From positions 346,121 to 410,120 of the forward strand of contig NZ_RXLQ01000001.1 of NCBI RefSeq assembly GCF_003953935.1: a stretch of DNA of 64,000 nt. The letters are read 5' to 3'. A program made the translations under genes and the position numbers. The stretch comes from Massilia atriviolacea. GTDB lineage: Bacteria > Pseudomonadota > Gammaproteobacteria > Burkholderiales > Burkholderiaceae_D. Positions 1 to 64,000 of the stretch are shown here, in pieces (positions within the stretch are counted from its first letter, which is position 1; the number at the start of each line of letters is the position of its first letter). A model generated the notes under the pieces. That model was not told the origin of the DNA. It saw only the letters and a program-made list of their open reading frames with translations, and ran no database searches.

Positions 1-1958
1 TGCTCCAGCGCGGCGAGAAACGCTTCCCGGCTGCGCTTCGGCTTCGGCCATTCGGACTCGGGTTTGAGCATGATGAAGGTGTCCGCCACGCTGGGCGGCA
101 TGGGGTCGGTCGCCACTTCCGCCGTGCCCATCTTGGAAAACACCGTGTCGACTTCGGGCATCTGCTTGATGGTGCGTTCCAGCGCCAGTTGCATCTCGAC
201 CGCCTGCGACAGGCTGGTGCCGGGAATGCGCAGGGCGTGCATGGTGACGTCGCCTTCGTTCAGGCTGGGCACGAATTCGCTGCCCAGGCGCGTTGCCAGC
301 AATGCCGACAGGCCGATCGCCACGCCGGCGATGACCATCACCGGCGCCTTGTTGGCCGTCGTGCGGCGCAGCAGGGGCAGGTAGGCGCGGCGCGCCCAGG
401 CCATCAGGCGGCTGTCGTGCTCGCTCACCTTGTTGCCGATCAGCAGGGCCACGGCGGCCGGGATGAAGGTGACCGACAGCACCGTCGCCGCCAGCAGCGC
501 GGCCACGACCGTGAACGCCATCGGATGGAACATCTTGCCTTCGACGCCGGTGAGGGCGAAGATCGGCAGGTACACCACCATGATGATCAGCTGGCCGAAC
601 AGCAGCGGGCGGCGCGCTTCGCCGGCGGCGGCGAACACTTCGCGCAGGCGTTCCTCGCGCGTGAGCGGGCGGCCGGCGGCGGCCTGCGCATGGGCCAGGC
701 GCCGCACGCAGTTTTCCACGATCACCACCGCGCCGTCGATGATGATGCCGAAATCGAGGGCGCCCAGGCTCATCAGGTTGGCGCTGACGCCCTTGGCGAC
801 CATGCCGCTGAAGGTGGCCAGCATGGCCAGGGGAATCACCATGGCAGTGATCAGCGCGGCCCGGATGTTACCGAGGAACAGGAACAGCACGACGATCACC
901 AGCGCCGCGCCTTCCAGCAGGTTCTGGCGCACGGTGGCGATCGCCTTGTCGACCAGGTCGGTACGGTCGTAGACGGTGCGGGCGATCACGCCGGGCGGCA
1001 GGGTGCGGTTGATCTCGCCGAGTTTCTTGTCCACGGCGGCGGAGACGGCGCGGCTGTTTTCGCCGATCAGCATGAATACCGTGCCGAGCACGACTTCCTG
1101 GCCGTTTTCGGAGGCGGCCCCGGTGCGCAATTCCTTGCCCACGCCCACTTCGGCCACGTCGCGGATGTACAGCGGCACGCCCTGGGACGAGCGCAGGATG
1201 ATGCCGCCGATATCCTCGCTCGAACCGACCTGGCCCGGCACGCGCACCAGGTATTGTTCGCCGCCGCGCTCGATGTAGCCGGCGCCGACATTGCTGTTGT
1301 TGCGCTCCAGCGCCTCGACGATGTCGGACAGGGCCAGGCCGTGCGCCACCATCTGCCCGGGATTCGGGGCCACGTGCAGCTCGCGCGCGTAGCCGCCGAT
1401 GGTATTGATGTCGGTCACGCCGGGCACATTGCGCAGCTGCGGCTTGACGATCCAGTCCTGGATCTGGCGCAGGTCGGTCGAATCGTAGGGCGTGCCGTCG
1501 GTCTTCAGAGCGCCGGGCTTGGCCTCCACGGTCCACATATAGATTTCGCCCAGGCCGGTCGACATCGGCCCCATCTCGGGCGAGGCGCCGGCGGGCAGGC
1601 TGGCGCGCGCCTGCTGCAGGCGTTCGTTGACCAGCTGGCGCGCGAAGTAGATGTCGGTGCCATCCTTGAAGATCACCGTCACCTGCGACAGGCCGTAGCG
1701 CGAGAGCGAACGGGTCTGTTCCAGGTTGGGCAGGCCGGCCATCGCCGTTTCTACCGGGAAGGTGATGCGCTGCTCGGCTTCGAGCGGCGAATAGCCGGGC
1801 AGGGCGGTGTTGACCTGGACCTGGACATTGGTAATGTCCGGCACGGCGTCGATCGGCAACTGGCGGTAACTGTAGACGCCGAGCGCGGCCATGAAAGCGG
1901 CCAGCATCAGCACCAGCCACCGGCGTTCGATGGAAAAACGAATCAGGGTATCGAACAT
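1..1958 (-). CDS. czcA: Heavy-metal efflux RND pump CzcA/CusA family (partial, C-terminus beyond window)
   Basis: Inner-membrane proton-driven RND pump that, with CzcB and CzcC, expels divalent metal ions across both membranes. About 652 N-terminal residues are visible; the rest lies beyond the left edge. The protein opens with MFDTLIRFSIERRW and a first membrane helix, followed by the periplasmic porter segment (PNLEQTRSLSRYGLSQV). Near residue 400 it reads DFGIIIDGAVVIVEN, which matches the DFGx3DGAx3VEN signature that literature assigns to the Zn/Co/Cd class of heavy-metal RND pumps, not the Cu/Ag class. It starts 8 bp after the czcB stop and is the last visible gene of a czcICBA operon. 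The family and metal class are well supported; the exact ion is inferred from the motif. Confidence 0.95.
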   Translation of the reverse strand, partial: MFDTLIRFSIERRWLVLMLAAFMAALGVYSYRQLPIDAVPDITNVQVQVNTALPGYSPLEAEQRITFPVETAMAGLPNLEQTRSLSRYGLSQVTVIFKDGTDIYFARQLVNERLQQARASLPAGASPEMGPMSTGLGEIYMWTVEAKPGALKTDGTPYDSTDLRQIQDWIVKPQLRNVPGVTDINTIGGYARELHVAPNPGQMVAHGLALSDIVEALERNNSNVGAGYIERGGEQYLVRVPGQVGSSEDIGGIILRSSQGVPLYIRDVAEVGVGKELRTGAASENGQEVVLGTVFMLIGENSRAVSAAVDKKLGEINRTLPPGVIARTVYDRTDLVDKAIATVRQNLLEGAALVIVVLFLFLGNIRAALITAMVIPLAMLATFSGMVAKGVSANLMSLGALDFGIIIDGAVVIVENCVRRLAHAQAAAGRPLTREERLREVFAAAGEARRPLLFGQLIIMVVYLPIFALTGVEGKMFHPMAFTVVAALLAATVLSVTFIPAAVALLIGNKVSEHDSRLMAWARRAYLPLLRRTTANKAPVMVIAGVAIGLSALLATRLGSEFVPSLNEGDVTMHALRIPGTSLSQAVEMQLALERTIKQMPEVDTVFSKMGTAEVATDPMPPSVADTFIMLKPESEWPKPKRSREAFLAALE

Positions 1959-1966
1959 GGCGGTCC

Positions 1967-3493
1967 TTAATGGTCGTGGCTGGCGCCGGCTTTACCGAGG
2001 TCGGCCTTGATCAGGAAGCTGTTCTTGGCGGCATATTTTTCACCGGCCAGCAGGCCGCTGACCACCTCGACCGACTCGCCGTCGCTGCGCCCCAGCACCA
2101 GCGGACGCGCTTCGAAATGGTCGCCGTAGCGCCCGAACACCGAGGGCAATTCGTTGACGTTCTGCACCGCTTCGAGCAGCACCGCGACCGGCACGGTGAC
2201 TTCGGCGGCGACCACGTCGACCGTCACCGGCAGGCCGGGACGCCAGACGCCCTTGGGGTTCGGCAAGACCACGCGCGCCCTGGCGGCGCGGGTCTGCTCG
2301 CCGACCAGGGTGCTGACGTAGGAAATGGTGCCGCCGGCGCTGGCGTCGGCCGCGCGCACGGTGGCGTCCTGGCCCTGGCGGATGGTTTCCAGGTCGCGCG
2401 CGCTCACGCTCAGCTCGGCCCAGACGGTGGACATGTCGGCCACCACGAACAGGCTCGCTTCTTCCTTCACCGATTCGCCGGCGGCAACGGTCTTTTGCGT
2501 GATCACGCCATCGATCGGCGCCCGCACTTCATAGCGCGCCAGTTGCTTGAGGCTGCCGGCGCCGACACCGAGCGCGTCGAGCTTCTGGCGCGCGCTCTGG
2601 GTGGCGATCTCGGCTTCCTGCAGGGCGGCGCGGGCTTGCTGGTAATCCTGTTCCGCCGTGATTTTCTGTTGCCACAAGCTGCGTTCGCGCTCGAACACGC
2701 TGCGCGCCAGCCCCAGCCGCTGCTGCGCGGCCAGCAAGGCGCTGCGTTCGCCGGCCAGGGCCTGGCTCGACAGCACGGCCAGCACCTGGCCCTTGCGCAC
2801 CGACTGGCCCGCGTTGGCGCTGACCGACTCGACCATGCCGGCCAGGCGCGGGGCCACGTGCACGGTGCGGTCGGCGTTGAGGGCGATCTCGCCATTGAGT
2901 TTGAGCACGCTCTTGATGCGCGCCGGACCGGCCGTGTGGATATCGACGCCATTCTGGGCGACCTGGGTCTCCGACATCGTCACCCGCGCCTCGACCTGCT
3001 CGTAGCCGAAGCGGTAGGTCTTGCCGCCGTGTTCGGCCAGGATGCCGACCTTGAAGGAATGCGGCTCGCCGACCACGGCGTCGCCGCGCAGGTAGTCTTC
3101 TTCGCGCGCGAAGCGCATGGTCTGCGCGGCGCGGCCCAGGCGTTCCAGGGTCACCTGCACCTTGCTGGCCGAGGGATCGAGCGCTTTGCCGTCCTGGTAG
3201 GTATAAATACGGAACTGCGGACCGGCGCTGTGGTCGAAGATAGATGCTTCCAGGCCGTAGCCGTTGCTGACGAAGAGCTTGCCGCCATGGGGGCCGCGCG
3301 CCGGTACCGCGTCTTCCTGGTGCGGTTTGCCGCCGTGGTCGACCTGTTCGCTGTCCGCATGGCCGCCGTGTTCGTCATGGTCGTCATGCGACTGCGCGGG
3401 CTTGCGCGCCAGGATCAGCGCCGCGAGCAGGGCGCCGATCAGCAGGGCGGCGACGATGACGATGGTTTGTTTCTTGTTCAAAGGGGATGTCAT
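1967..3493 (-). CDS. czcB: RND efflux periplasmic adaptor (membrane fusion protein) CzcB
   Basis: A 508-residue periplasmic adaptor that bridges the CzcA pump and CzcC channel. It has an N-terminal membrane anchor (about residues 9-29) and then a His/Asp-rich stretch (SHDDHDEHGGHADSEQVDHGG region, about 35-55) that probably binds metal. The HlyD-type lipoyl halves surround a coiled-coil hairpin (ALAGERSALLAAQQRLGLA), and the beta-barrel contains APIDGVITQKTV. The C-terminus is again His-containing (ASHDH). It starts 3 bp downstream of the czcC stop. The His-rich N-terminal insert is typical of CzcB and absent from CusB, which supports the Zn/Co/Cd assignment. Confidence 0.95.
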   Translation of the reverse strand: MTSPLNKKQTIVIVAALLIGALLAALILARKPAQSHDDHDEHGGHADSEQVDHGGKPHQEDAVPARGPHGGKLFVSNGYGLEASIFDHSAGPQFRIYTYQDGKALDPSASKVQVTLERLGRAAQTMRFAREEDYLRGDAVVGEPHSFKVGILAEHGGKTYRFGYEQVEARVTMSETQVAQNGVDIHTAGPARIKSVLKLNGEIALNADRTVHVAPRLAGMVESVSANAGQSVRKGQVLAVLSSQALAGERSALLAAQQRLGLARSVFERERSLWQQKITAEQDYQQARAALQEAEIATQSARQKLDALGVGAGSLKQLARYEVRAPIDGVITQKTVAAGESVKEEASLFVVADMSTVWAELSVSARDLETIRQGQDATVRAADASAGGTISYVSTLVGEQTRAARARVVLPNPKGVWRPGLPVTVDVVAAEVTVPVAVLLEAVQNVNELPSVFGRYGDHFEARPLVLGRSDGESVEVVSGLLAGEKYAAKNSFLIKADLGKAGASHDH

Positions 3494-3496
3494 GCA

Positions 3497-4813
3497 TTAC
3501 TCCACTGTCTGTGCGGCGCCTGGGGCGCCAAGGATGCTGTCGATGTCGGCGGCGGCGCGGTGGGCGTCGGCCAGGGCGCGCAGGTGCTGGGTGCGGGCTT
3601 GCAGCAAGGTGCGCTGGGCGTCGATCACATCGATAAAGTTGAACTTCCCGTACTCGAAACCGGTGCGCGCGGCCTCGTAGGCGCTGTGCGCGCCGGGCAG
3701 AATGTCCTCGTTCAGCAGGCGCGCTTGTTCGCGGGCGACGGCCAGGGCTTCGTGCGCCTGAGCCAGTTCGCCGGTGAGGCGCGCGCGGGCGCCATCGAGT
3801 TCGACACGGGCTTTTTCGCTGCGTTGCAGCGCTTCGTGCAGCTTGCCCTGGTTGCGGTCGAACAGGGGCAGGGGAATGGCCAGTCCGAAGAGCGCCTGGT
3901 TGCGGCCCGCTTGCCGGTCGCGCTTGGCGCCGATGCTGACGGTCAGGTCGGGCACGCGGCTGGTCCGTTCGACTTGCGACAGGGCCTGGCGGCGCGCCAG
4001 TTCGATCTGCGCCAGTCGTACTGCGGGTGCGGCGTTGAGTTGGTCCATCAGGCGGGACAGGGGTGCTTGCGCCGGCAGCTGGTCGAGCCGGCCTTCCACG
4101 CGGCCGATGTCGCGTCCAGTGCCGCCCCATAGCGCGGCCAGGCGGTGTCGGGCGCCGGCCAGCTCGCCGCCGGCCTGGGCCAGGTCGACCTTGACGCCGG
4201 AGGCGGCGATGCGGGCGCGCGTTTCGTCGACCGGCGAGTTCTTGCCGGCCAGGACGCGCTTGGCTGCCGCTGCGAGCGCGCCGTCGGCCAGGGCCAGCGC
4301 TTCGTTGGCGATGTGCTGGCGTTGCTGGGCAGCCAGCAGGTCGTAGAAGGCGGCGCGGGCGGAGGCGAGCACGGCATTGCGCTTCACGGCCAGTTCGGCG
4401 TTTGCCGCATCCTGCCCGAGCTGGGCGGCATTGATGCGCGCCGTGCGCTTGCCGCCCAGTTCGATAGGGACGTTGAGCTGCATGGTCGTGGTCCGGGTCG
4501 GCTCGCGCGCGTCTTCGACCAGCGTGGCCAGCTCGGGATTGGGCGCGGCCCCGGCCTGCATGACGGCGCCGGCCTGGGCATCGATTTCGAGGGTGCCGGC
4601 GCGCAGTTCGGGATTGGCTTGCAGTACGCGCGCCAGGGCGCCGGCCAGCAATAGTGGCGAGCCGGACGGGGACGCCGCATCGATTTTGGTCAGTAAGGTC
4701 GTGTCGGCCGGATCGGCTTTCATGACAGCAGACGCGGTGGCGGGCGCAGTCCGGGCCTGCGTATGGCAAGGCCATGCCGCGGCGATTGCAATCGGCAAGA
4801 CGAGTTTGTACAT
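3497..4813 (-). CDS. czcC: Outer-membrane efflux channel CzcC (TolC family)
   Basis: A 438-residue outer-membrane factor completing the tripartite CzcCBA pump. A start at 4813 gives the signal peptide MYKLVLPIAIAAAWPCHTQA and is preceded by AGGAGA at a good distance; reading further upstream gives an unlikely extension. The mature part shows the two long alpha-helical repeats of the OEP fold, with LRAGTLEIDAQAGAVMQAGAA in the first and RTGFEYGKFNFIDVIDAQR in the second. The usual NPEL motif (APNPELATL) is present. It lies between czcI (about 138 bp upstream) and czcB (3 bp downstream). Confidence 0.93.
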   Translation of the reverse strand: MYKLVLPIAIAAAWPCHTQARTAPATASAVMKADPADTTLLTKIDAASPSGSPLLLAGALARVLQANPELRAGTLEIDAQAGAVMQAGAAPNPELATLVEDAREPTRTTTMQLNVPIELGGKRTARINAAQLGQDAANAELAVKRNAVLASARAAFYDLLAAQQRQHIANEALALADGALAAAAKRVLAGKNSPVDETRARIAASGVKVDLAQAGGELAGARHRLAALWGGTGRDIGRVEGRLDQLPAQAPLSRLMDQLNAAPAVRLAQIELARRQALSQVERTSRVPDLTVSIGAKRDRQAGRNQALFGLAIPLPLFDRNQGKLHEALQRSEKARVELDGARARLTGELAQAHEALAVAREQARLLNEDILPGAHSAYEAARTGFEYGKFNFIDVIDAQRTLLQARTQHLRALADAHRAAADIDSILGAPGAAQTVE

Positions 4814-4951
4814 CGAATTCTCCTGGTTGAAATGGCAAGGGAATCCGGCCGGGCGCGCCAGCGGTGCAAGTGTCGTTGACGGCAGTGATGGCCAGCAGGG
4901 TGCTGGCATCAGCAGCGTAGTGGCATCAACAGTGCGGCAGCGGCAGCCGGA

Positions 4952-5290
4952 TCAGGCAGGGCCTTGCCACTTGGGACGTTCGGGACGCGCGGGGCGCAAG
5001 GTGCCCAGACGAGCGGCCTCGGCTGCGTGCGCATACGCCGTGGGAGGGGGCGCGATGTTGCCGCTGGTGGTGGTCGTGATGCCGACGCTGGTGAAGTGGC
5101 AGTCGCCGCAATCCTGGTCGATGCCGAACGGGGTGTCGCCGTGGCTGGCGTGATTGTCGTCGGCGTGCTCGTGATGCCCGGGATGGGACATGGTCGACGA
5201 CGTCTCATGCGCGCAATATGCGCTCGCAACCGCCCAGCTCACCTGGAGCGGAAAGATCAGCAGCATGAAAATGATGAACAAACGTCGCAT
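4952..5290 (-). CDS. czcI: CzcI-like small periplasmic metal-resistance protein
   Basis: A 112-residue protein with a Sec signal (MRRLFIIFMLLIFPLQVSWA). A His-rich patch follows (SHPGHHEHADDNHASHGD) and then DQDCGDCHF, an arrangement suited to binding divalent metal. The start resembles CzcI, the small regulatory protein that precedes czcC in Ralstonia-type operons. It is the first gene of the operon. A -10-like TACAAT lies at 5297-5302, six bases before the ATG, so the transcript may be leaderless; no good -35 was seen. The C-terminal 30 residues are Ala/Pro/Arg-rich and less typical. The role is inferred from position and resemblance. Confidence 0.8.
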   Translation of the reverse strand: MRRLFIIFMLLIFPLQVSWAVASAYCAHETSSTMSHPGHHEHADDNHASHGDTPFGIDQDCGDCHFTSVGITTTTSGNIAPPPTAYAHAAEAARLGTLRPARPERPKWQGPA

Positions 5291-5449
5291 GGGCGAATTG
5301 TAACAGCAGCGAGGCGAACCCGCTCGTCTCGCGACAAGCCGCCGGCGGGCCGCTCATGCGAACGGAATATATTTAATGCAGCGATCATAAGTGCCTGTTT
5401 ATTAGAGGGTTTTTTTATCCAATGACGCGAAACTAAGTATTTACACGGA

Positions 5450-5478
5450 TTGTCGGGGTGTTGTCCGTCTGTTATGAT
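5450..5478 (+). promoter_or_regulatory. Putative sigma-70 promoter of the phosphate-binding protein gene
   Basis: TTGTCG at 5450-5455 and TATGAT at 5473-5478 are separated by 17 bp, about 60 bp before the start codon. No Pho-box-like direct repeat was recognised beside it. The 250-bp gap between czcI and this gene holds the two divergent start regions and nothing else identifiable. Confidence 0.5.
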
Positions 5479-5540
5479 CATCGGTTGCTCGTTTCCCGGC
5501 TGCCCTGGCAGCCGGCGCGTTTCCGATTTCTTCAAGACCC

Positions 5541-6614
5541 ATGGGATTTATGTTCTCTGTCGCTAAAACTACTGTCACGCTGTCATTACTCCTTTCCGCA
5601 TTTTCTGCCAACGCCGTCGATATCAGCGGCGCCGGCTCGTCCGCGGCACAACCGCTGTACGTCAAACTTGCCGATGTTTACGGCAAATCGCAAAACCTGA
5701 AACTGAGCTACCAGGCCAACGGTTCCAGCGAAGGCATCAAGCAGGTCAAGGCCAAGACCGTCGAATTCGGCGCGACCGACATCGCACCGTCGCAAGCCGA
5801 CCTCAAGGCCGGCAAAATGATCTGCTTCCCGAGCGCGGTATCGGGCGTGGTACCTGTCGTCAACCTGCCGGGCCTCAAGCGCGGTGATGTGCAGTTGACT
5901 GGCGAACTGCTGGCCGACATTTTCTCGCGCAAGATTACCAAATGGAACGATCCGAAGCTGACCGCCGCCAACCCGGGCGTGGCCTTGCCGGACCTGGCCA
6001 TTGCCGTAATCGCGCGCCAGGACGGTTCGGGCACGACGTATAACTTCAGCGATTACCTGAGCAAGGTCAGCCCGGCATGGAAGCAGGCCTACGGCCGCAA
6101 CTTCACTGTCGCCTGGGCCAATGGCGTAACGCAGGTAAACGGCAGCAACGGTGCGGTCAGCGCGCTCAAGCAGACGCCGGGTGCGATTGCCTATGTCGAC
6201 TATCAGTATGTGGTGCAGGACAAGCTGGCCTATACCCGCCTGAAAAACCGCGACGGCAAAGTGGTCGCGCCGGGCGCCGAAAGTTTCACTGCCGCGCTGC
6301 TGAACAGCCCGTGGGTCAGCCAGGCCAAGTATGAAGAAATGCTGACCGACCGCGTCGGTCCGACCACCTGGCCGATCACGTCCGGCACCTTCATCGTGGC
6401 GTCGCAGGCGACCAACAATCCGGAAAAGACGATTGCCACGCTGAAGTTCTTCGCCTGGGGCTTCGCGCACGGCGATTCGATCGTCGGCAACGCCAACTTC
6501 GTGCGCCTGCCGGACACCATGCAGGGCCGCATCTTCGGCGACCTGACCACGATCACCGACAGCAGCGGCAAGCCGCTCAAGTGGTCGCTGGCCGAGGCGC
6601 TCGACCTGCGCTGA
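5541..6614 (+). CDS. pstS: Periplasmic phosphate-binding protein, PstS family (solitary)
   Basis: A 357-residue periplasmic binding protein of the PstS type, which delivers phosphate to the PstCAB transporter. The signal peptide ends at SANA. PstS hallmarks are GAGSSAAQPLY near the mature N-terminus (phosphate-contacting Ser and Thr loop), VEFGATDIAPS, the ADIFSRKITKWNDPKL segment, and RQDGSGTTYNFSDYLS. Length is normal. The usual pstC-pstA-pstB genes do not follow: a terminator comes immediately after, and the next gene concerns thiol chemistry. It therefore works with a transporter encoded elsewhere or as a stand-alone sensor. A second in-frame ATG lies at 5550. Confidence 0.9.
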   Translation: MGFMFSVAKTTVTLSLLLSAFSANAVDISGAGSSAAQPLYVKLADVYGKSQNLKLSYQANGSSEGIKQVKAKTVEFGATDIAPSQADLKAGKMICFPSAVSGVVPVVNLPGLKRGDVQLTGELLADIFSRKITKWNDPKLTAANPGVALPDLAIAVIARQDGSGTTYNFSDYLSKVSPAWKQAYGRNFTVAWANGVTQVNGSNGAVSALKQTPGAIAYVDYQYVVQDKLAYTRLKNRDGKVVAPGAESFTAALLNSPWVSQAKYEEMLTDRVGPTTWPITSGTFIVASQATNNPEKTIATLKFFAWGFAHGDSIVGNANFVRLPDTMQGRIFGDLTTITDSSGKPLKWSLAEALDLR

Positions 6615-6632
6615 TCCGTCCTTGCAAGTAGC

Positions 6633-6669
6633 AAAAAGCCCGCCCGCGCCTCGCGCCGGCGGGCTTTTT
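6633..6669 (+). terminator. Rho-independent terminator after pstS
   Basis: AAAAAGCCCGCC (6633-6644) pairs perfectly with GGCGGGCTTTTT (6658-6669). The stem is GC-rich and flanked by A and T tracts, so it could terminate in both directions. Confidence 0.9.
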
Positions 6670-6786
6670 GCCGTTTGGCGCAGCGCGCGCATGCGTTGCC
6701 TCGGCGCCGCAGTTTGATTAGTATAGCCGGATCGCGCATGTTTCTTGCAGCGCAGAGCGCGTCTTTACGCTACCCGGAGTGTCTTC

Positions 6787-8946
6787 ATGGTCCCTGTTTC
6801 CGTTCGCTGGATTGGCGCCGTGGCGCTGACGCTTGCGCCCCTCTGCGCAGCGGCGCAGTTGCCGCCCGATAGCGCGCGCACCGAGCAGGTGGCGGTAAGG
6901 CTGATCAGCGACCATGCCACGGTGGCGCCCGGACAGACGGTCTATCTGGGCCTCGAACAAAAGATCATTCCGCACTGGCATACCTACTGGAAAAATCCGG
7001 GCGACTCGGGCACCAGTACCCGCATCGCCTGGACACTTCCGGCCGGGGTGACGGCAGGCGAGATCCTCTGGCCGGCGCCGAGCCGCTTCGACATCGGCCC
7101 CATCAGCAACTACGGGTACTCGGACCAGGTCGTCCTGCTGACAAAACTCACAATACCGGCGTCGCAGGCGGTCGGCAGCGACATCCCGCTCGAAGCCAAG
7201 ACCAGCTGGCTGGTGTGCGAGGAAAGCTGCATTCCGCAGGACGCCACCTTGCGGACCACGCTGACGGTGGCGGCCACGGCGTCGGTCGACAGCGAGCACA
7301 AGGCGATCATCGACGCGGCCCTCGGCAAGATCCCGCAAGCGGTCGACTGGAAGGCTGCCTATCAGCGGCAGGACGGCAAACTGCTGGCACGGCTGACCTT
7401 GCCGGCGGACGTGGGCGCCATGAGCGCCACGGCCTTCGTCCAGCGGCATACCTTGCGCTTTTATCCGGCCGAATGGGGAATGGCGGCCCACAATGCCGCC
7501 CAGACATTCAAACTGGAGGGACAACAGCTCACGATCGCGCTGTCGCCCGGCGAGACGCCGCCTGCGGAAGGCAGCCCGGTGCGTGGCGTATTGGTGGCGG
7601 AAGAAAAATCGTCCTCCGGCGGCCATGGCGCGATTGTCCACGCGGTGGAACTGGGCGCGGGCGCGCTGGCGCCGCCAGCCGCCAAGGCGGCGCCGGCGCC
7701 CGCCGGGAACGAGGACGGCATGACGCTGGCCCGTGCGCTGCTGCTGGCCTTTGCCGGCGGCATCGTGCTCAACCTGATGCCCTGCGTCTTTCCGGTGTTG
7801 TCGATCAAGGCCCTCGGCCTGCTCAAGCACTCCGACCTCAGCGGCGCGCAGAAACGCATGCAGGGCGTGGCCTACACGGCCGGCGTGCTGGCCAGTTTCA
7901 GCCTGCTGGCCCTGGCGCTGATCGTCATCAAGAGCCTGGGCGCGCAAGTGGGCTGGGGCTTCCAGTTCCAGTCGCCGTATTTCGTGCTGGGGGTGGCTTA
8001 CCTGATCTTTGTCGTCGGCCTCAGCCTGTCCGGTGTGTTCGCGCTGGCGGGCCCGGCCAACCTCGGCGCGGGCCTGGCCGAGCGCCAGGGCTACAGCGGC
8101 AGTTTTTTCACGGGGGTATTGGCCACCATTGTCGCCACCCCGTGCACGGCGCCTTTCATGGGAGCGGCGCTCGGTTTCGCGCTGACCCAGCCGCCGCTCG
8201 TGCTGTGGCTGGTCTTCCTCTCGCTCGGCCTGGGCCTGGCGCTGCCGTACATGCTGGTCAGCGCCTGGCCGGCGCTGCACCGGGTACTGCCCAAACCCGG
8301 CCTGTGGATGGAGCGGCTCAAGCAGGCGCTGGCCTTTCCGATGTACGCGGCGGCGGTGTGGCTGGTGTGGGTGCTGGCGCAGCAGGCCGGCGTCAACTCG
8401 GTGCCGGTGGCGCTGGGCGGCATGACCGTACTGGCATTGATCGCCTGGCTGTTCGACAGCACCCGCAACACCAGCGGGAGGGCCCGTCTGGCGGCCAACG
8501 GCGTGCTGCTGGCAGGCATGCTGATCACGGTCGGAATCAGTTTCCAGGCGGTGGGCGTGCTGGCTGCTGTGCCTGCGCAACTGGCGCAAGGCGGGGCAGG
8601 GCAGGAGTGGGAAGCGTATTCCCCGCCGCGCCTTGCCGAACTGCGCCAGCAGGGCAAGCCCGTGTTCGTCAACCTGACCGCCGCCTGGTGCATCACCTGC
8701 CTGGTCAACGAAAAGGTGGCGCTGAGCCAGCCGGCCTTCAAGGCATTGTTGCGGGAAGAGGGCATCACCTATTTAAAAGGCGACTGGACCAACCAGGATG
8801 CCCGGATCAGCGCCTTGCTCAAGGAATACGGGCGCTCGGGCGTGCCGCTGTACCTGTTTTATCCATCAGGCACGGGATCGGAGGCGCAGGTGCTGCCCCA
8901 GATCCTGACGCATGACATCGTCAGCTCGGCATTACGCTCGAAATAG
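6787..8946 (+). CDS. Thiol:disulfide interchange protein, DsbD/ScsB type
   Basis: A 719-residue membrane protein that carries reducing equivalents from cytoplasmic thioredoxin to the periplasm. The start at 6787 follows GGAG by 8 nt and gives a signal peptide ending AAAQ. Residues about 25-300 form a periplasmic domain with paired cysteines (LVCEESCIPQ). Eight membrane helices follow, with redox cysteines in NLMPCVFPVLS and ATPCTAPFMGAA. The C-terminal thioredoxin domain carries WCITC. The long N-terminal domain resembles ScsB-type more than classical DsbD. The next gene, 45 bp downstream, encodes a thioredoxin-fold secreted protein that may be its partner. Confidence 0.92.
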   Translation: MVPVSVRWIGAVALTLAPLCAAAQLPPDSARTEQVAVRLISDHATVAPGQTVYLGLEQKIIPHWHTYWKNPGDSGTSTRIAWTLPAGVTAGEILWPAPSRFDIGPISNYGYSDQVVLLTKLTIPASQAVGSDIPLEAKTSWLVCEESCIPQDATLRTTLTVAATASVDSEHKAIIDAALGKIPQAVDWKAAYQRQDGKLLARLTLPADVGAMSATAFVQRHTLRFYPAEWGMAAHNAAQTFKLEGQQLTIALSPGETPPAEGSPVRGVLVAEEKSSSGGHGAIVHAVELGAGALAPPAAKAAPAPAGNEDGMTLARALLLAFAGGIVLNLMPCVFPVLSIKALGLLKHSDLSGAQKRMQGVAYTAGVLASFSLLALALIVIKSLGAQVGWGFQFQSPYFVLGVAYLIFVVGLSLSGVFALAGPANLGAGLAERQGYSGSFFTGVLATIVATPCTAPFMGAALGFALTQPPLVLWLVFLSLGLGLALPYMLVSAWPALHRVLPKPGLWMERLKQALAFPMYAAAVWLVWVLAQQAGVNSVPVALGGMTVLALIAWLFDSTRNTSGRARLAANGVLLAGMLITVGISFQAVGVLAAVPAQLAQGGAGQEWEAYSPPRLAELRQQGKPVFVNLTAAWCITCLVNEKVALSQPAFKALLREEGITYLKGDWTNQDARISALLKEYGRSGVPLYLFYPSGTGSEAQVLPQILTHDIVSSALRSK

Positions 8947-8991
8947 CGCCGGGCCATTGTTCGTTCAACTGATATTTCAAGGAGAAACGCC

Positions 8992-9615
8992 ATGTCGGAC
9001 ACAATCAAGCATCTGCTCAAGGCCGCCGTTGCGGCGGGTTTTCTGGCCGCCGCAACGGCCGCGCTGGCGAACGCTGAACTGAACAAGGCGGCGCCGGCGT
9101 TCGACGCGCTCGGGGCCGATGGCAAGCCGCTCAAGCTCGATGGCTACAAGGGCAAGACGGTGGTGCTGGAATGGACCAACCATGAGTGCCCCTTCGTCGC
9201 CAAGCACTATGACAGCGGCAACATCCCGAACCTGCAGAAAGATGCCGCTGGCAAAGGCGTAGTGTGGCTGCAGGTGCTGTCGTCGGCGCCCGGCAAGCAA
9301 GGCCATGTGGACGGCGCGACAGCCCAGAAGCTCAATGGCAGCCGCAAGGCCGCGCCGACCGCTACCGTGCTCGATCCGGACGGCAAGATCGGCAAGCTGT
9401 ACGGCGCACAAACGACGCCGCACATCTTCATCGTCAATGCGGCCGGCCAGCTGGTCTACAAGGGTGGCATCGACAGCATTCCCACGGCCGACAAGAACGA
9501 TTTGCCGAAAGCCGAAAACTACGTGAGCGCCGCACTGGCCGCCATCAGCGCCGGAAAACCGGTCGAGAAGGCCAATACCAGGCCCTACGGCTGCTCGATC
9601 AAGTACGCGGGCTAG
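8992..9615 (+). CDS. Secreted thioredoxin-fold (redoxin/AhpC-TSA-like) protein
   Basis: A 207-residue exported protein with a signal peptide (ending ALANA) and a redoxin domain. The key segment is TNHECPFVAKHYDSGNI, with a single peroxidatic-type Cys followed by the HY pair seen in this family. The cis-Pro loop is AQTTPHIFIV. The only other cysteine is near the C-terminus (YGCSI). Good ribosome-binding site AAGGAGA. It probably works with the DsbD-like protein just upstream as an electron acceptor in periplasmic thiol or peroxide chemistry. Its last 17 bp overlap the convergent protease gene. Confidence 0.85.
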   Translation: MSDTIKHLLKAAVAAGFLAAATAALANAELNKAAPAFDALGADGKPLKLDGYKGKTVVLEWTNHECPFVAKHYDSGNIPNLQKDAAGKGVVWLQVLSSAPGKQGHVDGATAQKLNGSRKAAPTATVLDPDGKIGKLYGAQTTPHIFIVNAAGQLVYKGGIDSIPTADKNDLPKAENYVSAALAAISAGKPVEKANTRPYGCSIKYAG

Positions 9616-10453
9616 ACGGCGACCGGCGTAGCAGGACTGCGGCGGCGCCACCGATCAGCAGCAGCGCGACCAGCGACGCTTCGACCCCGAACGCGCCGCC
9701 GGTGAGCATGGTGTTGCCGACCAGCTCGCCGCGCAGCAGCCCGCCGCTGCCGGCATGCCCCGACACGGTCGACGAAAACAGCTGGCCGACACAGTAGTTC
9801 CAGGCGACATGGGTACCGATGCACGCCCACAGGGTGCGCGTTGTCATGTACAGCGCGGCCTGCATGACGGCGTAGGCGGCAATCACCGCCATGGCCAGCA
9901 GCGACACGCCGTCATTGGGCAGGTGCGCCAGGCTGAACGCCAGCGCCGAGATGACGATGGCGGCCCTGGTCCCCAGCGCACGCCGGGTGACGCCAAAAAT
10001 GATGCCCCGGAATACCATTTCTTCGGCCATGCCGACCAGCAGCAGTTCGGCCAGCGGGACGAGCATCGCTGTCAGGCCGGGGCTGCCGACGCCGTCGAAG
10101 CGGTACACGCCCAGCGCCGCCAGGGTGGCGAACGTCAGGATCACCAGGCCGGCGCCGATCAGCAAGCCGAGCCCGAGTTGTCGCGGCATGCCCGGCAGCG
10201 CCAGTTCGGCCGGCTGGCGCTTGTCGATGCGGCGCACGTAACAGCGGTAGCCGAACCATACCAGCGCGGCAGCCAGCAATTGCGGCCAGACGATGCGGTA
10301 GGGCTTGTCCACCAGTGTCGACGCGGCGATCATGACCAGCGGCACCCAGGCGAAGGTCAGCAGGATGCCGAGCACGATCCGCACCAGGGGATACGCCAGG
10401 CAGCGCGAGGCCAGTCCGGGTTTGTCGAGCGGCGTGTCCAATGTGTTTTCCAT
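9599..10453 (-). CDS. CPBP-family intramembrane glutamic endopeptidase (CAAX-protease-like)
   Basis: A 284-residue polytopic membrane protein with about eight hydrophobic helices. The active-site motif EEMVFRG is present near residue 145, and the second catalytic motif is represented by SLAHLPND and GTHVAWNY. Members of the CPBP/Abi family cleave within membranes; bacterial members are often tied to bacteriocin maturation or immunity, but the substrate here is unknown. It lies 11 bp downstream of a MarR regulator on the same strand, so the two form an operon presumably controlled by that regulator. Confidence 0.88.
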   Translation of the reverse strand: MENTLDTPLDKPGLASRCLAYPLVRIVLGILLTFAWVPLVMIAASTLVDKPYRIVWPQLLAAALVWFGYRCYVRRIDKRQPAELALPGMPRQLGLGLLIGAGLVILTFATLAALGVYRFDGVGSPGLTAMLVPLAELLLVGMAEEMVFRGIIFGVTRRALGTRAAIVISALAFSLAHLPNDGVSLLAMAVIAAYAVMQAALYMTTRTLWACIGTHVAWNYCVGQLFSSTVSGHAGSGGLLRGELVGNTMLTGGAFGVEASLVALLLIGGAAAVLLRRSPSSPRT

Positions 10454-10464
10454 AAACGCTTTCG

Positions 10465-10938
10465 TCAGGTGGTGGGAGGTGTTGGCTTGCCTGCCTGTGC
10501 AATCCGCTCGCCAAAGGGGCGTTGCTCCAGGACGGCGATGGCTTGCGCCAGGCAGGCGGACAAGGGAAACGCCAGTTCCGCATCGAGGCTGTCGGCCGCG
10601 CGCTTGGTGGCTTGCCAGCAGGCTTGCAAGCGTGGCAACAGCTGCTCGCCCTGCGGGCTCAGGCGCACCACGCGTTGCCGCCCATCGCCGCCGCCGGCTA
10701 CCACCAGCAGCAAGCCTTCCTTTTTCATCAGCGCCACGGTCTGGGTTGCGGCCGGCTGGGTGATGCCGGCCAGCGCGGCGAGCTGGCCGATGGTCGCGCT
10801 TTCCTGCTGCGCCAGTACCCGCATCACGGGGGTGTAGCGCGGCCGGTAGTCGAGGCCCGCATCCATATAGGCTTGCAGGACCGCGCCATCGAGCAGTTCG
10901 ATCAAATGGCGTAATTGGGTTCCGAGTCCTTGTTTCAT
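10465..10938 (-). CDS. MarR-family transcriptional regulator
   Basis: A 157-residue winged-helix protein. The DNA-reading helix is around ATIGQLAALAGITQPAATQTVALM, and the wing is GGGDGRQRVVRLSP. MarR proteins are dimers that usually repress their own operon and are released by small ligands or oxidants. It heads a two-gene operon with the CPBP protease. A perfect 18-bp palindrome lies 21 bp before the start codon and is the obvious candidate operator. No cysteine-based redox switch stands out. Confidence 0.9.
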   Translation of the reverse strand: MKQGLGTQLRHLIELLDGAVLQAYMDAGLDYRPRYTPVMRVLAQQESATIGQLAALAGITQPAATQTVALMKKEGLLLVVAGGGDGRQRVVRLSPQGEQLLPRLQACWQATKRAADSLDAELAFPLSACLAQAIAVLEQRPFGERIAQAGKPTPPTT

Positions 10939-10958
10939 GGCGCTATGTTAGCACCATT

Positions 10959-10976
10959 TATATAAGCGCTTATATA
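10959..10976. promoter_or_regulatory. Palindromic operator candidate of the MarR-CPBP operon
   Basis: TATATAAGCGCTTATATA is a perfect 18-bp palindrome 21 bp upstream of the MarR start codon, in an AT-rich patch that contrasts with the GC-rich surroundings. Size and location fit autoregulation by the MarR dimer. Confidence 0.6.
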
Positions 10977-11046
10977 TATTTTTCGCAAGCGTCCTGGGCG
11001 TGAAAAATCGACTGCAGGCGCTTATTCGACCAGGGTTGATCGGTGC

Positions 11047-11589
11047 TCAGGGTTGGCGGCCGGCCTGGCGAAATTCGCCGCGCGCGAGGCTGGCCGGGGT
11101 ATTGCCGGCGGCGTCGGCGGCTTTCAGGTCGGCGCCGCGCTCGACCAGTGCCTGCAGGATCTCGCTGCGCTGGAACAAGGCTGCGTACATGGCGGCGGTC
11201 TGGCCGGCGTTGTTGCGCTGGTTCGGCTGGCAGGCGGTATCGGCCAGGCGCCTGGCGATGCGCAGCTCGCCCTTGAAAATCGCCCCCATCAGGGCCGTGT
11301 TGCCGCGCTTGTCCGCGGCGCAGGGATCGGCGCCGGCGCCGATCAGCAAGTCGACCGCCGCGCCCCGGCCATGGTAGGCGGCCAGGATCAGGGCGGTGTA
11401 GCCTTTGTCGTCGCGCGTGTCGAGGTCGTACGATGCCTTGGTGAATTCCTGGAGCATCGCCACATCGCCACGGCGCGCGGCGTCGAAATAGTAGCCCTTC
11501 AGCTGGTCGGCCAGGCGGGCAGGCTCTGGCGGCGCGGCATGGGCCAGTTGGGCCAGTGCCAGCGCCGCGAGGGCGATCAGGTAGTTCAT
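11047..11589 (-). CDS. ankB: Secreted ankyrin-repeat protein, AnkB-like
   Basis: A 180-residue protein with a cleavable signal (MNYLIALAALALAQLAHA) and about four ankyrin repeats (KGYTALILAAYHGRGAAVDLL, RGNTALMGAIFKGELRIARRL, AGQTAAMYAALFQRSEILQAL). It lies 43 bp downstream of the catalase on the same strand. In Pseudomonas aeruginosa an ankyrin protein encoded directly after katB is needed for full KatB activity; the same pairing here suggests a periplasmic helper of this catalase. Symbol given by synteny. Confidence 0.85.
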   Translation of the reverse strand: MNYLIALAALALAQLAHAAPPEPARLADQLKGYYFDAARRGDVAMLQEFTKASYDLDTRDDKGYTALILAAYHGRGAAVDLLIGAGADPCAADKRGNTALMGAIFKGELRIARRLADTACQPNQRNNAGQTAAMYAALFQRSEILQALVERGADLKAADAAGNTPASLARGEFRQAGRQP

Positions 11590-11601
11590 GGCAGTCTCCC
11601 G

Positions 11602-11625
11602 GACGGCCGCCCGCAGGCGGCCGTC
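11602..11625 (-). other. Stable hairpin between katB and ankB
   Basis: A perfect 10-bp stem (GACGGCCGCC pairing with GGCGGCCGTC) with a 4-base loop sits in the 43-bp spacer, just upstream of the ankB ribosome-binding site GGGAG. There is no U-tract, so it probably stabilises the upstream mRNA or lowers read-through; it is not a true terminator. Confidence 0.5.
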
Positions 11626-11632
11626 ATTTCCA

Positions 11633-13192
11633 TCAGTCGGCCAGTGCCTTGGCGCGCGACGCCACCTGCGCGACCTTGTCGCCCAGCGCGGCCGCCAGCG
11701 CCGTGCCGTAAGCGGCGTCCGCCTTGTAGAAGTGCGACAGCATGGTGTAGCGCACTTCCTCGTCCTTGACCTGGCCCAGGTCGCCGGCCAGGTTGGCCAC
11801 CAGATTCTTTTGCTGCTGCGCGGGCAATGCGCGGTAGAACTCGCCGGCCTGGCGGAAGTTCAAGGTCTTGGCGATGCGCTGCTGCAGCGTGCTGCCCGAG
11901 AGGGGAAGCTGGCTCGGCTTGAACGTGGCGTCGACCGTCAGCGGGAACTGGCGGCTCGGCTCGTAGTTGACGTTGCCGGTGCGCTTGCCGGGATTCATGG
12001 CGCCGTCCTGGTGGTGATTGGTGGCGACCACGCGCGGCTGGTTGATCGGCAATTGCAGCGCGTTGGCGCCGAGGCGGTACATCTGGGTGTCGGCGTAGGA
12101 GAACACGCGGCCTTGCAGCAATTTGTCTTCCGACGGTTCGATGCCGGGCACCAGGTTCGACGGCGCAAACGCGCTTTGCTCGGTTTCCTGGAAGATGTTG
12201 GCCGGATTGCGGTTCAGGGTCATGGTGCCGACCCTGGTTTCGGGCACGCCGGTCCATTCCTTGGTGGCGTCGAGGGCGTCGAAGTCGAATCTGGACAGCT
12301 CGGCGGGCTTGAGCACCTGCACGTACAGGTCCCAGCGCGGGAATTGCTTCGCCTTGATGGCGTTGACCAGGTCGTTGCTGGCGTGGTTGAAGTCCTTGCC
12401 CTGGACCGCCGTGGCCTCCGGTCCGGTCAGGCTCTGGATGCCTTGCAGCGACTTCCAGTGGAGTTTGACGTAGTTGACGTTGCCGGCGGCGTTGACGAAT
12501 TTATAGGCGTGCACGCCGTGGCCGTCCATGAAGCGGTAACCCTTGGGCGTGCCGAGGTCGGAATACACCTGGGTCAGCATGTGGGTCGATTCCGGCTGGT
12601 GCGAGAAGAAGTCGAAGAAGCGGTTCGGGTCCTGCACATTGGTTTCCGGTGCGGGTTTCAGCGAATGCACCATGTCCGGGAACTTGATGGCGTCGCGGAT
12701 GAAGAAAATCGGCAGGTTATTGCCGACCAGATCCCAGTTGCCTTCGCTGGTGTAGAACTTGGTGGCAAAGCCGCGCGGATCGCGCAGGGTTTCGGGCGAA
12801 TGGTTGCCGTGGATAACGGTCGAGAAGCGCACGAAGACCGGCGTTTCCGTGCCTTTGGCAAAGACCTTGGCGCGGGTCAGGGCCGAGACATCGTTGCTGG
12901 CGACGAAGACGCCGTGGGCGCCGGTACCGCGTGCGTGGACCACGCGTTCGGGGATGCGTTCGCGGTCGAAGCGCTGGAGTTTTTGCAGGAGGTGCACATC
13001 CTGCAGCAGGGTCGGGCCGTTCTGGCCGGCCGTCTGCGAGTTCTGGTTGTCGCCGACCGGCGCCCCGTTGTCGCGTGTGAGCTGGGGTGCCGCCGAGGTG
13101 AAGGGGGAGATCAGTGCGGCGATGGCAAATGCCATGGCCGAGCGGGCCGCGTAGCGTTCTCCGGAACTACGCGGTTCGGTTGTGATGGTCAT
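11633..13192 (-). CDS. katB: Exported haem catalase, KatB type
   Basis: A 519-residue monofunctional catalase that dismutates hydrogen peroxide. The catalytic His is H86 (RVVHARGTG), the distal Asn lies in NWDLVGNNLPIFFIRD, and the proximal haem Tyr in RVFSYADTQMYRLG. Length matches small-subunit catalases. The N-terminal 35 residues contain a hydrophobic stretch (MAFAIAALISPFTSAAP), so the enzyme is probably exported like P. aeruginosa KatB. The partner ankyrin gene follows. An OxyR-type motif upstream suggests peroxide induction. Confidence 0.93.
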   Translation of the reverse strand: MTITTEPRSSGERYAARSAMAFAIAALISPFTSAAPQLTRDNGAPVGDNQNSQTAGQNGPTLLQDVHLLQKLQRFDRERIPERVVHARGTGAHGVFVASNDVSALTRAKVFAKGTETPVFVRFSTVIHGNHSPETLRDPRGFATKFYTSEGNWDLVGNNLPIFFIRDAIKFPDMVHSLKPAPETNVQDPNRFFDFFSHQPESTHMLTQVYSDLGTPKGYRFMDGHGVHAYKFVNAAGNVNYVKLHWKSLQGIQSLTGPEATAVQGKDFNHASNDLVNAIKAKQFPRWDLYVQVLKPAELSRFDFDALDATKEWTGVPETRVGTMTLNRNPANIFQETEQSAFAPSNLVPGIEPSEDKLLQGRVFSYADTQMYRLGANALQLPINQPRVVATNHHQDGAMNPGKRTGNVNYEPSRQFPLTVDATFKPSQLPLSGSTLQQRIAKTLNFRQAGEFYRALPAQQQKNLVANLAGDLGQVKDEEVRYTMLSHFYKADAAYGTALAAALGDKVAQVASRAKALAD

Positions 13193-13255
13193 CTCGATTC
13201 CTTTTTTTGTAAATGTGTCTAAACAATAAGGAATTCAAGCTGATATGTATACGCA

Positions 13256-13288
13256 ATTATAAATATCGTATCGATAGTTTAAATCTAT
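13256..13288 (-). promoter_or_regulatory. Putative OxyR-controlled promoter of katB-ankB
   Basis: ATAGTTTAAATCTAT at 13274-13288 fits the half-site pattern ATAGnTnnnAnCTAT of OxyR exactly. On the minus strand a TATAAT -10 box lies at 13256-13261, so the motif covers the place of the weak -35, as expected for an OxyR-activated promoter. A second, poorer half-site would overlap the -10. The region is AT-rich and sits 64-96 bp before the catalase start. The motif overlaps the stop codon of the upstream LysR gene. Confidence 0.6.
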
Positions 13289-14184
13289 ATGGATTCCTCG
13301 CGGCAAACTTCCCTGACGTGTGCCCGCAACCAGCGGTGGGCGGGGTCGGCGTCGAGCCGGGGATGCCACAGCATCGAAACCGTCAAGTCGGGCATCGGAA
13401 AGGGCAGGGGGAAACTGTGCATGCCGTCGCGCAGCAGGCCGGTATGGCGTTCCGGGACAGTGGCGACCAGCTCGCTCGCGCGCGCCAGCGACAGGGCGGG
13501 AGCGAATCCGGCCACGGTGGCGACGATCGCGCGATGCAGGCCGAGCGGCAGGAGGGCGTCGTCGACAGGGCCCTTGTCCCTACCCTGGCGCGAGATGCCG
13601 ACATGCTCGGCGGCCGCGTAGCGCGCGGGGGTCATCGCTCCGCTCGCCAGGGCGTGGCCGGCGCGCACGACGCCGACGAAGCGGTCGCGCAACAGGGCCT
13701 GGGTGCGCACTTCGGGGCCGGTCGACTTGCCGATGACGCCGGTTTCGAGGTCGATGCTGCCGTCGCGCAGGCCGGTGCTGTCCTTGTCGGACTTGGGGAC
13801 GAAGCGCAGGCGCACGCCGGGAGCGTCGGCCCGTAAGCGCGCGATCAGTCCGGCGCCGAAATTTTCCACGAATCCTTCCCTGGTGCGGATCGTGAAGGTG
13901 CGTGCCAATTGCGCCAGGTCGAGCCTGTCGACGGGGCGCAGCACGGCCGCGCTGTCGTGCACCAGTTGGCCGACCTGTTCGCGCAGGGCGATGGCGCGCG
14001 GCGTGGGCACCAGGCCGCGTCCGGCGCGCACCAGCAGAGGGTCGCCGGTGGCCTCGCGCAGGCGCGCCAGCGCGCGGCTCATGGCGGAGGGACTGAGGTG
14101 CAAACGGCGGGCGGCACGGGCGACGCTGGCTTCGCTCAGCAGCACGTCGAGGGTAATCAGGAGGTTCAGGTCGGGCAGGGACAT
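13285..14184 (-). CDS. LysR-family transcriptional regulator
   Basis: A 299-residue LysR regulator. The start at 14184 (MSLPDLNLLITLDVLL) matches the usual N-terminus; 20 further residues could be read upstream but do not fit the family. The helix-turn-helix is SVARAARRLHLSPSAMSRALARLR, followed by the ligand-binding domain. There is no pair of redox cysteines, so this is not OxyR even though it sits beside katB. It is closer in style to NodD/PcpR-like members. It is divergent from the methyltransferase gene at 14330, a common target arrangement, but the target is not proven. Confidence 0.9.
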   Translation of the reverse strand: MSLPDLNLLITLDVLLSEASVARAARRLHLSPSAMSRALARLREATGDPLLVRAGRGLVPTPRAIALREQVGQLVHDSAAVLRPVDRLDLAQLARTFTIRTREGFVENFGAGLIARLRADAPGVRLRFVPKSDKDSTGLRDGSIDLETGVIGKSTGPEVRTQALLRDRFVGVVRAGHALASGAMTPARYAAAEHVGISRQGRDKGPVDDALLPLGLHRAIVATVAGFAPALSLARASELVATVPERHTGLLRDGMHSFPLPFPMPDLTVSMLWHPRLDADPAHRWLRAHVREVCREESI

Positions 14185-14329
14185 GGGCTTAACGATAGCG
14201 CAGTTCGGCGTCGATGTGGCGTCTGGTGCAGCAATATAGTGCAAATGGTGCGTCTTCCGCCATGCATTGCCGCCGGGTACACTGGGTTTGGGTGCCGGAC
14301 GTCGGCACGATCAGACAAGGATGTTGCAT

Positions 14330-14962
14330 ATGGACACAGATTTTTGGCATCGCAAGTGGGCAAGCGAGGAGATCGCTTTTCATGAGGGCGCCGCCAACGC
14401 GCTGATGCTGGCGCATTTCGGCAGGCTGGCGCTGGCGGCCGGCAGCCGGGTGTTCGTGCCGCTGTGCGGCAAGTCGCTCGATCTTGACTGGATGCTGTCC
14501 GAAGGCTACCGCGTGGCCGGTGTCGAGCTGAGCCGGCTTGCCGTGGACCAGCTGTTTGCAAGGCTGGGCGTGCGGCCGGACGTCAGCGTGGCCGGCGAGC
14601 TGCTGCATTACCGCGCCGAAAAGATCGATATCTTCGTGGGCGATATTTTTTCGCTGTCCGCCGACATGCTCGGTGCTGTCGACGCCGTGTACGACAGGGC
14701 GGCGCTGGTCGCGCTGCCGGAAGCGATGCGCGTTCCTTACGCCGCCCATGTGACGCAGCTGGCGGCCAGGGCGCCGCAAGTGCTGATCTGCTACCAGTAC
14801 GAGCAGGCCATCATGGCCGGGCCGCCGTTTTCGATCAGCGACGAAGAGGTGCGGGAGCGCTACGGCGACGCGTATGGATTGACCTTGCTGGAGCGGGCCG
14901 AGGTGGCGGGCGGCTTCAAGGGCCGTTTCCCGGCGCTGGAAGCGGTATGGCTGCTTTCGTAG
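14330..14962 (+). CDS. tpm: Thiopurine S-methyltransferase
   Basis: A 210-residue SAM-dependent methyltransferase of the bacterial TPMT family. It begins MDTDFWHRKWASEEIAFHEG, which is characteristic of the family, and has the SAM-binding motif VFVPLCGKSLDLDWMLSEGY and the GVELS acid-loop segment. Bacterial TPMTs methylate thiopurines and detoxify selenium or tellurium oxyanions by methylation. The ATG at 14330 is preceded by AAGG. Its end overlaps the MFS transporter start by 16 bp, so the two are likely co-translated. Confidence 0.93.
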   Translation: MDTDFWHRKWASEEIAFHEGAANALMLAHFGRLALAAGSRVFVPLCGKSLDLDWMLSEGYRVAGVELSRLAVDQLFARLGVRPDVSVAGELLHYRAEKIDIFVGDIFSLSADMLGAVDAVYDRAALVALPEAMRVPYAAHVTQLAARAPQVLICYQYEQAIMAGPPFSISDEEVRERYGDAYGLTLLERAEVAGGFKGRFPALEAVWLLS

Positions 14963-16296
14963 GCGAGCGGCGTGCGATGCTGGCGGCGCTGGCAATGTCG
15001 ATGCTGCTGTCGTCGCTCGGCACCAGCATTGCCAACGTCGGCCTGCCGACACTGGCGCAGGCCTTCGGCGCCACGTTCGCCCAGGTGCAATGGATCGTGC
15101 TGGCCTACCTGCTGGCGGTGACGACGCTGATCGTCGGCGTGGGCCGGCTCGGCGACATCGCCGGGCGGCGCCGGCTGCTGTTGGCGGGCATTGCACTGTT
15201 TGCGGCGGCATCGATCCTGTGCGCAGCGGCGCCGACGCTGGCGTGGCTGATCGCCGCGCGCGCGCTGCAGGGCCTGGGCGCGGCGGCGATGATGGGGCTG
15301 ACCATGAGTTTTGCCGCCGGCGCCGCATCCGCGGGCGGCACCGGCAGCGTCATGGGCCTGTTGGGAACCATGTCGGCCGTCGGCACCGCGCTGGGGCCAA
15401 CCCTGGGCGGCTTGCTGATCGGGGCGGCCGGCTGGCGCGCGCTGTTTCTCGTCACCGCGCCGCTCGCGATCGCGGCGTGGCTGCTGGCGTATCGCGCTCT
15501 GCCGGCCGATATGGCGCGGGCGGACGGCGAACGGATGGCATTCGATGGCGTCGGAACGGTCCTGCTGGCGTCGACCCTGGGCGCCTACGCGCTGGCCATG
15601 ACGGCAGGCGGCAACCTGGTCTTGCTTGGTGGCGCGGCCGTGGGTGCCTGGCTGTTCGTGCTGGCCGCGAGACGGGCGGACTCGCCCCTGATTCCGCTGG
15701 CATTGCTGCGCGACCGCCTGCTCGGTGCGCGCCTCGCTACCACGGCGCTGGTGTCGACCGTGATGATGGCGACGCTGGTGGTCGGGCCGTTTTACCTGTC
15801 GCGCGCACTGGCCTTGGAACCGGCCGCCGTCGGCCTGGTGTTATCCAGCGGTCCGCTGGTGGCGGCGCTGTCGGGCGTGCCGGCCGGGCGTCTGGTCGAC
15901 TGTGCCGGGACGGCCAGGGTCACTATCGCCGGGCTGGGACTGATGCTGGCCGGAGCCGTGCCGCTGGCGCTCCTGTCGCCAGCGGCCGGGGTGCCGGGCT
16001 ACCTCGTGCCGATGGCGGTCATCACCATCGGCTACGCGCTGTTCCAGGCGGCGAACAATACGGCGCTGATGGACGCGGCGGGCGCCGACCGGCGCGGGCT
16101 GGTCTCGAGCATGCTGAACCTGGCGCGCAACCTGGGGCTGGTCAGCGGGGCGTCGCTGATGGGGGCCGTGTTTGCCTACGGTGGAGCGACGGTCACTGTG
16201 GGCATGCACAGGACCTTTGCGCTGGCGGCCCTGCTGCTGGCGGCGGCGCTGCTCATCGCCGTGAGCGCGGAGAAGGGGCGAGAACAGCAAACGTGA
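14947..16296 (+). CDS. MFS drug/metabolite exporter (DHA2-like)
   Basis: A 449-residue major-facilitator transporter with 12-14 hydrophobic helices. The loop 2-3 signature GRLGDIAGRRRLLLAGI is present, and the helix-5 exporter motif appears as SAVGTALGPTLGGLLIG, placing it among proton-driven drug exporters. It overlaps the TPMT gene and is followed 72 bp later by a glutathione transferase, so the three genes look like a detoxification set. Substrate unknown. Confidence 0.9.
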   Translation: MAAFVGERRAMLAALAMSMLLSSLGTSIANVGLPTLAQAFGATFAQVQWIVLAYLLAVTTLIVGVGRLGDIAGRRRLLLAGIALFAAASILCAAAPTLAWLIAARALQGLGAAAMMGLTMSFAAGAASAGGTGSVMGLLGTMSAVGTALGPTLGGLLIGAAGWRALFLVTAPLAIAAWLLAYRALPADMARADGERMAFDGVGTVLLASTLGAYALAMTAGGNLVLLGGAAVGAWLFVLAARRADSPLIPLALLRDRLLGARLATTALVSTVMMATLVVGPFYLSRALALEPAAVGLVLSSGPLVAALSGVPAGRLVDCAGTARVTIAGLGLMLAGAVPLALLSPAAGVPGYLVPMAVITIGYALFQAANNTALMDAAGADRRGLVSSMLNLARNLGLVSGASLMGAVFAYGGATVTVGMHRTFALAALLLAAALLIAVSAEKGREQQT

Positions 16297-16368
16297 AATT
16301 TCTGCTATGTTGTCGGGCCGGATGCTCCCACGAGGAGCGTCATCAGAACCGCTTTAAAGGAGTGAGCC

Positions 16369-17082
16369 ATGAACGACCTGTCGACTTTCCCGATCACGAA
16401 AAAATGGCCTGCTGCGCATCCCGAGCGCATCCAGCTGTATTCGCTGCCGACGCCGAACGGCGTGAAGGTTTCCATCATGCTGGAAGAAACCGGGCTGGCG
16501 TACGAGCCGCACCTGGTGCGCTTCGATCACAACGACCAGCTCACGCCGGAGTTCCTGTCGCTGAACCCGAACAACAAGATCCCGGCCATCATCGACCCGA
16601 ATGGCCCGGACGGCAAACCGTTGGCGCTGTTCGAATCCGGTGCAATCCTGATCTACCTGGCCGAGAAGAGCGGCCGGTTCCTGCCGCCCGATGCGGCCGG
16701 ACGCTACGAAACCATCCAGTGGCTGATGTTCCAGATGGGCGGCATCGGCCCGATGTTCGGGCAGCTCGGCTTCTTTCACAAATTCGCAGGCAAGGACTAC
16801 GAGGACAAGCGGCCGCGCGAGCGCTACGTGGCGGAATCGAAGCGCCTGCTCGGGGTGCTCGACGAGCGGCTGGCGCAGCGCGCCTGGATCATGGGCGAGA
16901 CCTACACCATCGCCGATATCGCCATCTTCCCTTGGGTGCGCAACCTGATCGGCTATTACGAAGCCGGGGACCTGGTCGGCATCGCCGACTTCCCGCATGT
17001 GACGCGCGCGCTGGAAGGCTTCGTGGCGCGGCCGGCGGTGGCCAAGGGGCTGGAGATTCCCGACCGGAACGCGGCTGACTAA
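16369..17082 (+). CDS. Glutathione S-transferase, YghU/YfcG-like
   Basis: A 237-residue cytosolic GST. The N-terminal thioredoxin-fold domain shows YSLPTPNGVKVSIMLEE, the NKIPAIIDP cis-Pro loop and the ESGAILIYLAEK glutathione-gamma-Glu contact. The Asn/Thr-rich active site (TPNG) marks the Nu-class (YfcG/YghU), which has disulfide-bond reductase activity toward glutathione disulfides. The C-terminal helical domain ends with YTIADIAIFPWVRN. Strong ribosome-binding site AAAGGAG. Confidence 0.92.
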   Translation: MNDLSTFPITKKWPAAHPERIQLYSLPTPNGVKVSIMLEETGLAYEPHLVRFDHNDQLTPEFLSLNPNNKIPAIIDPNGPDGKPLALFESGAILIYLAEKSGRFLPPDAAGRYETIQWLMFQMGGIGPMFGQLGFFHKFAGKDYEDKRPRERYVAESKRLLGVLDERLAQRAWIMGETYTIADIAIFPWVRNLIGYYEAGDLVGIADFPHVTRALEGFVARPAVAKGLEIPDRNAAD

Positions 17083-17091
17083 GCGGACCGG

Positions 17092-17445
17092 CTAGGCGTC
17101 GAAGGGCGGCATGTCGCCCAGATGGACCGACTCGCCGATGAAGAACCAGGAGGCCAGCACGTTGAGGCGCTGGCACGCGGCGTCGAGATACGCCTGGTTC
17201 AACTCACCGCGCGAAATCGAGGACGACAAGTCCCGCGCCAGGCTGTCGTGAATCCAGAAGCCTTCGGCGATCCAGCGTTCGAGATGCGCGCCGTGCCGGG
17301 TGGTCTCCAGATAGCGCTGCATGGCGGCGACAAGGCGGGCAAACGACGCCTTGTTCCAGCGGCCCGTGCTGCGCAGTTCGAGCAGGAAGCCGTCGTCGGA
17401 TTGAAAGGCTTCCCTCAGTGCTTCCAGCGGTTCCGGGGTGATCAT
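17092..17445 (-). CDS. Hypothetical protein (117 aa)
   Basis: The family is not recognised. The start at 17445 gives MITPEPLEALREAF and follows AGGAG with 6-nt spacing. The protein is predicted mostly helical, with acidic N-terminal and aromatic C-terminal parts (SWFFIGESVHLGDMPPF) and no signal peptide. It ends 9 bp from the convergent GST stop. It lies downstream of a GH24 lysozyme gene on the same strand, separated by 249 bp. Confidence 0.7.
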   Translation of the reverse strand: MITPEPLEALREAFQSDDGFLLELRSTGRWNKASFARLVAAMQRYLETTRHGAHLERWIAEGFWIHDSLARDLSSSISRGELNQAYLDAACQRLNVLASWFFIGESVHLGDMPPFDA

Positions 17446-17694
17446 CGTGCTCCTTTCGCAGGTCGATAGGCCGCCAAGGTCCATCCTGGATGCGCATCGG
17501 CGCAGCCACGTCGGCGCCGCCCAGGGCGCCGTGGAACAGGCGGAAGTCGTCGATTTTTCCGTTCTCCGGCACGGCAATGACGAGCGCGCAGCGCGCCTGT
17601 CGGCGCGCCGGCGGCACCCGGATACACAAGGGCGTTATCGAGGCCGAATAAATGGACCGGCGCGCGCCGCCATCGCGCTGGGGCGACACGCGAT
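17446..17694 (-). other. Spacer with possible small or decayed reading frame
   Basis: The stretch between the lysozyme stop and the 117-residue gene. On the minus strand one frame stays open from a TTG at 17698 past 17445 and includes protein-like sequence (GKIDDFRLFHGALGGADVAAP). It lacks an ATG and ribosome-binding site and runs out of frame through the next gene. It may be a decayed gene or chance in GC-rich DNA. No other signal was seen. Confidence 0.3.
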
Positions 17695-18162
17695 TCAAGC
17701 CGCAGGATCGGGCTTGCCGGTAAATTCAGCCGTTTCAGCCTGGCGGCGCCGCAGCAAGCCGGCCAGCACCGTCCCCTTGGAGCGGTCCCACCTGTCGAAC
17801 TGCGCGGCGGCGCCAGCGAAGTCGCCGGCGTTCAATCGGGATAACAGGGTGGACGAGGCCAGGTTGCCTCGGCCGAGATTGAAATCGAAATCGACCAGCG
17901 CGTCGAATTCTCCCGGCGTCAGCTGGACAGTTACCAGGCGATTGACGTCGTTGACGCTATTCTGGATATTCGCCTTCAGATCGGCGTCGGCTTGTTGCTG
18001 TGTGATGGTGGAACCCGGCACGACGCCGTGGGTATTGCCGTAGCCGTTGGTCCACACGCCCGCGCTATCCTGATAGGCGCTCAGGCGGCAACCTTCGCAT
18101 TGTTCTGTCAAGCTCAGGCCGGTCGCACTATATTGCATTGCTGGATTCATCTGCGCTCCCAT
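17695..18162 (-). CDS. Phage-type lysozyme (glycoside hydrolase family 24)
   Basis: A 155-residue T4/RrrD-like muramidase that cleaves the MurNAc-GlcNAc bond of peptidoglycan. The catalytic Glu lies in LTEQCEGCRLSAYQD, with the second catalytic region VWTNGYGNTHGV. C-terminal motifs DALVDFDFNLG and RRRQAETAEF are typical. No signal peptide or holin/spanin gene was seen beside it, and there are no capsid or tail genes, so this is a lone endolysin-like gene, perhaps phage-derived or domesticated. An internal Met at residue 5 is an alternative start. Confidence 0.88.
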   Translation of the reverse strand: MGAQMNPAMQYSATGLSLTEQCEGCRLSAYQDSAGVWTNGYGNTHGVVPGSTITQQQADADLKANIQNSVNDVNRLVTVQLTPGEFDALVDFDFNLGRGNLASSTLLSRLNAGDFAGAAAQFDRWDRSKGTVLAGLLRRRQAETAEFTGKPDPAA

Positions 18163-18236
18163 TGCGTATCAAAGTGACCCAGCCTCCAGTATGTCATGCA
18201 GCGGATGCAGCGGCCCGCACTGTGGCAGTAATGCCA

Positions 18237-19301
18237 CTATGTCGGCCGTTGCGTCGCTTCGCGCTGGCGCGCCTCCCGTTCCTGTCGCAATTCGGTGTCG
18301 CGTACCGTCAATTCCCGCATCAGCGCCTGTTTTTCCTCGGCGCCCGCATGCGCTTCGCTTTCGGCGGCTGCCAGCCGCGACGCCGCGATTTCTGCTTCGC
18401 GCGCCCTGACTGCCAGGGCAATCCTGCTTTCCCCGAGCTGGGCCTGCATGGCGTCGTGCCGCGCCTGCAATTTGTCCAGCTGGGCGGAGAGGGCCGCCGC
18501 CTCGAACGCGGCGCGCTCGGCGGCGCTGCGTTCACGGCTTGCTTCGCTTAGCGCAGCTTCGGCAGCCTGGTGCAGGCGGGCGTTTTCCGCACTCGCCTGG
18601 GATAGCTGGCCGGAGAACTGGGCGGATTGTCCTTTGTGGTGCAGCAATTGCTGGCGCAGGGTCACCAACTCGCGCTCGACCAGGGCGGCGCGCTGCTCGA
18701 AACCCTGGCGCTCCTCGGCGCGCTGGGTGGCGGTGGCTTGGTGGTAATGGTCGAACTGGGCGCGCGCCTGGGTCAGCTGGGCGTTGAGCGCAGCGACTTC
18801 CGCCGCGCGGTCGGCCAGGCGCTGCTGCAGGCCGGCCTGTTCGCTGCGCGCGCCGGCCAGGTCGACCGTCAACAGGTGATTGGCCTGCCTGGTTTGGGCG
18901 ATGGTGGCGTTGGCGCCGGCCAGCTCGGCGTCGAGCGCCTTGACGCGCTCTTCCAGTGCGGCCCGTTCCTGGCGGGATTTGTCCAGTTCATCGGCCAGTG
19001 CCCGCATGCCCTCGGCATGGGCGCGCTTTTCGAGGTCCAGGTCTTGCGCGAAATCGGTCTTGATCGACTCGTACACGCCCTTGACCGCTTGCAGCAAGCC
19101 GGCCGGCACGCCGGGACCGGCGGGCGAGGGGGCCTGCTGGTGTTCTTCCTTCCAGCGTTTGAGCATGGGCGCGATCGTACTTTTGCTGCCCGTGCCGCCC
19201 AGCGCCTCGCGCACGGTATCGACCGTGGGATTCTTGTTATCGGCAGCAAGGCCGGCAGCGGCGGCTGCGACGTGGGAATAGAGGATGCCGGGACGTGCCA
19301 T
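18237..19301 (-). CDS. KfrA-type DNA-binding coiled-coil protein
   Basis: A 354-residue protein. The first ~120 residues resemble the KfrA N-terminal DNA-binding domain (YSHVAAAAAGLAADNKNPTVDTVREALGGTGSKSTIAPMLKRW region). The remainder is an uninterrupted Ala/Glu/Gln/Arg-rich coiled coil. KfrA proteins of broad-host-range plasmids bind operators overlapping their own promoter and help segregation. Here the gene is chromosomal in context and divergent from a tyrosine recombinase. An inverted repeat of TTACGT elements lies just upstream, probably its operator. Confidence 0.8.
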   Translation of the reverse strand: MARPGILYSHVAAAAAGLAADNKNPTVDTVREALGGTGSKSTIAPMLKRWKEEHQQAPSPAGPGVPAGLLQAVKGVYESIKTDFAQDLDLEKRAHAEGMRALADELDKSRQERAALEERVKALDAELAGANATIAQTRQANHLLTVDLAGARSEQAGLQQRLADRAAEVAALNAQLTQARAQFDHYHQATATQRAEERQGFEQRAALVERELVTLRQQLLHHKGQSAQFSGQLSQASAENARLHQAAEAALSEASRERSAAERAAFEAAALSAQLDKLQARHDAMQAQLGESRIALAVRAREAEIAASRLAAAESEAHAGAEEKQALMRELTVRDTELRQEREARQREATQRPT

Positions 19302-19327
19302 GTGGGGACTCCTGAATTAGATACCGT

Positions 19328-19361
19328 ATTACGTGTTACGTAATATGATAGCAGATTACGT
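19328..19361. promoter_or_regulatory. TTACGT-repeat operator candidate between kfrA-like gene and recombinase
   Basis: ATTACGT (19328-19334) and ACGTAAT (19338-19344) form a perfect 7-bp inverted repeat with a 3-bp spacer. A third element, TTACGT, lies at 19356-19361. They sit 27-60 bp upstream of the KfrA-like start, where KfrA-type autoregulators bind. The divergent recombinase gene could be co-regulated. Confidence 0.55.
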
Positions 19362-19486
19362 TAAAATTGGATCAATGAATGCGGTATTCTTGATCGCGAT
19401 AAGAACCATTATCGTGAGTGATCCGCCACCGCCGCGTGGTATCCTGCGTCACTCTCGTTACAGATCGCGTTTTGCCGCGTTTTTCC

Positions 19487-20506
19487 ATGCCTGATGAAAT
19501 CGCTCCCGTCGCGGCACCGTCCGCCGATGGCGTGACGCTGCCGCCTCACGCCCTGACCCCGCTCGATGCCGAGCTCAGCGCCCAGCACCGGGCCTTCCTG
19601 GCCGCCGCGACCTCCGATAACACGCGCCGCGCCTACCGCTCGGCGCTCAGGCATTACCTGGCATGGGGCGGCGTCCTTCCCGCCGACGAAGCCGGCATGA
19701 TTGGCTACCTGCTCGCTTTCGCCAACGCGCTCAACCCGCGCACCCTGGCGCTGCGCCTGACCGCGCTGTCGCAATGGCACGTACACCAGGGTTTTGCGGA
19801 CGCCGCCTCCACGCCCACCGTCCGCAAAACCCTGGCCGGCATCGCGCGCACCAACGGCAAGCCCAAAAAGAAAGCCAAGGCCTTGCCGGTGGAAGACCTG
19901 GAACGCATCGTCGTGCAGCTCGCCGGCCTGGCCACCCTGAAAGCGGCGCGCGACAAGGCCTTGCTGCAGATCGGTTTTTTCGGCGGATTGCGCCGCAGCG
20001 AGCTGGTCGCCATCGACGTCGCCCACCTTGGCTGGCAAACCGAGGGCGTCACCATCACGCTCCCGCGCTCCAAGACCGACCAGATGGGGGAGGGCATCGT
20101 CAAGGCCATCCCCTACGGCGACGGCGCCTGCTGCCCCGGCACTGCGCTGCGCGCCTGGCTGGACGCCGCCGGCATTCGCGCCGGTCCGGTGTTCCGCCCG
20201 ATCAGCAAATGGGGCGAGGTCGCGCAGTCCGGCCTGCACGAAGGCAGCGTCAACACCATCCTGGCACAGTGCGCGCGCCTGGCCGGCCTCGACTATGTGC
20301 CCGATCTGTCGAGCCACAGCCTGCGGCGCGGCATGGCCACCAGCGCGCACCGCGCCGGCGCCAACTTCCGCGACATCAAGCGGCAGGGCGGCTGGCGCCA
20401 CGACGGCACGGTGCAGGGATATATCGAAGAAGCCGGCCGCTTCGACGACAACGCCGCCGGCGCCTTGCTGCGCGCCGGACGGCGCAAGCCCGAACCCGCA
20501 ACCTAG
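19487..20506 (+). CDS. Tyrosine-type site-specific recombinase/integrase
   Basis: A 339-residue recombinase that cuts and rejoins DNA through a 3'-phosphotyrosine. The N-terminal SAM-like core-binding domain contains SDNTRRAYRSALRHYLAW. The catalytic domain keeps all key residues: Arg in FGGLRRSELVAI, Lys in PRSKTDQ, HSLRRG, GGWRH and the nucleophilic Tyr in VQGYIEEA. It appears intact. No obvious attachment-site repeats were found. The start at 19487 (MPDEIAP) was chosen over an upstream in-frame ATG at 19418; neither has a strong ribosome-binding site. Confidence 0.9.
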   Translation: MPDEIAPVAAPSADGVTLPPHALTPLDAELSAQHRAFLAAATSDNTRRAYRSALRHYLAWGGVLPADEAGMIGYLLAFANALNPRTLALRLTALSQWHVHQGFADAASTPTVRKTLAGIARTNGKPKKKAKALPVEDLERIVVQLAGLATLKAARDKALLQIGFFGGLRRSELVAIDVAHLGWQTEGVTITLPRSKTDQMGEGIVKAIPYGDGACCPGTALRAWLDAAGIRAGPVFRPISKWGEVAQSGLHEGSVNTILAQCARLAGLDYVPDLSSHSLRRGMATSAHRAGANFRDIKRQGGWRHDGTVQGYIEEAGRFDDNAAGALLRAGRRKPEPAT

Positions 20507-20640
20507 CCGGCGCCGCGCGCGTGTGCACAAATCAAGGAATATTTCACTCTGGTCGTTTCGACAGCATTGCATGACTTGCTCGGCCGACGTACCATGAAAA
20601 AACGCTTTGCTCTGTACGCCACCTACACGCCGGAGGATTC

Positions 20641-22710
20641 GTGACCATCATTCGCCGCTTGCTCAAGCACTGGCTGCTCATCATCGTCCTTCTCCTGATC
20701 CTGCTGGTGGCCGCGCCGCCGCTGCTGCTGTCGCTGTCGGACAGGCAGGAAAAGTCCGATACCGACCCCGGCCGGGGCGCCGCCCTGGTCACCCAGGACA
20801 TCTTCGGCGACAGCTTCACCAAGGTGACGTACCTGGAGCAGAACTGGAAGCCCGAAGACAGCCTGTGGTTCTACAACACCACCCAGGGCTCGAACCTGCT
20901 GCCCTACGATTTTTTCATCGCGCTCGAACAGCCGAGTGCCACGCCCGCCGTCGCCGCGCCGCCGTTCCGCGCCAACGAAAACATGAACCGCTTCCGCTAC
21001 CTGCCGCAGCGCGCCACGGCGTCCAATCCCGACGGCTTGCCGGTCGGCTTCGTCAAGGACGGCTACCTGAAAAAGGATTACATCGGCCTGACCTGCGCCG
21101 CCTGCCACACGGCGCAGATCAACTATCGCGGCATCGCCATGCGCATCGACGGCGGCCCTGGCGCGGCCGACATGGTGGGCTTCCTCAAGGCCTTGACCGA
21201 CTCGATGCGCGCGGTGCGCGACCAGCCGGCGGTGCAGCAGCGTTTCGTCAAGGCGGTGCTGGCGCGCGGCGGCTACGCCACGGCCGACGACGTCGTCAAG
21301 GACGTCGCCGTCTACACCCAGCGCCTGGTCAGCTACAACATCATCAACCACAGCCCGACCGACTACGGCTACGCGCGCCTGGACGCCTTCGGCCGCATCT
21401 ACAACCGCACCCTCGAACACCTGCTCAACCGCAGGCAGCTCGACAACGTCCTGCAGAATTTCCTCAGCCCCGCCCAGGTGCAGGCCGCCATGGCCGGAAC
21501 CGGAACCGGCGACACACTGACCTCGACCCAGCGCGACACGATCATCCAGCAAGTGGCCAACACCTCCGCCGTCGAAGCGCTGAAGAAAGAGCTCTTCATC
21601 AACGCCGACGCCCCCGTCAGCTATCCCTTCCTGTGGGACATTCCCCAGCACGACGTGGTCCAGTGGAACGGCCTGGGCAACAACGCCGGCCTCGGTCCGC
21701 TGGGCCGCAATGCCGGCGAAGTGATCGGCGTGTTCGGCACCCTCAACTGGCACGAGTCGACCGAGTATTCGCTCGGCTCCCTGCTGGCCGGCAAAGGCAT
21801 CGTCCAGAAAGCCATCCGCTTCGATTCCTCGGTCAACGTGGAGAACCTGCGCCGCATCGAGAATCACCTGGTCTCCCTGCAATCGCCGATGTGGCCCGTC
21901 GACGTGGTCGGCCATGCCACGAGCGACCAGGGGCGCCTGCTCAACGGCAAGCGCCTGTTCAACAGTTACTGCGCCAGCTGCCACGCCAATATCGACCGCG
22001 ATTCGCCGGCGCGGCGCATCGTCGCCCACATGTCCGGACTGGACGAGGTCGGCACCGATCCCACCATGGCCAATAACAGCGTCAAGTACCAGGGCTATTC
22101 CGGTATCCTGCGCAACGAATATGTGGGCGCGAACGTCGGCAACATCCTGCTCGATAAAAAGGCGCCGATCGCCGCGCTGCTGACCAAGGCCACCATGAGC
22201 GTGCTCGAAACGCGCGACCCCGACAAATCGTTCGTGCGGCGCTGGGCCGAGTGGCTGCGCAATATGGCCATCGCCTTTTTCGGCAATGAAATCAAGCCGT
22301 CCAACAAGCAGGGCAGCTATCCGATCGACACCACCATCACCCCCTACGCCTCCTTGCATGCCTACAAGGGCCGCGCCTTGAACGGTATCTGGGCCACCGC
22401 GCCCTATCTGCACAACGGCTCGGTGCCGACCCTGTACGACCTGCTGCTGCCGGCTGCCTGCGCACCCGCCGCCAAACAGGGCGAATGCCGGCCCGCCAAC
22501 TTCATGGTCGGCTCGCGCGAATTCGACCCCGTCAAAGTCGGATTGCGCAGCGAAGGCTACGAGGGCTTCCGGTTCGACACCACGCTGCCAGGCAACGCCA
22601 ACACCGGGCACGAATACGGCACGGCCGACACCGTCCAGGACGGCAAACCGCTGCCGGCGCTCACGGAACAGGAGCGCCTCGACCTGCTCGAGTACCTGAA
22701 GCGGCTGTGA
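20641..22710 (+). CDS. Large di-haem c-type cytochrome (cytochrome c peroxidase/RoxA-like)
   Basis: A 689-residue membrane-anchored periplasmic protein that starts with GTG, preceded by GGAGG. It has one N-terminal hydrophobic helix ([21 protein letters not shown]) and two haem c attachment motifs, CAACH near residue 153 and CASCH near residue 445. The C-terminal [27 protein letters not shown] is characteristic of the di-haem peroxidase/MauG/RoxA superfamily. At about 75 kDa it is twice the size of classical CcpA and closer to rubber-oxygenase-like cytochromes, though the spacing of about 290 residues between haem motifs is larger than I recall for RoxA. Substrate unknown; no partner gene is adjacent. 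Confidence 0.82.
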
Positions 22711-22858
22711 CCGCGCCGCCATGCAGGCCGCTCCGGCCCGTCCGGAGGCGGCCTGCGGCCTGCCGCCGGCCGCCGATTTTTACGCGCGCTCGCCTCCCAT
22801 CCGCCACGCACCCTCTATAATGATGGCTCGTGCAGTCATTACAACAGGAGAATCAAAG

Positions 22859-23434
22859 ATGGCAATTAGTCTGACCAAGGGTGGCAACGTCAACCTGAGC
22901 AAGGAAGCGCCCGGCCTGACGAAAATGGTCGTCGGTCTTGGCTGGGACGCCCGTTCCACCAGCGGCGCCGAGTTCGACCTTGACGGCAGCGTGTTCTTGT
23001 TGAAGGCCGACGGCAAAGTCCGCGCCGACACCGACATGATTTTCTATAACAACCTCAAATCGGTCGACGGCAGCGTGGTTCACTCGGGCGACAACCGCAC
23101 CGGCGACGGCGATGGCGACGACGAAAGCCTCACCGTGGACCTGAGCCGCGTGCCGGCCGATGTCGAAAAAATCTCCGTCTGCGTCACCATCCACGACGCG
23201 GCGGCGCGCAAGCAGAACTTCGGCATGGTGTCGAATGCCTTCATCCGCTGCGTCAATGCCAGCGGCAATACCGAAATCGCGCGTTTCGACCTGTCCGAAG
23301 ACGGCTCGACCGAAGCGGCCATGATTTTCGGTGAAATCTACCGCCATTCCGGCGACTGGAAATTCCGCGCGGTCGGCCAGGGCTTCAACGGCGGCCTCGG
23401 TCCCCTGGCATCGTCGTTCGGCGTCAACGTGTAA
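22859..23434 (+). CDS. TerD-family stress protein
   Basis: A 191-residue calcium-binding TerD-type protein (general stress/tellurite resistance). It begins [23 protein letters not shown] and carries the acidic Ca-binding loops [10 protein letters not shown] and [20 protein letters not shown] precedes the ATG, and a TATAAT lies at 22816-22821. It stands alone here: no terZABC neighbours. Because the window also encodes VWA, kinase-like, SPFH and PspA stress modules, TerD may belong to the same envelope-stress network, but that is inference. Confidence 0.93.
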
Positions 23435-23512
23435 GGCAGGGCGCGGTGCGGCGCACCCGGCCGCACCTCGCCTTCGTGCAGAAACAGTGCGCAGCCTGGG
23501 ACCGGGTGTCGA

Positions 23513-24184
23513 CTATCGCTGCTTCGCGGCGAAGCCGACCAGCGCCTTTGCCGTCGCCATCACCTGCGCCACCGTCATGCCCGCTTCGTTCTTGTCGTTC
23601 AGGGCATCGGCAATGACGATCTCGTGCGACACCGCGTCGCCCACAGCGAGCAGTTTCCACTGGCATTGCCGGCTGTCCCCGGTCGTCGCCAATGACAGCG
23701 TGGCAGGCGTGCCGTCGACCGTCTGGTTCAGCAATTCGCTGACCACGGTGTACGAGGCGCCATCTTCCTTGTAGCGCCACACGGTCAGCATCGCGCCGGC
23801 GCGTCCCTGCCGGCCGAACAGGTAGTTCTTCCGGCGTTTGCTCTCTTCGACGCTGCCCAGCAAATCGAGTTCGCCGACCCGCGCGGCGCCGCCGAAGCGC
23901 ACCGGCACGAAGGCGGGCAGCGTTTTCACCGCGTCGAGCTGGCCGATGAACGCTGCAGGCACGACCACCGCACGAAAACCGCGCTTGTCGACGCGCGCAT
24001 CCTTGCGCAGCTCGCGCTGCCATTGCGTTGTCATCGACGCCAGCGGCGCCTGCTTGCGTCCCGGGCCGCTACTGTCGCCCGATATCGACATGGGCGGTGG
24101 CGGCGGATCCGGCGCCGTCTGCGCCTGGGCGGCCGACAGCGATAACAGGAGCAGGGCGCCAGGCACCGTCGGACGTGCGAACAT
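23513..24184 (-). CDS. Secreted hypothetical protein (223 aa)
   Basis: Family not recognised. It has a signal peptide (LLLLSLSAAQAQ), then a Pro-rich linker (PDPPPPP) and a compact domain (about residues 50-220) with one cysteine (SRQCQWKLL). It is divergent from the lipoprotein hydrolase gene, with 94 bp between starts. Confidence 0.75.
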   Translation of the reverse strand: MFARPTVPGALLLLSLSAAQAQTAPDPPPPPMSISGDSSGPGRKQAPLASMTTQWQRELRKDARVDKRGFRAVVVPAAFIGQLDAVKTLPAFVPVRFGGAARVGELDLLGSVEESKRRKNYLFGRQGRAGAMLTVWRYKEDGASYTVVSELLNQTVDGTPATLSLATTGDSRQCQWKLLAVGDAVSHEIVIADALNDKNEAGMTVAQVMATAKALVGFAAKQR

Positions 24185-24278
24185 ATAAATTCTTTCAAGA
24201 TTGTCTTTGCATTATTATACCGGCCTGTTTGCCGGTTTTTACCCCGCTGTAGCATTACTCAAGGAATCGACCAATTCA

Positions 24279-25397
24279 ATGAACCGTGCCTTCGCGCTTG
24301 TCTTCCTGCCCTTGCTGCTGAGCGCCTGCGCGATGCCCGAGCGTGGCGCGGCGCCGCTGCCCGAATTGAGGTCGACCTACACCGAGAATGACGTTCGCTA
24401 CCCGGTCCTGTACGGCACCTCGCGCAAGCCGAATGGTGCCCGGACCGGCTATCTGGACGAACGCGGCCCCGGAGTGCAATACGGCAGGGTGATCGTCACC
24501 ATCCCCAAGGGCCACGCGACCGGTTCGCTGGGCGAGAAGGGGACCCTGTTTTCGCCCGATACGCGCCTGTTTATCGCGCCCGGCAATATCGAATTCCATA
24601 GCCCGGACAGCTTCATGAAACTGGCGGCCGGACGTCCTGGGAAGGGCAGCTACCTCCTGGTGTTCATCCACGGCTATAACAGCTCCTTCGACGATGCCGC
24701 GCTGCGGGCGGCGCAACTCGGCTACGACCTGGATGTGGCGCCGAACGACATGATGTTCTTCTCGTGGGCGGCAAAAAAGGACTACCGCACCTACACCTAC
24801 GATGAAGCGACCGCCGACGCCAGCGAGATTCACCTGGAAGCGTTCCTGAAAACCGTGCGCGCGGCGGCCGGCGCGAGAAAGGTGCACATCATCGCGCACA
24901 GCATGGGAAACCGCCCGCTGATGCGCGTCATCTCGCGCCTGCAGCTGGCGCCGGGGGAGAGCAAACCGTTCGGGCAGATCATCCTGGCCGCGCCCGATGT
25001 CGATCGCGACGTCTTCACGCACCATGCGCACAACTACCTCAGGGTGGCCGAACGCACCACGGTGTACCTGTCGCCATTCGACGTCGCGCTGGGCCTCTCG
25101 CAGGACCTCCATTTTTATCCGCGCGTCGGCTGCGGCGACAAACCGCAGGCCCGCATCAAGGAGATCGACAGCGTCGTCTCCTTCGTGCCCGAGGATTTTC
25201 CCTCGCATACCTACATCGCCTCGACCCTGCCGCTGCTGAACGATGTGCGCAACCTCGTCCTCAATGGCGAGCCGGCGCGCCAGGGAGCCGGCTGGAAAGC
25301 CCATCCGGGCTACTGGACGGTCGGCCAGGACCGGCCGCACAGCGGACCGAGTTGCAGCAGCGCGGGCAGTTTTTTCAATCCGCTCTGGAAAAAATAG
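24279..25397 (+). CDS. Lipoprotein alpha/beta hydrolase (DUF900 type)
   Basis: A 372-residue predicted lipoprotein. A start at 24279 gives a signal ending in the lipobox LLSAC, and a longer in-frame extension lacks sense. The hydrolase core has HGYNSSFDDAALRAAQL (oxyanion region) and the nucleophile elbow AHSMGNRPLM, with a candidate Asp in AAPDVDRDVF. DUF900 proteins are esterase/lipase-like; the substrate is unknown. The stop is 9 bp from the convergent GH27 stop. Confidence 0.85.
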   Translation: MNRAFALVFLPLLLSACAMPERGAAPLPELRSTYTENDVRYPVLYGTSRKPNGARTGYLDERGPGVQYGRVIVTIPKGHATGSLGEKGTLFSPDTRLFIAPGNIEFHSPDSFMKLAAGRPGKGSYLLVFIHGYNSSFDDAALRAAQLGYDLDVAPNDMMFFSWAAKKDYRTYTYDEATADASEIHLEAFLKTVRAAAGARKVHIIAHSMGNRPLMRVISRLQLAPGESKPFGQIILAAPDVDRDVFTHHAHNYLRVAERTTVYLSPFDVALGLSQDLHFYPRVGCGDKPQARIKEIDSVVSFVPEDFPSHTYIASTLPLLNDVRNLVLNGEPARQGAGWKAHPGYWTVGQDRPHSGPSCSSAGSFFNPLWKK

Positions 25398-25406
25398 CAG
25401 GCGCTC

Positions 25407-26669
25407 CTACTCGGCCACCGGATACAGCCGCAGCACCCGCGCCTCGTGGCTGATCACCTCCGTGGTGAACGGAATATCGTAGGTCCCGATATCCTGGTGC
25501 CGCCACAGGTCGCGCACCCTGTATTTTTTCCAGGTCAGCGCCAGGTCGCGCCGCAGGCTCAGGGTCATGTCGGCCGTGGCGCTGCCGCGATTGAGCAGGG
25601 CCACCGCGTAACTGCCGTCCGCCAGCTCCTTGGCATACACCTGCAGCACGCCATCGTCGCGCACCTTCTCGGCAGGTTTGCCCAGCGGGTCCTGATTGAG
25701 CGCGATGATTTCCTTGTTGGTGAAGGTCGCCAGCGTGTCCGCATCGAGCGAACGCAGGTCGGCGCCGGCCAGCAGGGGCGAGCCGACCATCGCCCACATG
25801 CTGAAATGCGTGCGGTACTCGACGTTCGACGCACCCGCCCCGACCAGCTCCTTGCTGCGCCCATTGAGGCCCACGATCAGCATGTCGTAATCGTTCCAGT
25901 GTCCGGGACCGGAATGCTTTTCCAGCCCGATGCCGCGATCGAGCGTATCGAGCACGTCGAAATAGTACTTCTCGCGGTTGCCCGGATAATCGAAATCGTC
26001 CGAGATATCCTGCCCGATGCGCCAGTGATTGATGCCCATGTCCGCCGCCCATTCCCACGGCTGGCCCCAGCCGCAATGGCAGGCGTGCAGCACGATGCCG
26101 CGCCGCTGCGCCATCAGGGCGCGCGACATGGTCCCGAAAATCGTCTTCAGCACCGGTACCGGCGCCTCCTTGTGCGAACAGCAGCTGTCGTATTTCAGGT
26201 GATCGACGCCCCACGACGCGAACAGCTTCGCGTCTTCCGCCTCGTGGCCCTCGCTGCCGGTGTAGCCGGCGCAGGTGGTCTGGCCCGGCCCCGAGTAAAT
26301 CCCGAACTTCATGCCCTTCGCATGCGCGTAGTCGGCCAGGTACTTGATCCCGCGCGGGAAGCGCACCGGGTCGAATTCCAGCGGCCTGTCGCGCCGGTTG
26401 CCCTTGTAGCGCTGCCAGCCGTCGTCCAGGTTCACATACTGGTAGCCGGCGTCGCGCATGCCGTTGGCCACCATCGCGTCGATGGTCTCGACGATCAGCT
26501 TTTCGTCGATGCTGTCGCCGAAGTTGTTCCAGCTGCTCCAGCCCATCGGCGGCGTCAACGCCAGCCCGTTGCTGACAGGTTTGGCCGCGGCCGCCGGCAT
26601 GGACAGCACCAGCGGTGCAAGAAGGGCCAGCGCACAGCGCCTGGCGCTGCGAAGAAGAGATGTCGTCAT
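25407..26669 (-). CDS. Secreted GH27 glycosidase, probable alpha-N-acetylgalactosaminidase (copy 2)
   Basis: A 420-residue exported GH27 enzyme, signal peptide ending PAAAA. The catalytic nucleophile is D161 (HLKYDSCC) and the acid/base D221 (RIGQDISDD), with LTPPMGWSSWNNF and NLDDGWQ at the active-site rim. The loop that holds a substrate-selecting Glu in alpha-galactosidases (CEW) reads CHCGWG here (196-202). Loss of that Glu, which becomes Ser in human alpha-N-acetylgalactosaminidase, makes room for a 2-acetamido group. It is the last gene of the aga-type operon, joined by an ATGA overlap, and a close paralogue of the enzyme at 32114. GH27 membership is secure; specificity is inferred. Confidence 0.9.
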   Translation of the reverse strand: MTTSLLRSARRCALALLAPLVLSMPAAAAKPVSNGLALTPPMGWSSWNNFGDSIDEKLIVETIDAMVANGMRDAGYQYVNLDDGWQRYKGNRRDRPLEFDPVRFPRGIKYLADYAHAKGMKFGIYSGPGQTTCAGYTGSEGHEAEDAKLFASWGVDHLKYDSCCSHKEAPVPVLKTIFGTMSRALMAQRRGIVLHACHCGWGQPWEWAADMGINHWRIGQDISDDFDYPGNREKYYFDVLDTLDRGIGLEKHSGPGHWNDYDMLIVGLNGRSKELVGAGASNVEYRTHFSMWAMVGSPLLAGADLRSLDADTLATFTNKEIIALNQDPLGKPAEKVRDDGVLQVYAKELADGSYAVALLNRGSATADMTLSLRRDLALTWKKYRVRDLWRHQDIGTYDIPFTTEVISHEARVLRLYPVAE

Positions 26670-27778
26670 GGTTGATCCGATGCGTGCGTTGAAAGGGAGG
26701 CGCCGGCCGTCGGCCAGGCCTGCGGGAACAGCTTGCGCGCGTTGCGCGAATAGATTTTGTCGACCACCCGGCGCGGCAGCGCCAGGCCGCGGAAAGGGGC
26801 GTCGAGGTCGGGCGAACGCATCACGCGCCCGGAAGTGAGGAAGGCCCAGTCGTCGAGCCATGCCGCATGCGCCGCGCCGGCGAACCCGGTGTCGCCCTGG
26901 CCGGGGGAACTGGCCAGGTCGGTCCCGTACAGCACCCGGTCCTGGTAGCGGATCAGGAAGGCGCGCACCTTGGCGCGGCGCCCGATCGCCTGCTGCTGCA
27001 AATGCACCATGCGTGCCGCCAGGTCGACCCGCGCGTCGGGATGCGCGTCCAGGAAGCGCGCCAGCGCTTCCACGTCCCATTCCAGCGACGCCAGGTGCAC
27101 CGCCACAAAGCGCATCGTCGGGTGCCGCTCGAGCAGATGGTCGCGCGCCGCCAGCTGCTGCGCGTAGCCCGGCCACGCGGCTTGCCTGTACATATGGTAC
27201 TGGGGGTGCTCGCGGAAGTACTGGCGGTCGCTGTCGACAGTCATCTTGGCGAGCGGCAGCCAGCAGTTTTTCGGCTCGCCCTGATGGCCCAGCACCGGCA
27301 CGCCGCGTTCGGCCAGATGGGCGAACACCGGTGCGAAGCGGGCGTCGTCCACCATCACCGGCCGGCCATCCTTGCCGCGCAAGGCCATGCCGATATTCTT
27401 CCAGACCTTGACCCCGACCGCGCCGTCGGCCACGGCCTTGTCGAGATCGGCGATGGTCCGCGCCGCCCACTCGGGCTGCTCGAAGCGCGCCACCGGAAAG
27501 GTGGCCGCAAACGCCACCTCGGCGGGGTGGCGCCGCAGCAGGGACAGCGCGGCCTCGCGCTGCGCGTCGAGCGCCGGAAAATCCGGATAATCGACGTTGA
27601 TCGTCAGCACGCGCACCTTGTCCGCCTTGGCCCTGGCAAAAAAGGCCGGCAGTTCGCCGTGCAGGTGCATGTGGGCGTCGATCTTCTCGACCCGGTAAAA
27701 GTCGGCCCGGCTGTAAGTCGGCGCCGCCGCCGCCACGCCTGCGGCCAGCAGCAGGGCGGCGCCCGCGATGCGCCTCAT
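26666..27778 (-). CDS. Exported amidohydrolase-2-family protein
   Basis: A 370-residue metal-dependent TIM-barrel hydrolase with a signal peptide (MRRIAGAALLLAAGVAAAA); the start at 27778 overlaps the kinase stop in ATGA. Metal-site elements are DAHMHLHGEL, GVKVWKNIGM, GHQGEPKN, VAVHLASLEWD and LYGTDLAS. It belongs with PF04909-type amidohydrolases, not with NagA/AgaA sugar-phosphate deacetylases, and its export argues against a cytoplasmic phosphosugar substrate. Position inside the operon suggests action on the sugar or a derivative (lactone, acyl or aldonate) in the periplasm. Reaction unknown. Confidence 0.82.
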   Translation of the reverse strand: MRRIAGAALLLAAGVAAAAPTYSRADFYRVEKIDAHMHLHGELPAFFARAKADKVRVLTINVDYPDFPALDAQREAALSLLRRHPAEVAFAATFPVARFEQPEWAARTIADLDKAVADGAVGVKVWKNIGMALRGKDGRPVMVDDARFAPVFAHLAERGVPVLGHQGEPKNCWLPLAKMTVDSDRQYFREHPQYHMYRQAAWPGYAQQLAARDHLLERHPTMRFVAVHLASLEWDVEALARFLDAHPDARVDLAARMVHLQQQAIGRRAKVRAFLIRYQDRVLYGTDLASSPGQGDTGFAGAAHAAWLDDWAFLTSGRVMRSPDLDAPFRGLALPRRVVDKIYSRNARKLFPQAWPTAGASLSTHASDQP

Positions 27779-28737
27779 GTGCGCTGCGCCAGCCGCGCCA
27801 GCGCCACGCGCCCGGGAAGCTTGCCGTCGCACTGCGCAGCGTACAAGGCCGCGCCGATGACCGGCTCGAACTGCGGCTCCTGCAAGGCAAAGCCGCCGTG
27901 CCGCGCCAGCCGCTGCGTAAATGGACCAAGTAGCGGCGATGCGCTGTTAAATACCCCGCCGCTGTACGAGACCGGCAGCGCCACGTCCGCCGGCACGCCC
28001 AGCTGGCGCCGCACCGCGTCCACGATCGCCGCCAGTTCGTGCGCGGCCTGTTCGAAAATCGCGTTCGCCTCGGCATCCCCCTCCAGCGCCGCCTGCTGCA
28101 CCAGGCGCGCCAGTTGCGCGAGCTGGCTGCGTTCGCCCTTGCGCCGGCTGTATACTTCCGCGCACAGGTCCAGGTCCGCGCCGAGCGCCAGGCCGCGCCG
28201 GAAAATAGCATGCAGCGGCCCGCGCGGGGTCCGGCCGTCGCTCATGCGCGCGAACAGGGCCAGTCCTTCGCGTGCGATCCAGTACGCCGAGCCTTCGTCG
28301 CTGAACAGTTCCCCCCAGCCGCCGGCGCGCGCTTCGCGGCCATCGTAACGGCCGTAGCCGATCGAGCCGGTGCCGGCCACGATGCTGATGCCGTCGGCGC
28401 AGGCCAGCGATCCGGCCCAGCTGCACACCATGTCGTTACCGCAGCGGTAGCGCTGCGGCGCAAACAGCTCGCCGGGCAGCGCATCGAGCGCCGCGTGCAG
28501 CAGGCTGTCTTCGCCATAGGCGGGCAAGCCGAAAAACGCGAACGCCACCGCGTCCGGCGTCGCCCCCGCCAATGCCAGCGTCTCGGCCACGCCGGCATTG
28601 AGCATGGCGGCGGTCCGCTCCAGCCCCGTTACGAGATAATAGGCGCTGCCGCTCTCGTGCCGCGCCAGCAGGCGTCCGTCCGCGTCGAGCAGGGCGAACG
28701 CGGTCTTGGTGCCGCCGCCGTCAACGCCCAGGTACAT
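27775..28737 (-). CDS. agaK: N-acetylhexosamine kinase, BadF/BadG type (AgaK-like)
   Basis: A 320-residue ASKHA-fold kinase. It starts MYLGVDGGGTKTAFALLD (phosphate-1 loop) and has GTGSIGYGRYDGREARAGGWG and SDEGSAYWIAREGL, hallmarks of N-acetylglucosamine kinases of the BadF/BadG family. In this operon it would phosphorylate GalNAc or galactosamine at C6 after uptake, feeding AgaS. It overlaps agaS by 17 bp and the amidohydrolase by 4 bp. The symbol is by context; GlcNAc as substrate cannot be excluded. Confidence 0.85.
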   Translation of the reverse strand: MYLGVDGGGTKTAFALLDADGRLLARHESGSAYYLVTGLERTAAMLNAGVAETLALAGATPDAVAFAFFGLPAYGEDSLLHAALDALPGELFAPQRYRCGNDMVCSWAGSLACADGISIVAGTGSIGYGRYDGREARAGGWGELFSDEGSAYWIAREGLALFARMSDGRTPRGPLHAIFRRGLALGADLDLCAEVYSRRKGERSQLAQLARLVQQAALEGDAEANAIFEQAAHELAAIVDAVRRQLGVPADVALPVSYSGGVFNSASPLLGPFTQRLARHGGFALQEPQFEPVIGAALYAAQCDGKLPGRVALARLAQRT

Positions 28738-29917
28738 GATCGTCCTTTCCTTCCCACGGGTAGATCGTCACGCCCGCCACCACACGGTTCACCGTGCCCG
28801 ACACGCTCGGCGTATCGGAGCGGATCCCCAGCCGCAGCGATTGCAGCAGCGCGAACATCTGGGCGAACACCACGAAAGGCAGCGCCAGTTCGATGTCCGG
28901 CGCCGCGGCCGCCCCGTCGAGCAGCAGGTCGCCGGCCCCGATGCCGTCCGCCTGGGCGCTCAACGCCAGCACCCGGGCCGCGCGGCCATCCCTGCGCAGT
29001 TCGCCCAGCAGGTCCAGGTCGTAGCGCCGCGTGTAGGCGTCGTTCGACAGGAACAGCACCACCAGCGTGCTATCGTTGACGACGCTTTTCGGCCCGTGCC
29101 GGAAGCCCAGCGGCGAATCGAAGCTGGCCACCACCCGGCCGTCGGTCAGTTCCAGCAGCTTCAAGGCCGCTTCGCGCGCCAGCCCGCCCAGCTCATTGCT
29201 GCCCAGGTATACCACGCGCTCGAAACCCGCGTCGGCCAGCTCCCGCGCCAGCGGCAGCGCGTCCCGCAGCAGCGCCTGCGCGGCGCCGGCAAACCGGGCT
29301 TCGCCTTCCGGCGGCGCAACGATCGCCCCGAACATCGACGCCGCCGCCAGCAGCATCGACGAAAAGCTGGACGTCATCGCAAACGCGCGGTCGTGCGTTT
29401 CGTCCGGCAGCAGCAGCGCGAATGCCCTGGGATGCGACTGGCAGCGTGCATACAGCGCGCCGGCCACGTTGCAGGTCACGACCAGGTGATGGCAGTTCTT
29501 TACCAGGCGCTCGGCCAGATCGAAGGCCGCCACGCTTTCCGGGCTGCTGCCCGAGCGCGCAAACGACACCAGCAGGGTCGGCACGTCCGCGCGCAGGTAG
29601 CGGTCCGGTCCCGCCACCAGGTCGGTGGTGGGCACGGCTTCCACCGCGCGCGCCGGTCCGCGCGACAGCGCCGGCACCAGGCACGCGCCGATGAAGGCCG
29701 ACGTGCCGGCGCCGGTCAGCACAATGCGCAAATCCGGGTTGGCCAGCAGCGGCCGCAAAAAATCGTCGATGGCGCCGCGCCGCTGGCGCAGCAGGTCGAG
29801 GACCCTGGCCCAGACCTGCGGTTGCTGGTCGATTTCGCGCGCGGTCCAGCCGGCGCCGAGCGCTTCCAGCTCCGTCAGCGCGTATCCGAGTCGGCGCTCG
29901 TTCAGTGCATCGTTCAT
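28721..29917 (-). CDS. agaS: Double-SIS-domain galactosamine-6-phosphate deaminase/isomerase, AgaS family
   Basis: A 398-residue protein with two SIS sugar-phosphate domains. Phosphosugar-binding serines lie in LTGAGTSAFIGAC and VSFARSGSSPES (first domain); the second carries YLGSNELGGLAREAALKLLELTDG and SFDSPLGFRHGPKSVV, typical of AgaS. AgaS converts galactosamine-6-phosphate to tagatose-6-phosphate plus ammonia. The ATG at 29917 overlaps the upstream stop in ATGA; reading further upstream gives an out-of-family extension. It sits between agaZ and the kinase, as expected for a galactosamine pathway. Confidence 0.9.
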   Translation of the reverse strand: MNDALNERRLGYALTELEALGAGWTAREIDQQPQVWARVLDLLRQRRGAIDDFLRPLLANPDLRIVLTGAGTSAFIGACLVPALSRGPARAVEAVPTTDLVAGPDRYLRADVPTLLVSFARSGSSPESVAAFDLAERLVKNCHHLVVTCNVAGALYARCQSHPRAFALLLPDETHDRAFAMTSSFSSMLLAAASMFGAIVAPPEGEARFAGAAQALLRDALPLARELADAGFERVVYLGSNELGGLAREAALKLLELTDGRVVASFDSPLGFRHGPKSVVNDSTLVVLFLSNDAYTRRYDLDLLGELRRDGRAARVLALSAQADGIGAGDLLLDGAAAAPDIELALPFVVFAQMFALLQSLRLGIRSDTPSVSGTVNRVVAGVTIYPWEGKDDHVPGR

Positions 29918-31212
29918 TGTGCCAGCTCCAGGTGTCCCGCCGTCGGCGAGCATGCATATCGATATTGACGCAGCAGGGCGGACACGCCCGCCTGCAGCAG
30001 GTGTCCGGTGTTCGCCGCGATCCGGCCTGCGCGGATCGCCGCATACTGGTCCGGCAGGTATTGACTGACCAGCGTCAAGGGCGGCGGATCGCGATCCAGG
30101 TTGGCCAGCATCGCCTCGCATGCCTGCCGCACTTCGGGCGCCGGCCAATAGTAGCGAATCCGGTCGCTCAGCGAAAACTGCAGGTCGACCTGCTCGCGCG
30201 CCGGGTCGGCGTAATAGCCGCGCCAGTAGGCGGGCCGCGCGCGCATGGTGTCGAGCACCACGGACTTGAGGCCCGCGCTGCGGCGCGCGCCCAGCCATTC
30301 ATGCTCGATGTCCGCCAGCGCCCACAGGGTCTCGCGCAGCGCGAAGGTGGCCGCCGGTCCGACCTTGAGGATCGCAAAGTGGTCGCGCACCAGCGACTTC
30401 AGGTTGGCGGGCGTCTGGTAATCGGTCGAATGGGCCTCGTACACCATCAGCGCATCGCTTTCGATGTAGGCGCTGAGCGCTTGCGCCAGCGGCGCGCGAT
30501 AGTCGATCACCTTGTGATGGTCGAATTCCACCCCCGGCTGCACCACCAGGCCGACGATGCGCTCCCACGCCGCTTCCAGCCCGGCCGCCGCAAACGCCGC
30601 GCGGTGCGCAGCGATGGTGCCGGCCGCCGCCTCCGGGCTGGTCGCCTGCAGGTCGTGCAGGTCTTCCTGCGCACCGCCGGGCACCGGCACTTCGGTGCCG
30701 ATCACATACACCGGCGCCTCGCCGCCGCAGCGGCGCCAGGTGCGCTCGGCCACCGCGCACAGGCGCGCCGCGCGCGCCGCCACCACATGTTCGGGAAGCG
30801 GCGCCGGATCGTCCTTGCACGACATCGAACAATCGAGATGGATCTTGCGAAAGCCCGCCGCCACATACTGCTCGATCAGCACATCGGACTTGTTCATGGC
30901 CTCGTCCGACGGGGCGGACTGCCAGCAGTTCGGCCCCAGATGGTCGCCCCCGAGCAGCACCAGGTCGCGCGGGAAGCCGACGCGGTCGGCGATCGCCATC
31001 ACGAAGCGGTGGAAGTCGGCCGGCTTCATGCCGGTGTAGCCGCCGAACTGGTTGACCTGGTTCGACGTCGCCTCGATCAGCACCGGCGTGCCATGCGCCA
31101 GCCCTTCGCGCAGCGCCGCTTCCAGCACCACGGGATGGGCCGAGCAGACCGAGTAAATACCGACCGGCGCGCCGGCCTTGTGTTGGCGGATGATGTTCAG
31201 TAAAGCCTTCAT
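29914..31212 (-). CDS. agaZ: AgaZ/KbaZ/GatZ-family tagatose-phosphate pathway protein
   Basis: A 432-residue TIM-barrel protein of the GatZ/KbaZ family. Signatures include GIYSVCSAHPVVLEAAL, EATSNQVNQFGGYTGM, LGGDHLGPNCWQ and FRKIHLDCSMSC. In enterobacteria this family stabilises the class II tagatose-1,6-bisphosphate aldolase; in other proteobacteria AgaZ has been proposed to act as tagatose-6-phosphate kinase. No catalytic aldolase (KbaY/GatY) gene is in the window. It overlaps the permease stop and agaS start in ATGA quartets. Confidence 0.9.
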   Translation of the reverse strand: MKALLNIIRQHKAGAPVGIYSVCSAHPVVLEAALREGLAHGTPVLIEATSNQVNQFGGYTGMKPADFHRFVMAIADRVGFPRDLVLLGGDHLGPNCWQSAPSDEAMNKSDVLIEQYVAAGFRKIHLDCSMSCKDDPAPLPEHVVAARAARLCAVAERTWRRCGGEAPVYVIGTEVPVPGGAQEDLHDLQATSPEAAAGTIAAHRAAFAAAGLEAAWERIVGLVVQPGVEFDHHKVIDYRAPLAQALSAYIESDALMVYEAHSTDYQTPANLKSLVRDHFAILKVGPAATFALRETLWALADIEHEWLGARRSAGLKSVVLDTMRARPAYWRGYYADPAREQVDLQFSLSDRIRYYWPAPEVRQACEAMLANLDRDPPPLTLVSQYLPDQYAAIRAGRIAANTGHLLQAGVSALLRQYRYACSPTAGHLELAQ

Positions 31213-32117
31213 GGTTGCGTCCTGTTAGAAAAATCGGTATCGGGTTCGGCTTCGCCCTCGGGCAAGGCAAGCAGCAGCGCGGCCAGCAGCGCAAGCAGGA
31301 TCCCGGCCAGCTTGAACTGCCCCGGCATCACGCCCGCCACGGCCATGGCGACGATCGCGGTAAGCAAAGGGGCGCCCGCATTGACCATCGGCGAGACCAC
31401 GATCGCTTTGCCGAAGCGGAAGGCGTACACCAGCGTCAGCGCGCCGATGGCATTGAGAACCTGGATCGCCGCCGCCAGCCCCGGCCCGCTCATGCCATAG
31501 TTGACCGGCTGGCTGAAGTCCGTCAGCAGCAGCGCCACCGGAATGAACGCCAGGCCGCTGACGGTCATGTAAAAGAAGATGCTCTCCGCGTCCATGCTGG
31601 CGTTGGCAAGGCGGATGAAGTACGACTGCAAGCCCCATGCCAGCAGCACCGCCAGCGACAGTGCGAACCACAGGCCCATACTGGCCGGCTGGCCGGGCGC
31701 ATAGTCGAACAGCGGCAGCGCGCATGCCGCCAGCACGATGCCGGCCATCCCCAGCTTGCCGACCCGCTCCTTGAGCAAGAAGAAGGAGAGGGCGATGGTC
31801 ACCATCGGCGAGAGCGAGATGATGGGGAAGATCAGGTAGGTCGGTCCGATTTTCACCGCATGGAACAGGATCATCTGGCCGCCCGCGCCAAGCACGCCGA
31901 TCACCATCCCGAGCCACACCGAACGCGCATCGCGCTGCAGGCGCCAGCCCGCGCGCCGCATCACCACCCAGGCCGGCACGATCATCGTCAGCGCCCACAC
32001 GACATAATTGAGCGTCTCGGGAAAGCCATTCCCGCTGGGCGCTCCCGCAAACGCGCCCCATACGCCCCACAGCAGCGTCGTAATGCCGGCGTAGGTAAGC
32101 CAATTACTTGATTTCAT
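31209..32117 (-). CDS. DMT-superfamily (EamA-type) permease, probable amino-sugar importer
   Basis: A 302-residue protein with ten hydrophobic helices in two EamA repeats (start MKSSNWLTYAGITTLLWGVWG; second repeat around MDAESIFFYMTVSGLAFIPV). The helix with LSFFLLKERVGKLGMAGI is the family signature. As the only inner-membrane transporter in the operon it is the likely route for GalNAc or galactosamine into the cytoplasm, though EamA substrates are very diverse. Overlaps both neighbours by 4 bp. Confidence 0.83.
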   Translation of the reverse strand: MKSSNWLTYAGITTLLWGVWGAFAGAPSGNGFPETLNYVVWALTMIVPAWVVMRRAGWRLQRDARSVWLGMVIGVLGAGGQMILFHAVKIGPTYLIFPIISLSPMVTIALSFFLLKERVGKLGMAGIVLAACALPLFDYAPGQPASMGLWFALSLAVLLAWGLQSYFIRLANASMDAESIFFYMTVSGLAFIPVALLLTDFSQPVNYGMSGPGLAAAIQVLNAIGALTLVYAFRFGKAIVVSPMVNAGAPLLTAIVAMAVAGVMPGQFKLAGILLALLAALLLALPEGEAEPDTDFSNRTQP

Positions 32118-33361
32118 GGTGTTTTCCCTGGTCTGGCGATGGGCGCGATGCGCAGGATGCGCGCCTCGTGGCTGGTCACTTCGGTCGTGAAAGGAATCGT
32201 GAAACTGCCCAGGTCCTTGTGCTGCCACAGGTCGCGCACGGTGTACGCGTCCCAGGTCAGGGTCAGGTCGCGCCGGGGGCTGAAGCTCATGTCGGCCGTG
32301 GCGCTGCCGCGATTGAGCAGGGCGACCGCCCAGCTGCCGTCGGCCAGCTCCTTCGCATACACTTGCAGCTGGCCGTCGTCGCGCACCTTGCGCGCCGGTT
32401 TGCCCAGGCTGTCCTGGTTGAGCGCCGTGATCTCCTTGTTGGTCAGCGTCTCCAGCGAGTAGGGGTCGAGCTTGCGCAGGTCGGCCCCCGCCAGCAGGGG
32501 CGAGGCCAGCATCGCCCACATGCTGAAGTGGGTCCGGTATTCGACGTTCGACGCACCGGCGCCCGGTAGCTGCATGCTGTTGCCGTTCAGGCCCACGATC
32601 AGCATGTCGTAGTCGTTCCAGTGCCCCGGTCCCGAGTATTTTTCCAGTCCGATGCCGTGGTCGATCAGGTCCAGCACATCGAAAAAGTACTTCTCGCGCC
32701 TGGCCGGATAATCGAAATCGTCCGAAATATCCTGCCCGATGCGCCAGTGATGCGCTCCCAGATCAGCCGCCCATTCCCACGGCTTGCCCCAGCCGCAGTG
32801 GCATGCGTTGAGCACGATGTCGCGCTGTTGCGCCACCAGCGCGCGCGACATCGCCCCGAAAATGGTTTTCAGGACCGGCACCGGCGCATCCTTGTGCGAG
32901 CAGCAGCTGTCGTACTTGAGGTGGTCCACGCCCCACGACGCGAACAGCTTCGCATCCTGCGCCTCGTGGCCCTCGCTGCCGGTATAGCCGGCGCAGGTGC
33001 TCTGGCCGGGACCCGAATAGATCCCGAACTTGAGTCCTTTCGCATGGGCATAGTCGGCCAGGTACCTGATCCCGCGCGGGAACTTGACCGGATCGGCCTC
33101 CAGCGGATGGTCGCGCCGGTTTCCCTTGTAGCGCTGCCAGCCATCGTCCAGGTTCACATACCGGTAGCCGGCCTCGCGCATCCCGTTCGATGCCATGGCG
33201 TCGATGGTCTCGATAATCAACTGCTCGTTGATGTTGTCGGCAAATTGCAGCCAGCTCACCCAGCCCATGGGCGGCGTCTGCGCCAGCGGCGCGGCCCCCG
33301 CCAGGCTGGCCGCGCAACTGAGCGCCAGTGCCGGCAAGCGTTTCAATACATGCTTGAACAT
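32114..33361 (-). CDS. Secreted GH27 glycosidase, probable alpha-N-acetylgalactosaminidase (copy 1)
   Basis: A 415-residue exported GH27 enzyme (signal ending SLAGA). It has the same layout as the paralogue at 25407: TPPMGWVSW, NLDDGWQRYKGNRRD, HLKYDSCC nucleophile, RIGQDISDDF acid/base, and the Glu-less loop CHCGWGKPWEW. One change near the N-terminus (WLQF for WNNF) and differences in the C-terminal beta domain may shift linkage or aglycone preference. It is second in the operon, 11 bp after the TonB receptor stop, and overlaps the permease start in ATGA. Confidence 0.9.
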   Translation of the reverse strand: MFKHVLKRLPALALSCAASLAGAAPLAQTPPMGWVSWLQFADNINEQLIIETIDAMASNGMREAGYRYVNLDDGWQRYKGNRRDHPLEADPVKFPRGIRYLADYAHAKGLKFGIYSGPGQSTCAGYTGSEGHEAQDAKLFASWGVDHLKYDSCCSHKDAPVPVLKTIFGAMSRALVAQQRDIVLNACHCGWGKPWEWAADLGAHHWRIGQDISDDFDYPARREKYFFDVLDLIDHGIGLEKYSGPGHWNDYDMLIVGLNGNSMQLPGAGASNVEYRTHFSMWAMLASPLLAGADLRKLDPYSLETLTNKEITALNQDSLGKPARKVRDDGQLQVYAKELADGSWAVALLNRGSATADMSFSPRRDLTLTWDAYTVRDLWQHKDLGSFTIPFTTEVTSHEARILRIAPIARPGKTP

Positions 33362-33372
33362 GAGTGCCCCGC

Positions 33373-36141
33373 TCAGAATTTGGCGGTGGCGCCGATGGTG
33401 ACCGTGCGGCCCCAGGTTTCGAATCCGGCCAGCGCGTCGCTGCGGCGGTTCAGGTTCGCCTTGTAGACCGCGTCGCCCAGGTTTTTCCCTTCGATGAACA
33501 CATTCAGGCTCTTGTTGATGCTGTACGAAAGCGAGGCCGAAATCCAGGTGATCGGGTCGGCGATCTTGGCCATGCCGCCGTAGGACTCGCGTACTTCCAC
33601 CGTGCGCCCGGTGTAGTCGAGTGCGATCTGCGCATTGATCCTGTCGTCCTCGTACAGCAGCGCTGCCGCCGACGAGGTGCGCGCCACGCCTTCCAGCGGT
33701 CCCACATCGACCCCGCCCACCTGCGACCTGGTCCTGGTGTAGCTGTATTTATAGTTCACGCCGAAGCCGTTCGAGAACAGGTGCTGCACGCCCAGTTCCA
33801 GCCCGCGCACCCTGGCGCCATCGCCATTGATCGGGTGGATCACGGTGTAGAGCTGTCCCGGTACGCCGATGTCCACATTCTCGTCGCGCGCATAGGTGAC
33901 GAAGTTCTTGATGTTCTTCCAGTAGAGCGCCCCGGTCAGCATCGACTTGGGGTTGTAATACCACTCCAGCGACAGGTCGCCCTGGCGCGCTTCGACCGGT
34001 TTCAGGTGGGCGTCGCCCTGGACGCTGACTTCCCAGATGCGGTTGACCGAGCCGTCGGTGGTCAGGGGCGCCAGCTGGTCGAGCGAAGGACGCGCCATGG
34101 TCCTGGCCAGCGCAAAGCGCGCCAGCAGGTTTTTCTGCGCCCAGTAACCGAGGTTCAGGGACGGCAGCAGCTTGCTGTATTTGCCGTCGACGATGTCGGG
34201 CGTCGGCAGGCTGTAGGTAATGGTCGGGCTGGAGGTCGGGTCGTTCGGGGTCAGGTCGTCGACCTTGAGCACGCGCCGCACCGCGCTTTCCGATGCGGTT
34301 CTGGTGCGCACCCAGCGCAGCCCGACGCTGCCGAACCAGTCGTCGCCGGCCAGTTCCGCCGAGACGTACGAGGCCAGCGTCTTTTCTGTCACGTCGTACG
34401 ACGCCGTGGGGTTGAACGCGGGCGTCATCAGCGCGGCGTTGTAGAAGGTGCCGGTCGGCTGGCCCAGGGCGTCGACGATCTCCTTGCCATCGAGCGCCTT
34501 CATCGCATTGAAGTAGGCCGGCAGGTCGAAGGTGCCCAGGGTGCCCGGAAAACTCCCGCCGCCATGGCGCATGAAGTCGCGCGGCGTGATCGAGCCGATC
34601 ACGTTCGCACCCAGCGACGCGAAGGTATGCTGGTAATTGCAGTACTGGCAGGCGTAATCGAGATTGTCGAAGGTGCTGCGCGTCTTGGCGCGCCTGGTGT
34701 TGCTGGCGCCGAAGCGCAGGCTGTTCAACACGCCTTTGTCGAGTTGCAGCCTGCCCGCCAGCGAAGCGCCATCGACGGTGTCCTTGATCCTGGTGCCATC
34801 GAGCTGCGCCCAGTGCAGCGCGTAGTCCTTGTCGCCCAGGGTCGGCGCGGCCGCCGCCAGGTCGCGCCCGTCGGCGAGCGTGACGCGCATGTGGGGCAGG
34901 CCGTCCCTGATGCTGTAGTAACCGGTATGGTCGCCCGGGATCCCGGCCACCGCCCAGCTGTTCTTGCCGCCCGAATCGCGCTTGGCAGTCGAACGGTACA
35001 CGTCGCCCGTCAGTTTCAGTGCTTCGTTGACCTTCCATTCGCCGTTCCATCCGATCTGGCCGCTGTTGACGACGCGGTTGTCGGTGCGATTGATGATTTC
35101 CGGCGTCAGGTGCTTGACCGTCATGCCGGTGACCAGGTTGTCCTTGATGGCCACATCGCTGTAGCGGCCTTCCGCGTGGTCCACGAAATACGACTGGTTG
35201 TAGCCGGTGGAAGGCGCGTCCAGCTTCGTGGCCAGCACGTCGAATGCCATGCGAATGTTCGTGCTCGGCTTCCATTCGATGGCGCCCGACAGCGCGCCGC
35301 GCTTCTTTTCCTGGTCCAGCGTGCCGACCGAAAAGCAGCAGGGCGCCAGCAGGTCGCGGCCATCGGGCGAATCGATCTGCTTGCCGTTCTTGTCCAGGCT
35401 TGCGTGCAAGGTGGTGTAGGCGAATTCGTTGAGCGTGTCCGAGCGCGTCTTGCTCTTGCCGAGCACGAGGCCGAGCTGTACGCCGAGGCGATTGTCGTCG
35501 TAGGTATTCTTCACCACGCCCGAGATTTTGCCGCCATGGTTGCGCGACAGGTCGTTGTAGTCGCTCTCCACGCGCCAGTTGGACCGAAAGCCGGGCGTGT
35601 CGAGCGGGCGTGCCGAGCGCAGGTTGATCGCCCCGCCGATGCTGCCTTCGATCTGGGTGGCGTCCGCCGACTTCATCACGTCCGCACCGGAGATGGTCTC
35701 CGACGGCAGCACGTCGAAAGCGAATTCGCGGCCGTCGCCATCGGTGGCCAGGGTACGGTTGTTCAGGGTGACGATGCTGTAGGCCGGCCCCAGGCCGCGC
35801 ACATTGACGTACTGGCCTTCGCCGCCATGGGTGCGCGACACGGTGATGCCGCTGATATGCGACAGCGAATCGGCCACGTTATCGTCCGGGAAGCGGCCCA
35901 GGTCTTCGGCGGTGATGGTATCCATGACGATGGCGGCGTCGCGCTTGCGTTCGCGCGATTTGGCCAGGCTGGCGCGGGTTCCGCTGACGGTCACCGTGGC
36001 CGCGGCCGGAACCGCGGGATCGGCCAGGGGCGCCGCCACCGGCGCCGCCGCTTCCTGCGCGCTGGCGCTGCCATACAGCGCCAGTTCGATCGCCACGACC
36101 ATGAGCGTGCGCGTAAACCTGTTTCCATTTCTGATAATCAT
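33373..36141 (-). CDS. TonB-dependent outer-membrane receptor
   Basis: A 922-residue outer-membrane transporter. The signal peptide ends GSASA. The plug domain (about 50-220) contains DTITAEDLGRFPDDNVADSLSHISGITVSR, EGQYVNVRGLGPAYSIVTLNN and SADATQIEGSIGG. The rest is a beta-barrel ending in an aromatic residue (TIGATAKF). It resembles the glycan-importing TonB receptors of Xanthomonas/Caulobacter rather than siderophore receptors. First gene of the operon, so it probably imports the GalNAc-containing glycan or oligosaccharide that the GH27 enzymes trim. Confidence 0.92.
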   Translation of the reverse strand: MIIRNGNRFTRTLMVVAIELALYGSASAQEAAAPVAAPLADPAVPAAATVTVSGTRASLAKSRERKRDAAIVMDTITAEDLGRFPDDNVADSLSHISGITVSRTHGGEGQYVNVRGLGPAYSIVTLNNRTLATDGDGREFAFDVLPSETISGADVMKSADATQIEGSIGGAINLRSARPLDTPGFRSNWRVESDYNDLSRNHGGKISGVVKNTYDDNRLGVQLGLVLGKSKTRSDTLNEFAYTTLHASLDKNGKQIDSPDGRDLLAPCCFSVGTLDQEKKRGALSGAIEWKPSTNIRMAFDVLATKLDAPSTGYNQSYFVDHAEGRYSDVAIKDNLVTGMTVKHLTPEIINRTDNRVVNSGQIGWNGEWKVNEALKLTGDVYRSTAKRDSGGKNSWAVAGIPGDHTGYYSIRDGLPHMRVTLADGRDLAAAAPTLGDKDYALHWAQLDGTRIKDTVDGASLAGRLQLDKGVLNSLRFGASNTRRAKTRSTFDNLDYACQYCNYQHTFASLGANVIGSITPRDFMRHGGGSFPGTLGTFDLPAYFNAMKALDGKEIVDALGQPTGTFYNAALMTPAFNPTASYDVTEKTLASYVSAELAGDDWFGSVGLRWVRTRTASESAVRRVLKVDDLTPNDPTSSPTITYSLPTPDIVDGKYSKLLPSLNLGYWAQKNLLARFALARTMARPSLDQLAPLTTDGSVNRIWEVSVQGDAHLKPVEARQGDLSLEWYYNPKSMLTGALYWKNIKNFVTYARDENVDIGVPGQLYTVIHPINGDGARVRGLELGVQHLFSNGFGVNYKYSYTRTRSQVGGVDVGPLEGVARTSSAAALLYEDDRINAQIALDYTGRTVEVRESYGGMAKIADPITWISASLSYSINKSLNVFIEGKNLGDAVYKANLNRRSDALAGFETWGRTVTIGATAKF

Positions 36142-36177
36142 CGGCCTGACCTTTTGCGGTGGAGAGAAGATGAAGTC

Positions 36178-36227
36178 ATACTAAAGTAATCAATTCGAAA
36201 GAACAAGAAACTTTCGAAAACTTTCGC
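36178..36227 (-). promoter_or_regulatory. Promoter and repeated TTTCGAAAG operator candidates for the aga-type operon
   Basis: On the minus strand TTGTTC (36201-36206) and TAGTAT (36178-36183) form a promoter with 17-bp spacing. Around it lie repeated elements: TTCGAAAG from 36194, TTTCGAAA (36212-36219) and CTTTCG (36221-36226), all in an AT-rich island. From memory, the E. coli AgaR consensus is also built from repeated TTTC-type elements, so these are likely sites for the DeoR regulator encoded next to them. The remainder of the 235-bp gap up to 36376 holds nothing I recognise. Confidence 0.55.
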
Positions 36228-36376
36228 AATGTCGTTTTCGTCCAACGCGAAAGCAAAAGCAAGACGGTTTCATGCGAGATGGGTAGCGGCGGGCGTGACC
36301 TGCGCACAGCCGGCAGCGGCGCGGGTCGGACAAGCGGGGAGGGAAAAGCGGGTAAAAAACTGCGCAGGGTGTGGCG

Positions 36377-37195
36377 CTAGGCCAGCACGACCTCGACGCC
36401 TTTTTCGATCAGGGTATCGACCACTTGCTGGTCGGCGCCACGGTCGGTGATGAGCATGTGGATATCGTCGACGCGCGCGATCACCGACAAGGTGCGGCGC
36501 AGCAGCTTGGACGAATCGGCCACCGCCACCACATGGCGCGCCACCTTCATCATTTTCGCATTGAGCTGCGCTTCGAGCAGGTAGGGCGTCATCAGGCCGA
36601 TCTCTGGGTCGAGGCAGTCGACGCCGAGGAACAGGCGGTCCGCCTGCAGGTGCTCCAGCGCGGCTTCGGCCTGTGGCCCGGACAGCGAATACGAGCGCGA
36701 ACGCAGCTGCCCGCCCAGCATGATCAGGTTCACATGCTGCACATTGGCCAACAGGACCGCGATATTGAGCGCGTTGGTGATCACGTTGATGGACGTGAGC
36801 TTCATGCCGCGAATGAGCTTGGCGATTTCGGCCGTGGTGGTGCCCGAATCGAGGATGATGGTATCGCCGTCGGCGATCAGGCGCGCGGCGGCGGCGGCGA
36901 TGCGCTTCTTCTCGGCGTGATGCTGGTTTTCCTTGACGCTGATGGGCAGGTCGTCGCCATCGCGCTGCACCAGCGCGCCGCCGTGGGTGCGTACCAGCGC
37001 GCCGACGTCTTCCAGCGCTTTCAGGTCGCTGCGGATGGTCACGACCGAAATGCCGAAGCGGGCCGACAGTTCTTCGACCGTGACCTGTTCCTGCGCTTCG
37101 ACCAGTTCCACGATCTGGCGCCGTCGTTCGGCCAGGAGGCGGCCCTTGTCGGGGCCCGGGTTTCGTTCCGGCGCTGCGCCGTTCGGATTTTCCAT
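36377..37195 (-). CDS. agaR: DeoR-family regulator, AgaR-like
   Basis: A 272-residue repressor-type regulator. The N-terminal winged helix has RRRQIVELVEAQEQVTVEELS and FGISVVTIRSDLKALEDVG, the DeoR signature. The C-terminal sugar-phosphate sensor domain contains LDSGTTTAEIAKLI and the conserved VADSSKLLRR. The start at 37195 gives MENPNGAAP; an upstream extension lacks family resemblance. It lies upstream of the TonB-headed catabolic operon on the same strand and most likely senses a galactosamine-pathway phosphosugar. The symbol is by context. Confidence 0.88.
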   Translation of the reverse strand: MENPNGAAPERNPGPDKGRLLAERRRQIVELVEAQEQVTVEELSARFGISVVTIRSDLKALEDVGALVRTHGGALVQRDGDDLPISVKENQHHAEKKRIAAAAARLIADGDTIILDSGTTTAEIAKLIRGMKLTSINVITNALNIAVLLANVQHVNLIMLGGQLRSRSYSLSGPQAEAALEHLQADRLFLGVDCLDPEIGLMTPYLLEAQLNAKMMKVARHVVAVADSSKLLRRTLSVIARVDDIHMLITDRGADQQVVDTLIEKGVEVVLA

Positions 37196-37338
37196 TTCTT
37201 GTTTCGCTTTGTTTCGAGTTGGCACCGGGCCATTATAAAACGGAATGCAGCCAAGTGGCGCGGCCCGGCCTGGGTATAGCACGCCTCGAAGACATCCGAA
37301 TCAGGCAAAACAACCTCAATTCAAAAATGAATATCTTT

Positions 37339-38799
37339 TTATAACGCTCCGCGCGGCGTTGGCAACGGTTTCAGGCTTCTCACCGTGGCGTACGTCGGCC
37401 CATGCGAGCCGAACAACACCGGGACGCCGGCCAGCGCCTCCAGCTGCGCCACGAATGCCGCCGCATCGGGCACTGGCTCGTTCGCGTAGTGTGGCGTGAC
37501 CCGCGCGAGCAGTCGGCCCAGCCGCTCCTGATGCGCCAGGTCGTGCGCCGCACCAGGCAGGATGGCGTCGATCCGTCCCGACACCGGATCGCGCGTGCAC
37601 AAGCCGTCATCCGCACCATTCGAACCGCTCCCACAATCCGCACCATTCGAACCACTCCCACAATCCGCACCATTCGCACCATTCGCATCGTCCGCCTCGT
37701 ACCCGGTGCACCAGTGCAGGCCCGGCGCGCGGTCGAATACATCCAGATGACTCACCAGCAGGCCGTCGAGCGGCCCCGCCACCTGAAGCGCATAGCGCAG
37801 CAGTAGCGCATCGGGATGCCCGCGCCGGAAGCGCCCTTGCCAGCCGTCCGACGCATTGTGCGGCTCGGGCAGCCGATCGAGGCGCGCATCGTGCGTCGGC
37901 AGCGGCCCGTTGCCATGCCGGGTCATGTACGAACGCAGGATGCCAAGGTGTTCGATGCGCGCATGCTGGCCCGCGTCGGCCGCCACCGCCTGCACCGACG
38001 CCGGATGGATGCTGCTCCACGTCGTATGCGGATGAAAACCGCGCCATTCGTCCAGCAGCACGCCCTGCGCGCCTTCGAACAGCACGCAGCCGGGCAGGTG
38101 CAGCCGCTCGGACACCTGTGCGCGCGGGGCCGGCGGCACCTGCTGGGTCAGCTGCGCCACCTGGTCGAGCCAGCGCGCGGCGATGCCCGGGTCGTCCAGC
38201 ACCGCCAGTTCCGCCGCATAGGCACGCTGGTTGGCCGGTTCCTCGCAATGCTCGCTGAAACCGGCGCGCAGTGTGCGCCGCATCAGCTCCAGTTTGGCCA
38301 GCGCCACCGCCGGCTGCACCAGATCGGCGTAATGCACGATCTGTGCGGGATAATCGATGCCGTGGCCCACCGTTTCGCCCACGCCGACGCCGCAGCTGCC
38401 GTGCGCCTGCGCACCGCGCCGCAGTTCGCGCATGCGGCCCGCAGCCTGGTGATACGGTGTGGTGACGCGGCAGCGGCCGTCGATGACGATCCTCCGCAGG
38501 GCGTCATCTACGCCGGCGCGGCGCAAGTAAGCGTCTTCCACCAGCAGCGCGGTCGGATGCACGACCACCGGAGAGGCGAGCAAGGTGACCGTACCCGGCA
38601 CAAAGCTGCCCGCGCCGAACTGCGCGAAGGTATGATGCCGTCCGTCCGGCAGCACCACATTGTGGCCCGCCTGGGCGCCGCCATTGAAGCGCACCACCGT
38701 GTGCGCGCCCCATTGCCGGCACAGGAAATCGGTGAACAGGCCCTTGCCGCAATCGCCGAAGCCAAGCCCCAGCAGGGACACCAGACGTGTCGAAGACAT
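37339..38799 (-). CDS. Adenylosuccinate-synthetase-like (PurA superfamily) enzyme
   Basis: A 486-residue PurA paralogue, last gene of the five-gene NrtR operon (8 bp after the VWA stop, AAGGAT ribosome-binding site). PurA's GDEGKGK loop reads GFGDCGKGLF, keeping the catalytic Asp and the Lys. The catalytic-His loop reads NGGAQAGHN, keeping the His. LFEGAQGVLLDEWRGF matches FEGAQGTLLD. The SSN end of PurA's next loop and the Arg-containing GRGIGPAYE segment are altered (GSCGVGVGETVGHG). The GTP- and IMP-type sites may therefore accept a different nucleotide or acceptor. A low-complexity insert of NGADCGSGS repeats lies near the C-terminus. It is probably not the housekeeping purA. Confidence 0.85.
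   Translation of the reverse strand: MSSTRLVSLLGLGFGDCGKGLFTDFLCRQWGAHTVVRFNGGAQAGHNVVLPDGRHHTFAQFGAGSFVPGTVTLLASPVVVHPTALLVEDAYLRRAGVDDALRRIVIDGRCRVTTPYHQAAGRMRELRRGAQAHGSCGVGVGETVGHGIDYPAQIVHYADLVQPAVALAKLELMRRTLRAGFSEHCEEPANQRAYAAELAVLDDPGIAARWLDQVAQLTQQVPPAPRAQVSERLHLPGCVLFEGAQGVLLDEWRGFHPHTTWSSIHPASVQAVAADAGQHARIEHLGILRSYMTRHGNGPLPTHDARLDRLPEPHNASDGWQGRFRRGHPDALLLRYALQVAGPLDGLLVSHLDVFDRAPGLHWCTGYEADDANGANGADCGSGSNGADCGSGSNGADDGLCTRDPVSGRIDAILPGAAHDLAHQERLGRLLARVTPHYANEPVPDAAAFVAQLEALAGVPVLFGSHGPTYATVRSLKPLPTPRGAL
37611..37690. repeat. In-frame 27-bp tandem repeat within the PurA-like gene
   Basis: Two nearly identical 27-bp units (37611-37637 and 37638-37664, one mismatch) and a partial, degenerate third encode repeated NGADCGSGS peptides. 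Because the unit is a multiple of three, copy-number change would keep the frame. Confidence 0.85.
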
Positions 38800-38807
38800 G
38801 GCTATCC

Positions 38808-39785
38808 TTATGCGAACATGCGTTTCCACCACGCCGACGGCGTCGCCGGCGTACCCGCCGCCGGCACATGCACGCGTGCGGCGGCATCCGGATCGAGCAG
38901 GTCGGCGTACGGGCGCAGGGCGCGCACGATGGCCGAGACGCGCTGCGGCGCAATGCCGTTGGCGCCCAGCGTGGTCACCAGCGCATCCATGTCCGGAATG
39001 GCGCGCTCGGTCAGGCCGACGATGGCGGCGGCCACCGCGCAGGCGTCGCCCGGCTCCTCCATGCAGATCACATGGTCGCCCAGCAGGTCGCGCCAGCGTT
39101 TTTCGCAGCGGGCGCGCCGGCCCAGGTCGGGAATCAGGAAGAACACATGGTACGTTTCGGCCGCCGCCGCAATCGCCTCGGCGATCGGCACGTCCGCATC
39201 GAGCTTGTCGCCCACCAGGCTGCCGATCTGGTGGCGCGAGACCGCCGGGTAGGGCAGCTCGTCGCCGGTGATGAACAGATAGCCCTTTTTGCGGCGCTTG
39301 ACCCAGCAGTCGATGTCGGTGTGCTGCGCCACCATATAGAAGGCCAGCTCGTAGCTCTCTTCGCCGCTGCCGCCACCGCCGCCTTCGAGGTAGCTCCAGG
39401 TCAGCCACTGGTCCATCAGTTCGGCGGTCGACTCGAACTGGCCGACCTGCAGCGGGGCGCGGTCGGACGTGGCGTCGCCGATGGCCATGAACAGCAGTTG
39501 CGGATCGGCGACGCCGACCGCGCCGAGCAGCGCCATGAAAGTCGGCAGCTCTTTGGTGGCCAGGCTTTGCGGAATGTCGCCCATCGAGCCGGTGACGTCG
39601 AGCGCGAACACGATGCCCAGCGAGTTGGGATGGTCCTCGCTGTCGCGCGATTCGCGGATTTTCAGGCCTTTGGGGTTCATCAGCGGGTGGCATCCGCGCT
39701 GGGTGAACACCTCGGTGCGGGATGCCGACGCGCGGTCGGCGACCAGTGCTGCGTGCGCAGCGTGGGAATAGTTACCTTGACCCAT
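38808..39785 (-). CDS. VWA (von Willebrand A) domain protein, TerY-like
   Basis: A 325-residue cytoplasmic protein. The metal-ion-dependent adhesion site is ALDVTGSMGDIP (DxTxS form), followed by TDIDCWVKRRKKGYLFITGDELPY, which resembles the conserved ITDGxP turn. The C-terminal ~80 residues are helical and ALEA-like. No signal peptide. VWA proteins of this kind (TerY in tellurite clusters) act with kinases as adaptor or switch proteins, and here the neighbour is a kinase-like protein 17 bp upstream. The start at 39785 has AAGGA with 7-nt spacing. Confidence 0.88.
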   Translation of the reverse strand: MGQGNYSHAAHAALVADRASASRTEVFTQRGCHPLMNPKGLKIRESRDSEDHPNSLGIVFALDVTGSMGDIPQSLATKELPTFMALLGAVGVADPQLLFMAIGDATSDRAPLQVGQFESTAELMDQWLTWSYLEGGGGGSGEESYELAFYMVAQHTDIDCWVKRRKKGYLFITGDELPYPAVSRHQIGSLVGDKLDADVPIAEAIAAAAETYHVFFLIPDLGRRARCEKRWRDLLGDHVICMEEPGDACAVAAAIVGLTERAIPDMDALVTTLGANGIAPQRVSAIVRALRPYADLLDPDAAARVHVPAAGTPATPSAWWKRMFA

Positions 39786-39802
39786 GATAGTTCCTTTATT
39801 GG

Positions 39803-40750
39803 TTACGGAGTGGGACTGAAATCGATAAATCTGGCCGGGCCGAACGCGTCTTTCGCCGCGCCGCCGACCGCCTGGCGCATGCCTTCCGCGCCGAGTGACG
39901 CGCACCATGCGGCGTCCATGCTGGCCCGCTCCAGCAACCGCGCCAGCGGGGCCGGAATGGCGTTTGACAAGGCCGGCTCGCCCGGGGAGTCGGACAGCAT
40001 CGCGCGCATGGCCCAGGCCAGCTGCACCAGGTCGCGCGCCTGGGCGCCGCGATCGTGCCTGCGGGTTGCGCCGGACCAGCCGATAATCAGCACGCCATGG
40101 TCGGCCGGGTGCACCAGCAGGTGCTCGGGCGCCAGCCGGCCATGGCTCCAGCCGCCGGCGTGTACGTACGCCAGCACTTCGAGCACGCGGCGCCACATCC
40201 ACACTGCATGGCGCGGGTCGATGGCGCGCCCATAGGACAGCCGCACGTCGGCCAGGCTGCCCCAGAATCCGGTGGGGTGGCGCAGCACCAGCACCTCGCG
40301 CCGCTGGCCATCCGCGCCGGCGCCCGCGCCCACGGCGACCGCCTGCGGCAGGCGCTGGGTATAGTAAGCGGCGCCCGGCCCGTCGTCGGCCTGCAACTGG
40401 TCGAGGATGGCTTTTTCGCGTGCCAGATGGCCGGCGGGCGCACCGGGGTGGGCGAGCTTGAGCACCACGCGTCCCGGCATGGCGCCGCTCCGGTCGGCCA
40501 GCGACACGGTTGCGCAGCCGCCGGCGCCCAGGTGGGCGATGGTTTTGTAGCGCTGGCCGCCGCAGGCAATGTCCGCCTCCGCGTCGCCTGCGCGCGAGCG
40601 CAGGTAGGCGGCACGAAAATCGGCGGCGCGCACCAGGTCTTCGCTGTGCGTCACGTCCGCCCCGCAGTAGGTGCAGCTGACGATGCGCCACAGCGCCTGC
40701 CGGGGCAGCGGGCTGCCGCATTGGGGGCAAAGGAGGGTGAGCGGCGTCAT
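39803..40750 (-). CDS. Zinc-ribbon pseudokinase
   Basis: A 315-residue protein with an N-terminal zinc ribbon (CPQCG at about 9-13, CTYCG at about 26-30) and a protein-kinase-like domain. The Gly-rich loop LGAGGCATVSLA, the VAIK-type Lys (VVLKLAHP) and the alpha-C Glu (REKAIL) are present. The catalytic loop HRDLKPEN reads HGRLAPEHLL, and the DFG position reads IIGW. The proton-acceptor Asp, catalytic Lys, Asn and metal-binding Asp are all missing, so it should bind nucleotide or partner without phosphotransfer. It ends 17 bp before the VWA start and begins 7 bp after the SPFH stop. Confidence 0.82.
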   Translation of the reverse strand: MTPLTLLCPQCGSPLPRQALWRIVSCTYCGADVTHSEDLVRAADFRAAYLRSRAGDAEADIACGGQRYKTIAHLGAGGCATVSLADRSGAMPGRVVLKLAHPGAPAGHLAREKAILDQLQADDGPGAAYYTQRLPQAVAVGAGAGADGQRREVLVLRHPTGFWGSLADVRLSYGRAIDPRHAVWMWRRVLEVLAYVHAGGWSHGRLAPEHLLVHPADHGVLIIGWSGATRRHDRGAQARDLVQLAWAMRAMLSDSPGEPALSNAIPAPLARLLERASMDAAWCASLGAEGMRQAVGGAAKDAFGPARFIDFSPTP

Positions 40751-40757
40751 GTCGGAA

Positions 40758-41735
40758 TCAAGCCAGGATGCGTTTTTTCTCGGCGTCGAATTCGGCGTCG
40801 GTCAGGATGTTCCGTTCGCGCAGCGCGGCCAGCTCGCGCAGCAGGGCGATGCGCTCGCCGTGGGCGGCCGGCGCGATGGCCTGGGCCATCTGGCCCACGC
40901 TGGCCCCCAGCGCACCGCCCATGGCCAGGCCCATGCCGGCGCCGAGCACCGTTGCGGCGCTGCCCTGGTTGGCGGCAGCTGTCTGCAGCACGTCGAAACG
41001 GCGCTCCTGCTGGTAGTCGAAGCCGACGATATTCATTTCAGCGCGCCGCGCCAGCGCCGCCTTGAGTGTCTGGACGGCCGGATCGGCCTCCGGTACGTTG
41101 ACCGATTCGATACTGAAGTGTGTCAGCGCCACACCGTACTGCGCGGTTTCATCGGCCAGCGAATCCTTCAAGGCGCCTGACAGCGCATCGAGCCGGGTCG
41201 AGATCTCCAGCACCGATACGCCGCTCCCACCGATCGCAGCGGCGATCGCAGTCTTGATGCGGGTCGTGTTCACGGCGCGGAAATAGTCGGCCAGCGTGGC
41301 CGCATCCATGCCGCGCGCGGTGCCGACCAGCGACATCAGGAACAGCTTCGGATCGTCGATCCGGATGCCGTACTGGCCGAAGGCGCGCACCGGCACCATG
41401 ATCCCGAACTTCGGGTCCTGCAGCTGGATCGGATCGGGCGTCCCCCAGCGCACATCGAGCGTGGTGGCCAGGTTGACGAACCAGACTTCGGCCGAAAACG
41501 GCGACTGGCCGCCGAAGGGCAAGCCCACCAGCTTGCGCAGCAAAGGCATGTTGCTGGTCGAAAGCGTGTGGCGGCCGGCCCCGAACGGGCCTTCGTACAC
41601 GCCGTCGCGCACCATAAAGGCGAGCTGCGACTCGTTGACAATCAGCTGCGTGCCCGTGGACAGCTCCTGCGAAGGGTACTTCCATGCGAGCTGGCTCGGG
41701 CTGCCGTCCCACTTTACCCTGTCGATAATGGCCAT
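40758..41735 (-). CDS. SPFH-domain protein with C-terminal SHOCT motif (YdjI-like)
   Basis: A 325-residue protein lacking any transmembrane segment. The SPFH/band-7-like domain occupies about residues 20-235 (QLIVNESQLAFMVRDGVYEG at the start, RRAEMNIVGFDYQQ at the end). A Gly/Ala-rich linker (GAGMGLAMGGALGASVG) leads to a SHOCT-type helix pair, ALLRELAALRERNILTDAEF. This architecture is annotated elsewhere as virion core protein-like or YdjI. SPFH proteins oligomerise at membranes and scaffold partners. It is the first structural gene after the NrtR-like regulator (25-bp gap). Confidence 0.85.
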   Translation of the reverse strand: MAIIDRVKWDGSPSQLAWKYPSQELSTGTQLIVNESQLAFMVRDGVYEGPFGAGRHTLSTSNMPLLRKLVGLPFGGQSPFSAEVWFVNLATTLDVRWGTPDPIQLQDPKFGIMVPVRAFGQYGIRIDDPKLFLMSLVGTARGMDAATLADYFRAVNTTRIKTAIAAAIGGSGVSVLEISTRLDALSGALKDSLADETAQYGVALTHFSIESVNVPEADPAVQTLKAALARRAEMNIVGFDYQQERRFDVLQTAAANQGSAATVLGAGMGLAMGGALGASVGQMAQAIAPAAHGERIALLRELAALRERNILTDAEFDAEKKRILA

Positions 41736-41760
41736 GATCGTGTTCTCCTTGGTTGAATGC

Positions 41761-42462
41761 TCACAGGCCGCGCTTGAGCAGCCCTAAGCGGTCGCGAAAT
41801 TCCGGCCGCAAGCGGTACAACTGCGCCGGGCGGCTCGGGCTCGACGCATCCATCTGTCCTTCGGCCGCCTCCAGCACATCGAGTTCGGCCATCTTGCGGC
41901 GAAAGCTGACCTTGTTCAGCGGCTCGCCCATCAGTGCCTCGTACACGCGCTGCAGCTGCGGGAGCGTGAACAGCTCCCCGACCAGGAAGCACGGCAGCGA
42001 CGAATACTGGGTCTTGCCGCGCAGGCGCTGCACGGCCGCCGCCACGATGGCCGCGTGGTCGAACGGCAGCGTGTGCAGGCGATCGACGCCGACCAGCTTC
42101 ACGCCGGGATGGCCGGCCGCCGCGATGACCGCGTGCGGCACCAGCGCGTAATAGGCCAGCGACACCGACCAGCCGCGCGGATCGCGCGCCGCGCCGGTAA
42201 ACGCGGCCAGCTGTTCGAGGTAGGGCACGTCGATGCCGGTCTTGGTCTTGAGGACGCGCAGGGCGGCGCCGTAGCCGTCCAGGTCCTTGTCGGTGTGGAT
42301 GTAGCCGCCGGGGAGGGCGGCCACGCCCTTGTACGGTTCGCGTTCGCGCTTGAGCAGGGCGACCGACAGGCCGTCGTCGCCCAGGGTCAGCAGGACCGTG
42401 TCGACCGTGCAGATGACGTCATTCACGCGGGGCTCCTGTGGAAGGTTGGATTGAGTTGACAT
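41761..42462 (-). CDS. NrtR-type Nudix-related transcriptional regulator
   Basis: A 233-residue regulator with an N-terminal Nudix fold and C-terminal winged helix. The Nudix box is degenerate: the REUxEExGU portion reads RVLKTKTGI, so all three metal-binding Glu are replaced and hydrolysis is unlikely. That is common in NrtR regulators, which sense ADP-ribose or related nucleotides. The C-terminal half (VGELFTLPQLQRVYEALMGEPLNKVSFRRKM region) is the DNA-binding domain. Two inverted repeats lie upstream. The ATG at 42462 is 6 bp from the -10 box, implying a leaderless mRNA; an upstream ATG at 42498 is the alternative. Confidence 0.87.
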   Translation of the reverse strand: MSTQSNLPQEPRVNDVICTVDTVLLTLGDDGLSVALLKREREPYKGVAALPGGYIHTDKDLDGYGAALRVLKTKTGIDVPYLEQLAAFTGAARDPRGWSVSLAYYALVPHAVIAAAGHPGVKLVGVDRLHTLPFDHAAIVAAAVQRLRGKTQYSSLPCFLVGELFTLPQLQRVYEALMGEPLNKVSFRRKMAELDVLEAAEGQMDASSPSRPAQLYRLRPEFRDRLGLLKRGL

Positions 42463-42468
42463 GCTTGC

Positions 42469-42498
42469 ATTGTACTTAGTTTCAAAATGAAACAGCAA
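42469..42498 (-). promoter_or_regulatory. Promoter of the NrtR-SPFH-VWA-PurA operon with overlapping operator
   Basis: On the minus strand TTGCTG (42493-42498) and TACAAT (42469-42474) are 18 bp apart. An inverted repeat, GTTTCA and TGAAAC around AAA (42479-42493), fills the spacer, an ideal place for a repressor. A transcription start 6-7 bases after the -10 would fall on the ATG at 42462. Confidence 0.65.
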
Positions 42499-42542
42499 GC
42501 GAAATTCGATTGAAGGGCTAAATTCGTCATGATTCGACGATT

Positions 42543-42559
42543 AGATTCAAACTGAATCT
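42543..42559. promoter_or_regulatory. Second operator-like inverted repeat upstream of the NrtR-type gene
   Basis: AGATTCA and TGAATCT flank AAC in a perfect 7-3-7 inverted repeat, sharing the TTCA-3-TGAA core with the box at 42479-42493. Centres are 65 bp apart. Between the regulator and msrC (42463-42768) I see only these boxes and a possible msrC -10 (TACAAT, 42706-42711). Confidence 0.6.
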
Positions 42560-42768
42560 TATTAGTCTGAAGGGCAATCCGCGAGGGCTGGCGTGGCCGG
42601 CAGGGGCGATTCAGGATCGATGGCGGCGCGCTGCCGTTCGTCGCCGGGGGGGGCACTACGACGCCATCGGCACGCCCGGCGCCGCAAGGATCGGCCGTAA
42701 CGCGCTACAATGCGCACCTCCGCGCACATCGCGGCTTTTCTTCAACTACCAGACAATCAGCCAGCCGT

Positions 42769-43266
42769 ATGCACTCCGACATGACAAGCAACTCAGGTGA
42801 CTATCCTCTTCTCGCGCGCCAGGTGAGCAGCATCCTCGAAGGCGAGCGCGATCTGACCGCAAACGCCTCGCAATTTTCCGCCCTGGTGTATTCCACCATC
42901 CCCGACCTGAACTGGGCAGGCTTCTACCTGCTCCGTCCGGGCAAAAAGGGCGACGCGCAGGAACTGCTGGTCGGCCCCTTCCAGGGCAAGGTCGCGTGCG
43001 CGCGCATTCCCCTGGGCCGGGGCGTGTGCGGCACTTCCGCACAGGAGCGCCGCACCATCGTGGTCGCCGACGTGCACGCGTTCGACGGCCACATCGCCTG
43101 CGACAGCGCCTCGAACGCCGAAATCGTCATCCCCCTGATCAAGGACGGCCAGCTGTACGGCGTGTTCGACATCGACAGCCCGCTGCTGGACCGCTTCAGC
43201 GAAGAAGACCGGGTCGGCCTCGAAGCGATGGTCAAGGCCTTCCTCGACGCGACCGACATGCACTGA
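42769..43266 (+). CDS. msrC: Free methionine-(R)-sulfoxide reductase (GAF domain)
   Basis: A 165-residue GAF-fold enzyme that reduces free methionine-R-sulfoxide. Family cysteines are seen in VACARIPLGRGVCGT (two) and HIACDSASNAEIVIP; LNWAGFYLL and GVFDIDSP are typical. Length matches the family. The start is uncertain between 42769 and 42781, as neither has a strong ribosome-binding site. Its stop is one base from the convergent mannanase stop. Confidence 0.92.
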   Translation: MHSDMTSNSGDYPLLARQVSSILEGERDLTANASQFSALVYSTIPDLNWAGFYLLRPGKKGDAQELLVGPFQGKVACARIPLGRGVCGTSAQERRTIVVADVHAFDGHIACDSASNAEIVIPLIKDGQLYGVFDIDSPLLDRFSEEDRVGLEAMVKAFLDATDMH

Positions 43267-43267
43267 C

Positions 43268-44518
43268 TCAGAAGCGTGGCAGGCGCTCCAGCGTAATCAC
43301 ATTCGGATGGTGGTAGACCTTCTGTTTGTGCGCATTGGTGTTGTAGTACTCGCCGGTCCAGAAGTTGTTCGGACTACTGACGCCGGCGGGACCGTCGCCA
43401 TCGCTCCAGGTCATGAACCATAGCCACCACGCCTTGTCGAGCGCGATCTTGTCCGGGTCGGGAATGTAGCTGTTCTCGCTCAGGGCGACCGGTTTGCGCT
43501 TGACCGGCGTGTTCAGCGCCTGCTGATAGGTGGCCAGTTGCGCCCCATAGCTCTTGTTGTCGTTGCCGTCGTAAATATCGTGACTGACGATGTCCACCAC
43601 ATCGTCGCCCGGATACCAGGCCGGGTCCTGGCCGTTCCACACCCAGATCAGGTTATGCAGGCCATGCCGGTTCACCAGGCGGTCGTACATATGGCGCCAC
43701 AGGAGGATGTTGGCATACGCCTGCGGCGCGCCGTCGGTACGGGTGCGGCCCCACCAGAACCAGCCGTCGCCCTTGTAGCCCGAAGCTTCGTGCAAGGGCC
43801 GCCACAGCACCGTCACCCCCGCGTCCGAGAGCCGCTTGAGCTCCACCGCGATCAGGTCGATGCCATCGTTGATGTGCTGGTAGGCCGGGCTGTTCCTGTC
43901 CAGCGCACCATTGGCCATCGGGATCATGAAATTCGTATTTTTGCTGGCGTCGCTCTCGCGCGCATAGAAGTTGGCACTGTTGACCTGCGCTGTCTTGAGC
44001 AGCGCCGGGTCGCGCCAGTGCCAGGCGAACGTCACCAGCCCGCCCTTGCCGGCGAAGGCGATCGCTTCCTCGGTCTGGTGCCGGCCTTCGACCCAGTTTG
44101 CGGTCAGGCCGTAGTTCATGAAGTCGTAGCCCATCAGCGCGGGCGTCTTGCCGGTATCGTCGCGCACCCGCGCTTCCATGTCGATCGCATCCCTCCAGGT
44201 CAGGTCGGCCTGGCCGGCGATGACCTGCTTGCCCCAGACGCTGCGCAGATAGCTGAACACCGCGCGCGTTTTGCCGTTGGCGCTGGCGTCGACCGGGGCG
44301 CTGCGGCTGGCCGTCGGCGGCGCGCTGGTGCAAAAGCTGCGCGACACGCAGTAGTTACCGTTTTCGACGTTCCAGCCTCGGTTATCCGTGCCGCAGATGG
44401 GCCAGGTTTTCTGGTTGACGGAGCAGGTGCCGGGATCGGCCGCCTGGGTGTGTGCGGGCAGCGCCAGGGCGGCCGTCAGGGCGAGCAGGCGGATGGCCGC
44501 CGTGCGTTGGTGGGTCAT
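43268..44518 (-). CDS. Secreted beta-mannanase: CBM10-like module plus GH26
   Basis: A 416-residue exported endo-mannanase candidate. The signal peptide ends HTQA. Residues about 30-63 form a Cys-rich module (TWPICGTDNRGWNVENGNYC) matching the CBM10 pattern with paired cysteines. The GH26 catalytic domain has its acid/base Glu in WRPLHEASG (about residue 243) and the nucleophile Glu in ALSENSY (about residue 347), plus AWHWRDP. It probably degrades plant mannan outside the cell. It stands alone; no other mannan genes are beside it. Confidence 0.9.
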   Translation of the reverse strand: MTHQRTAAIRLLALTAALALPAHTQAADPGTCSVNQKTWPICGTDNRGWNVENGNYCVSRSFCTSAPPTASRSAPVDASANGKTRAVFSYLRSVWGKQVIAGQADLTWRDAIDMEARVRDDTGKTPALMGYDFMNYGLTANWVEGRHQTEEAIAFAGKGGLVTFAWHWRDPALLKTAQVNSANFYARESDASKNTNFMIPMANGALDRNSPAYQHINDGIDLIAVELKRLSDAGVTVLWRPLHEASGYKGDGWFWWGRTRTDGAPQAYANILLWRHMYDRLVNRHGLHNLIWVWNGQDPAWYPGDDVVDIVSHDIYDGNDNKSYGAQLATYQQALNTPVKRKPVALSENSYIPDPDKIALDKAWWLWFMTWSDGDGPAGVSSPNNFWTGEYYNTNAHKQKVYHHPNVITLERLPRF

Positions 44519-44632
44519 GGTGTCTCTCCAGCGGTGAGGGAGCGCCCAAGGTAATCGGCTGCGCGCCGCTTTTCAATGAGGACTTGTATTGACAGCCTTC
44601 TTTAGCGGGCGGCGCGCAACTGGCGAGGTGTT

Positions 44633-44728
44633 TAGTGCGCCACGTAGTGCGTCACGTAGTGCGCCACATTGTGCGTCACGTAGTGCGTCACGTAGTGCGT
44701 CAAGTAGTGCGCCGCGTAGTGCGTCATG
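44633..44728. repeat. Minisatellite of eight 12-bp units
   Basis: Eight consecutive copies of TAGTGCGTCACG and close variants (mostly T/C at position 8 and changes in the last three bases). Apart from this array, the 606-bp gap 44519-45124 between the divergent GH26 and sialidase-like genes holds no recognisable gene. Both strands are open through the repeat only because the unit is a multiple of three. Confidence 0.92.
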
Positions 44729-45124
44729 TAGCGAAGAGTAACAACTGGTGGAAAAGCTTGATGCTGGGAACGACCGCGTGGCATACTGGCGGCAGTCTGA
44801 AGTTGCGAGATTCTCAATACTTGCCAGCAGGTCGAGTGAGCATTCTCATGACGGCGCATGTGTGCTGCCATGCTTTGCGCTGAGGACGAAACCCACAATT
44901 CACCGCGATCGACCTATGTAGTCTTCCCATATCACGCGGAGCCTTCCGCAACCCGCTCACCGTTTCAATGTCGTGACGATCAGGTGCCGGCAGCCGGCAG
45001 GCTTCGAGACATCTGGCTGTTCCTGTTCGTCCGCCATCCGCATCGCCCCTGGTACCGCATGTCCAGTCGTGCGCCATTCGACAGGCGGCGCTGCGCATTC
45101 GTCCTCCGTCAAGGGTACTGTCGT

Positions 45125-46372
45125 ATGAATGGACCCAAAAGCATGTTTTCCAGAAAACTACCCGGCGCGCCTTATGCGGCTGGCATCGAAGCAGGCCCGG
45201 CGCCCACGCGGGGCGATCCGGCGCCGCACCTGCCCGCCGGCGCCTCCAGGCTGCTGGCAGTGGCCTGCCTGCTCGCGCTGCTGGCGATGTCGGCGGCCGA
45301 GCTCCATCGATGGTTTCGCGCCCCCGCGAAGTCGACAGCGGTCGCCGCGATCGCGGCGGCGGCCGGGGGCGTCACGCTGACGACGCTTTCCTCCACCCTT
45401 ATTCCCATGCCTGCGGGCGTGCCATCGGCCCATGCGAGCGCATTGGCGTCATTGCCCGGCGAGCGCATGATGGCGTTCTGGTGGGCGGGAAGCCGGGAGA
45501 GCGGACCCGACGTGAAAGTCTACGCCGCCCGCTGGAGCGCGGGTATCTGGGGCCCGCCGCGCGAAATCGCCAGCCGCGATTCCCTCGCTGCCGCGCTGGG
45601 CTTCGGCGTGCGGCGCATCGGCAACCCGGTGGCCTGGACCGCCCGCGACGGCAAGATCAATCTGTACGTGGTAGTGACCGGGCTCGGTGGCTGGGCCGCA
45701 TCGCGCGTCGTCCACCTGGTCTCGTCCGATGCCGGCGAGCGCTTCGACGTCAGGCGCGTGCTCCCGATGTCGCCGATGTTCAACACGAGCGTCCTGGTCC
45801 GGACGTCGCCGGTCGCGCACCCGGACGGCGGATGGTGGTTGCCCGCCTACTTTGAGCTCGGCATCAAGTACCCGATCTTCATGGCCTTCGACGACGCCGG
45901 GAATCCGCGTTCGCTCACGCGCATCGGTACCAGGACCACCTCGCTGCAACCGGCCCTGGTGCCGGTGTCGGCGTTCGAGGCGCATGCCTGGATGCGCGAT
46001 TCCGGGCCGGAACGCCGCGTGCAGCAGGCATTCAGCCGCGACGGCGGCGCCAGCTGGGAGGACTTGCCCGCGCTCGATATTGCCAATCATTCCAGTTCGC
46101 TGGCTGCGCAGCAGTTGAGCAAAGGCGGTTTCCTGCTCCTGCACAACCACGTGGGCGCGGGGGGCTCGGATCGCAACGTACTTCGTCTTTCCATCTCAAA
46201 AGACGCGCGCGCATGGGAGCATCTTTTCGACGTGGCGAGCGGTGGGCCGGGCGAAGAGTTTTCGTATCCGACCCTGCAGCAGCTCGGTAACGAACTGCAT
46301 GTCACCTACACATCGCGCCGCACCGCCATCGCGCACCACGTATACCAGATCAGCTACGGCAGGGGATCATAA
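45125..46372 (+). CDS. Membrane-anchored sialidase-fold (BNR_2) protein
   Basis: A 415-residue protein with a basic N-terminus and one membrane helix (about 40-60, RLLAVACLLALLAMSAAE), followed by an extracytoplasmic beta-propeller. The BNR/Asp-box-like segment is SRDGGASWEDLP, and the C-terminal EFSYPTLQQLGNELHVTYTSRR is the hallmark of BNR_2 sialidase-like proteins. The start at 45125 was chosen because the upstream extension is not protein-like. It is translationally coupled to two membrane proteins, so it may modify or sense a surface glycan. Sialidase activity itself is unproven. Confidence 0.8.
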   Translation: MNGPKSMFSRKLPGAPYAAGIEAGPAPTRGDPAPHLPAGASRLLAVACLLALLAMSAAELHRWFRAPAKSTAVAAIAAAAGGVTLTTLSSTLIPMPAGVPSAHASALASLPGERMMAFWWAGSRESGPDVKVYAARWSAGIWGPPREIASRDSLAAALGFGVRRIGNPVAWTARDGKINLYVVVTGLGGWAASRVVHLVSSDAGERFDVRRVLPMSPMFNTSVLVRTSPVAHPDGGWWLPAYFELGIKYPIFMAFDDAGNPRSLTRIGTRTTSLQPALVPVSAFEAHAWMRDSGPERRVQQAFSRDGGASWEDLPALDIANHSSSLAAQQLSKGGFLLLHNHVGAGGSDRNVLRLSISKDARAWEHLFDVASGGPGEEFSYPTLQQLGNELHVTYTSRRTAIAHHVYQISYGRGS

Positions 46373-47031
46373 TGAGCTTGCCGGAACTGGCCTGGCAGAT
46401 CGTGTACGGGCGGGCGGCGTGGGCGATCGTGCTCGCCGCCTTGATCGTGGCGCTGTGGCCGCGCGCATGGCAGCTCGCGCGCGCCAGGCTGGCCGCCATC
46501 GCCGCATGCGCCGCCTTGCCGCAGATGCTGCCGGGCGAAGCATCGCCGGCGTTCTGGCTGGGCCTGGTCTTTCAATGGCCAAGCGCCTTGCTTGTGAGAC
46601 TCAGTGCGCTCAAGTTACACTGCGCCTGGCAAGGCCGGCCCGCGACCAAGGTCATGCCCGCTCCGCTGGCGGCGCTGGTTGCGCTGGCGGGCGTGGCACT
46701 TTACCTCGACGCCATCGGCCTGCTGTCGCAGGGATTCTTCTATGCGGGCTTCGGTCCGCGCGGCGCACCGCTGCTGGCGCTGCTGCTCGCGGTACTCTGT
46801 TCGGCGGCGATCGTCCGCGGCCATGCACGGCCGCAAGCGGCGGCCGTGCTCGCGGCATTGCTGCTGTTTGCCGTTCTGCGCCTTCCGACGGGCAATCTTT
46901 GGGACACGCTGCTCGACCCCTTTTTATGGGCTTGGGCATTGTTATCGCTTGCGGCCCGTTTCCGCCATCGCTCGACGCGTGCCGCCTCGACGACTGCCGA
47001 TGCCGCGCAAGCCAGTCCGGTCGTTTTTTAA
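46372..47031 (+). CDS. Hypothetical membrane protein (219 aa)
   Basis: Family not recognised. The ATG shares a base with the upstream stop (TAATG), showing tight coupling to the sialidase-fold gene. It has about six hydrophobic helices with small loops; the central region contains FYAGFGPRGAPLLALLLAVL, and the C-terminus is a charged cytoplasmic-type tail. With its neighbours it likely forms a membrane complex. Confidence 0.75.
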   Translation: MSLPELAWQIVYGRAAWAIVLAALIVALWPRAWQLARARLAAIAACAALPQMLPGEASPAFWLGLVFQWPSALLVRLSALKLHCAWQGRPATKVMPAPLAALVALAGVALYLDAIGLLSQGFFYAGFGPRGAPLLALLLAVLCSAAIVRGHARPQAAAVLAALLLFAVLRLPTGNLWDTLLDPFLWAWALLSLAARFRHRSTRAASTTADAAQASPVVF

Positions 47032-47051
47032 TCTTAAGTGGAGTTAGGTCT

Positions 47052-47861
47052 GTGACAAAACGCAATTGGTATATTCATCCGGCGTACTTCGCTGCTATCG
47101 GCATCAACGCCGGCGTCCTCGTGTATGCGTGCGCCCTGTCCGGCACCGATCCGGCCCCGCTCTGGGGCCTGCTCGCCGAGGACCGCCTGGTCGAATGGAT
47201 GCAGTTTCTCTGCTTCACCGTTATCTCGGTGATGCTTGGCCTGGTGGCGGTGGAGCGCGCGCGCCATGTTTCGCCGTTGAGCCTGGAAGTGCTGGGCATT
47301 GCGGGCCTGAGCTTGCTGGTGGGACTGGCCGCCCTGGAAGAAATCAGCTGGTTCCAGCGTGTGCTTGGCGTGGAAAGTTCCGAATTCTTCCGCCAGAATA
47401 ACCGTCAGGCCGAAACCAATCTGCACAATCTGGCGCTGGGCAGCGGCAGCCTGCATAAAACCGTCATCCTGAAGCTGATCCTTATCACCGGACTCGCGCA
47501 CAACCTGGTGCTGCCGCTGCTGGCGCGCTCGCGTCCGGCGATCAAGCGCTACGTCGAGTCGGTCGGCCTCTACCTGCCGCCGCTGCCGGTGTCGATTATC
47601 TATCTGGTGCTGGTCATCCTGTCGCATGTTCTGATCGATCATCCGCGCAAGGGAGAATTGGGCGAGATGTTCGGTGCGGTGCACTACCTCGCCACGGTAT
47701 TTGCGGCCTACATGGTCGGCATCGGATACGACCGGCCGAAAATGTTCGATAGCGAGTCCGATTGCCGCCGCCTGGTCGTGATATTCCAGGTCGTCATGGT
47801 CTTCATCCTCTTCCTTTCCTGGCTGCTGGCTGCGGGCACCGTACCGAACATGGCGGCGTAA
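47052..47861 (+). CDS. Conserved polytopic membrane protein (269 aa)
   Basis: Begins with GTG at 47052, preceded by GGAG at 8-nt spacing. About seven hydrophobic helices. The distinctive loop EEISWFQRVLGVESSEFFRQN followed by QAETNLHNLALG matches a motif (EEISWxQR...NxQxETNLHNL) that I recall from uncharacterised bacterial membrane proteins often near glycan genes. Acidic and His residues in it could form a metal or catalytic site. Function unknown. Third gene of a three-gene unit with the sialidase-fold protein. Confidence 0.78.
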   Translation: MTKRNWYIHPAYFAAIGINAGVLVYACALSGTDPAPLWGLLAEDRLVEWMQFLCFTVISVMLGLVAVERARHVSPLSLEVLGIAGLSLLVGLAALEEISWFQRVLGVESSEFFRQNNRQAETNLHNLALGSGSLHKTVILKLILITGLAHNLVLPLLARSRPAIKRYVESVGLYLPPLPVSIIYLVLVILSHVLIDHPRKGELGEMFGAVHYLATVFAAYMVGIGYDRPKMFDSESDCRRLVVIFQVVMVFILFLSWLLAAGTVPNMAA

Positions 47862-47917
47862 GCGCAGGGGCGTCCGGCCTGGCCGGATGCCCCTGGCGCC
47901 TTTGCGTCACATCGGCG

Positions 47918-50803
47918 TCACATCGGCGTCACCCCCGGCGTCATGTCGGCGACGCACTGGCGGCACAAGCCCGGCGCCTCAAGCGCAGCGCCCACATAGT
48001 CGCGGCAGCGGCCGCACCGGTGCGGACGGACGGCCGGCTTGCCGACCCTGACCGGCACCCCGTCACCGACCGGACCGGCCTCCCACATGTCGAGCGCGCG
48101 CGCATGCTCGCCCTGCAGCACAAAGCAACCGGGGAAGAGGGCGCGCAGGCGCTCCTCCCCGTGCGGGTCTTGCGGATTTTGCGGATTTTGCGCGTCTTGC
48201 GGGACCTCCGGGTCTTGTCCCGCACCGAACACCAGGCACACCGGCGTTCCTTTCTCGACCAGCGCGCGGGTGCGTTCGACCAGGGGCTGCAACGCGCGGC
48301 GCCAGGCCAGCATCGACTCGGCCCGGCGCAGCGCGGCATCCGGCTCCGAGACCGCCTCCCGTGCGGGCAGCGCATGCAGGAACAGCGACGCACGCGGATG
48401 GCCGGGCCACGCCAGGTAAGCCTCCTCGCAGGCGAACGGCATCACCGTCGCCAGCATCTGCGCGCAGAGCAGAAACGATTCGCGCAGCGCCCATTGCACG
48501 CTCGCCAGTTCGGCGCTGCCGTCGTTTGCGCAGTACAGGGTGCGTTTCGACAGCTCGAACCACTCCGCACTGGCCCACTGGCGGAACTGTGCCAGGCAGC
48601 CCAGCGCCTGGTAAAAGCGCCCGCCGTCCATGCACGCATGCCATTCGGCGCGCGCCGCCTGCAGTTTGCGCAGCGCCAGGCGGTCGAGATCGCGCAGCGT
48701 GGATGGGCGGGCGGTGTGGGCCGCGTCTTCCATGTTCGCCAGATGAAAGCGCAGGAAGCTGCGCCAGTCCTTGGCGTCCTGGGTCGCCTGCCTGAGCGAG
48801 GTGGCGGACCACTTCATCTCGTCGCCCACGTCCTGGCTGCATGCCCACAGGCGGAACACGTCGGCGCCGGACCGGGCGAACAGCGCCGCGCTGTCCGGCG
48901 CATTGCCCTTTTCCTTGGAAAACTTCATCCCTTCTTCATCGACCACGAAGCGATGGGTCATCACTTTTTTGAACGGGGGCAGGGGACTCTTGAAGGCATG
49001 CAGCAGGAACGACGATAAGAACCAGCCGCGCGTCTGGTCCTGGCCTTCGACCACCATGTCGGCCTGGCCGCCGCCATCTTCGGCCGCGCTGTGCCACGCG
49101 GCGCCGGCGTCAAACCAGACGTCGACGCTCTGCGCGCTCTTCACGTAGCCGGCCGGCGTCTCGCACGCCTGCCAGGCTTCCACGCCCTCGGTGCGCACCC
49201 GATCGAGCAGCGCGCGCCACAGGGCGGCGGTATCGGGATGCAGTTCGCCGCTGGTCTGGTGCCGGAAGAACGGCAGCGGCACGCCCCACAAACGGTCGCG
49301 CGACAGGGTCCAGAAGCGGCGCGTCGACATCATCAGCGTCAGCGGCGCGCGCGCTTTGTCGTCCGGCAGGAACACGGTGGCGTCCAGCGCGGCCAGCGCG
49401 CGCTGCGCCAGGCCCTCGGGACAGCCATCGAAGCCCTTGTGCAAATCGAGCGCCCATTGGCCGCTGGCGCGGTAGAACACGGCCTTCTTGTGGCGCCAGC
49501 ACATAGTCGTCTCGACGCTCCTGCGCGCCATGCGCACCAGCAGGCCGGCGTCGGCCAGCATCGCGCACGATACCTGCGACGCCACCTCCAGCGTGGCGCC
49601 CTGCAGCGCGGCCGGCATCGGCACCGGCCCCACGTCCACCAGGCGGCCATCCTTGCCCACATGGCAGTCGAGGCGCACGCCATCGGATTCGTGCAGCGCA
49701 AAGTCGTCCGGCCCGAAGGCCGGCGCCAGGTGGACGAAGCCGGAACCCTCGCTCTCGCTGGCAAACGCCGCCGCCAGCAAGGGCGCCTCCAGGGCGGTGA
49801 GGGGACTGGCGGCGGCCAGCGACAAGGCACGCAGTTCGGCGAAGTCCAGCGCGCCGTCGAATCCCTGGCCGGCATGGCTGAACATCGATGGATCGTCGCG
49901 CAGCAGGCGATCGCGCGCCTGCACGGCGAGCACGACCCGCACGCCGCCGGCCAGCGTGGCCACGGTCAGCGCGCCGGTCCGCGGATGGCCGAAACCGGCG
50001 TTGGCCCACAAGGTCCATGGCGTCGTGGTCCACGACAGCAGATGCAGCGGCCCCTCCGGCCAGGCCGCCCCGTTCCGGCGCGCGCGCCGCGCCATCGCTT
50101 CGCAGGAGGCAGGCGTCAACGGCACGCTGAAGAAGGTTTCCATGCGCTCCTTGACGGTGCGTTCCAGTTCGCTCGCGGCCAGCGCGCTGCGGCAGGCGGG
50201 ACACCAGTGCACGGGCGAGTGCCGTTCCACCAGCAGGCCGGCCTGCCACAACTCCAGCAGCAGCGACAGCGACGCCGCCTCGCGCGCCGGGTCCATGGTC
50301 AGCCATGGCCGGTCCATGTCGGCCATCAGGCCCAGGCGCGACATCGCGCCCGCCTGCAGATCCTTCCAGTGCGCCGCTTCGTCGCGGCATTGGCGCATGA
50401 AGCGCAGCGGGTCTTGCTTCGCTTGCGGGCCGTGGCGCTTTTCCACCGCCAGTTCGAGCGGCAGGCCGTGGCAATCCCAGCCCGCGCGCCAGGTCACGGC
50501 GTGCCCGCACGCGCTGGCGTAGCGGGCATGTACGTCCTTGAGGGTTTTGTTGAGCAGGTGGCCGAAGTGGGCGTTGCCGTTGGCGTAAGGCGGACCGTCG
50601 AGCAGCCAGTAGCGCGGCCGGCCCTGGCGTTCGGCGCCGACCTGCCGGCGCTGGCCTGTTGCGCGCCAGTCGGCCAGCAGGCGCTCTTCCATGGCGGGAT
50701 TGGGGGTGTTCCAGAAGGCCGGCTGCTTCAGGCGCAGGGCGTATTTGGGGGCGGCGGGCGCGCCGGCGGCGTGGTCGTGCGATGGGGAAAACGAGGTAGA
50801 CAT
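47918..50803 (-). CDS. ileS: Divergent isoleucyl-tRNA synthetase (paralogue-like)
   Basis: A 961-residue class I synthetase charging tRNA-Ile. It has the HIGH-type motif PPYANGNAHFGH, WDCHGLPLE, the CP1 editing-domain motifs LLSWTTTPWTLWANAG and HLAPAFGPDDF, and a C-terminal zinc finger (HRCGRCRDY ... LCRQC). The KMSKS loop reads KFSKEKGN, with Met to Phe and Ser to Glu changes. A repetitive DPEVPQDAQNPQNPQDP insert lies near residue 870. The altered loop and isolated location suggest a second IleRS, perhaps a resistance or stress version, but a housekeeping copy cannot be checked here. A long leader with an Ile-containing peptide precedes it. Confidence 0.88.
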   Translation of the reverse strand: MSTSFSPSHDHAAGAPAAPKYALRLKQPAFWNTPNPAMEERLLADWRATGQRRQVGAERQGRPRYWLLDGPPYANGNAHFGHLLNKTLKDVHARYASACGHAVTWRAGWDCHGLPLELAVEKRHGPQAKQDPLRFMRQCRDEAAHWKDLQAGAMSRLGLMADMDRPWLTMDPAREAASLSLLLELWQAGLLVERHSPVHWCPACRSALAASELERTVKERMETFFSVPLTPASCEAMARRARRNGAAWPEGPLHLLSWTTTPWTLWANAGFGHPRTGALTVATLAGGVRVVLAVQARDRLLRDDPSMFSHAGQGFDGALDFAELRALSLAAASPLTALEAPLLAAAFASESEGSGFVHLAPAFGPDDFALHESDGVRLDCHVGKDGRLVDVGPVPMPAALQGATLEVASQVSCAMLADAGLLVRMARRSVETTMCWRHKKAVFYRASGQWALDLHKGFDGCPEGLAQRALAALDATVFLPDDKARAPLTLMMSTRRFWTLSRDRLWGVPLPFFRHQTSGELHPDTAALWRALLDRVRTEGVEAWQACETPAGYVKSAQSVDVWFDAGAAWHSAAEDGGGQADMVVEGQDQTRGWFLSSFLLHAFKSPLPPFKKVMTHRFVVDEEGMKFSKEKGNAPDSAALFARSGADVFRLWACSQDVGDEMKWSATSLRQATQDAKDWRSFLRFHLANMEDAAHTARPSTLRDLDRLALRKLQAARAEWHACMDGGRFYQALGCLAQFRQWASAEWFELSKRTLYCANDGSAELASVQWALRESFLLCAQMLATVMPFACEEAYLAWPGHPRASLFLHALPAREAVSEPDAALRRAESMLAWRRALQPLVERTRALVEKGTPVCLVFGAGQDPEVPQDAQNPQNPQDPHGEERLRALFPGCFVLQGEHARALDMWEAGPVGDGVPVRVGKPAVRPHRCGRCRDYVGAALEAPGLCRQCVADMTPGVTPM

Positions 50804-50808
50804 GGTGT

Positions 50809-50828
50809 GCTCCGATAAAGTCGGGAGC
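50809..50828 (-). promoter_or_regulatory. Hairpin sequestering the ileS Shine-Dalgarno sequence
   Basis: In the mRNA, GCTCCCGA (from 50828) pairs with TCGGAGC (to 50809) with one bulged C and a 5-nt loop. The second arm contains GGAG, the ribosome-binding site for the ATG at 50803. The loop and adjoining bases (TTTATC) are complementary to GATAAA at the end of the leader peptide gene, offering an alternative pairing. Confidence 0.6.
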
Positions 50829-50889
50829 AAAGCTGGGTGAGACTTGCGCGGAACGCTTCGCGAATTACCGCCAAGTGCTCGCTTGAAGT

Positions 50890-51030
50890 TTATCCGACGA
50901 CTGGCACACGAAAGCGAGCGACGCATGCAGCCGCTCGGATAATTCGTGCAACACCTGCGCCCGTGCGCAAGCCGGCTTCGGCGTTCGTAGCCGGGCGGGT
51001 GCGCGAGAGGAGGGCGAAGGGCGTGTTCAT
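50890..51030 (-). CDS. Leader peptide with tandem Ile codons upstream of ileS
   Basis: A 46-residue open frame (MNTPFALLSR... ending FRVPVVG) lying 87-227 nt before the synthetase start. Its only two Ile residues are adjacent (VARIIRAA, codons ATT ATC). The bases ATTATCCGA at these codons pair with TCGGATAA, which spans the peptide's own stop codon. A promoter lies immediately upstream and places the transcription start at or very near its ATG. This is the arrangement of an attenuation leader: a ribosome stalled at Ile would free the second arm. No direct evidence of translation; an in-frame upstream ATG exists at 51099. Confidence 0.55.
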   Translation of the reverse strand: MNTPFALLSRTRPATNAEAGLRTGAGVARIIRAAACVARFRVPVVG

Positions 51031-51036
51031 GGCTTG

Positions 51037-51065
51037 AATATATTGCAGTTGCACATTTTTTGCAA
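51037..51065 (-). promoter_or_regulatory. Putative sigma-70 promoter of the ileS leader
   Basis: On the minus strand TTGCAA (51060-51065) and TATATT (51037-51042) are separated by exactly 17 bp in an AT-rich patch. The expected start site is about 51030, giving a leader of about 225 nt before ileS. Between 51066 and 51362 I see no gene or clear signal, only GC-rich sequence. Confidence 0.6.
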
Positions 51066-51362
51066 GGGCATGCCGGCATGCGGTCGGAGCGAGTCGCATT
51101 CCCTTTCGATGGATGGAAGCGGCACCTGGCCTTCCATTCGCAGGGCAACCCGACCTATCCGGGCGCGCCGCGTTCCTTCACGCTCAGCGCGAAGTACCGC
51201 TTCTGATCGGCCAGCACCGCTTCCGATCGACCCACGGCGCCGCGCCATCCGAACGCGGCGTTCCCCCGCGCCGCTTCCTTCCATCCGGGCCCGGGCGCTG
51301 AGCGTCCGGCGCCATCCCCATTCTCCCATCGGTTCTCGCGCTTCGGCATGTTGCAGCGCAGC

Positions 51363-51406
51363 TTGACATTTTATGTCACGCATCTATACTTTGGACATAA
51401 TATGTC
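51363..51406 (+). promoter_or_regulatory. Promoter of the PspA/YqiK operon framed by two inverted repeats
   Basis: TTGACA (51363-51368) and TATACT (51385-51390) with 16-bp spacing form a near-consensus promoter. TGACAT and ATGTCA around TTT (51364-51378) overlap the -35, and GACATA and TATGTC around A (51394-51406) sit just after the -10. Their centres are 29 bp apart, close to three helical turns. This looks like a repressor operator pair. The regulator is not encoded beside it. Confidence 0.65.
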
Positions 51407-51459
51407 TGGCGAGCCCATGAGGGATGATCGATTTAGCGCACCGTGCAAGGAGCAGGACG

Positions 51460-51888
51460 ATGGAAATAGCAATGAAACAGATGATGGAAATCGAGCGGGC
51501 GATGCTGCGCAGGCCGAATGCCGCAGGCGTGAGCAGCAACCTGCTGCCGCCGGCCGACGCCGACGGCGTGCCCGTGATGCGCATCAGCATCGAAGGTCTG
51601 GAAGAGCTGCCGGTGTTCATCACCGCCACGCCCAGCCAGGTGCTATGCATCTGCTACCTGTGGACCGAGGCCGAAATCCGCGCCGAGCGCCGCGCCGAGA
51701 TGCTCGAAGCGATGATGGACCTGAACATGGCCATTCCGCTGTCGAACTTCGGTCGGGTCGGGGAGCACTACGTGATTTTCGGCTCGCTCGCGCACGACGC
51801 CAGCGCCGACAGCATTGCAACCGATGTGGCGATGGTCGCCGACAACGCGTACGAGGCCCTCGACGTCTTTTCAGAATTCTTAAAATAA
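51460..51888 (+). CDS. DUF2170-family protein (YjfI-like)
   Basis: A 142-residue cytoplasmic protein of unknown biochemical role. Core: VPVMRISIEGLEELPVFITATPSQVLCICYLW, then MLEAMMDLNMAIPLSNFG and a C-terminal ADNAYEALDVFSEFLK. DUF2170 genes are typically found directly before pspA-like genes (for example yjfI-yjfJ of E. coli), as here. The start at 51460 follows AAGGAG. First gene of the seven-gene operon; 10 bp before pspA. Confidence 0.85.
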   Translation: MEIAMKQMMEIERAMLRRPNAAGVSSNLLPPADADGVPVMRISIEGLEELPVFITATPSQVLCICYLWTEAEIRAERRAEMLEAMMDLNMAIPLSNFGRVGEHYVIFGSLAHDASADSIATDVAMVADNAYEALDVFSEFLK

Positions 51889-51898
51889 GGAGTCCATC

Positions 51899-52630
51899 AT
51901 GGCTGTCTTTTCAAAAATCCTCACCATGCTGCGCGGCGACGTGCATGCGATCGGGCAGAGCATCGTCGACAACAACGCCAACCGCATCTACGAGCAGGAA
52001 ATCGTCGAAGCCAAGGCCCACGTCGCCAGCGCGCGCCAGGACCTGACCGCCGTCATGGCCAAGGAAATGCAGGCCAGCCGCGAGATCGCGCGCCTGCAAG
52101 GCGAACTGCGGCGCTACGAAAGCCTGGCCCTGGAAGCGCTGCAAAAGGACCACGGCGCGCTGGCCGAGGAGGTGGCCGGCAAGGTGGCCGACATCGAAGT
52201 GGCGATCGCCGGCCAGAGCGCCGTGCGCGACGATCTGGCGGGCCATATCGCACGCCTGAAAGACCTGATCCGCGGCGCCGAGGCATTGCTGCGCGACCAT
52301 GAGCGCGAACTGGCGATGGCCAAGACCACCGAGAGCGTGTACCGCGCCACCGCCACCATTTCCAGCAGCATGGGCAACAGCGGCTCGAAGCTGATGAGCG
52401 CCAAGGAATCGCTCGAACGCATCAAGCAGCGCCACCAGGATACCGCCGACCGCATGCAGGCGGCCGACGCCCTCGACGGCGAATTCGGCGACAAGGCGCT
52501 CGAACGCAAGCTGGCCGCCGCCGGCATCGGCGACGCTCCCAACCGCAAGGCCGACGTGATGGCGCGCCTGCAACAGCGCGCCGCCATCGCCGCCAGCGCG
52601 GCCGCCGATGGCGGCGACAAGCCGGCATAA
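51899..52630 (+). CDS. pspA: PspA/IM30-family membrane-stress protein
   Basis: A 243-residue, almost wholly coiled-coil ESCRT-III-like protein that assembles on stressed inner membrane and limits proton leak. It begins MAVFSKILTMLRGDVHAIGQSIVDNNANRI, an amphipathic helix plus the conserved NANRI region, and continues with long heptads (SAKESLERIKQRHQDTADRMQ). AAGGAG precedes the ATG. It is not linked to pspBC or pspF, but to DUF2170, YqiJ/YqiK and an AAA ATPase, a different PspA neighbourhood. Resembles YjfJ more than E. coli PspA. Confidence 0.93.
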   Translation: MAVFSKILTMLRGDVHAIGQSIVDNNANRIYEQEIVEAKAHVASARQDLTAVMAKEMQASREIARLQGELRRYESLALEALQKDHGALAEEVAGKVADIEVAIAGQSAVRDDLAGHIARLKDLIRGAEALLRDHERELAMAKTTESVYRATATISSSMGNSGSKLMSAKESLERIKQRHQDTADRMQAADALDGEFGDKALERKLAAAGIGDAPNRKADVMARLQQRAAIAASAAADGGDKPA

Positions 52631-52639
52631 GGGGGCGCG

Positions 52640-52981
52640 ATGGTACGCAGTTCCCCACGCTGGACAGGATCGGACGCCGCCTTGCGCTCGCTCCAGGTCG
52701 CTTTCGACGTCGAAAAACAGGTGATCGATGCGGTGCGCTACGCCGCCTTCCGAAACCAGTGCTCGCCCTCGGACCAGATCCGCCACATCCTCGGCTTGCC
52801 GTGCACCACCAAGCCGGTGCGGCCGCGCCTGACCGTCTCGCTCAGCGATGCCGACTACGCCCTCCTGGGAGAGCGCTTCGGCCTGGCGGCGGACGACAGG
52901 CGCAAGATCAAGGAAGCCCTGCACGAAGCCCTGATCGCGTTCGCCATGCGGCAAAAAGCGCCCGATACCGACACCGCATAA
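52640..52981 (+). CDS. Hypothetical protein between PspA and YqiJ (113 aa)
   Basis: Not confidently assigned. The N-terminal half (VEKQVIDAVRYAAFRNQCSPSDQIRHIL) reads like a ribbon-helix-helix or short helical domain; the second half (LTVSLSDADYALLGERFGLA) is similar in flavour. A GGGGG-rich ribosome-binding site lies 8 bp before the ATG. Spacing of 9 and 37 bp to neighbours places it within the operon. It could be a small regulator or adaptor, perhaps of the operator pair upstream; that is only a guess. Confidence 0.75.
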   Translation: MVRSSPRWTGSDAALRSLQVAFDVEKQVIDAVRYAAFRNQCSPSDQIRHILGLPCTTKPVRPRLTVSLSDADYALLGERFGLAADDRRKIKEALHEALIAFAMRQKAPDTDTA

Positions 52982-53018
52982 TGACAACGACCAACCTCGA
53001 CAAGAAGGAATACCCGGC

Positions 53019-53660
53019 ATGACTCTCTGGCAGCTCTTAAGCAGTTTTCCGACCGCCATCCCCACGGTGCTGCTGGCCGTCCTGATGGTGTACTGGACGC
53101 TGTCGATCGTGGGTCTGGTCGACATGGGCGAATCGGTCGATCTTCACGTCGACGGCGTCGACGGCGCCCACGAGCTGCCCGACGTGCACACCCTGGCCGG
53201 CTACCTGGTGGCGCTGGGCCTGGGCGGGGTGCCGCTGTCGGTGGTGGCCAGCGTGCTGGTGTTTTGCACCTGGCTCGCCACCGCCCTGCTGCAGCAGTAC
53301 CTGCTGGCCTGGGTGCCGACGGCGCCGCTGCGCGTGGCGGCCGGGGTGGGGGTGCTGCTGTTCGCGGGCGCCTTGTCGATCCCGATCGCGGCGCGCGTGC
53401 TCAAACCCCTGCGCGGCCTGTTCGTCAAGCACGGCGCGCGCAGCAACGAAAGCCTGGTCGGCTTCGACTGCCGGATCAGCACCGGCAGCGTGGACCGGCA
53501 CTTCGGCCGCGCCGACGTCGAAGCGCACGGCGCCAGCATCAATATCCGGGTCTGGGCCGCCGTGCCGAATGCGCTGGACAAGGGGGCGAGGGCGATCATC
53601 GTGGCCTACGACCCGGCCACACAACAATATGAAGTCGAAGCCGCACCCGCCGCTTTTTAA
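53019..53660 (+). CDS. yqiJ: YqiJ-like OB-fold membrane protein (NfeD-like)
   Basis: A 213-residue inner-membrane protein with three hydrophobic helices (about 10-32, 60-85, 95-125) and a C-terminal OB-fold (about 140-205, SLVGFDCRISTGSVDRHFGRADVEA). YqiJ is an NfeD-related partner of the flotillin YqiK, whose gene follows 29 bp later. The conserved MGESVDLHVDG loop after helix 1 is typical. Together they form a membrane microdomain scaffold. Confidence 0.9.
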   Translation: MTLWQLLSSFPTAIPTVLLAVLMVYWTLSIVGLVDMGESVDLHVDGVDGAHELPDVHTLAGYLVALGLGGVPLSVVASVLVFCTWLATALLQQYLLAWVPTAPLRVAAGVGVLLFAGALSIPIAARVLKPLRGLFVKHGARSNESLVGFDCRISTGSVDRHFGRADVEAHGASINIRVWAAVPNALDKGARAIIVAYDPATQQYEVEAAPAAF

Positions 53661-53689
53661 TCACCCATAATCAGAACCTGAAAGAAACC

Positions 53690-55762
53690 ATGGACATACT
53701 GTTGCTCTCGATCGGCATCATCACCGTCATCGTACTGGGCTGTTTTGCGCTGTTCTCCAAGTTTTACCACAAGGTGGAACAGGGCCACGTCATGATCATC
53801 AATACCCTGCGCGCCGAGCCGGAAGTCACCTTCACCGGCGGCATGGTGTATCCGATCATCCATAAAAAAGAGATGATGGAAATCTCGCTCAAGACGATCG
53901 AAATCAATCGCCTCGGCAAGGATGGCCTGATTTGCCAGGACAATATCCGCGCCGACATCAAGGTCACGTTCTTCCTGCGCGTCAACAAGACCACCCAGGA
54001 CGTGCTGAAAGTGGCGCAGGCGGTCGGCTGCGTGCGCGCATCGAACCAGCAAACCCTGGAAAACCTGTTCGCCGCCAAGTTCGCCGAGGCGCTCAAGACG
54101 GTCGGCAAGGCCATGGATTTCGTCGAGCTGTACCAGGCGCGCGACCGCTTCCGCGACGACATCATCCGCCAGATCGGCGACGACCTGTCCGGCTATGTGC
54201 TGGAAGACGCGGCCATCGACTACATCGAGCAAACCCCGCTCGAAAAACTCGACGGCCACAACATCCTCGACGCCCAGGGCATCAAGAAGATCACCGAGCT
54301 GACCGCCATCGAAAACATCCGCACCAACGAGCTCAAGCGCGATGAAGAAATGCGCATCAAGAAGAAGGATGTGGAAACGCGCGAAGCGATCCTCGAACTG
54401 GAACGCCAGCAGGCCGACGCCGAGTCGCGCCAGGGCCGCGAAGTGAGTTCGGTGCGCGCGCGCGAGCAGGCCGAGACGCAGAAAGTGCAGTCGGAAGAAT
54501 TCACCAAGTCCGAACTGGCGCGCCTGCAGTCCGAGCAATTGGTGATGGTGCAGCAGGAAAACACCACGCGCGAGAAGGAAGTGGCCGAAAACAACCGCAA
54601 GCGCGCCGTCGCCATCGAGGAAGAACGCGTCACCCGCGCGCGCCAGCTGGAAGTGGTCGAGCGCGAAAAGGAGGTCGCGCTGCAAACCATCGAGAAGGAA
54701 AAGGCCATCGAAATCCAGAAGAAGGCGATCGCCGACGTGGTGCGCGAGCGCATCGTGGTCGAGCGCACGGTCGCCGAGCAGGAAGAAGCGATCAAGGATG
54801 TGCGCGCGATCGCCGAAGCCGACCGCCTGAAAAAATCGGTCATCATCTCGGCCGAAGCATCCGCCGAGGAAAAAATGGTCATGACCGTCAAGGCGGCCGA
54901 GGCCGATGAACGGTCGGCCAAGCACCGCGCCATGCAAGACCTGACCGCCGCCGACGCCGCCCTGAAAGTGGCCGAACGCCATGCCGAAGCGCAAAAGCGC
55001 GAAGCCGAAGGCAAGGAAGCCGAACTGGCAGCGCCAGGGCTGGCCAGCGCCAGGGTGATGGTCGCCTCGTCCGAAGCGATCCTCAAGCAGGGCACGGCCG
55101 AAGCCGAAGCGATGCGCCTGCGCATGCAGGCCGAAGCGGCCGGTGTCGAACAGATGGGTCTGGCGCAAGCGGCCGTCAAGAGCGCCGACGCCGCCGCCAC
55201 CGCCACCCACGGCGACGCCGAGGCGCAAGTGATCCAGGCGCGCTTCGAAGCCGAATCGAAGGGGCTGGCCCTGAAATTCGAAGCCATGTCGGCCATGAGC
55301 CAGGAAACCCGGGCCCACGAAGAGTTCCGCATGCAGCTTGAAATCGCCAACCAGCAGATCAACAAGGGCATCGATGCGCAAACCCTGATCGCCAAGGACC
55401 AGGCCGAGGTGCTGGGCAAGGCCCTGCAGAACGCGAAAATCGACATCGTCGGCGGCGAAGGCGATTATTTCGACCGCTTCGTCAAGGCGCTCTCGATCGG
55501 CAAGGGGATCGACGCCACCGTCGAAAAAAGCCGTACCCTGCAGGTGGGCCTGAAAGACCACCTCAGCGGCGAGCGCGACATGGTGGGCGATATCCGCGGC
55601 CTGATCGGCGCACTGGGCAGCTCCTCGGGCGAACTGCAGAACCTGACCGTCTCGGCCCTGCTGGCCAAGGTCGGCCGCGACGGCACGGCGCAGCAGCAGC
55701 AAGCGCTGCAAAGCTTGCTGGCCACCTTCCAGCCGGCCCTCGACGCGCCACGCGCCAACTGA
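53690..55762 (+). CDS. yqiK: Flotillin-family SPFH protein YqiK
   Basis: A 690-residue flotillin. An N-terminal membrane helix (LLLSIGIITVIVLGCFALF) leads to the SPFH domain (about 30-220, GHVMIINTLRAEPEVTFTGG; IRADIKVTFFLRVNKTTQDV) and a very long Glu/Ala-rich coiled coil (about 225-540). A C-terminal region with GEGDYFDRFVKALSIGKGID follows. It oligomerises into membrane rafts. Two genes after pspA, it suggests that PspA and flotillin cooperate in membrane protection, as reported for other bacteria carrying this cluster. Length and order of parts match YqiK. Confidence 0.93.
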   Translation: MDILLLSIGIITVIVLGCFALFSKFYHKVEQGHVMIINTLRAEPEVTFTGGMVYPIIHKKEMMEISLKTIEINRLGKDGLICQDNIRADIKVTFFLRVNKTTQDVLKVAQAVGCVRASNQQTLENLFAAKFAEALKTVGKAMDFVELYQARDRFRDDIIRQIGDDLSGYVLEDAAIDYIEQTPLEKLDGHNILDAQGIKKITELTAIENIRTNELKRDEEMRIKKKDVETREAILELERQQADAESRQGREVSSVRAREQAETQKVQSEEFTKSELARLQSEQLVMVQQENTTREKEVAENNRKRAVAIEEERVTRARQLEVVEREKEVALQTIEKEKAIEIQKKAIADVVRERIVVERTVAEQEEAIKDVRAIAEADRLKKSVIISAEASAEEKMVMTVKAAEADERSAKHRAMQDLTAADAALKVAERHAEAQKREAEGKEAELAAPGLASARVMVASSEAILKQGTAEAEAMRLRMQAEAAGVEQMGLAQAAVKSADAAATATHGDAEAQVIQARFEAESKGLALKFEAMSAMSQETRAHEEFRMQLEIANQQINKGIDAQTLIAKDQAEVLGKALQNAKIDIVGGEGDYFDRFVKALSIGKGIDATVEKSRTLQVGLKDHLSGERDMVGDIRGLIGALGSSSGELQNLTVSALLAKVGRDGTAQQQQALQSLLATFQPALDAPRAN

Positions 55763-55775
55763 GTACCTGTCGCAC

Positions 55776-55794
55776 GGCGGGGCGCGGCCCCGCC
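55776..55794 (+). other. Perfect hairpin between yqiK and the zinc-finger gene
   Basis: GGCGGGGC and GCCCCGCC pair perfectly around a GCG loop, with no U-tract. It may act as an mRNA stability or partial-termination element that separates the yqiK part from the last two genes. Confidence 0.5.
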
Positions 55795-55820
55795 GGCATT
55801 CACCATTTTCAGGAGTGACC

Positions 55821-56354
55821 ATGATGTGTCCAGCATGCGGCAGCCGCCATTTTGCGCCAGTGAAGATCGAAGGCGGCCTGCCGGCCGAGCGTTGCGCCGA
55901 CTGCCACGGCGCCTGGGTCGAACTGGAGCGCTACCGCGACTGGCGCCGTACCCGGCCCCAGGTCGCCGCGCCCGAGTACGCCGGCGAGATTTCCCAGGTC
56001 AACGAACCGGTGCGCGTATGCGCCACCACCGGCCGCCTGATGACGCGCATCAAGGTCAGCAACGACAATCCGCTGCGCCTCGACTACAGCGCCATGGCGC
56101 AGGCGGTCTGGCTCGACAAGGGCGAGTGGGAACGCCTGCTCGCCATGGGCTTGCACGATCAGCTCGACGCGATCGTGTCGGAGCGCTGGCAGAACGACCT
56201 GAAGCACGCCGCCTCGCGCGAGCGCGCCGACAAAGCCATGCGCCTGCGCTTCGGCGACGCCGCCTACGAGCAGCTGGTGCAGATGCGCAGCTGGCTGACG
56301 GCCCAGCCGAACCAGTCCGAGATGATCGCCTTCCTCAACGCCAAAGCGGATTAA
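55821..56354 (+). CDS. TFIIB-type zinc-ribbon protein
   Basis: A 177-residue protein whose N-terminus is a zf-TFIIB ribbon, MMCPACGSRHF ... RCADCHGAWVELERY. The remaining part is helical and unrecognised. AGGAG lies 5 nt before the chosen ATG (55821). It sits between the flotillin and the giant ATPase (4-bp gap), so it is likely an accessory protein of that pair. Confidence 0.85.
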   Translation: MMCPACGSRHFAPVKIEGGLPAERCADCHGAWVELERYRDWRRTRPQVAAPEYAGEISQVNEPVRVCATTGRLMTRIKVSNDNPLRLDYSAMAQAVWLDKGEWERLLAMGLHDQLDAIVSERWQNDLKHAASRERADKAMRLRFGDAAYEQLVQMRSWLTAQPNQSEMIAFLNAKAD

Positions 56355-56358
56355 GTCA

Positions 56359-59300
56359 ATGAACGACGCACACGCAGCACCGGCGCCGGCCGATTCCGGC
56401 ACCCCATCCGATATCGCCGACAGCGCCGACAGCGCGCTCGCATCGAGCAGTGTCGACCTGCTGCGCGCGCGCCTGGGCGAGCACGGCAAAGCCCTGCAAG
56501 CCAAGGCCGGCTTGCTCAACGCATCGCGCCTGGCCGAATTCGGGCGCCAGGACATGCTGCTGCGCGCCCGCACCCGCGCCCGCACCGAGAACAATTGCGT
56601 CGCGCGCGACCTGGTCCTGGTGGGCGATGTGCTGCTGTTCGGCTACAAGGTGTTCATGGGCTTGCGCCAGGAAACCCAGGTTGCCGACGTGTTCGCCCTG
56701 TACCGCCTGCGCGCCGACGGCGGCGAGGCCGAACTCGAAGCGCTCGCGCTGGAAAACACCTTTCTCGCCGAAGCGCGCTTCCTGGCCGAATTCCGCGAGC
56801 TGTACAGCTATTACAAGAACGCCCAGCTGGTCCAGCTGCGTGTGCACCAGGGCAAGCTGCTGGCCGCCTTCAAGATCGGCGAGCGCATCAGCGATGTGCG
56901 GGTGTTCCGCTGGCAGCTCGACAATGAGGGCCGGGCCAGCTACATCGACAACCGTGGCGAGCGCGACATTGCGCTGCCGCCGACCCACGATTTCGAGTGG
57001 ACCCAGACCACGCGCGAGCAGCACGTGCTCGGCAAGCATCCCCACATCAACATCCTCGACACCCTGTTCGTCGAGACGGTGGGCGGCGACCTGACCGTCA
57101 AGATCGAAAACAATACCGAAACCGGCCTCGGGATCTACGCCGAAGCGGTCGAGGACCGCAACCAGTCGCTCAACGATGGCGACATCGCCTACGCCGCCGT
57201 GGGCGAACTGATCCTGCTGCGCATCAAGCCCTACCGCGAAGCGCTGTTCCGCTACCTGGTGTTCAACCGCCGCACCGCGCAGGTGAGCCGGGTCGACGCC
57301 ATCGGCGCCTCCTGCGTCCAGCTGCCCGAAGACCACGGCATCGTCTTCCCCGAAGGCTACATCCTGCAAAGCGGCGAGGCCAAGGTGTTCGCCGACATGC
57401 CGCAAGGACTGCAGTTCGAACGGCGCGTGATGTCGCCCAATGGCGAAGACGTGCTGTACGTGTTCTACGGCGTGGAGCAGGGCGTGTACGTCCTGCTCAC
57501 CTACAATCTGATCGGCAAGACGCTGGCCCAGCCGCTGGTGGCGCACGGCTATGCCCACTACGCCGACGGCGCCATGCTGCTGTTTACCGCCGAAAGCGAG
57601 GAACCGACCCGCAACCACCCCATGCAGCTGTGGCAGACCGCCTTTCTGAGCGACGACCATGCCGCGCTGCAGGCGCCGCGCCAGAGCTTCCTGGGCAAGA
57701 TCGGCAACCGCGAGCTGGTGCGCGGCCTGTCGGAACTGCTGTCGGTGGCGCGCCTGGTGCGCGAGCAGGCCGACGCCCCGCGCGACCAGCTGCCGGGCCG
57801 CTTCGTGTTCGAAACGCTGCTGCGCCAGTGCCGCCGCATCGCCGACGCCTTCCACTGGCTGGGCACGCCGCAGGCGCACGACGCCGGCGGCGACGTGCAG
57901 GCCATGATCACGGTGGCCGAAGCCACCCTCGACGAATTCGACAAGGCGGCCGCCGTGCGGCGCGACGCTGCCGCCACCCTGGCGCAGGCCGCGCTGGCGC
58001 AGCGCCAGTTGCTCACCGATACCGCCAGCCGCCTGTGGAACTCGCCGGCCGACTTCATCGACGCGGCGGACGCGATCCGGCTGGCGCGCGGGCGCCTGGC
58101 CAGCCTCAGGGAGCAACGCTACATGGACGTGGCGCGGCTCGGCGCGCTGGACGAGGAACTGGCGGCGGAAGAAGCGCGCGTGGCCGCCAATACCGTCACC
58201 TTCCTGGCGCGCGAAGATGCCTTCGCCCGCTTCACCGAGGAACTGGCCAGGCAGCGCGCCCAGTTGCCGGAGATGCACACCACGGCCGCGCTAGCCCCGC
58301 TCAACGACACGCTGGACCGGAACGCCGCGCGCCTGGACGGCCTGACCGAACTGCTGGGCACGCTGGCCGTGGGCGACGCCACCTTGCGCACCCGCATCCT
58401 CAACACCATTTCCGCCATCTACGCCGACCTCAACAAGTTGCGCGCCCAGGCGCGCCAGCGGCGCAAGCAACTCTCGCAGGGCGAGTCGGCGGCCGAATTC
58501 GCCGCCCAGTTCCAGCTGTTCGGCCAGTCGGTCGAGAGCGCGCTGGAACAATGCGACACGCCCGAACGCTGCGACGAGCTGCTGACCCGACTGCTGGCTC
58601 AGCTGGAAGACCTGGAAGCCCGCTTTTCCGAGCAAGAAGATTATCTGGCCGAAATCGGCCACAAGCGCGAATCGGTCTACGAAGCGCTGGAAGGCCGCAA
58701 GCAGTCCCTGCTGGAGCAGCGCGGCCGGCGCGTGCAAGCCATCGCCGACGCGGCGCGGCGCATCCTGGCCGGCGTCCCCAAGCGCCTGGCGCAGCTGAAC
58801 GATGCCGCCCAGATGGAAGCCTACTTCGCTTCCGACGCCTTGCTGAACAAGCTGCGCGCCAGCATCGCCGAACTGCGCAAGCTGGGCGGCGCGGTCGGCG
58901 CCGACGACCTGGCCGGGCAATTGAAGGCGCTGCGCGAGCAGGGCCAGCGCACCCTGCGCGACCGCAACGAACTGGTGACCGGCAACACCATCCGCCTCGG
59001 CAAGCACGCCTTCACCGTCAACCAGCAGGCGCTCGACCTGGCCCTGGTCACGCACGAGGGCAAGCCGGCCTATCACCTGGCCGGCACCGACTACTTCATG
59101 CCGCTCGCCGAGCCGCGCCTCGACGCGCTGCAGGTCTACTGGGGCTTTGACACCGTCTCCGAAAGCGCCCAGGTCTACCGCGCCGAATACCTGGCCTGGC
59201 AAGTGGTGCTGGCCGCGCAGCAGGGGCAGGCCGAACTGGAATGGACTGCGCTGGTGCAGGCCGCGCGCGACCCGGCCGACCCGGCGCTGGAAGAGGCCGT

Positions 59301-61608
59301 GCGCCGCTTCGCCGCGCCGCGCTTTCACGAAGGCTACCAGAAAGGCATCCACGACCACGACGCCAGCCTGATCCTGCGCCAGCTGCTGCCGATGCTGGAA
59401 GACGCCGGCCTGCTGCGCTACAGCCCGCTCGCGCGCGCCGTTGCCCTGATCTACTGGCAACACCTGCAAGACACCCCCGGCCTGCACGCCGCGGCCCAGG
59501 CCGCGAAACAGCAGGCCGAACAAGCCGAGCTGATGCGCATCCAGTTCGGCAGCGAACGCATGGGCCGGCAGGTGCGGGCGCAGTTGACCGGCGCGCTGCG
59601 CGAATTCGTGGCGCAGCACGCGCTCGATCTCGCCCCCTGGCTCGACAGCGCGACCGAAACGCCCGACACGGTGCTCGACCAGGGCGCCGCCTACCTGCTG
59701 GCCGAACTCGGCGCGCAGGCGGCCGATGCGCACCATGCCGCCCCGCACGAATGGGTCGCCAGCCGCGCCGGCACCGACCTCGCCCACGCCTTGCGTCAGC
59801 ACCTGGAACGGCATGCCATCGCGCTGCCATGGCTCGACACCACGCTCGCCTGGCGCGCCCGCTGGCAACTCGCCACGGAATGGCTGCATGCCTTCATGCG
59901 GCAAGGACAGCATGACCTGGCCCTGTTGCCGGAAGCGGCCGCCAGCCTCTTGTGCGGCCTGCCGCGCCGGGTCCAGCCGGCCGAGCTGGCCGCGCGCGTC
60001 GACGGTTTGCTGGGCGAGCATGCGCGCATCGGCAACCAGGCCATGCCGCTGCATCTGAACGACTACCTGCGGCGCCTGGACTGGCATGCAAGCGTGATCG
60101 TGCCGGCCTGCGAGCAATTGCGGCAACTGCGCCAGAGCCTGGTCCAGGAAGAAAAGCGGCGCCTGCGGCTGGAACAGTTCCAGGCCAGGCCGCTGTCGAG
60201 TTTCGTGCGCAACCGCCTGATCGACGAAGTCTACCTGCCGCTGGTGGGCGACAACCTCGCCAAGCAGATCGGGGCGGCAGGCGACGCCCGCCGCACCGAT
60301 TCCATGGGCATGCTGCTGCTGATTTCACCGCCAGGCTATGGCAAGACCACGCTGATGGAATACCTGGCCGACCGCCTCGGCATGATCTTCGTGCGCATCA
60401 ACTGCCCGGTGCTGGGGCATGGAATCACCTCGCTCGATCCGGCCCGGGCCGACAACAGCGCGGCGCGCGCCGAACTGGAAAAACTGAACCTGGGCCTGGC
60501 GATGGGTAACAACGTCATGCTGTACCTGGACGACATCCAGCACACCAACCCGGAATTCCTGCAAAAGTTCATCGGCCTGGCCGACGGCACGCGCCGCATC
60601 GAAGGCATCTGGCAGGGCGGCAGCCGCAGCTACGACCTGCGCGGCAAGCGCTTTGCCATCGTCATGGCCGGCAACCCCTACACCGAATCGGGCGATGTTT
60701 TCAAGATTCCCGACATGCTGGCCAACCGGGCCGACATCTACAATCTCGGCGACGTGCTCAGCGGACGGGAAGACGTGTTTGCCATGTCCTACATCGAAAA
60801 TGCGCTGGTATCGCATCCGGAACTGCAGGCGCTGGCCATGCGCGAGCCGCGGGATGTGCTGCGCCTGATCCGCATGGCGCAGGGCGAAGCGCTTTCCGCG
60901 GGCGAACTGGCGCATCCCTACAGCAGTGCCGAGGTGGCCGAGATCGTCAAGGTCTTGCAGCGCCTGTTCAAGGTGCGCGACGCGCTGCTGGGCGTGAACA
61001 TGGCCTACATCGCCTCGGCCGCGCAGGACGACGCCTACCGCACCGAGCCGCCCTTCAAGCTGCAGGGCAGCTACCGCAACATGAGCAAGCTCGCGCCCAA
61101 GGTATCGGCCCTGATGAACGATGCCGAGCTCGATGCGCTGCTGCGCGACCATTATCGCGGCGAAGCGCAGACGCTGACCACGGGGGCCGAGGAAAACCTG
61201 CTCAAGCTGGCGCACCTGCTGGGGCAGCCGAGCGAGGCCGAGCAAGCGCGCTGGACGGCGCTGGTGGCCGATTTCGTGCGCCTGCGCAAGCAGGGCGGGG
61301 CCGATGCCGACGGCGCCACGCGCGTGGCCAACACCCTGTCCGAGATCGGCAGGCAGATCGCCGCGCTCGGGCAATCCATGGCGCCGGCGGTGCACGTCAA
61401 CGTGCCGGAACAGGTTCGCCTGCAGGATGCGGTGCTGCGCCTGGCGGACTCCTACGAACAAGCCCTGCTGCCCCTGATCAGCGCCATGAACCACAAGATG
61501 CGGCTCGACCATAGCATCTGGGACAATGTGCGCGAGACCGGCACCGATATCAAGGAGATCGAACGGCGCCTGGCGCGCCTGTTCCCGGGGGACGGGAACA
61601 AGGCGTAG
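56359..61608 (+). CDS. Very large AAA-type ATPase (annotated elsewhere as DNA repair ATPase)
   Basis: A 1749-residue protein. Residues about 1-440 form a beta-rich domain (GDVLLFGYKVFMGLRQETQV ...). About 440-900 is coiled coil (LARQRAQLPEMHTT, RKQSLLEQRGRRVQAI), then a helical region. The AAA module is near 1310-1560: Walker A PPGYGKTTL at about 1325, Walker B VMLYLDDIQH at about 1391 and sensor-like VMAGNPYTESG. No signal or membrane helix. Homologues sit beside PspA/YqiK genes in other bacteria. Despite the common name, nothing seen is specific to DNA repair; a MoxR-like remodelling role at the membrane scaffold fits better. Last gene of the operon. Confidence 0.85.
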   Translation: MNDAHAAPAPADSGTPSDIADSADSALASSSVDLLRARLGEHGKALQAKAGLLNASRLAEFGRQDMLLRARTRARTENNCVARDLVLVGDVLLFGYKVFMGLRQETQVADVFALYRLRADGGEAELEALALENTFLAEARFLAEFRELYSYYKNAQLVQLRVHQGKLLAAFKIGERISDVRVFRWQLDNEGRASYIDNRGERDIALPPTHDFEWTQTTREQHVLGKHPHINILDTLFVETVGGDLTVKIENNTETGLGIYAEAVEDRNQSLNDGDIAYAAVGELILLRIKPYREALFRYLVFNRRTAQVSRVDAIGASCVQLPEDHGIVFPEGYILQSGEAKVFADMPQGLQFERRVMSPNGEDVLYVFYGVEQGVYVLLTYNLIGKTLAQPLVAHGYAHYADGAMLLFTAESEEPTRNHPMQLWQTAFLSDDHAALQAPRQSFLGKIGNRELVRGLSELLSVARLVREQADAPRDQLPGRFVFETLLRQCRRIADAFHWLGTPQAHDAGGDVQAMITVAEATLDEFDKAAAVRRDAAATLAQAALAQRQLLTDTASRLWNSPADFIDAADAIRLARGRLASLREQRYMDVARLGALDEELAAEEARVAANTVTFLAREDAFARFTEELARQRAQLPEMHTTAALAPLNDTLDRNAARLDGLTELLGTLAVGDATLRTRILNTISAIYADLNKLRAQARQRRKQLSQGESAAEFAAQFQLFGQSVESALEQCDTPERCDELLTRLLAQLEDLEARFSEQEDYLAEIGHKRESVYEALEGRKQSLLEQRGRRVQAIADAARRILAGVPKRLAQLNDAAQMEAYFASDALLNKLRASIAELRKLGGAVGADDLAGQLKALREQGQRTLRDRNELVTGNTIRLGKHAFTVNQQALDLALVTHEGKPAYHLAGTDYFMPLAEPRLDALQVYWGFDTVSESAQVYRAEYLAWQVVLAAQQGQAELEWTALVQAARDPADPALEEAVRRFAAPRFHEGYQKGIHDHDASLILRQLLPMLEDAGLLRYSPLARAVALIYWQHLQDTPGLHAAAQAAKQQAEQAELMRIQFGSERMGRQVRAQLTGALREFVAQHALDLAPWLDSATETPDTVLDQGAAYLLAELGAQAADAHHAAPHEWVASRAGTDLAHALRQHLERHAIALPWLDTTLAWRARWQLATEWLHAFMRQGQHDLALLPEAAASLLCGLPRRVQPAELAARVDGLLGEHARIGNQAMPLHLNDYLRRLDWHASVIVPACEQLRQLRQSLVQEEKRRLRLEQFQARPLSSFVRNRLIDEVYLPLVGDNLAKQIGAAGDARRTDSMGMLLLISPPGYGKTTLMEYLADRLGMIFVRINCPVLGHGITSLDPARADNSAARAELEKLNLGLAMGNNVMLYLDDIQHTNPEFLQKFIGLADGTRRIEGIWQGGSRSYDLRGKRFAIVMAGNPYTESGDVFKIPDMLANRADIYNLGDVLSGREDVFAMSYIENALVSHPELQALAMREPRDVLRLIRMAQGEALSAGELAHPYSSAEVAEIVKVLQRLFKVRDALLGVNMAYIASAAQDDAYRTEPPFKLQGSYRNMSKLAPKVSALMNDAELDALLRDHYRGEAQTLTTGAEENLLKLAHLLGQPSEAEQARWTALVADFVRLRKQGGADADGATRVANTLSEIGRQIAALGQSMAPAVHVNVPEQVRLQDAVLRLADSYEQALLPLISAMNHKMRLDHSIWDNVRETGTDIKEIERRLARLFPGDGNKA

Positions 61609-61620
61609 GCGCGGGCGGCG

Positions 61621-62850
61621 TCAGCCCTTCGGGGGTGGCGTCGCCAGGCCGTCGTCGAAGTCGAGCGTATCCGGATCGCTGTCGTTCGCCTGCGGTCGGC
61701 CGAACAATTTGAGCCAGGTAAATCCGATCACACCGGCAACCAGCGAGGCCAGCAGGATCGCCATTTTCGAGGCATTGACGACCTCGGCCTGACCAGCGAA
61801 GGCCAGGTTGGTGATAAAGATCGACATCGTAAATCCGATTCCGCCCAGCAAGCCGGCGCCGAACACATGGCGCCAGCCGAGGTCCAGCGGCAGCCGGCAG
61901 ATCCCCATGGTCACCGCCGCCAGGCAAAACAGGGTGATGCCGAGCGGCTTGCCGATCACCAGCCCGGCCAGGATGCCGGCGCTGTTGGTGGACGCCAGGT
62001 CGGCGGTCCAGCCCGATGCGATGATGATGCCGGTATTGGCCAACGCAAAAATCGGCAGGATGACAAAGGCGACCGGCTTGTGCAGGAAGTGTTCGAGCCG
62101 GTGCGAGGGCGCTTGCTGGTCGTCCTGCTTGGCCGAGAAGGGGATGGCGAAGGCCAGCAGCACGCCGGCAATCGTCGCATGCACGCCCGACTTGAGCATC
62201 AGGAACCACATGATGGCGCCGCCGAGCAGGTAGGGCGCCAGCGCCATGATGCGCATGACACGGTTCATGCAGACCAGCAGCCCGAACACGGCCATTGCGC
62301 CCAGCAGGTATGGCACCGACAATTGCGCGGTGTAGAAGACGGCGATCACGATGATGGCGCCGAGGTCGTCCATGACCGCCAGCGCGGTGAGGAAAATCTT
62401 GAGCGAGGCCGGCACGCGGCTGCCCAGCAGGGCCAGTACGCCGAGGGCGAAGGCGATGTCGGTCGCCATCGGAATGCCGATGCCGGCCTGCTTGGGCGAA
62501 CCGCTGTTGAAGCCGAAATGAATCAGCGCCGGCACGCAAATGCCGCCCACCGCCGCCACGATCGGCAGCAGCGCGTTCTTGAAGTTGGACAGTTCGCCGT
62601 TATACAGCTCGCGTTCCAGTTCCAGCCCGATCAGCAGGAAGAAAATGGCCATCAGGGCATCGTTGATCCAGTGCTCGACGCTGAGTCCGGCCAGCTTGAG
62701 GTGCCAGAAGGCCAGGTAATCGCTGCCGAAGGCGGAGTTCGCCAACGCCAGCGACAACAGGGTGCAGACAATCAGGACGATGCCTCCGGCTTTGCTCGAT
62801 GCAAAGAACTCCTTGAAACTGTTGGACAGGCTTCTTGCGATAATCGCCAT
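61621..62850 (-). CDS. nhaA: Na+/H+ antiporter NhaA
   Basis: A 409-residue inner-membrane antiporter exchanging two protons for one Na+. It has twelve hydrophobic helices; the ion-binding aspartates lie in TALAVMDDLGAIIVIAVFY, with TDIAFALGVLALLG and the GIGFTMSIFI helix near the C-terminus. The start at 62850 (MAIIARSLSNSFKEFF) follows AAGGA; further upstream sequence does not fit. The C-terminal tail is longer and acidic (DSDPDTLDFDD). Its stop lies 12 bp from the convergent ATPase stop. Confidence 0.95.
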   Translation of the reverse strand: MAIIARSLSNSFKEFFASSKAGGIVLIVCTLLSLALANSAFGSDYLAFWHLKLAGLSVEHWINDALMAIFFLLIGLELERELYNGELSNFKNALLPIVAAVGGICVPALIHFGFNSGSPKQAGIGIPMATDIAFALGVLALLGSRVPASLKIFLTALAVMDDLGAIIVIAVFYTAQLSVPYLLGAMAVFGLLVCMNRVMRIMALAPYLLGGAIMWFLMLKSGVHATIAGVLLAFAIPFSAKQDDQQAPSHRLEHFLHKPVAFVILPIFALANTGIIIASGWTADLASTNSAGILAGLVIGKPLGITLFCLAAVTMGICRLPLDLGWRHVFGAGLLGGIGFTMSIFITNLAFAGQAEVVNASKMAILLASLVAGVIGFTWLKLFGRPQANDSDPDTLDFDDGLATPPPKG

Positions 62851-63086
62851 GTAATTCCTTTCGCCAAAGATTGGCATGGTGGTTCGATCAGGAAAAGCGG
62901 TGCCCTGGACGAGCAATGGGAAGAGTGCGGGAAAGCGGAAAGGGAAGGGAAAGTGGGTTCATAGGTCGCAGAAAAGCCGCGTGGCGGCCCGACCATCGCT
63001 ACACCTGCCACACGGACGTGTGGACACCCAGGGTGCAGTATAGCCGATTCCCGGGCTGGCGGGAACCGGCCGGCGCTGCCGCCGGC

Positions 63087-63992
63087 TTACAGCCCGGTGC
63101 GCACATCCTCGACGTAGGTTTCGCCGCTCGCCTTGTTGACGACGGCCCAGCGGTCCAGCTTGCCGAACACGCCAAAACCCAGGATGTCCGTATACCGCTT
63201 GGGGAAGGAATCGGACGACTCCCCCTCGGTATACGTGAAAACGTAGGGCGCCTGCACCGACAAGACCGCCAGACAGGCAATCTGCTTGTGCTGTTCGCGT
63301 GCCTGCTCCGCCGGCATCGACACATAGGACACATAAAGCGCCGAATTCTGGGTGTAGGTCCACACTTTGTAATCGGGATTGACGACGGCCGCTGCCGGTT
63401 CGTTCGCCGGGCCGGCGGGAATCCCCAGCACAAATTCATAATAGACCGACTTGTTTTGGCCGACCAGCGTTCCGGACGAGGAGAGGCGGGTTTCTTCTCT
63501 GCTGATAAAACGGCGCGCATCGCTGAGCTTGCGCATATTCAGTTTATCGGCGGCCGGGGCCTTCATCAACACGTCCTTGAATGGGGGAGCGCTGCGCTCG
63601 ACCCTGAACATCTTCTTGTCGCCGTCGTAGCTTGCGTAGCAAGGAAGCGGAAAGGCGATCGGCGCGACGCCGGCCAGCGCATCGTTGACGGCAAGCGCGT
63701 GCGCCGCCCGGTCCGCCGTCGACGAAAATTCGTCGATCTTGCCGGGGACCGCATTGCGTTTTTCTTCCAGCCAGCGGTAGACCAGTTCAGGCGTGTTCTT
63801 TTCATAGGCCATGGCCGGCAAGGCAGGGTCCCAAAACACGGGAACGAACGGTGTCGGCGGCGCCGCTTCGGGCCTGGCCTGCGGTGCCGGCGCCGTATCG
63901 CGCGGCCTCGCCTTTTTAGCGGGAGCGTGGGCGGATGCGGCCGGCGCGAGAAAGATCATGCCAAGCAAGATCACCACTGAATTGAATTTCAT
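63087..63992 (-). CDS. Secreted hypothetical protein (301 aa)
   Basis: Family not recognised. The signal peptide is MKFNSVVILLGMIFLAPAASA, followed by a Pro/Ala/Lys-rich linker (about 22-50) and a globular domain with several Tyr/Trp-rich strands (PDYKVWTYTQNSALYVSYVS). Two cysteines only (LPCYAS, QIACLA). The start codon is near the window's right edge, so upstream context is missing. The 236 bp between it and nhaA hold no recognised feature. Confidence 0.75.
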   Translation of the reverse strand: MKFNSVVILLGMIFLAPAASAHAPAKKARPRDTAPAPQARPEAAPPTPFVPVFWDPALPAMAYEKNTPELVYRWLEEKRNAVPGKIDEFSSTADRAAHALAVNDALAGVAPIAFPLPCYASYDGDKKMFRVERSAPPFKDVLMKAPAADKLNMRKLSDARRFISREETRLSSSGTLVGQNKSVYYEFVLGIPAGPANEPAAAVVNPDYKVWTYTQNSALYVSYVSMPAEQAREQHKQIACLAVLSVQAPYVFTYTEGESSDSFPKRYTDILGFGVFGKLDRWAVVNKASGETYVEDVRTGL

Positions 63993-64000
63993 GACACTGA

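What the first reader, a model, noticed from the sequence alone, without database searches (positions are those of the whole stretch)
37339..42559. Candidate undescribed five-gene system: NrtR-type sensor, SPFH-SHOCT, zinc-ribbon pseudokinase, VWA and PurA-like enzyme
Five genes are packed with gaps of 25, 7, 17 and 8 bp behind one promoter with an operator in its core. The parts are a nucleotide-sensing regulator, a membrane-type scaffold, a kinase-fold adaptor, a metal-dependent VWA switch and a nucleotide-ligating enzyme. Together they suggest a nucleotide-signal stress response. VWA plus kinase pairs are known from tellurite (TerY) clusters, and literature on Ter systems predicted nucleoside-like metabolites. 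This exact combination, with a degenerate Nudix regulator and a PurA paralogue, is not one I can name.
Basis: partly seen in the sequence, partly recalled or inferred. Interest (0 to 1): 0.85.

Follow-up and report, generated by a model that had tools for sequence, protein, structure and literature searches.

The report
NAD-linked PurA-like/VWA gene module
A five-gene bacterial operon carries the core of a conserved but apparently undescribed gene module, found in several bacterial phyla and in phages and repeatedly placed beside NAD metabolism genes, in which a changed copy of a purine-making enzyme travels with a metal-binding VWA protein and, in bacteria, a broken kinase.

Summary
In detail: five minus-strand genes with gaps of exactly 25, 7, 17 and 8 bp. 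But the five are not the unit. Pseudokinase-VWA-PurA-like is the bacterial core; VWA and PurA-like are adjacent in 78 of 82 scored cellular loci (six phyla) and within one gene in 72 of 78 viral-contig loci. SPFH is a close-relative extra. Context points to NAD+/ADP-ribose: the regulator is NrtR-like; NrtR relatives lie within 7 kb of the VWA in 9 of 22 genomes tested; nadE-nadM directly precede the module in four Rhodocyclaceae/Accumulibacter loci; in viral contigs with a NAPRTase-family gene it lies within 7 kb of the VWA in 6 of 10 (simulated p 0.00085). Most loci, however, show no NAD neighbour. The PurA-like protein is neither housekeeping PurA (20 of 21 genomes also hold that) nor PurZ; it keeps PurA's catalytic Asp and His but differs in the phosphate and aspartate sites. 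I infer an NrtR-controlled complex acting on an NAD/ADP-ribose-family purine nucleotide; substrate and function are untested. The Ter link is not supported.

The parts
42469..42498 (-). Predicted core promoter: -35 TTGCTG (42498-42493), 18-bp spacer, -10 TACAAT (42474-42469)
   Evidence: Sequence; most of the spacer plus -10 kept in five relatives; generic scan found no promoter
42475..42492 (-). Proximal operator TTTCATTTTGAAACTAAG, filling the promoter spacer
   Evidence: Only 0-mismatch site in the genome; shares the AACTAA half with the NrtR box at the genome's NAD operon
42540..42557 (-). Distal operator ATTCAGTTTGAATCTAAT
   Evidence: Only 1-mismatch site in the genome
41761..42462 (-). 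NrtR-like regulator: degenerate Nudix domain plus NrtR winged helix (likely start GTG 42426)
   Evidence: NrtR_WHD 1.8e-19; PDB 3gz5 2.3e-36 (that this entry is an NrtR is recalled); 59% identical to the NrtR of the genome's own NAD operon
40758..41735 (-). SPFH (Band_7_1) protein with SHOCT tail; lineage-specific extra
   Evidence: in the window and 5 of 82 other cellular loci
39803..40750 (-). Zinc-ribbon pseudokinase
   Evidence: weak kinase matches; in 52 aligned rows the HRD Asp is kept in 17 and the DFG Asp is Gly in 48
38808..39785 (-). VWA protein with DxTxS...D MIDAS-like motif
   Evidence: AlphaFold model and PDB fold match; motif residues conserved at 96-100%
37339..38799 (-). PurA-like enzyme of the adenylosuccinate synthetase fold
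   Evidence: Adenylsucc_synt 2.6e-56; model matches E. coli PurA, E 1.2e-29; separate clade from canonical PurA

Best explanation
The operon is an NrtR-repressed, NAD+/ADP-ribose-linked enzyme module. Shown: a conserved gene module in bacteria and phages; repeated adjacency, in a minority of loci, to NrtR-type regulators and NAD-synthesis genes; a PurA-fold enzyme that keeps the catalytic Asp and His of PurA but differs at positions of the IMP-phosphate and aspartate sites; a VWA protein with a conserved MIDAS-like motif; an upstream pseudokinase with a zinc ribbon (most bacteria) or a J-domain motif (some phages, Rhodococcus, Allorhizobium). Inferred: when ADP-ribose rises because NAD+ is being consumed, the Nudix domain binds it, the repressor leaves the operator inside the promoter, and the triad is made. 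The PurA-like enzyme uses GTP to phosphorylate the 6-oxo group of a purine nucleotide other than IMP, most likely of the NAD/ADP-ribose family, and replaces it with an amine, while VWA and pseudokinase assemble or gate it; SPFH ties the complex to the membrane in this lineage. The purpose would be to restore or remodel the NAD/purine pool under NAD-consuming stress, in bacteria and in phages. My own sub-estimates: conserved module 0.97; NAD/ADPR-linked 0.85; substrate is not IMP 0.7; this whole mechanism 0.4.
For: Module: VWA next to PurA-like in 78 of 82 and kinase next to VWA in 81 of 82 scored cellular loci; in viral contigs the pair is adjacent in 59 of 78 and within one gene in 72 of 78; loci were found with the VWA alone. 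One phage of each named kind checked. NAD link in bacteria: NadE-NadM-kinase-VWA-PurA in L027, L039, L046, L048, and NadE, NadM, PncB divergent from NrtR-kinase-VWA-PurA in L016 (PncB by Pfam in L027 and L016); NrtR beside a minimal VWA-PurA pair in L019, L205-L207 and beside the triad in L182. A NrtR_WHD gene lies within 7 kb of the VWA in 9 of 22 genomes and is the only one found in 3 of these. The genome's own NAD operon has a paralogous NrtR and the same box as L016. Phages: NAPRTase family in 10 of 50 records, gap to VWA up to 7 kb in 6 of 10 (p 0.00085; other cut-offs: 3 kb 3 of 10, p 0.043; 5 kb 5 of 10, p 0.002; 10 kb 7 of 10, p 0.00025); Prs-NadV-VWA-PurA-Macro in L173, NadV after PurA in L177, NADAR in L171, isochorismatase and NAD synthase in L163. 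Enzyme: in 114 sequences catalytic D 98%, H 99%, Q224 100%, guanine-site D 98%; N38 position Q 97%, V273 H 100%, aspartate-loop T is Q 99% (E. coli numbers and roles recalled).
Against: No substrate, product, binding or expression evidence. Most loci show no NAD gene nearby by my profiles: NrtR in 10 of 82 and other NAD genes in 7 of 82 cellular loci, NAD genes in 10 of 78 viral loci. NrtR lies elsewhere in 6 and was not found in 7 of 22 genomes. In the phage test the cut-offs were looked at after the data, no control gene was run, and general clustering of phage metabolic genes could produce it; 4 of the 10 gaps are unremarkable. A scan for NrtR boxes ahead of the kinase or VWA in 91 loci gave the locus's best site with a clear score only in L019 and L183, second best in L078. 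The regulator's ligand is assumed from its family.
Confidence: 0.4

Rival explanations
1. Signal-type defence system: the PurA-like enzyme makes a nucleotide messenger, VWA and pseudokinase sense infection, and SPFH or another partner acts on the membrane.
For: Patchy distribution (9 of 145 family genomes; 6 of 398 phylum genomes; both include the window genome); presence on plasmids (20 of 72,556 records); lineage-specific SPFH partner; Nudix-regulated vWA-containing systems proposed as conflict systems in PMC9503650 (section read).
Against: No PADLOC match at E 0.1 for four of the five proteins and only weak kinase matches for the fifth; no effector was recognised among the recurring neighbours listed, though none was sought by profile; phages carry the same pair, in some cases beside NAD synthesis genes, which fits a metabolic helper better.
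Confidence: 0.2
2. Repair of deaminated purines: the enzyme converts inosine-type nucleotides or nicotinamide hypoxanthine dinucleotide back toward adenine forms.
For: Catalytic Asp and His and the base-contacting Gln of a 6-oxopurine enzyme are kept while phosphate- and aspartate-site positions are changed (roles recalled); present in phages beside NAD salvage genes.
Against: The aspartate loop is changed, so an adenylosuccinate-like product is not assured. A PurB-like lyase or a deaminase partner was not searched for.
Confidence: 0.15
3. A chaperone-like assembly system in which VWA and the J-domain or zinc-ribbon protein handle a client and the PurA-like protein is a GTP-binding structural part.
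For: HPD motif of J-domains in 11 of 12 phage, Rhodococcus and Allorhizobium upstream proteins; Pfam DnaJ at E 0.003 or better in 5 of 8 tested and in L179, but over the cut-off only in L130 (2.1e-25); vWA proteins are called peptide-binding chaperones in PMC9503650.
Against: PurA catalytic residues are kept in 98-99% of sequences, which a structural part would not need.
Confidence: 0.15
4. An ordinary second adenylosuccinate synthetase in a NAD or purine operon.
For: Same fold and family.
Against: Far under NCBIfam cut-offs for adenylosuccinate synthase (155 against 402 bits); separate clade; 20 of 21 genomes also hold a canonical PurA; partner genes conserved with it.
Confidence: 0.07

Closest known systems
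Adenylosuccinate synthetase PurA (PF00709)
   Same: Fold, P-loop GDxGKG, catalytic Asp and His, guanine-site Asp
   Different: Changed positions in the IMP-phosphate and aspartate sites, paired with VWA, separate clade, canonical PurA also present in 20 of 21 genomes
PurZ / DgsS (phage 2-aminoadenine synthesis)
   Same: PurA-fold phage enzyme with altered specificity
   Different: phiVC8 PurZ groups outside the clade (very long branch); 30.7 bits against a cut-off of 300; Foldseek E about 1e-15 against 1e-29 for E. coli PurA
NrtR-regulated NAD salvage operon (PncB-NadE-NadM type)
   Same: Same regulator family; gene neighbours in L016 and in four Rhodocyclaceae/Accumulibacter loci
   Different: The window copy has its own paralogous NrtR and an operator found only here in the genome
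ARG-centred Nudix/WYL-TF systems with vWA chaperone (PMC9503650, section 3.8)
   Same: Nudix-type repressor plus vWA protein plus nucleotide-related enzyme; ADP-ribose theme
   Different: Built on an ADP-ribosylglycohydrolase; the paper's main text holds no 'PurA' or 'adenylosuccinate' (supplements not searched)
TerY-P triad of Ter systems (recalled; paper not held)
   Same: VWA plus zinc-ribbon kinase-like protein
   Different: Nearest TerD 14 kb away; zinc ribbon N-terminal; pseudokinase; PurA-like partner

Membership tests
PurA (adenylosuccinate synthase equivalog) | Score over NCBIfam equivalog cut-off | tested here: not met
   155.3 against 402 and 125.1 against 395.55 bits
PurA (adenylosuccinate synthase equivalog) | IMP-phosphate and aspartate-loop residues conserved | tested here: not met
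   N38 position is Q 97%, aspartate-loop T is Q 99%; catalytic D and H kept (roles recalled)
PurA (adenylosuccinate synthase equivalog) | Makes adenylosuccinate from IMP, Asp, GTP | not testable with these tools
   Needs an enzyme assay
PurZ | NCBIfam PurZ cut-off and phylogenetic grouping | tested here: not met
   30.7 against 300 bits; one phiVC8 PurZ falls on the canonical side, SH-aLRT 99, very long branch
NrtR | Nudix plus NrtR winged helix | tested here: met
   NrtR_WHD 70.1 bits, cut-off 27; Nudix 19.3, just under its 21.1
NrtR | NCBIfam equivalog NF050029 | tested here: not met
   160.4 against 400 bits
NrtR | ADP-ribose binding and derepression | not testable with these tools
   Needs binding assay
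Ter system / TerY-P | TerD neighbour | tested here: not met
   Six TerD matches in the genome, nearest at window 22859-23434, 14 kb away
Ter system / TerY-P | TerC, PP2C partners | not tested
   No profile search made
ARG-centred systems | ADP-ribosylglycohydrolase gene | tested here: inconclusive
   None of the five window proteins matches one; neighbours of relatives not searched with an ARG profile
PADLOC defence systems | Model match | tested here: not met
   Only weak kinase matches (best PglW 8.1e-7, 25 bits; PD-T4-6 3.8e-5), none for the other four at E 0.1

The most novel reading that the evidence does not exclude
The PurA-like/VWA pair is a new kind of enzyme complex that makes a modified NAD or ADP-ribose nucleotide, for instance a 6-substituted purine form that resists NAD-depleting enzymes or replaces lost NAD+, used by bacteria under ADP-ribose control and by phages as part of countering NAD-depletion defences.
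Probability: 0.15. Interest if true: 0.95.

Novelty: categorically new. Interest (0 to 1): 0.72.

Why it matters
It ties phage proteins annotated only as adenylosuccinate synthetase and their unnamed VWA neighbour (about 200 phage records, duplicates included) to NAD/ADP-ribose metabolism and to a bacterial NrtR-type regulator. NAD+ is a main battleground between phages and bacteria; a conserved PurA-derived enzyme there would be new chemistry, and the pair is small enough to assay directly.

Tried and rejected
Ter membership (TerD not near). SPFH as core (5 of 82 loci besides the window). Canonical PurA and PurZ membership. A genome-wide regulon of the window operator: no second locus within one mismatch. 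NrtR boxes upstream of kinase or VWA genes in 91 loci: little. Pfam on the phage 117-aa upstream gene: nothing over cut-off in the two tested. Full-text searches for a prior description: searches gave no paper, one unrelated by its listing; searches matched 87, 103 and 44 papers, of which I saw only the 20, 15 and 10 listed, and none of those listed reads as a description of this set; two papers wanted by DOI are not held. Papers: passages of PMC9503650, PMC7824862, PMC9476963 and PMC7159879 and the whole of section 3.8 of PMC9503650; all others as search listings only.

Rows dropped and limits: cellular counts leave out four duplicates (L025, L026, L028, L071), and L073 went unscored because my gene caller gave no VWA there (it has all three genes). 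Gene order rests on that home-made caller; L125, for instance, is counted there without PurA although one search shows one. Four cellular loci miss adjacency: L077, L084 and L096 had no PurA-like gene in the stretch, and L076 has one gene between. L099 and L100 were counted apart as near-host contigs. The linkage test is conditional on the 10 records with a match. Profiles for NadM, NadE, NadV and Prs were built from one seed each in the fetched loci; only some members were checked with Pfam.


Full report
OBSERVATION. The window's nearest named relatives by VWA identity (96%) are Massilia frigida, M. mucilaginosa and M. aquatica. It holds five minus-strand genes at 42462-37339 with gaps of 25, 7, 17 and 8 bp. 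Pfam confirms NrtR_WHD, Band_7_1 and Adenylsucc_synt, with SHOCT and Nudix just under their cut-offs; the kinase match is weak and the VWA gene has no family match. AlphaFold models are confident (VWA pLDDT 89.7, PurA-like 91.9). Foldseek matches them to integrin-I/vWA domains at modest scores (best E 1.8e-6) and strongly to PurA (1cg3, E 1.2e-29; PurZ/DgsS about 1e-15).

PROMOTER. TTGCTG, an 18-bp operator as spacer, and TACAAT lie just upstream. Operator plus -10 is kept in five relatives (L012, L013, L020-L022). In the genome only this site and a second one 65 bp upstream match within one mismatch; 16 others have three mismatches, against 10 for the reversed control. The generic consensus scan did not call the promoter. 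The regulator may therefore serve only this operon.

WHAT IS CONSERVED. I used the VWA, the gene without a known family, as bait. Family scan: 9 of 145 genomes, the window genome among them; phylum scan: 6 of 398, again with the window genome. They lie in Pseudomonadota, Verrucomicrobiota, Myxococcota, Chloroflexota, Acidobacteriota and Fibrobacterota, some only as MAGs. A viral-contig scan gave 322 relatives, 80 kept. In 82 scored cellular loci, VWA is adjacent to PurA-like in 78 and to the kinase in 81; in 78 viral loci the pair is adjacent in 59 and within one gene in 72. SPFH occurs in 5 of the 82. Among phage records, 206-207 of 50,697 match the VWA: 188 named Mycobacterium, 10 Rhizobium, 6 Vibrio and a few others, duplicate entries included. 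I looked at one of each: kinase-VWA-(one gene)-PurA-like in Mycobacterium phage LRRHood, VWA-adenylosuccinate synthase in Vibrio phage Va1, VWA-PurA in Rhizobium phage RHph_Y65. Twenty of 72,556 plasmid records match; of the three opened, a Rhodococcus and an Allorhizobium plasmid have the triad and a NUDIX gene, while on a Rhodovulum plasmid my caller marked only the VWA and a Nudix gene.

NAD CONTEXT IN BACTERIA. In L027, L039, L046 and L048 NadE and NadM lie directly ahead of kinase-VWA-PurA. In L027 PncB ahead of them is confirmed by Pfam; a PncA-like gene is only weakly supported there and in L046. In L016, of the window's family, PncB (Pfam), NadE and NadM diverge from NrtR-kinase-VWA-PurA. 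In L019 and L205-L207 a NrtR-type gene sits beside a minimal VWA-PurA pair; in L182 a NrtR_WHD gene sits beside the triad, and in L181 a Nudix gene scoring just under its cut-off. A NrtR_WHD search in 22 genomes found matches in 15. Comparing positions, one lies within 7 kb of the VWA in G000, G018, G062, G125, G138, G237, G337, G446 and G592, and in G018, G062 and G592 it is the only copy found; it lies elsewhere in six genomes and was not found in seven. The window genome's own NAD operon on contig C9 (relatives of L016's PncA-like, PncB, NadE and NadM) has a divergent NrtR 59% identical to the window's and the box TTAATTTACTTTTGCAACTAA, the same as in L016. So one NrtR stands between both operons in L016, while the window lineage has paralogues (three NrtR_WHD genes in all) and a changed operator.

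NAD CONTEXT IN PHAGES. Of 50 viral records searched, 10 hold a NAPRTase-family gene. Its gap to the VWA is at most 7 kb in 6 of 10; random placement reaches that in 0.00085 of simulations. Other cut-offs: 3 of 10 at 3 kb (0.043), 5 at 5 kb (0.002), 7 at 10 kb (0.00025). The cut-offs were examined after seeing the data, and no control gene was run. Single cases: L173 reads Prs-NadV-VWA-PurA-Macro (Macro by Pfam, the first two by my profiles); L177 has NadV right after PurA and a NadM upstream; L175 has NadM and NadV around the pair; L163 has PurA, isochorismatase, NAD synthase and NadV on one side of the VWA and a Prs-like gene (just under the Pfam cut-off) on the other; L171 has NadV-VWA-PurA with NADAR downstream.

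THE ENZYME. In 114 dereplicated PurA-like sequences aligned to one canonical PurA, the catalytic Asp (98%), catalytic His (99%), Q224 (100%) and the guanine-site Asp (98%) are kept; N38 is Gln (97%), V273 is His (100%), an aspartate-loop Thr is Gln (99%), and no conserved residue stands at the R143 position (E. coli numbers and roles are recalled). PurA-like and canonical PurA fall on two sides of a branch with SH-aLRT 100. One phiVC8 PurZ falls with the canonical side, on a very long branch. The PurA-like clade splits into a kinase-linked group (with the Mycobacterium phage and Rhodococcus) and a group holding 12 of the 13 phage rows, L182 and the minimal NrtR-VWA-PurA loci. Of 21 genomes, 20 have two PurA-family genes, one of them canonical; one Chloroflexi MAG shows only the PurA-like one.

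THE PARTNERS. In 52 rows the kinase-like protein keeps the glycine loop (50), Lys (48) and helix Glu (49), but the DFG Asp is Gly in 48 and the HRD Asp is Asp in only 17 (one row is an unrelated true kinase). Twelve phage, Rhodococcus and Allorhizobium versions carry a J-domain HPD motif (11) or HTD (1) in place of the zinc ribbon; Pfam DnaJ is over its cut-off only in L130 and weak in five others. In viral loci 43 of 78 have instead a 117-aa gene, never together with the kinase. The VWA keeps DxTxS and a later Asp.

READING. The firm results are the module and its spread; the NAD neighbourhood is repeated and specific but present in a minority of loci. The mechanism (ADP-ribose derepression, GTP-dependent activation of a 6-oxopurine nucleotide other than IMP, VWA and pseudokinase as assembly or gating parts) is inference from family knowledge and residue patterns. 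The weak points are the many loci without NAD neighbours, the lack of a control gene in the phage test, and the absence of any biochemistry.

NOVELTY. Ten full-text searches gave no description of the set in what was listed; subscription papers and bioRxiv are mostly outside that library. Single genes are annotated in phage records and in PMC9476963 ('PurA-like adenylosuccinate synthetase', passage seen). I rate the module, not the folds, as new; a paper outside the library could lower that.

Noticed in passing
L101-L178, upstream of VWA: A 117-aa phage gene without Pfam identity occurs with the VWA in 43 of 78 viral loci and never together with the J-domain kinase gene: a possible functional substitute.
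   Followed up: partly
L241 (Rhizobium phage RHph_Y65) 237-6996: Calcineurin-like phosphatase, HAD hydrolase, PRTase_3, a Nudix gene and a HIRAN gene lie upstream of VWA-PurA.
   Followed up: partly
L080, L082, L084, L085, L087, L092, L093: Several Myxococcota-type loci carry two VWA genes around or ahead of the PurA-like gene.
   Followed up: no
L018 9719 and 11511: Two NrtR-like boxes, one before the regulator and one between kinase and VWA.
   Followed up: no
L182 10330-16726: On the Allorhizobium plasmid the triad is followed by an AAA ATPase, DUF5682 and DUF4132 genes.
   Followed up: no
window 37618-37677: The PurA-like gene has a repeated Gly/Ser/Asn/Ala-rich insert (residues 375-394, pLDDT under 50) coded by short direct repeats (by eye).
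   Followed up: no
window 22859-23434: A TerD-family gene, 14 kb from the operon.
   Followed up: no
window 51472-61608: A plus-strand cluster that looks like PspA, a flotillin-type SPFH protein, a zinc-ribbon protein and a 1749-aa protein (names from reading the sequences, not tested).
   Followed up: no
window 25407-37195: A minus-strand run that looks like sugar catabolism with a TonB-type receptor and a DeoR-type regulator ending next to the operon (read, not tested).
   Followed up: no
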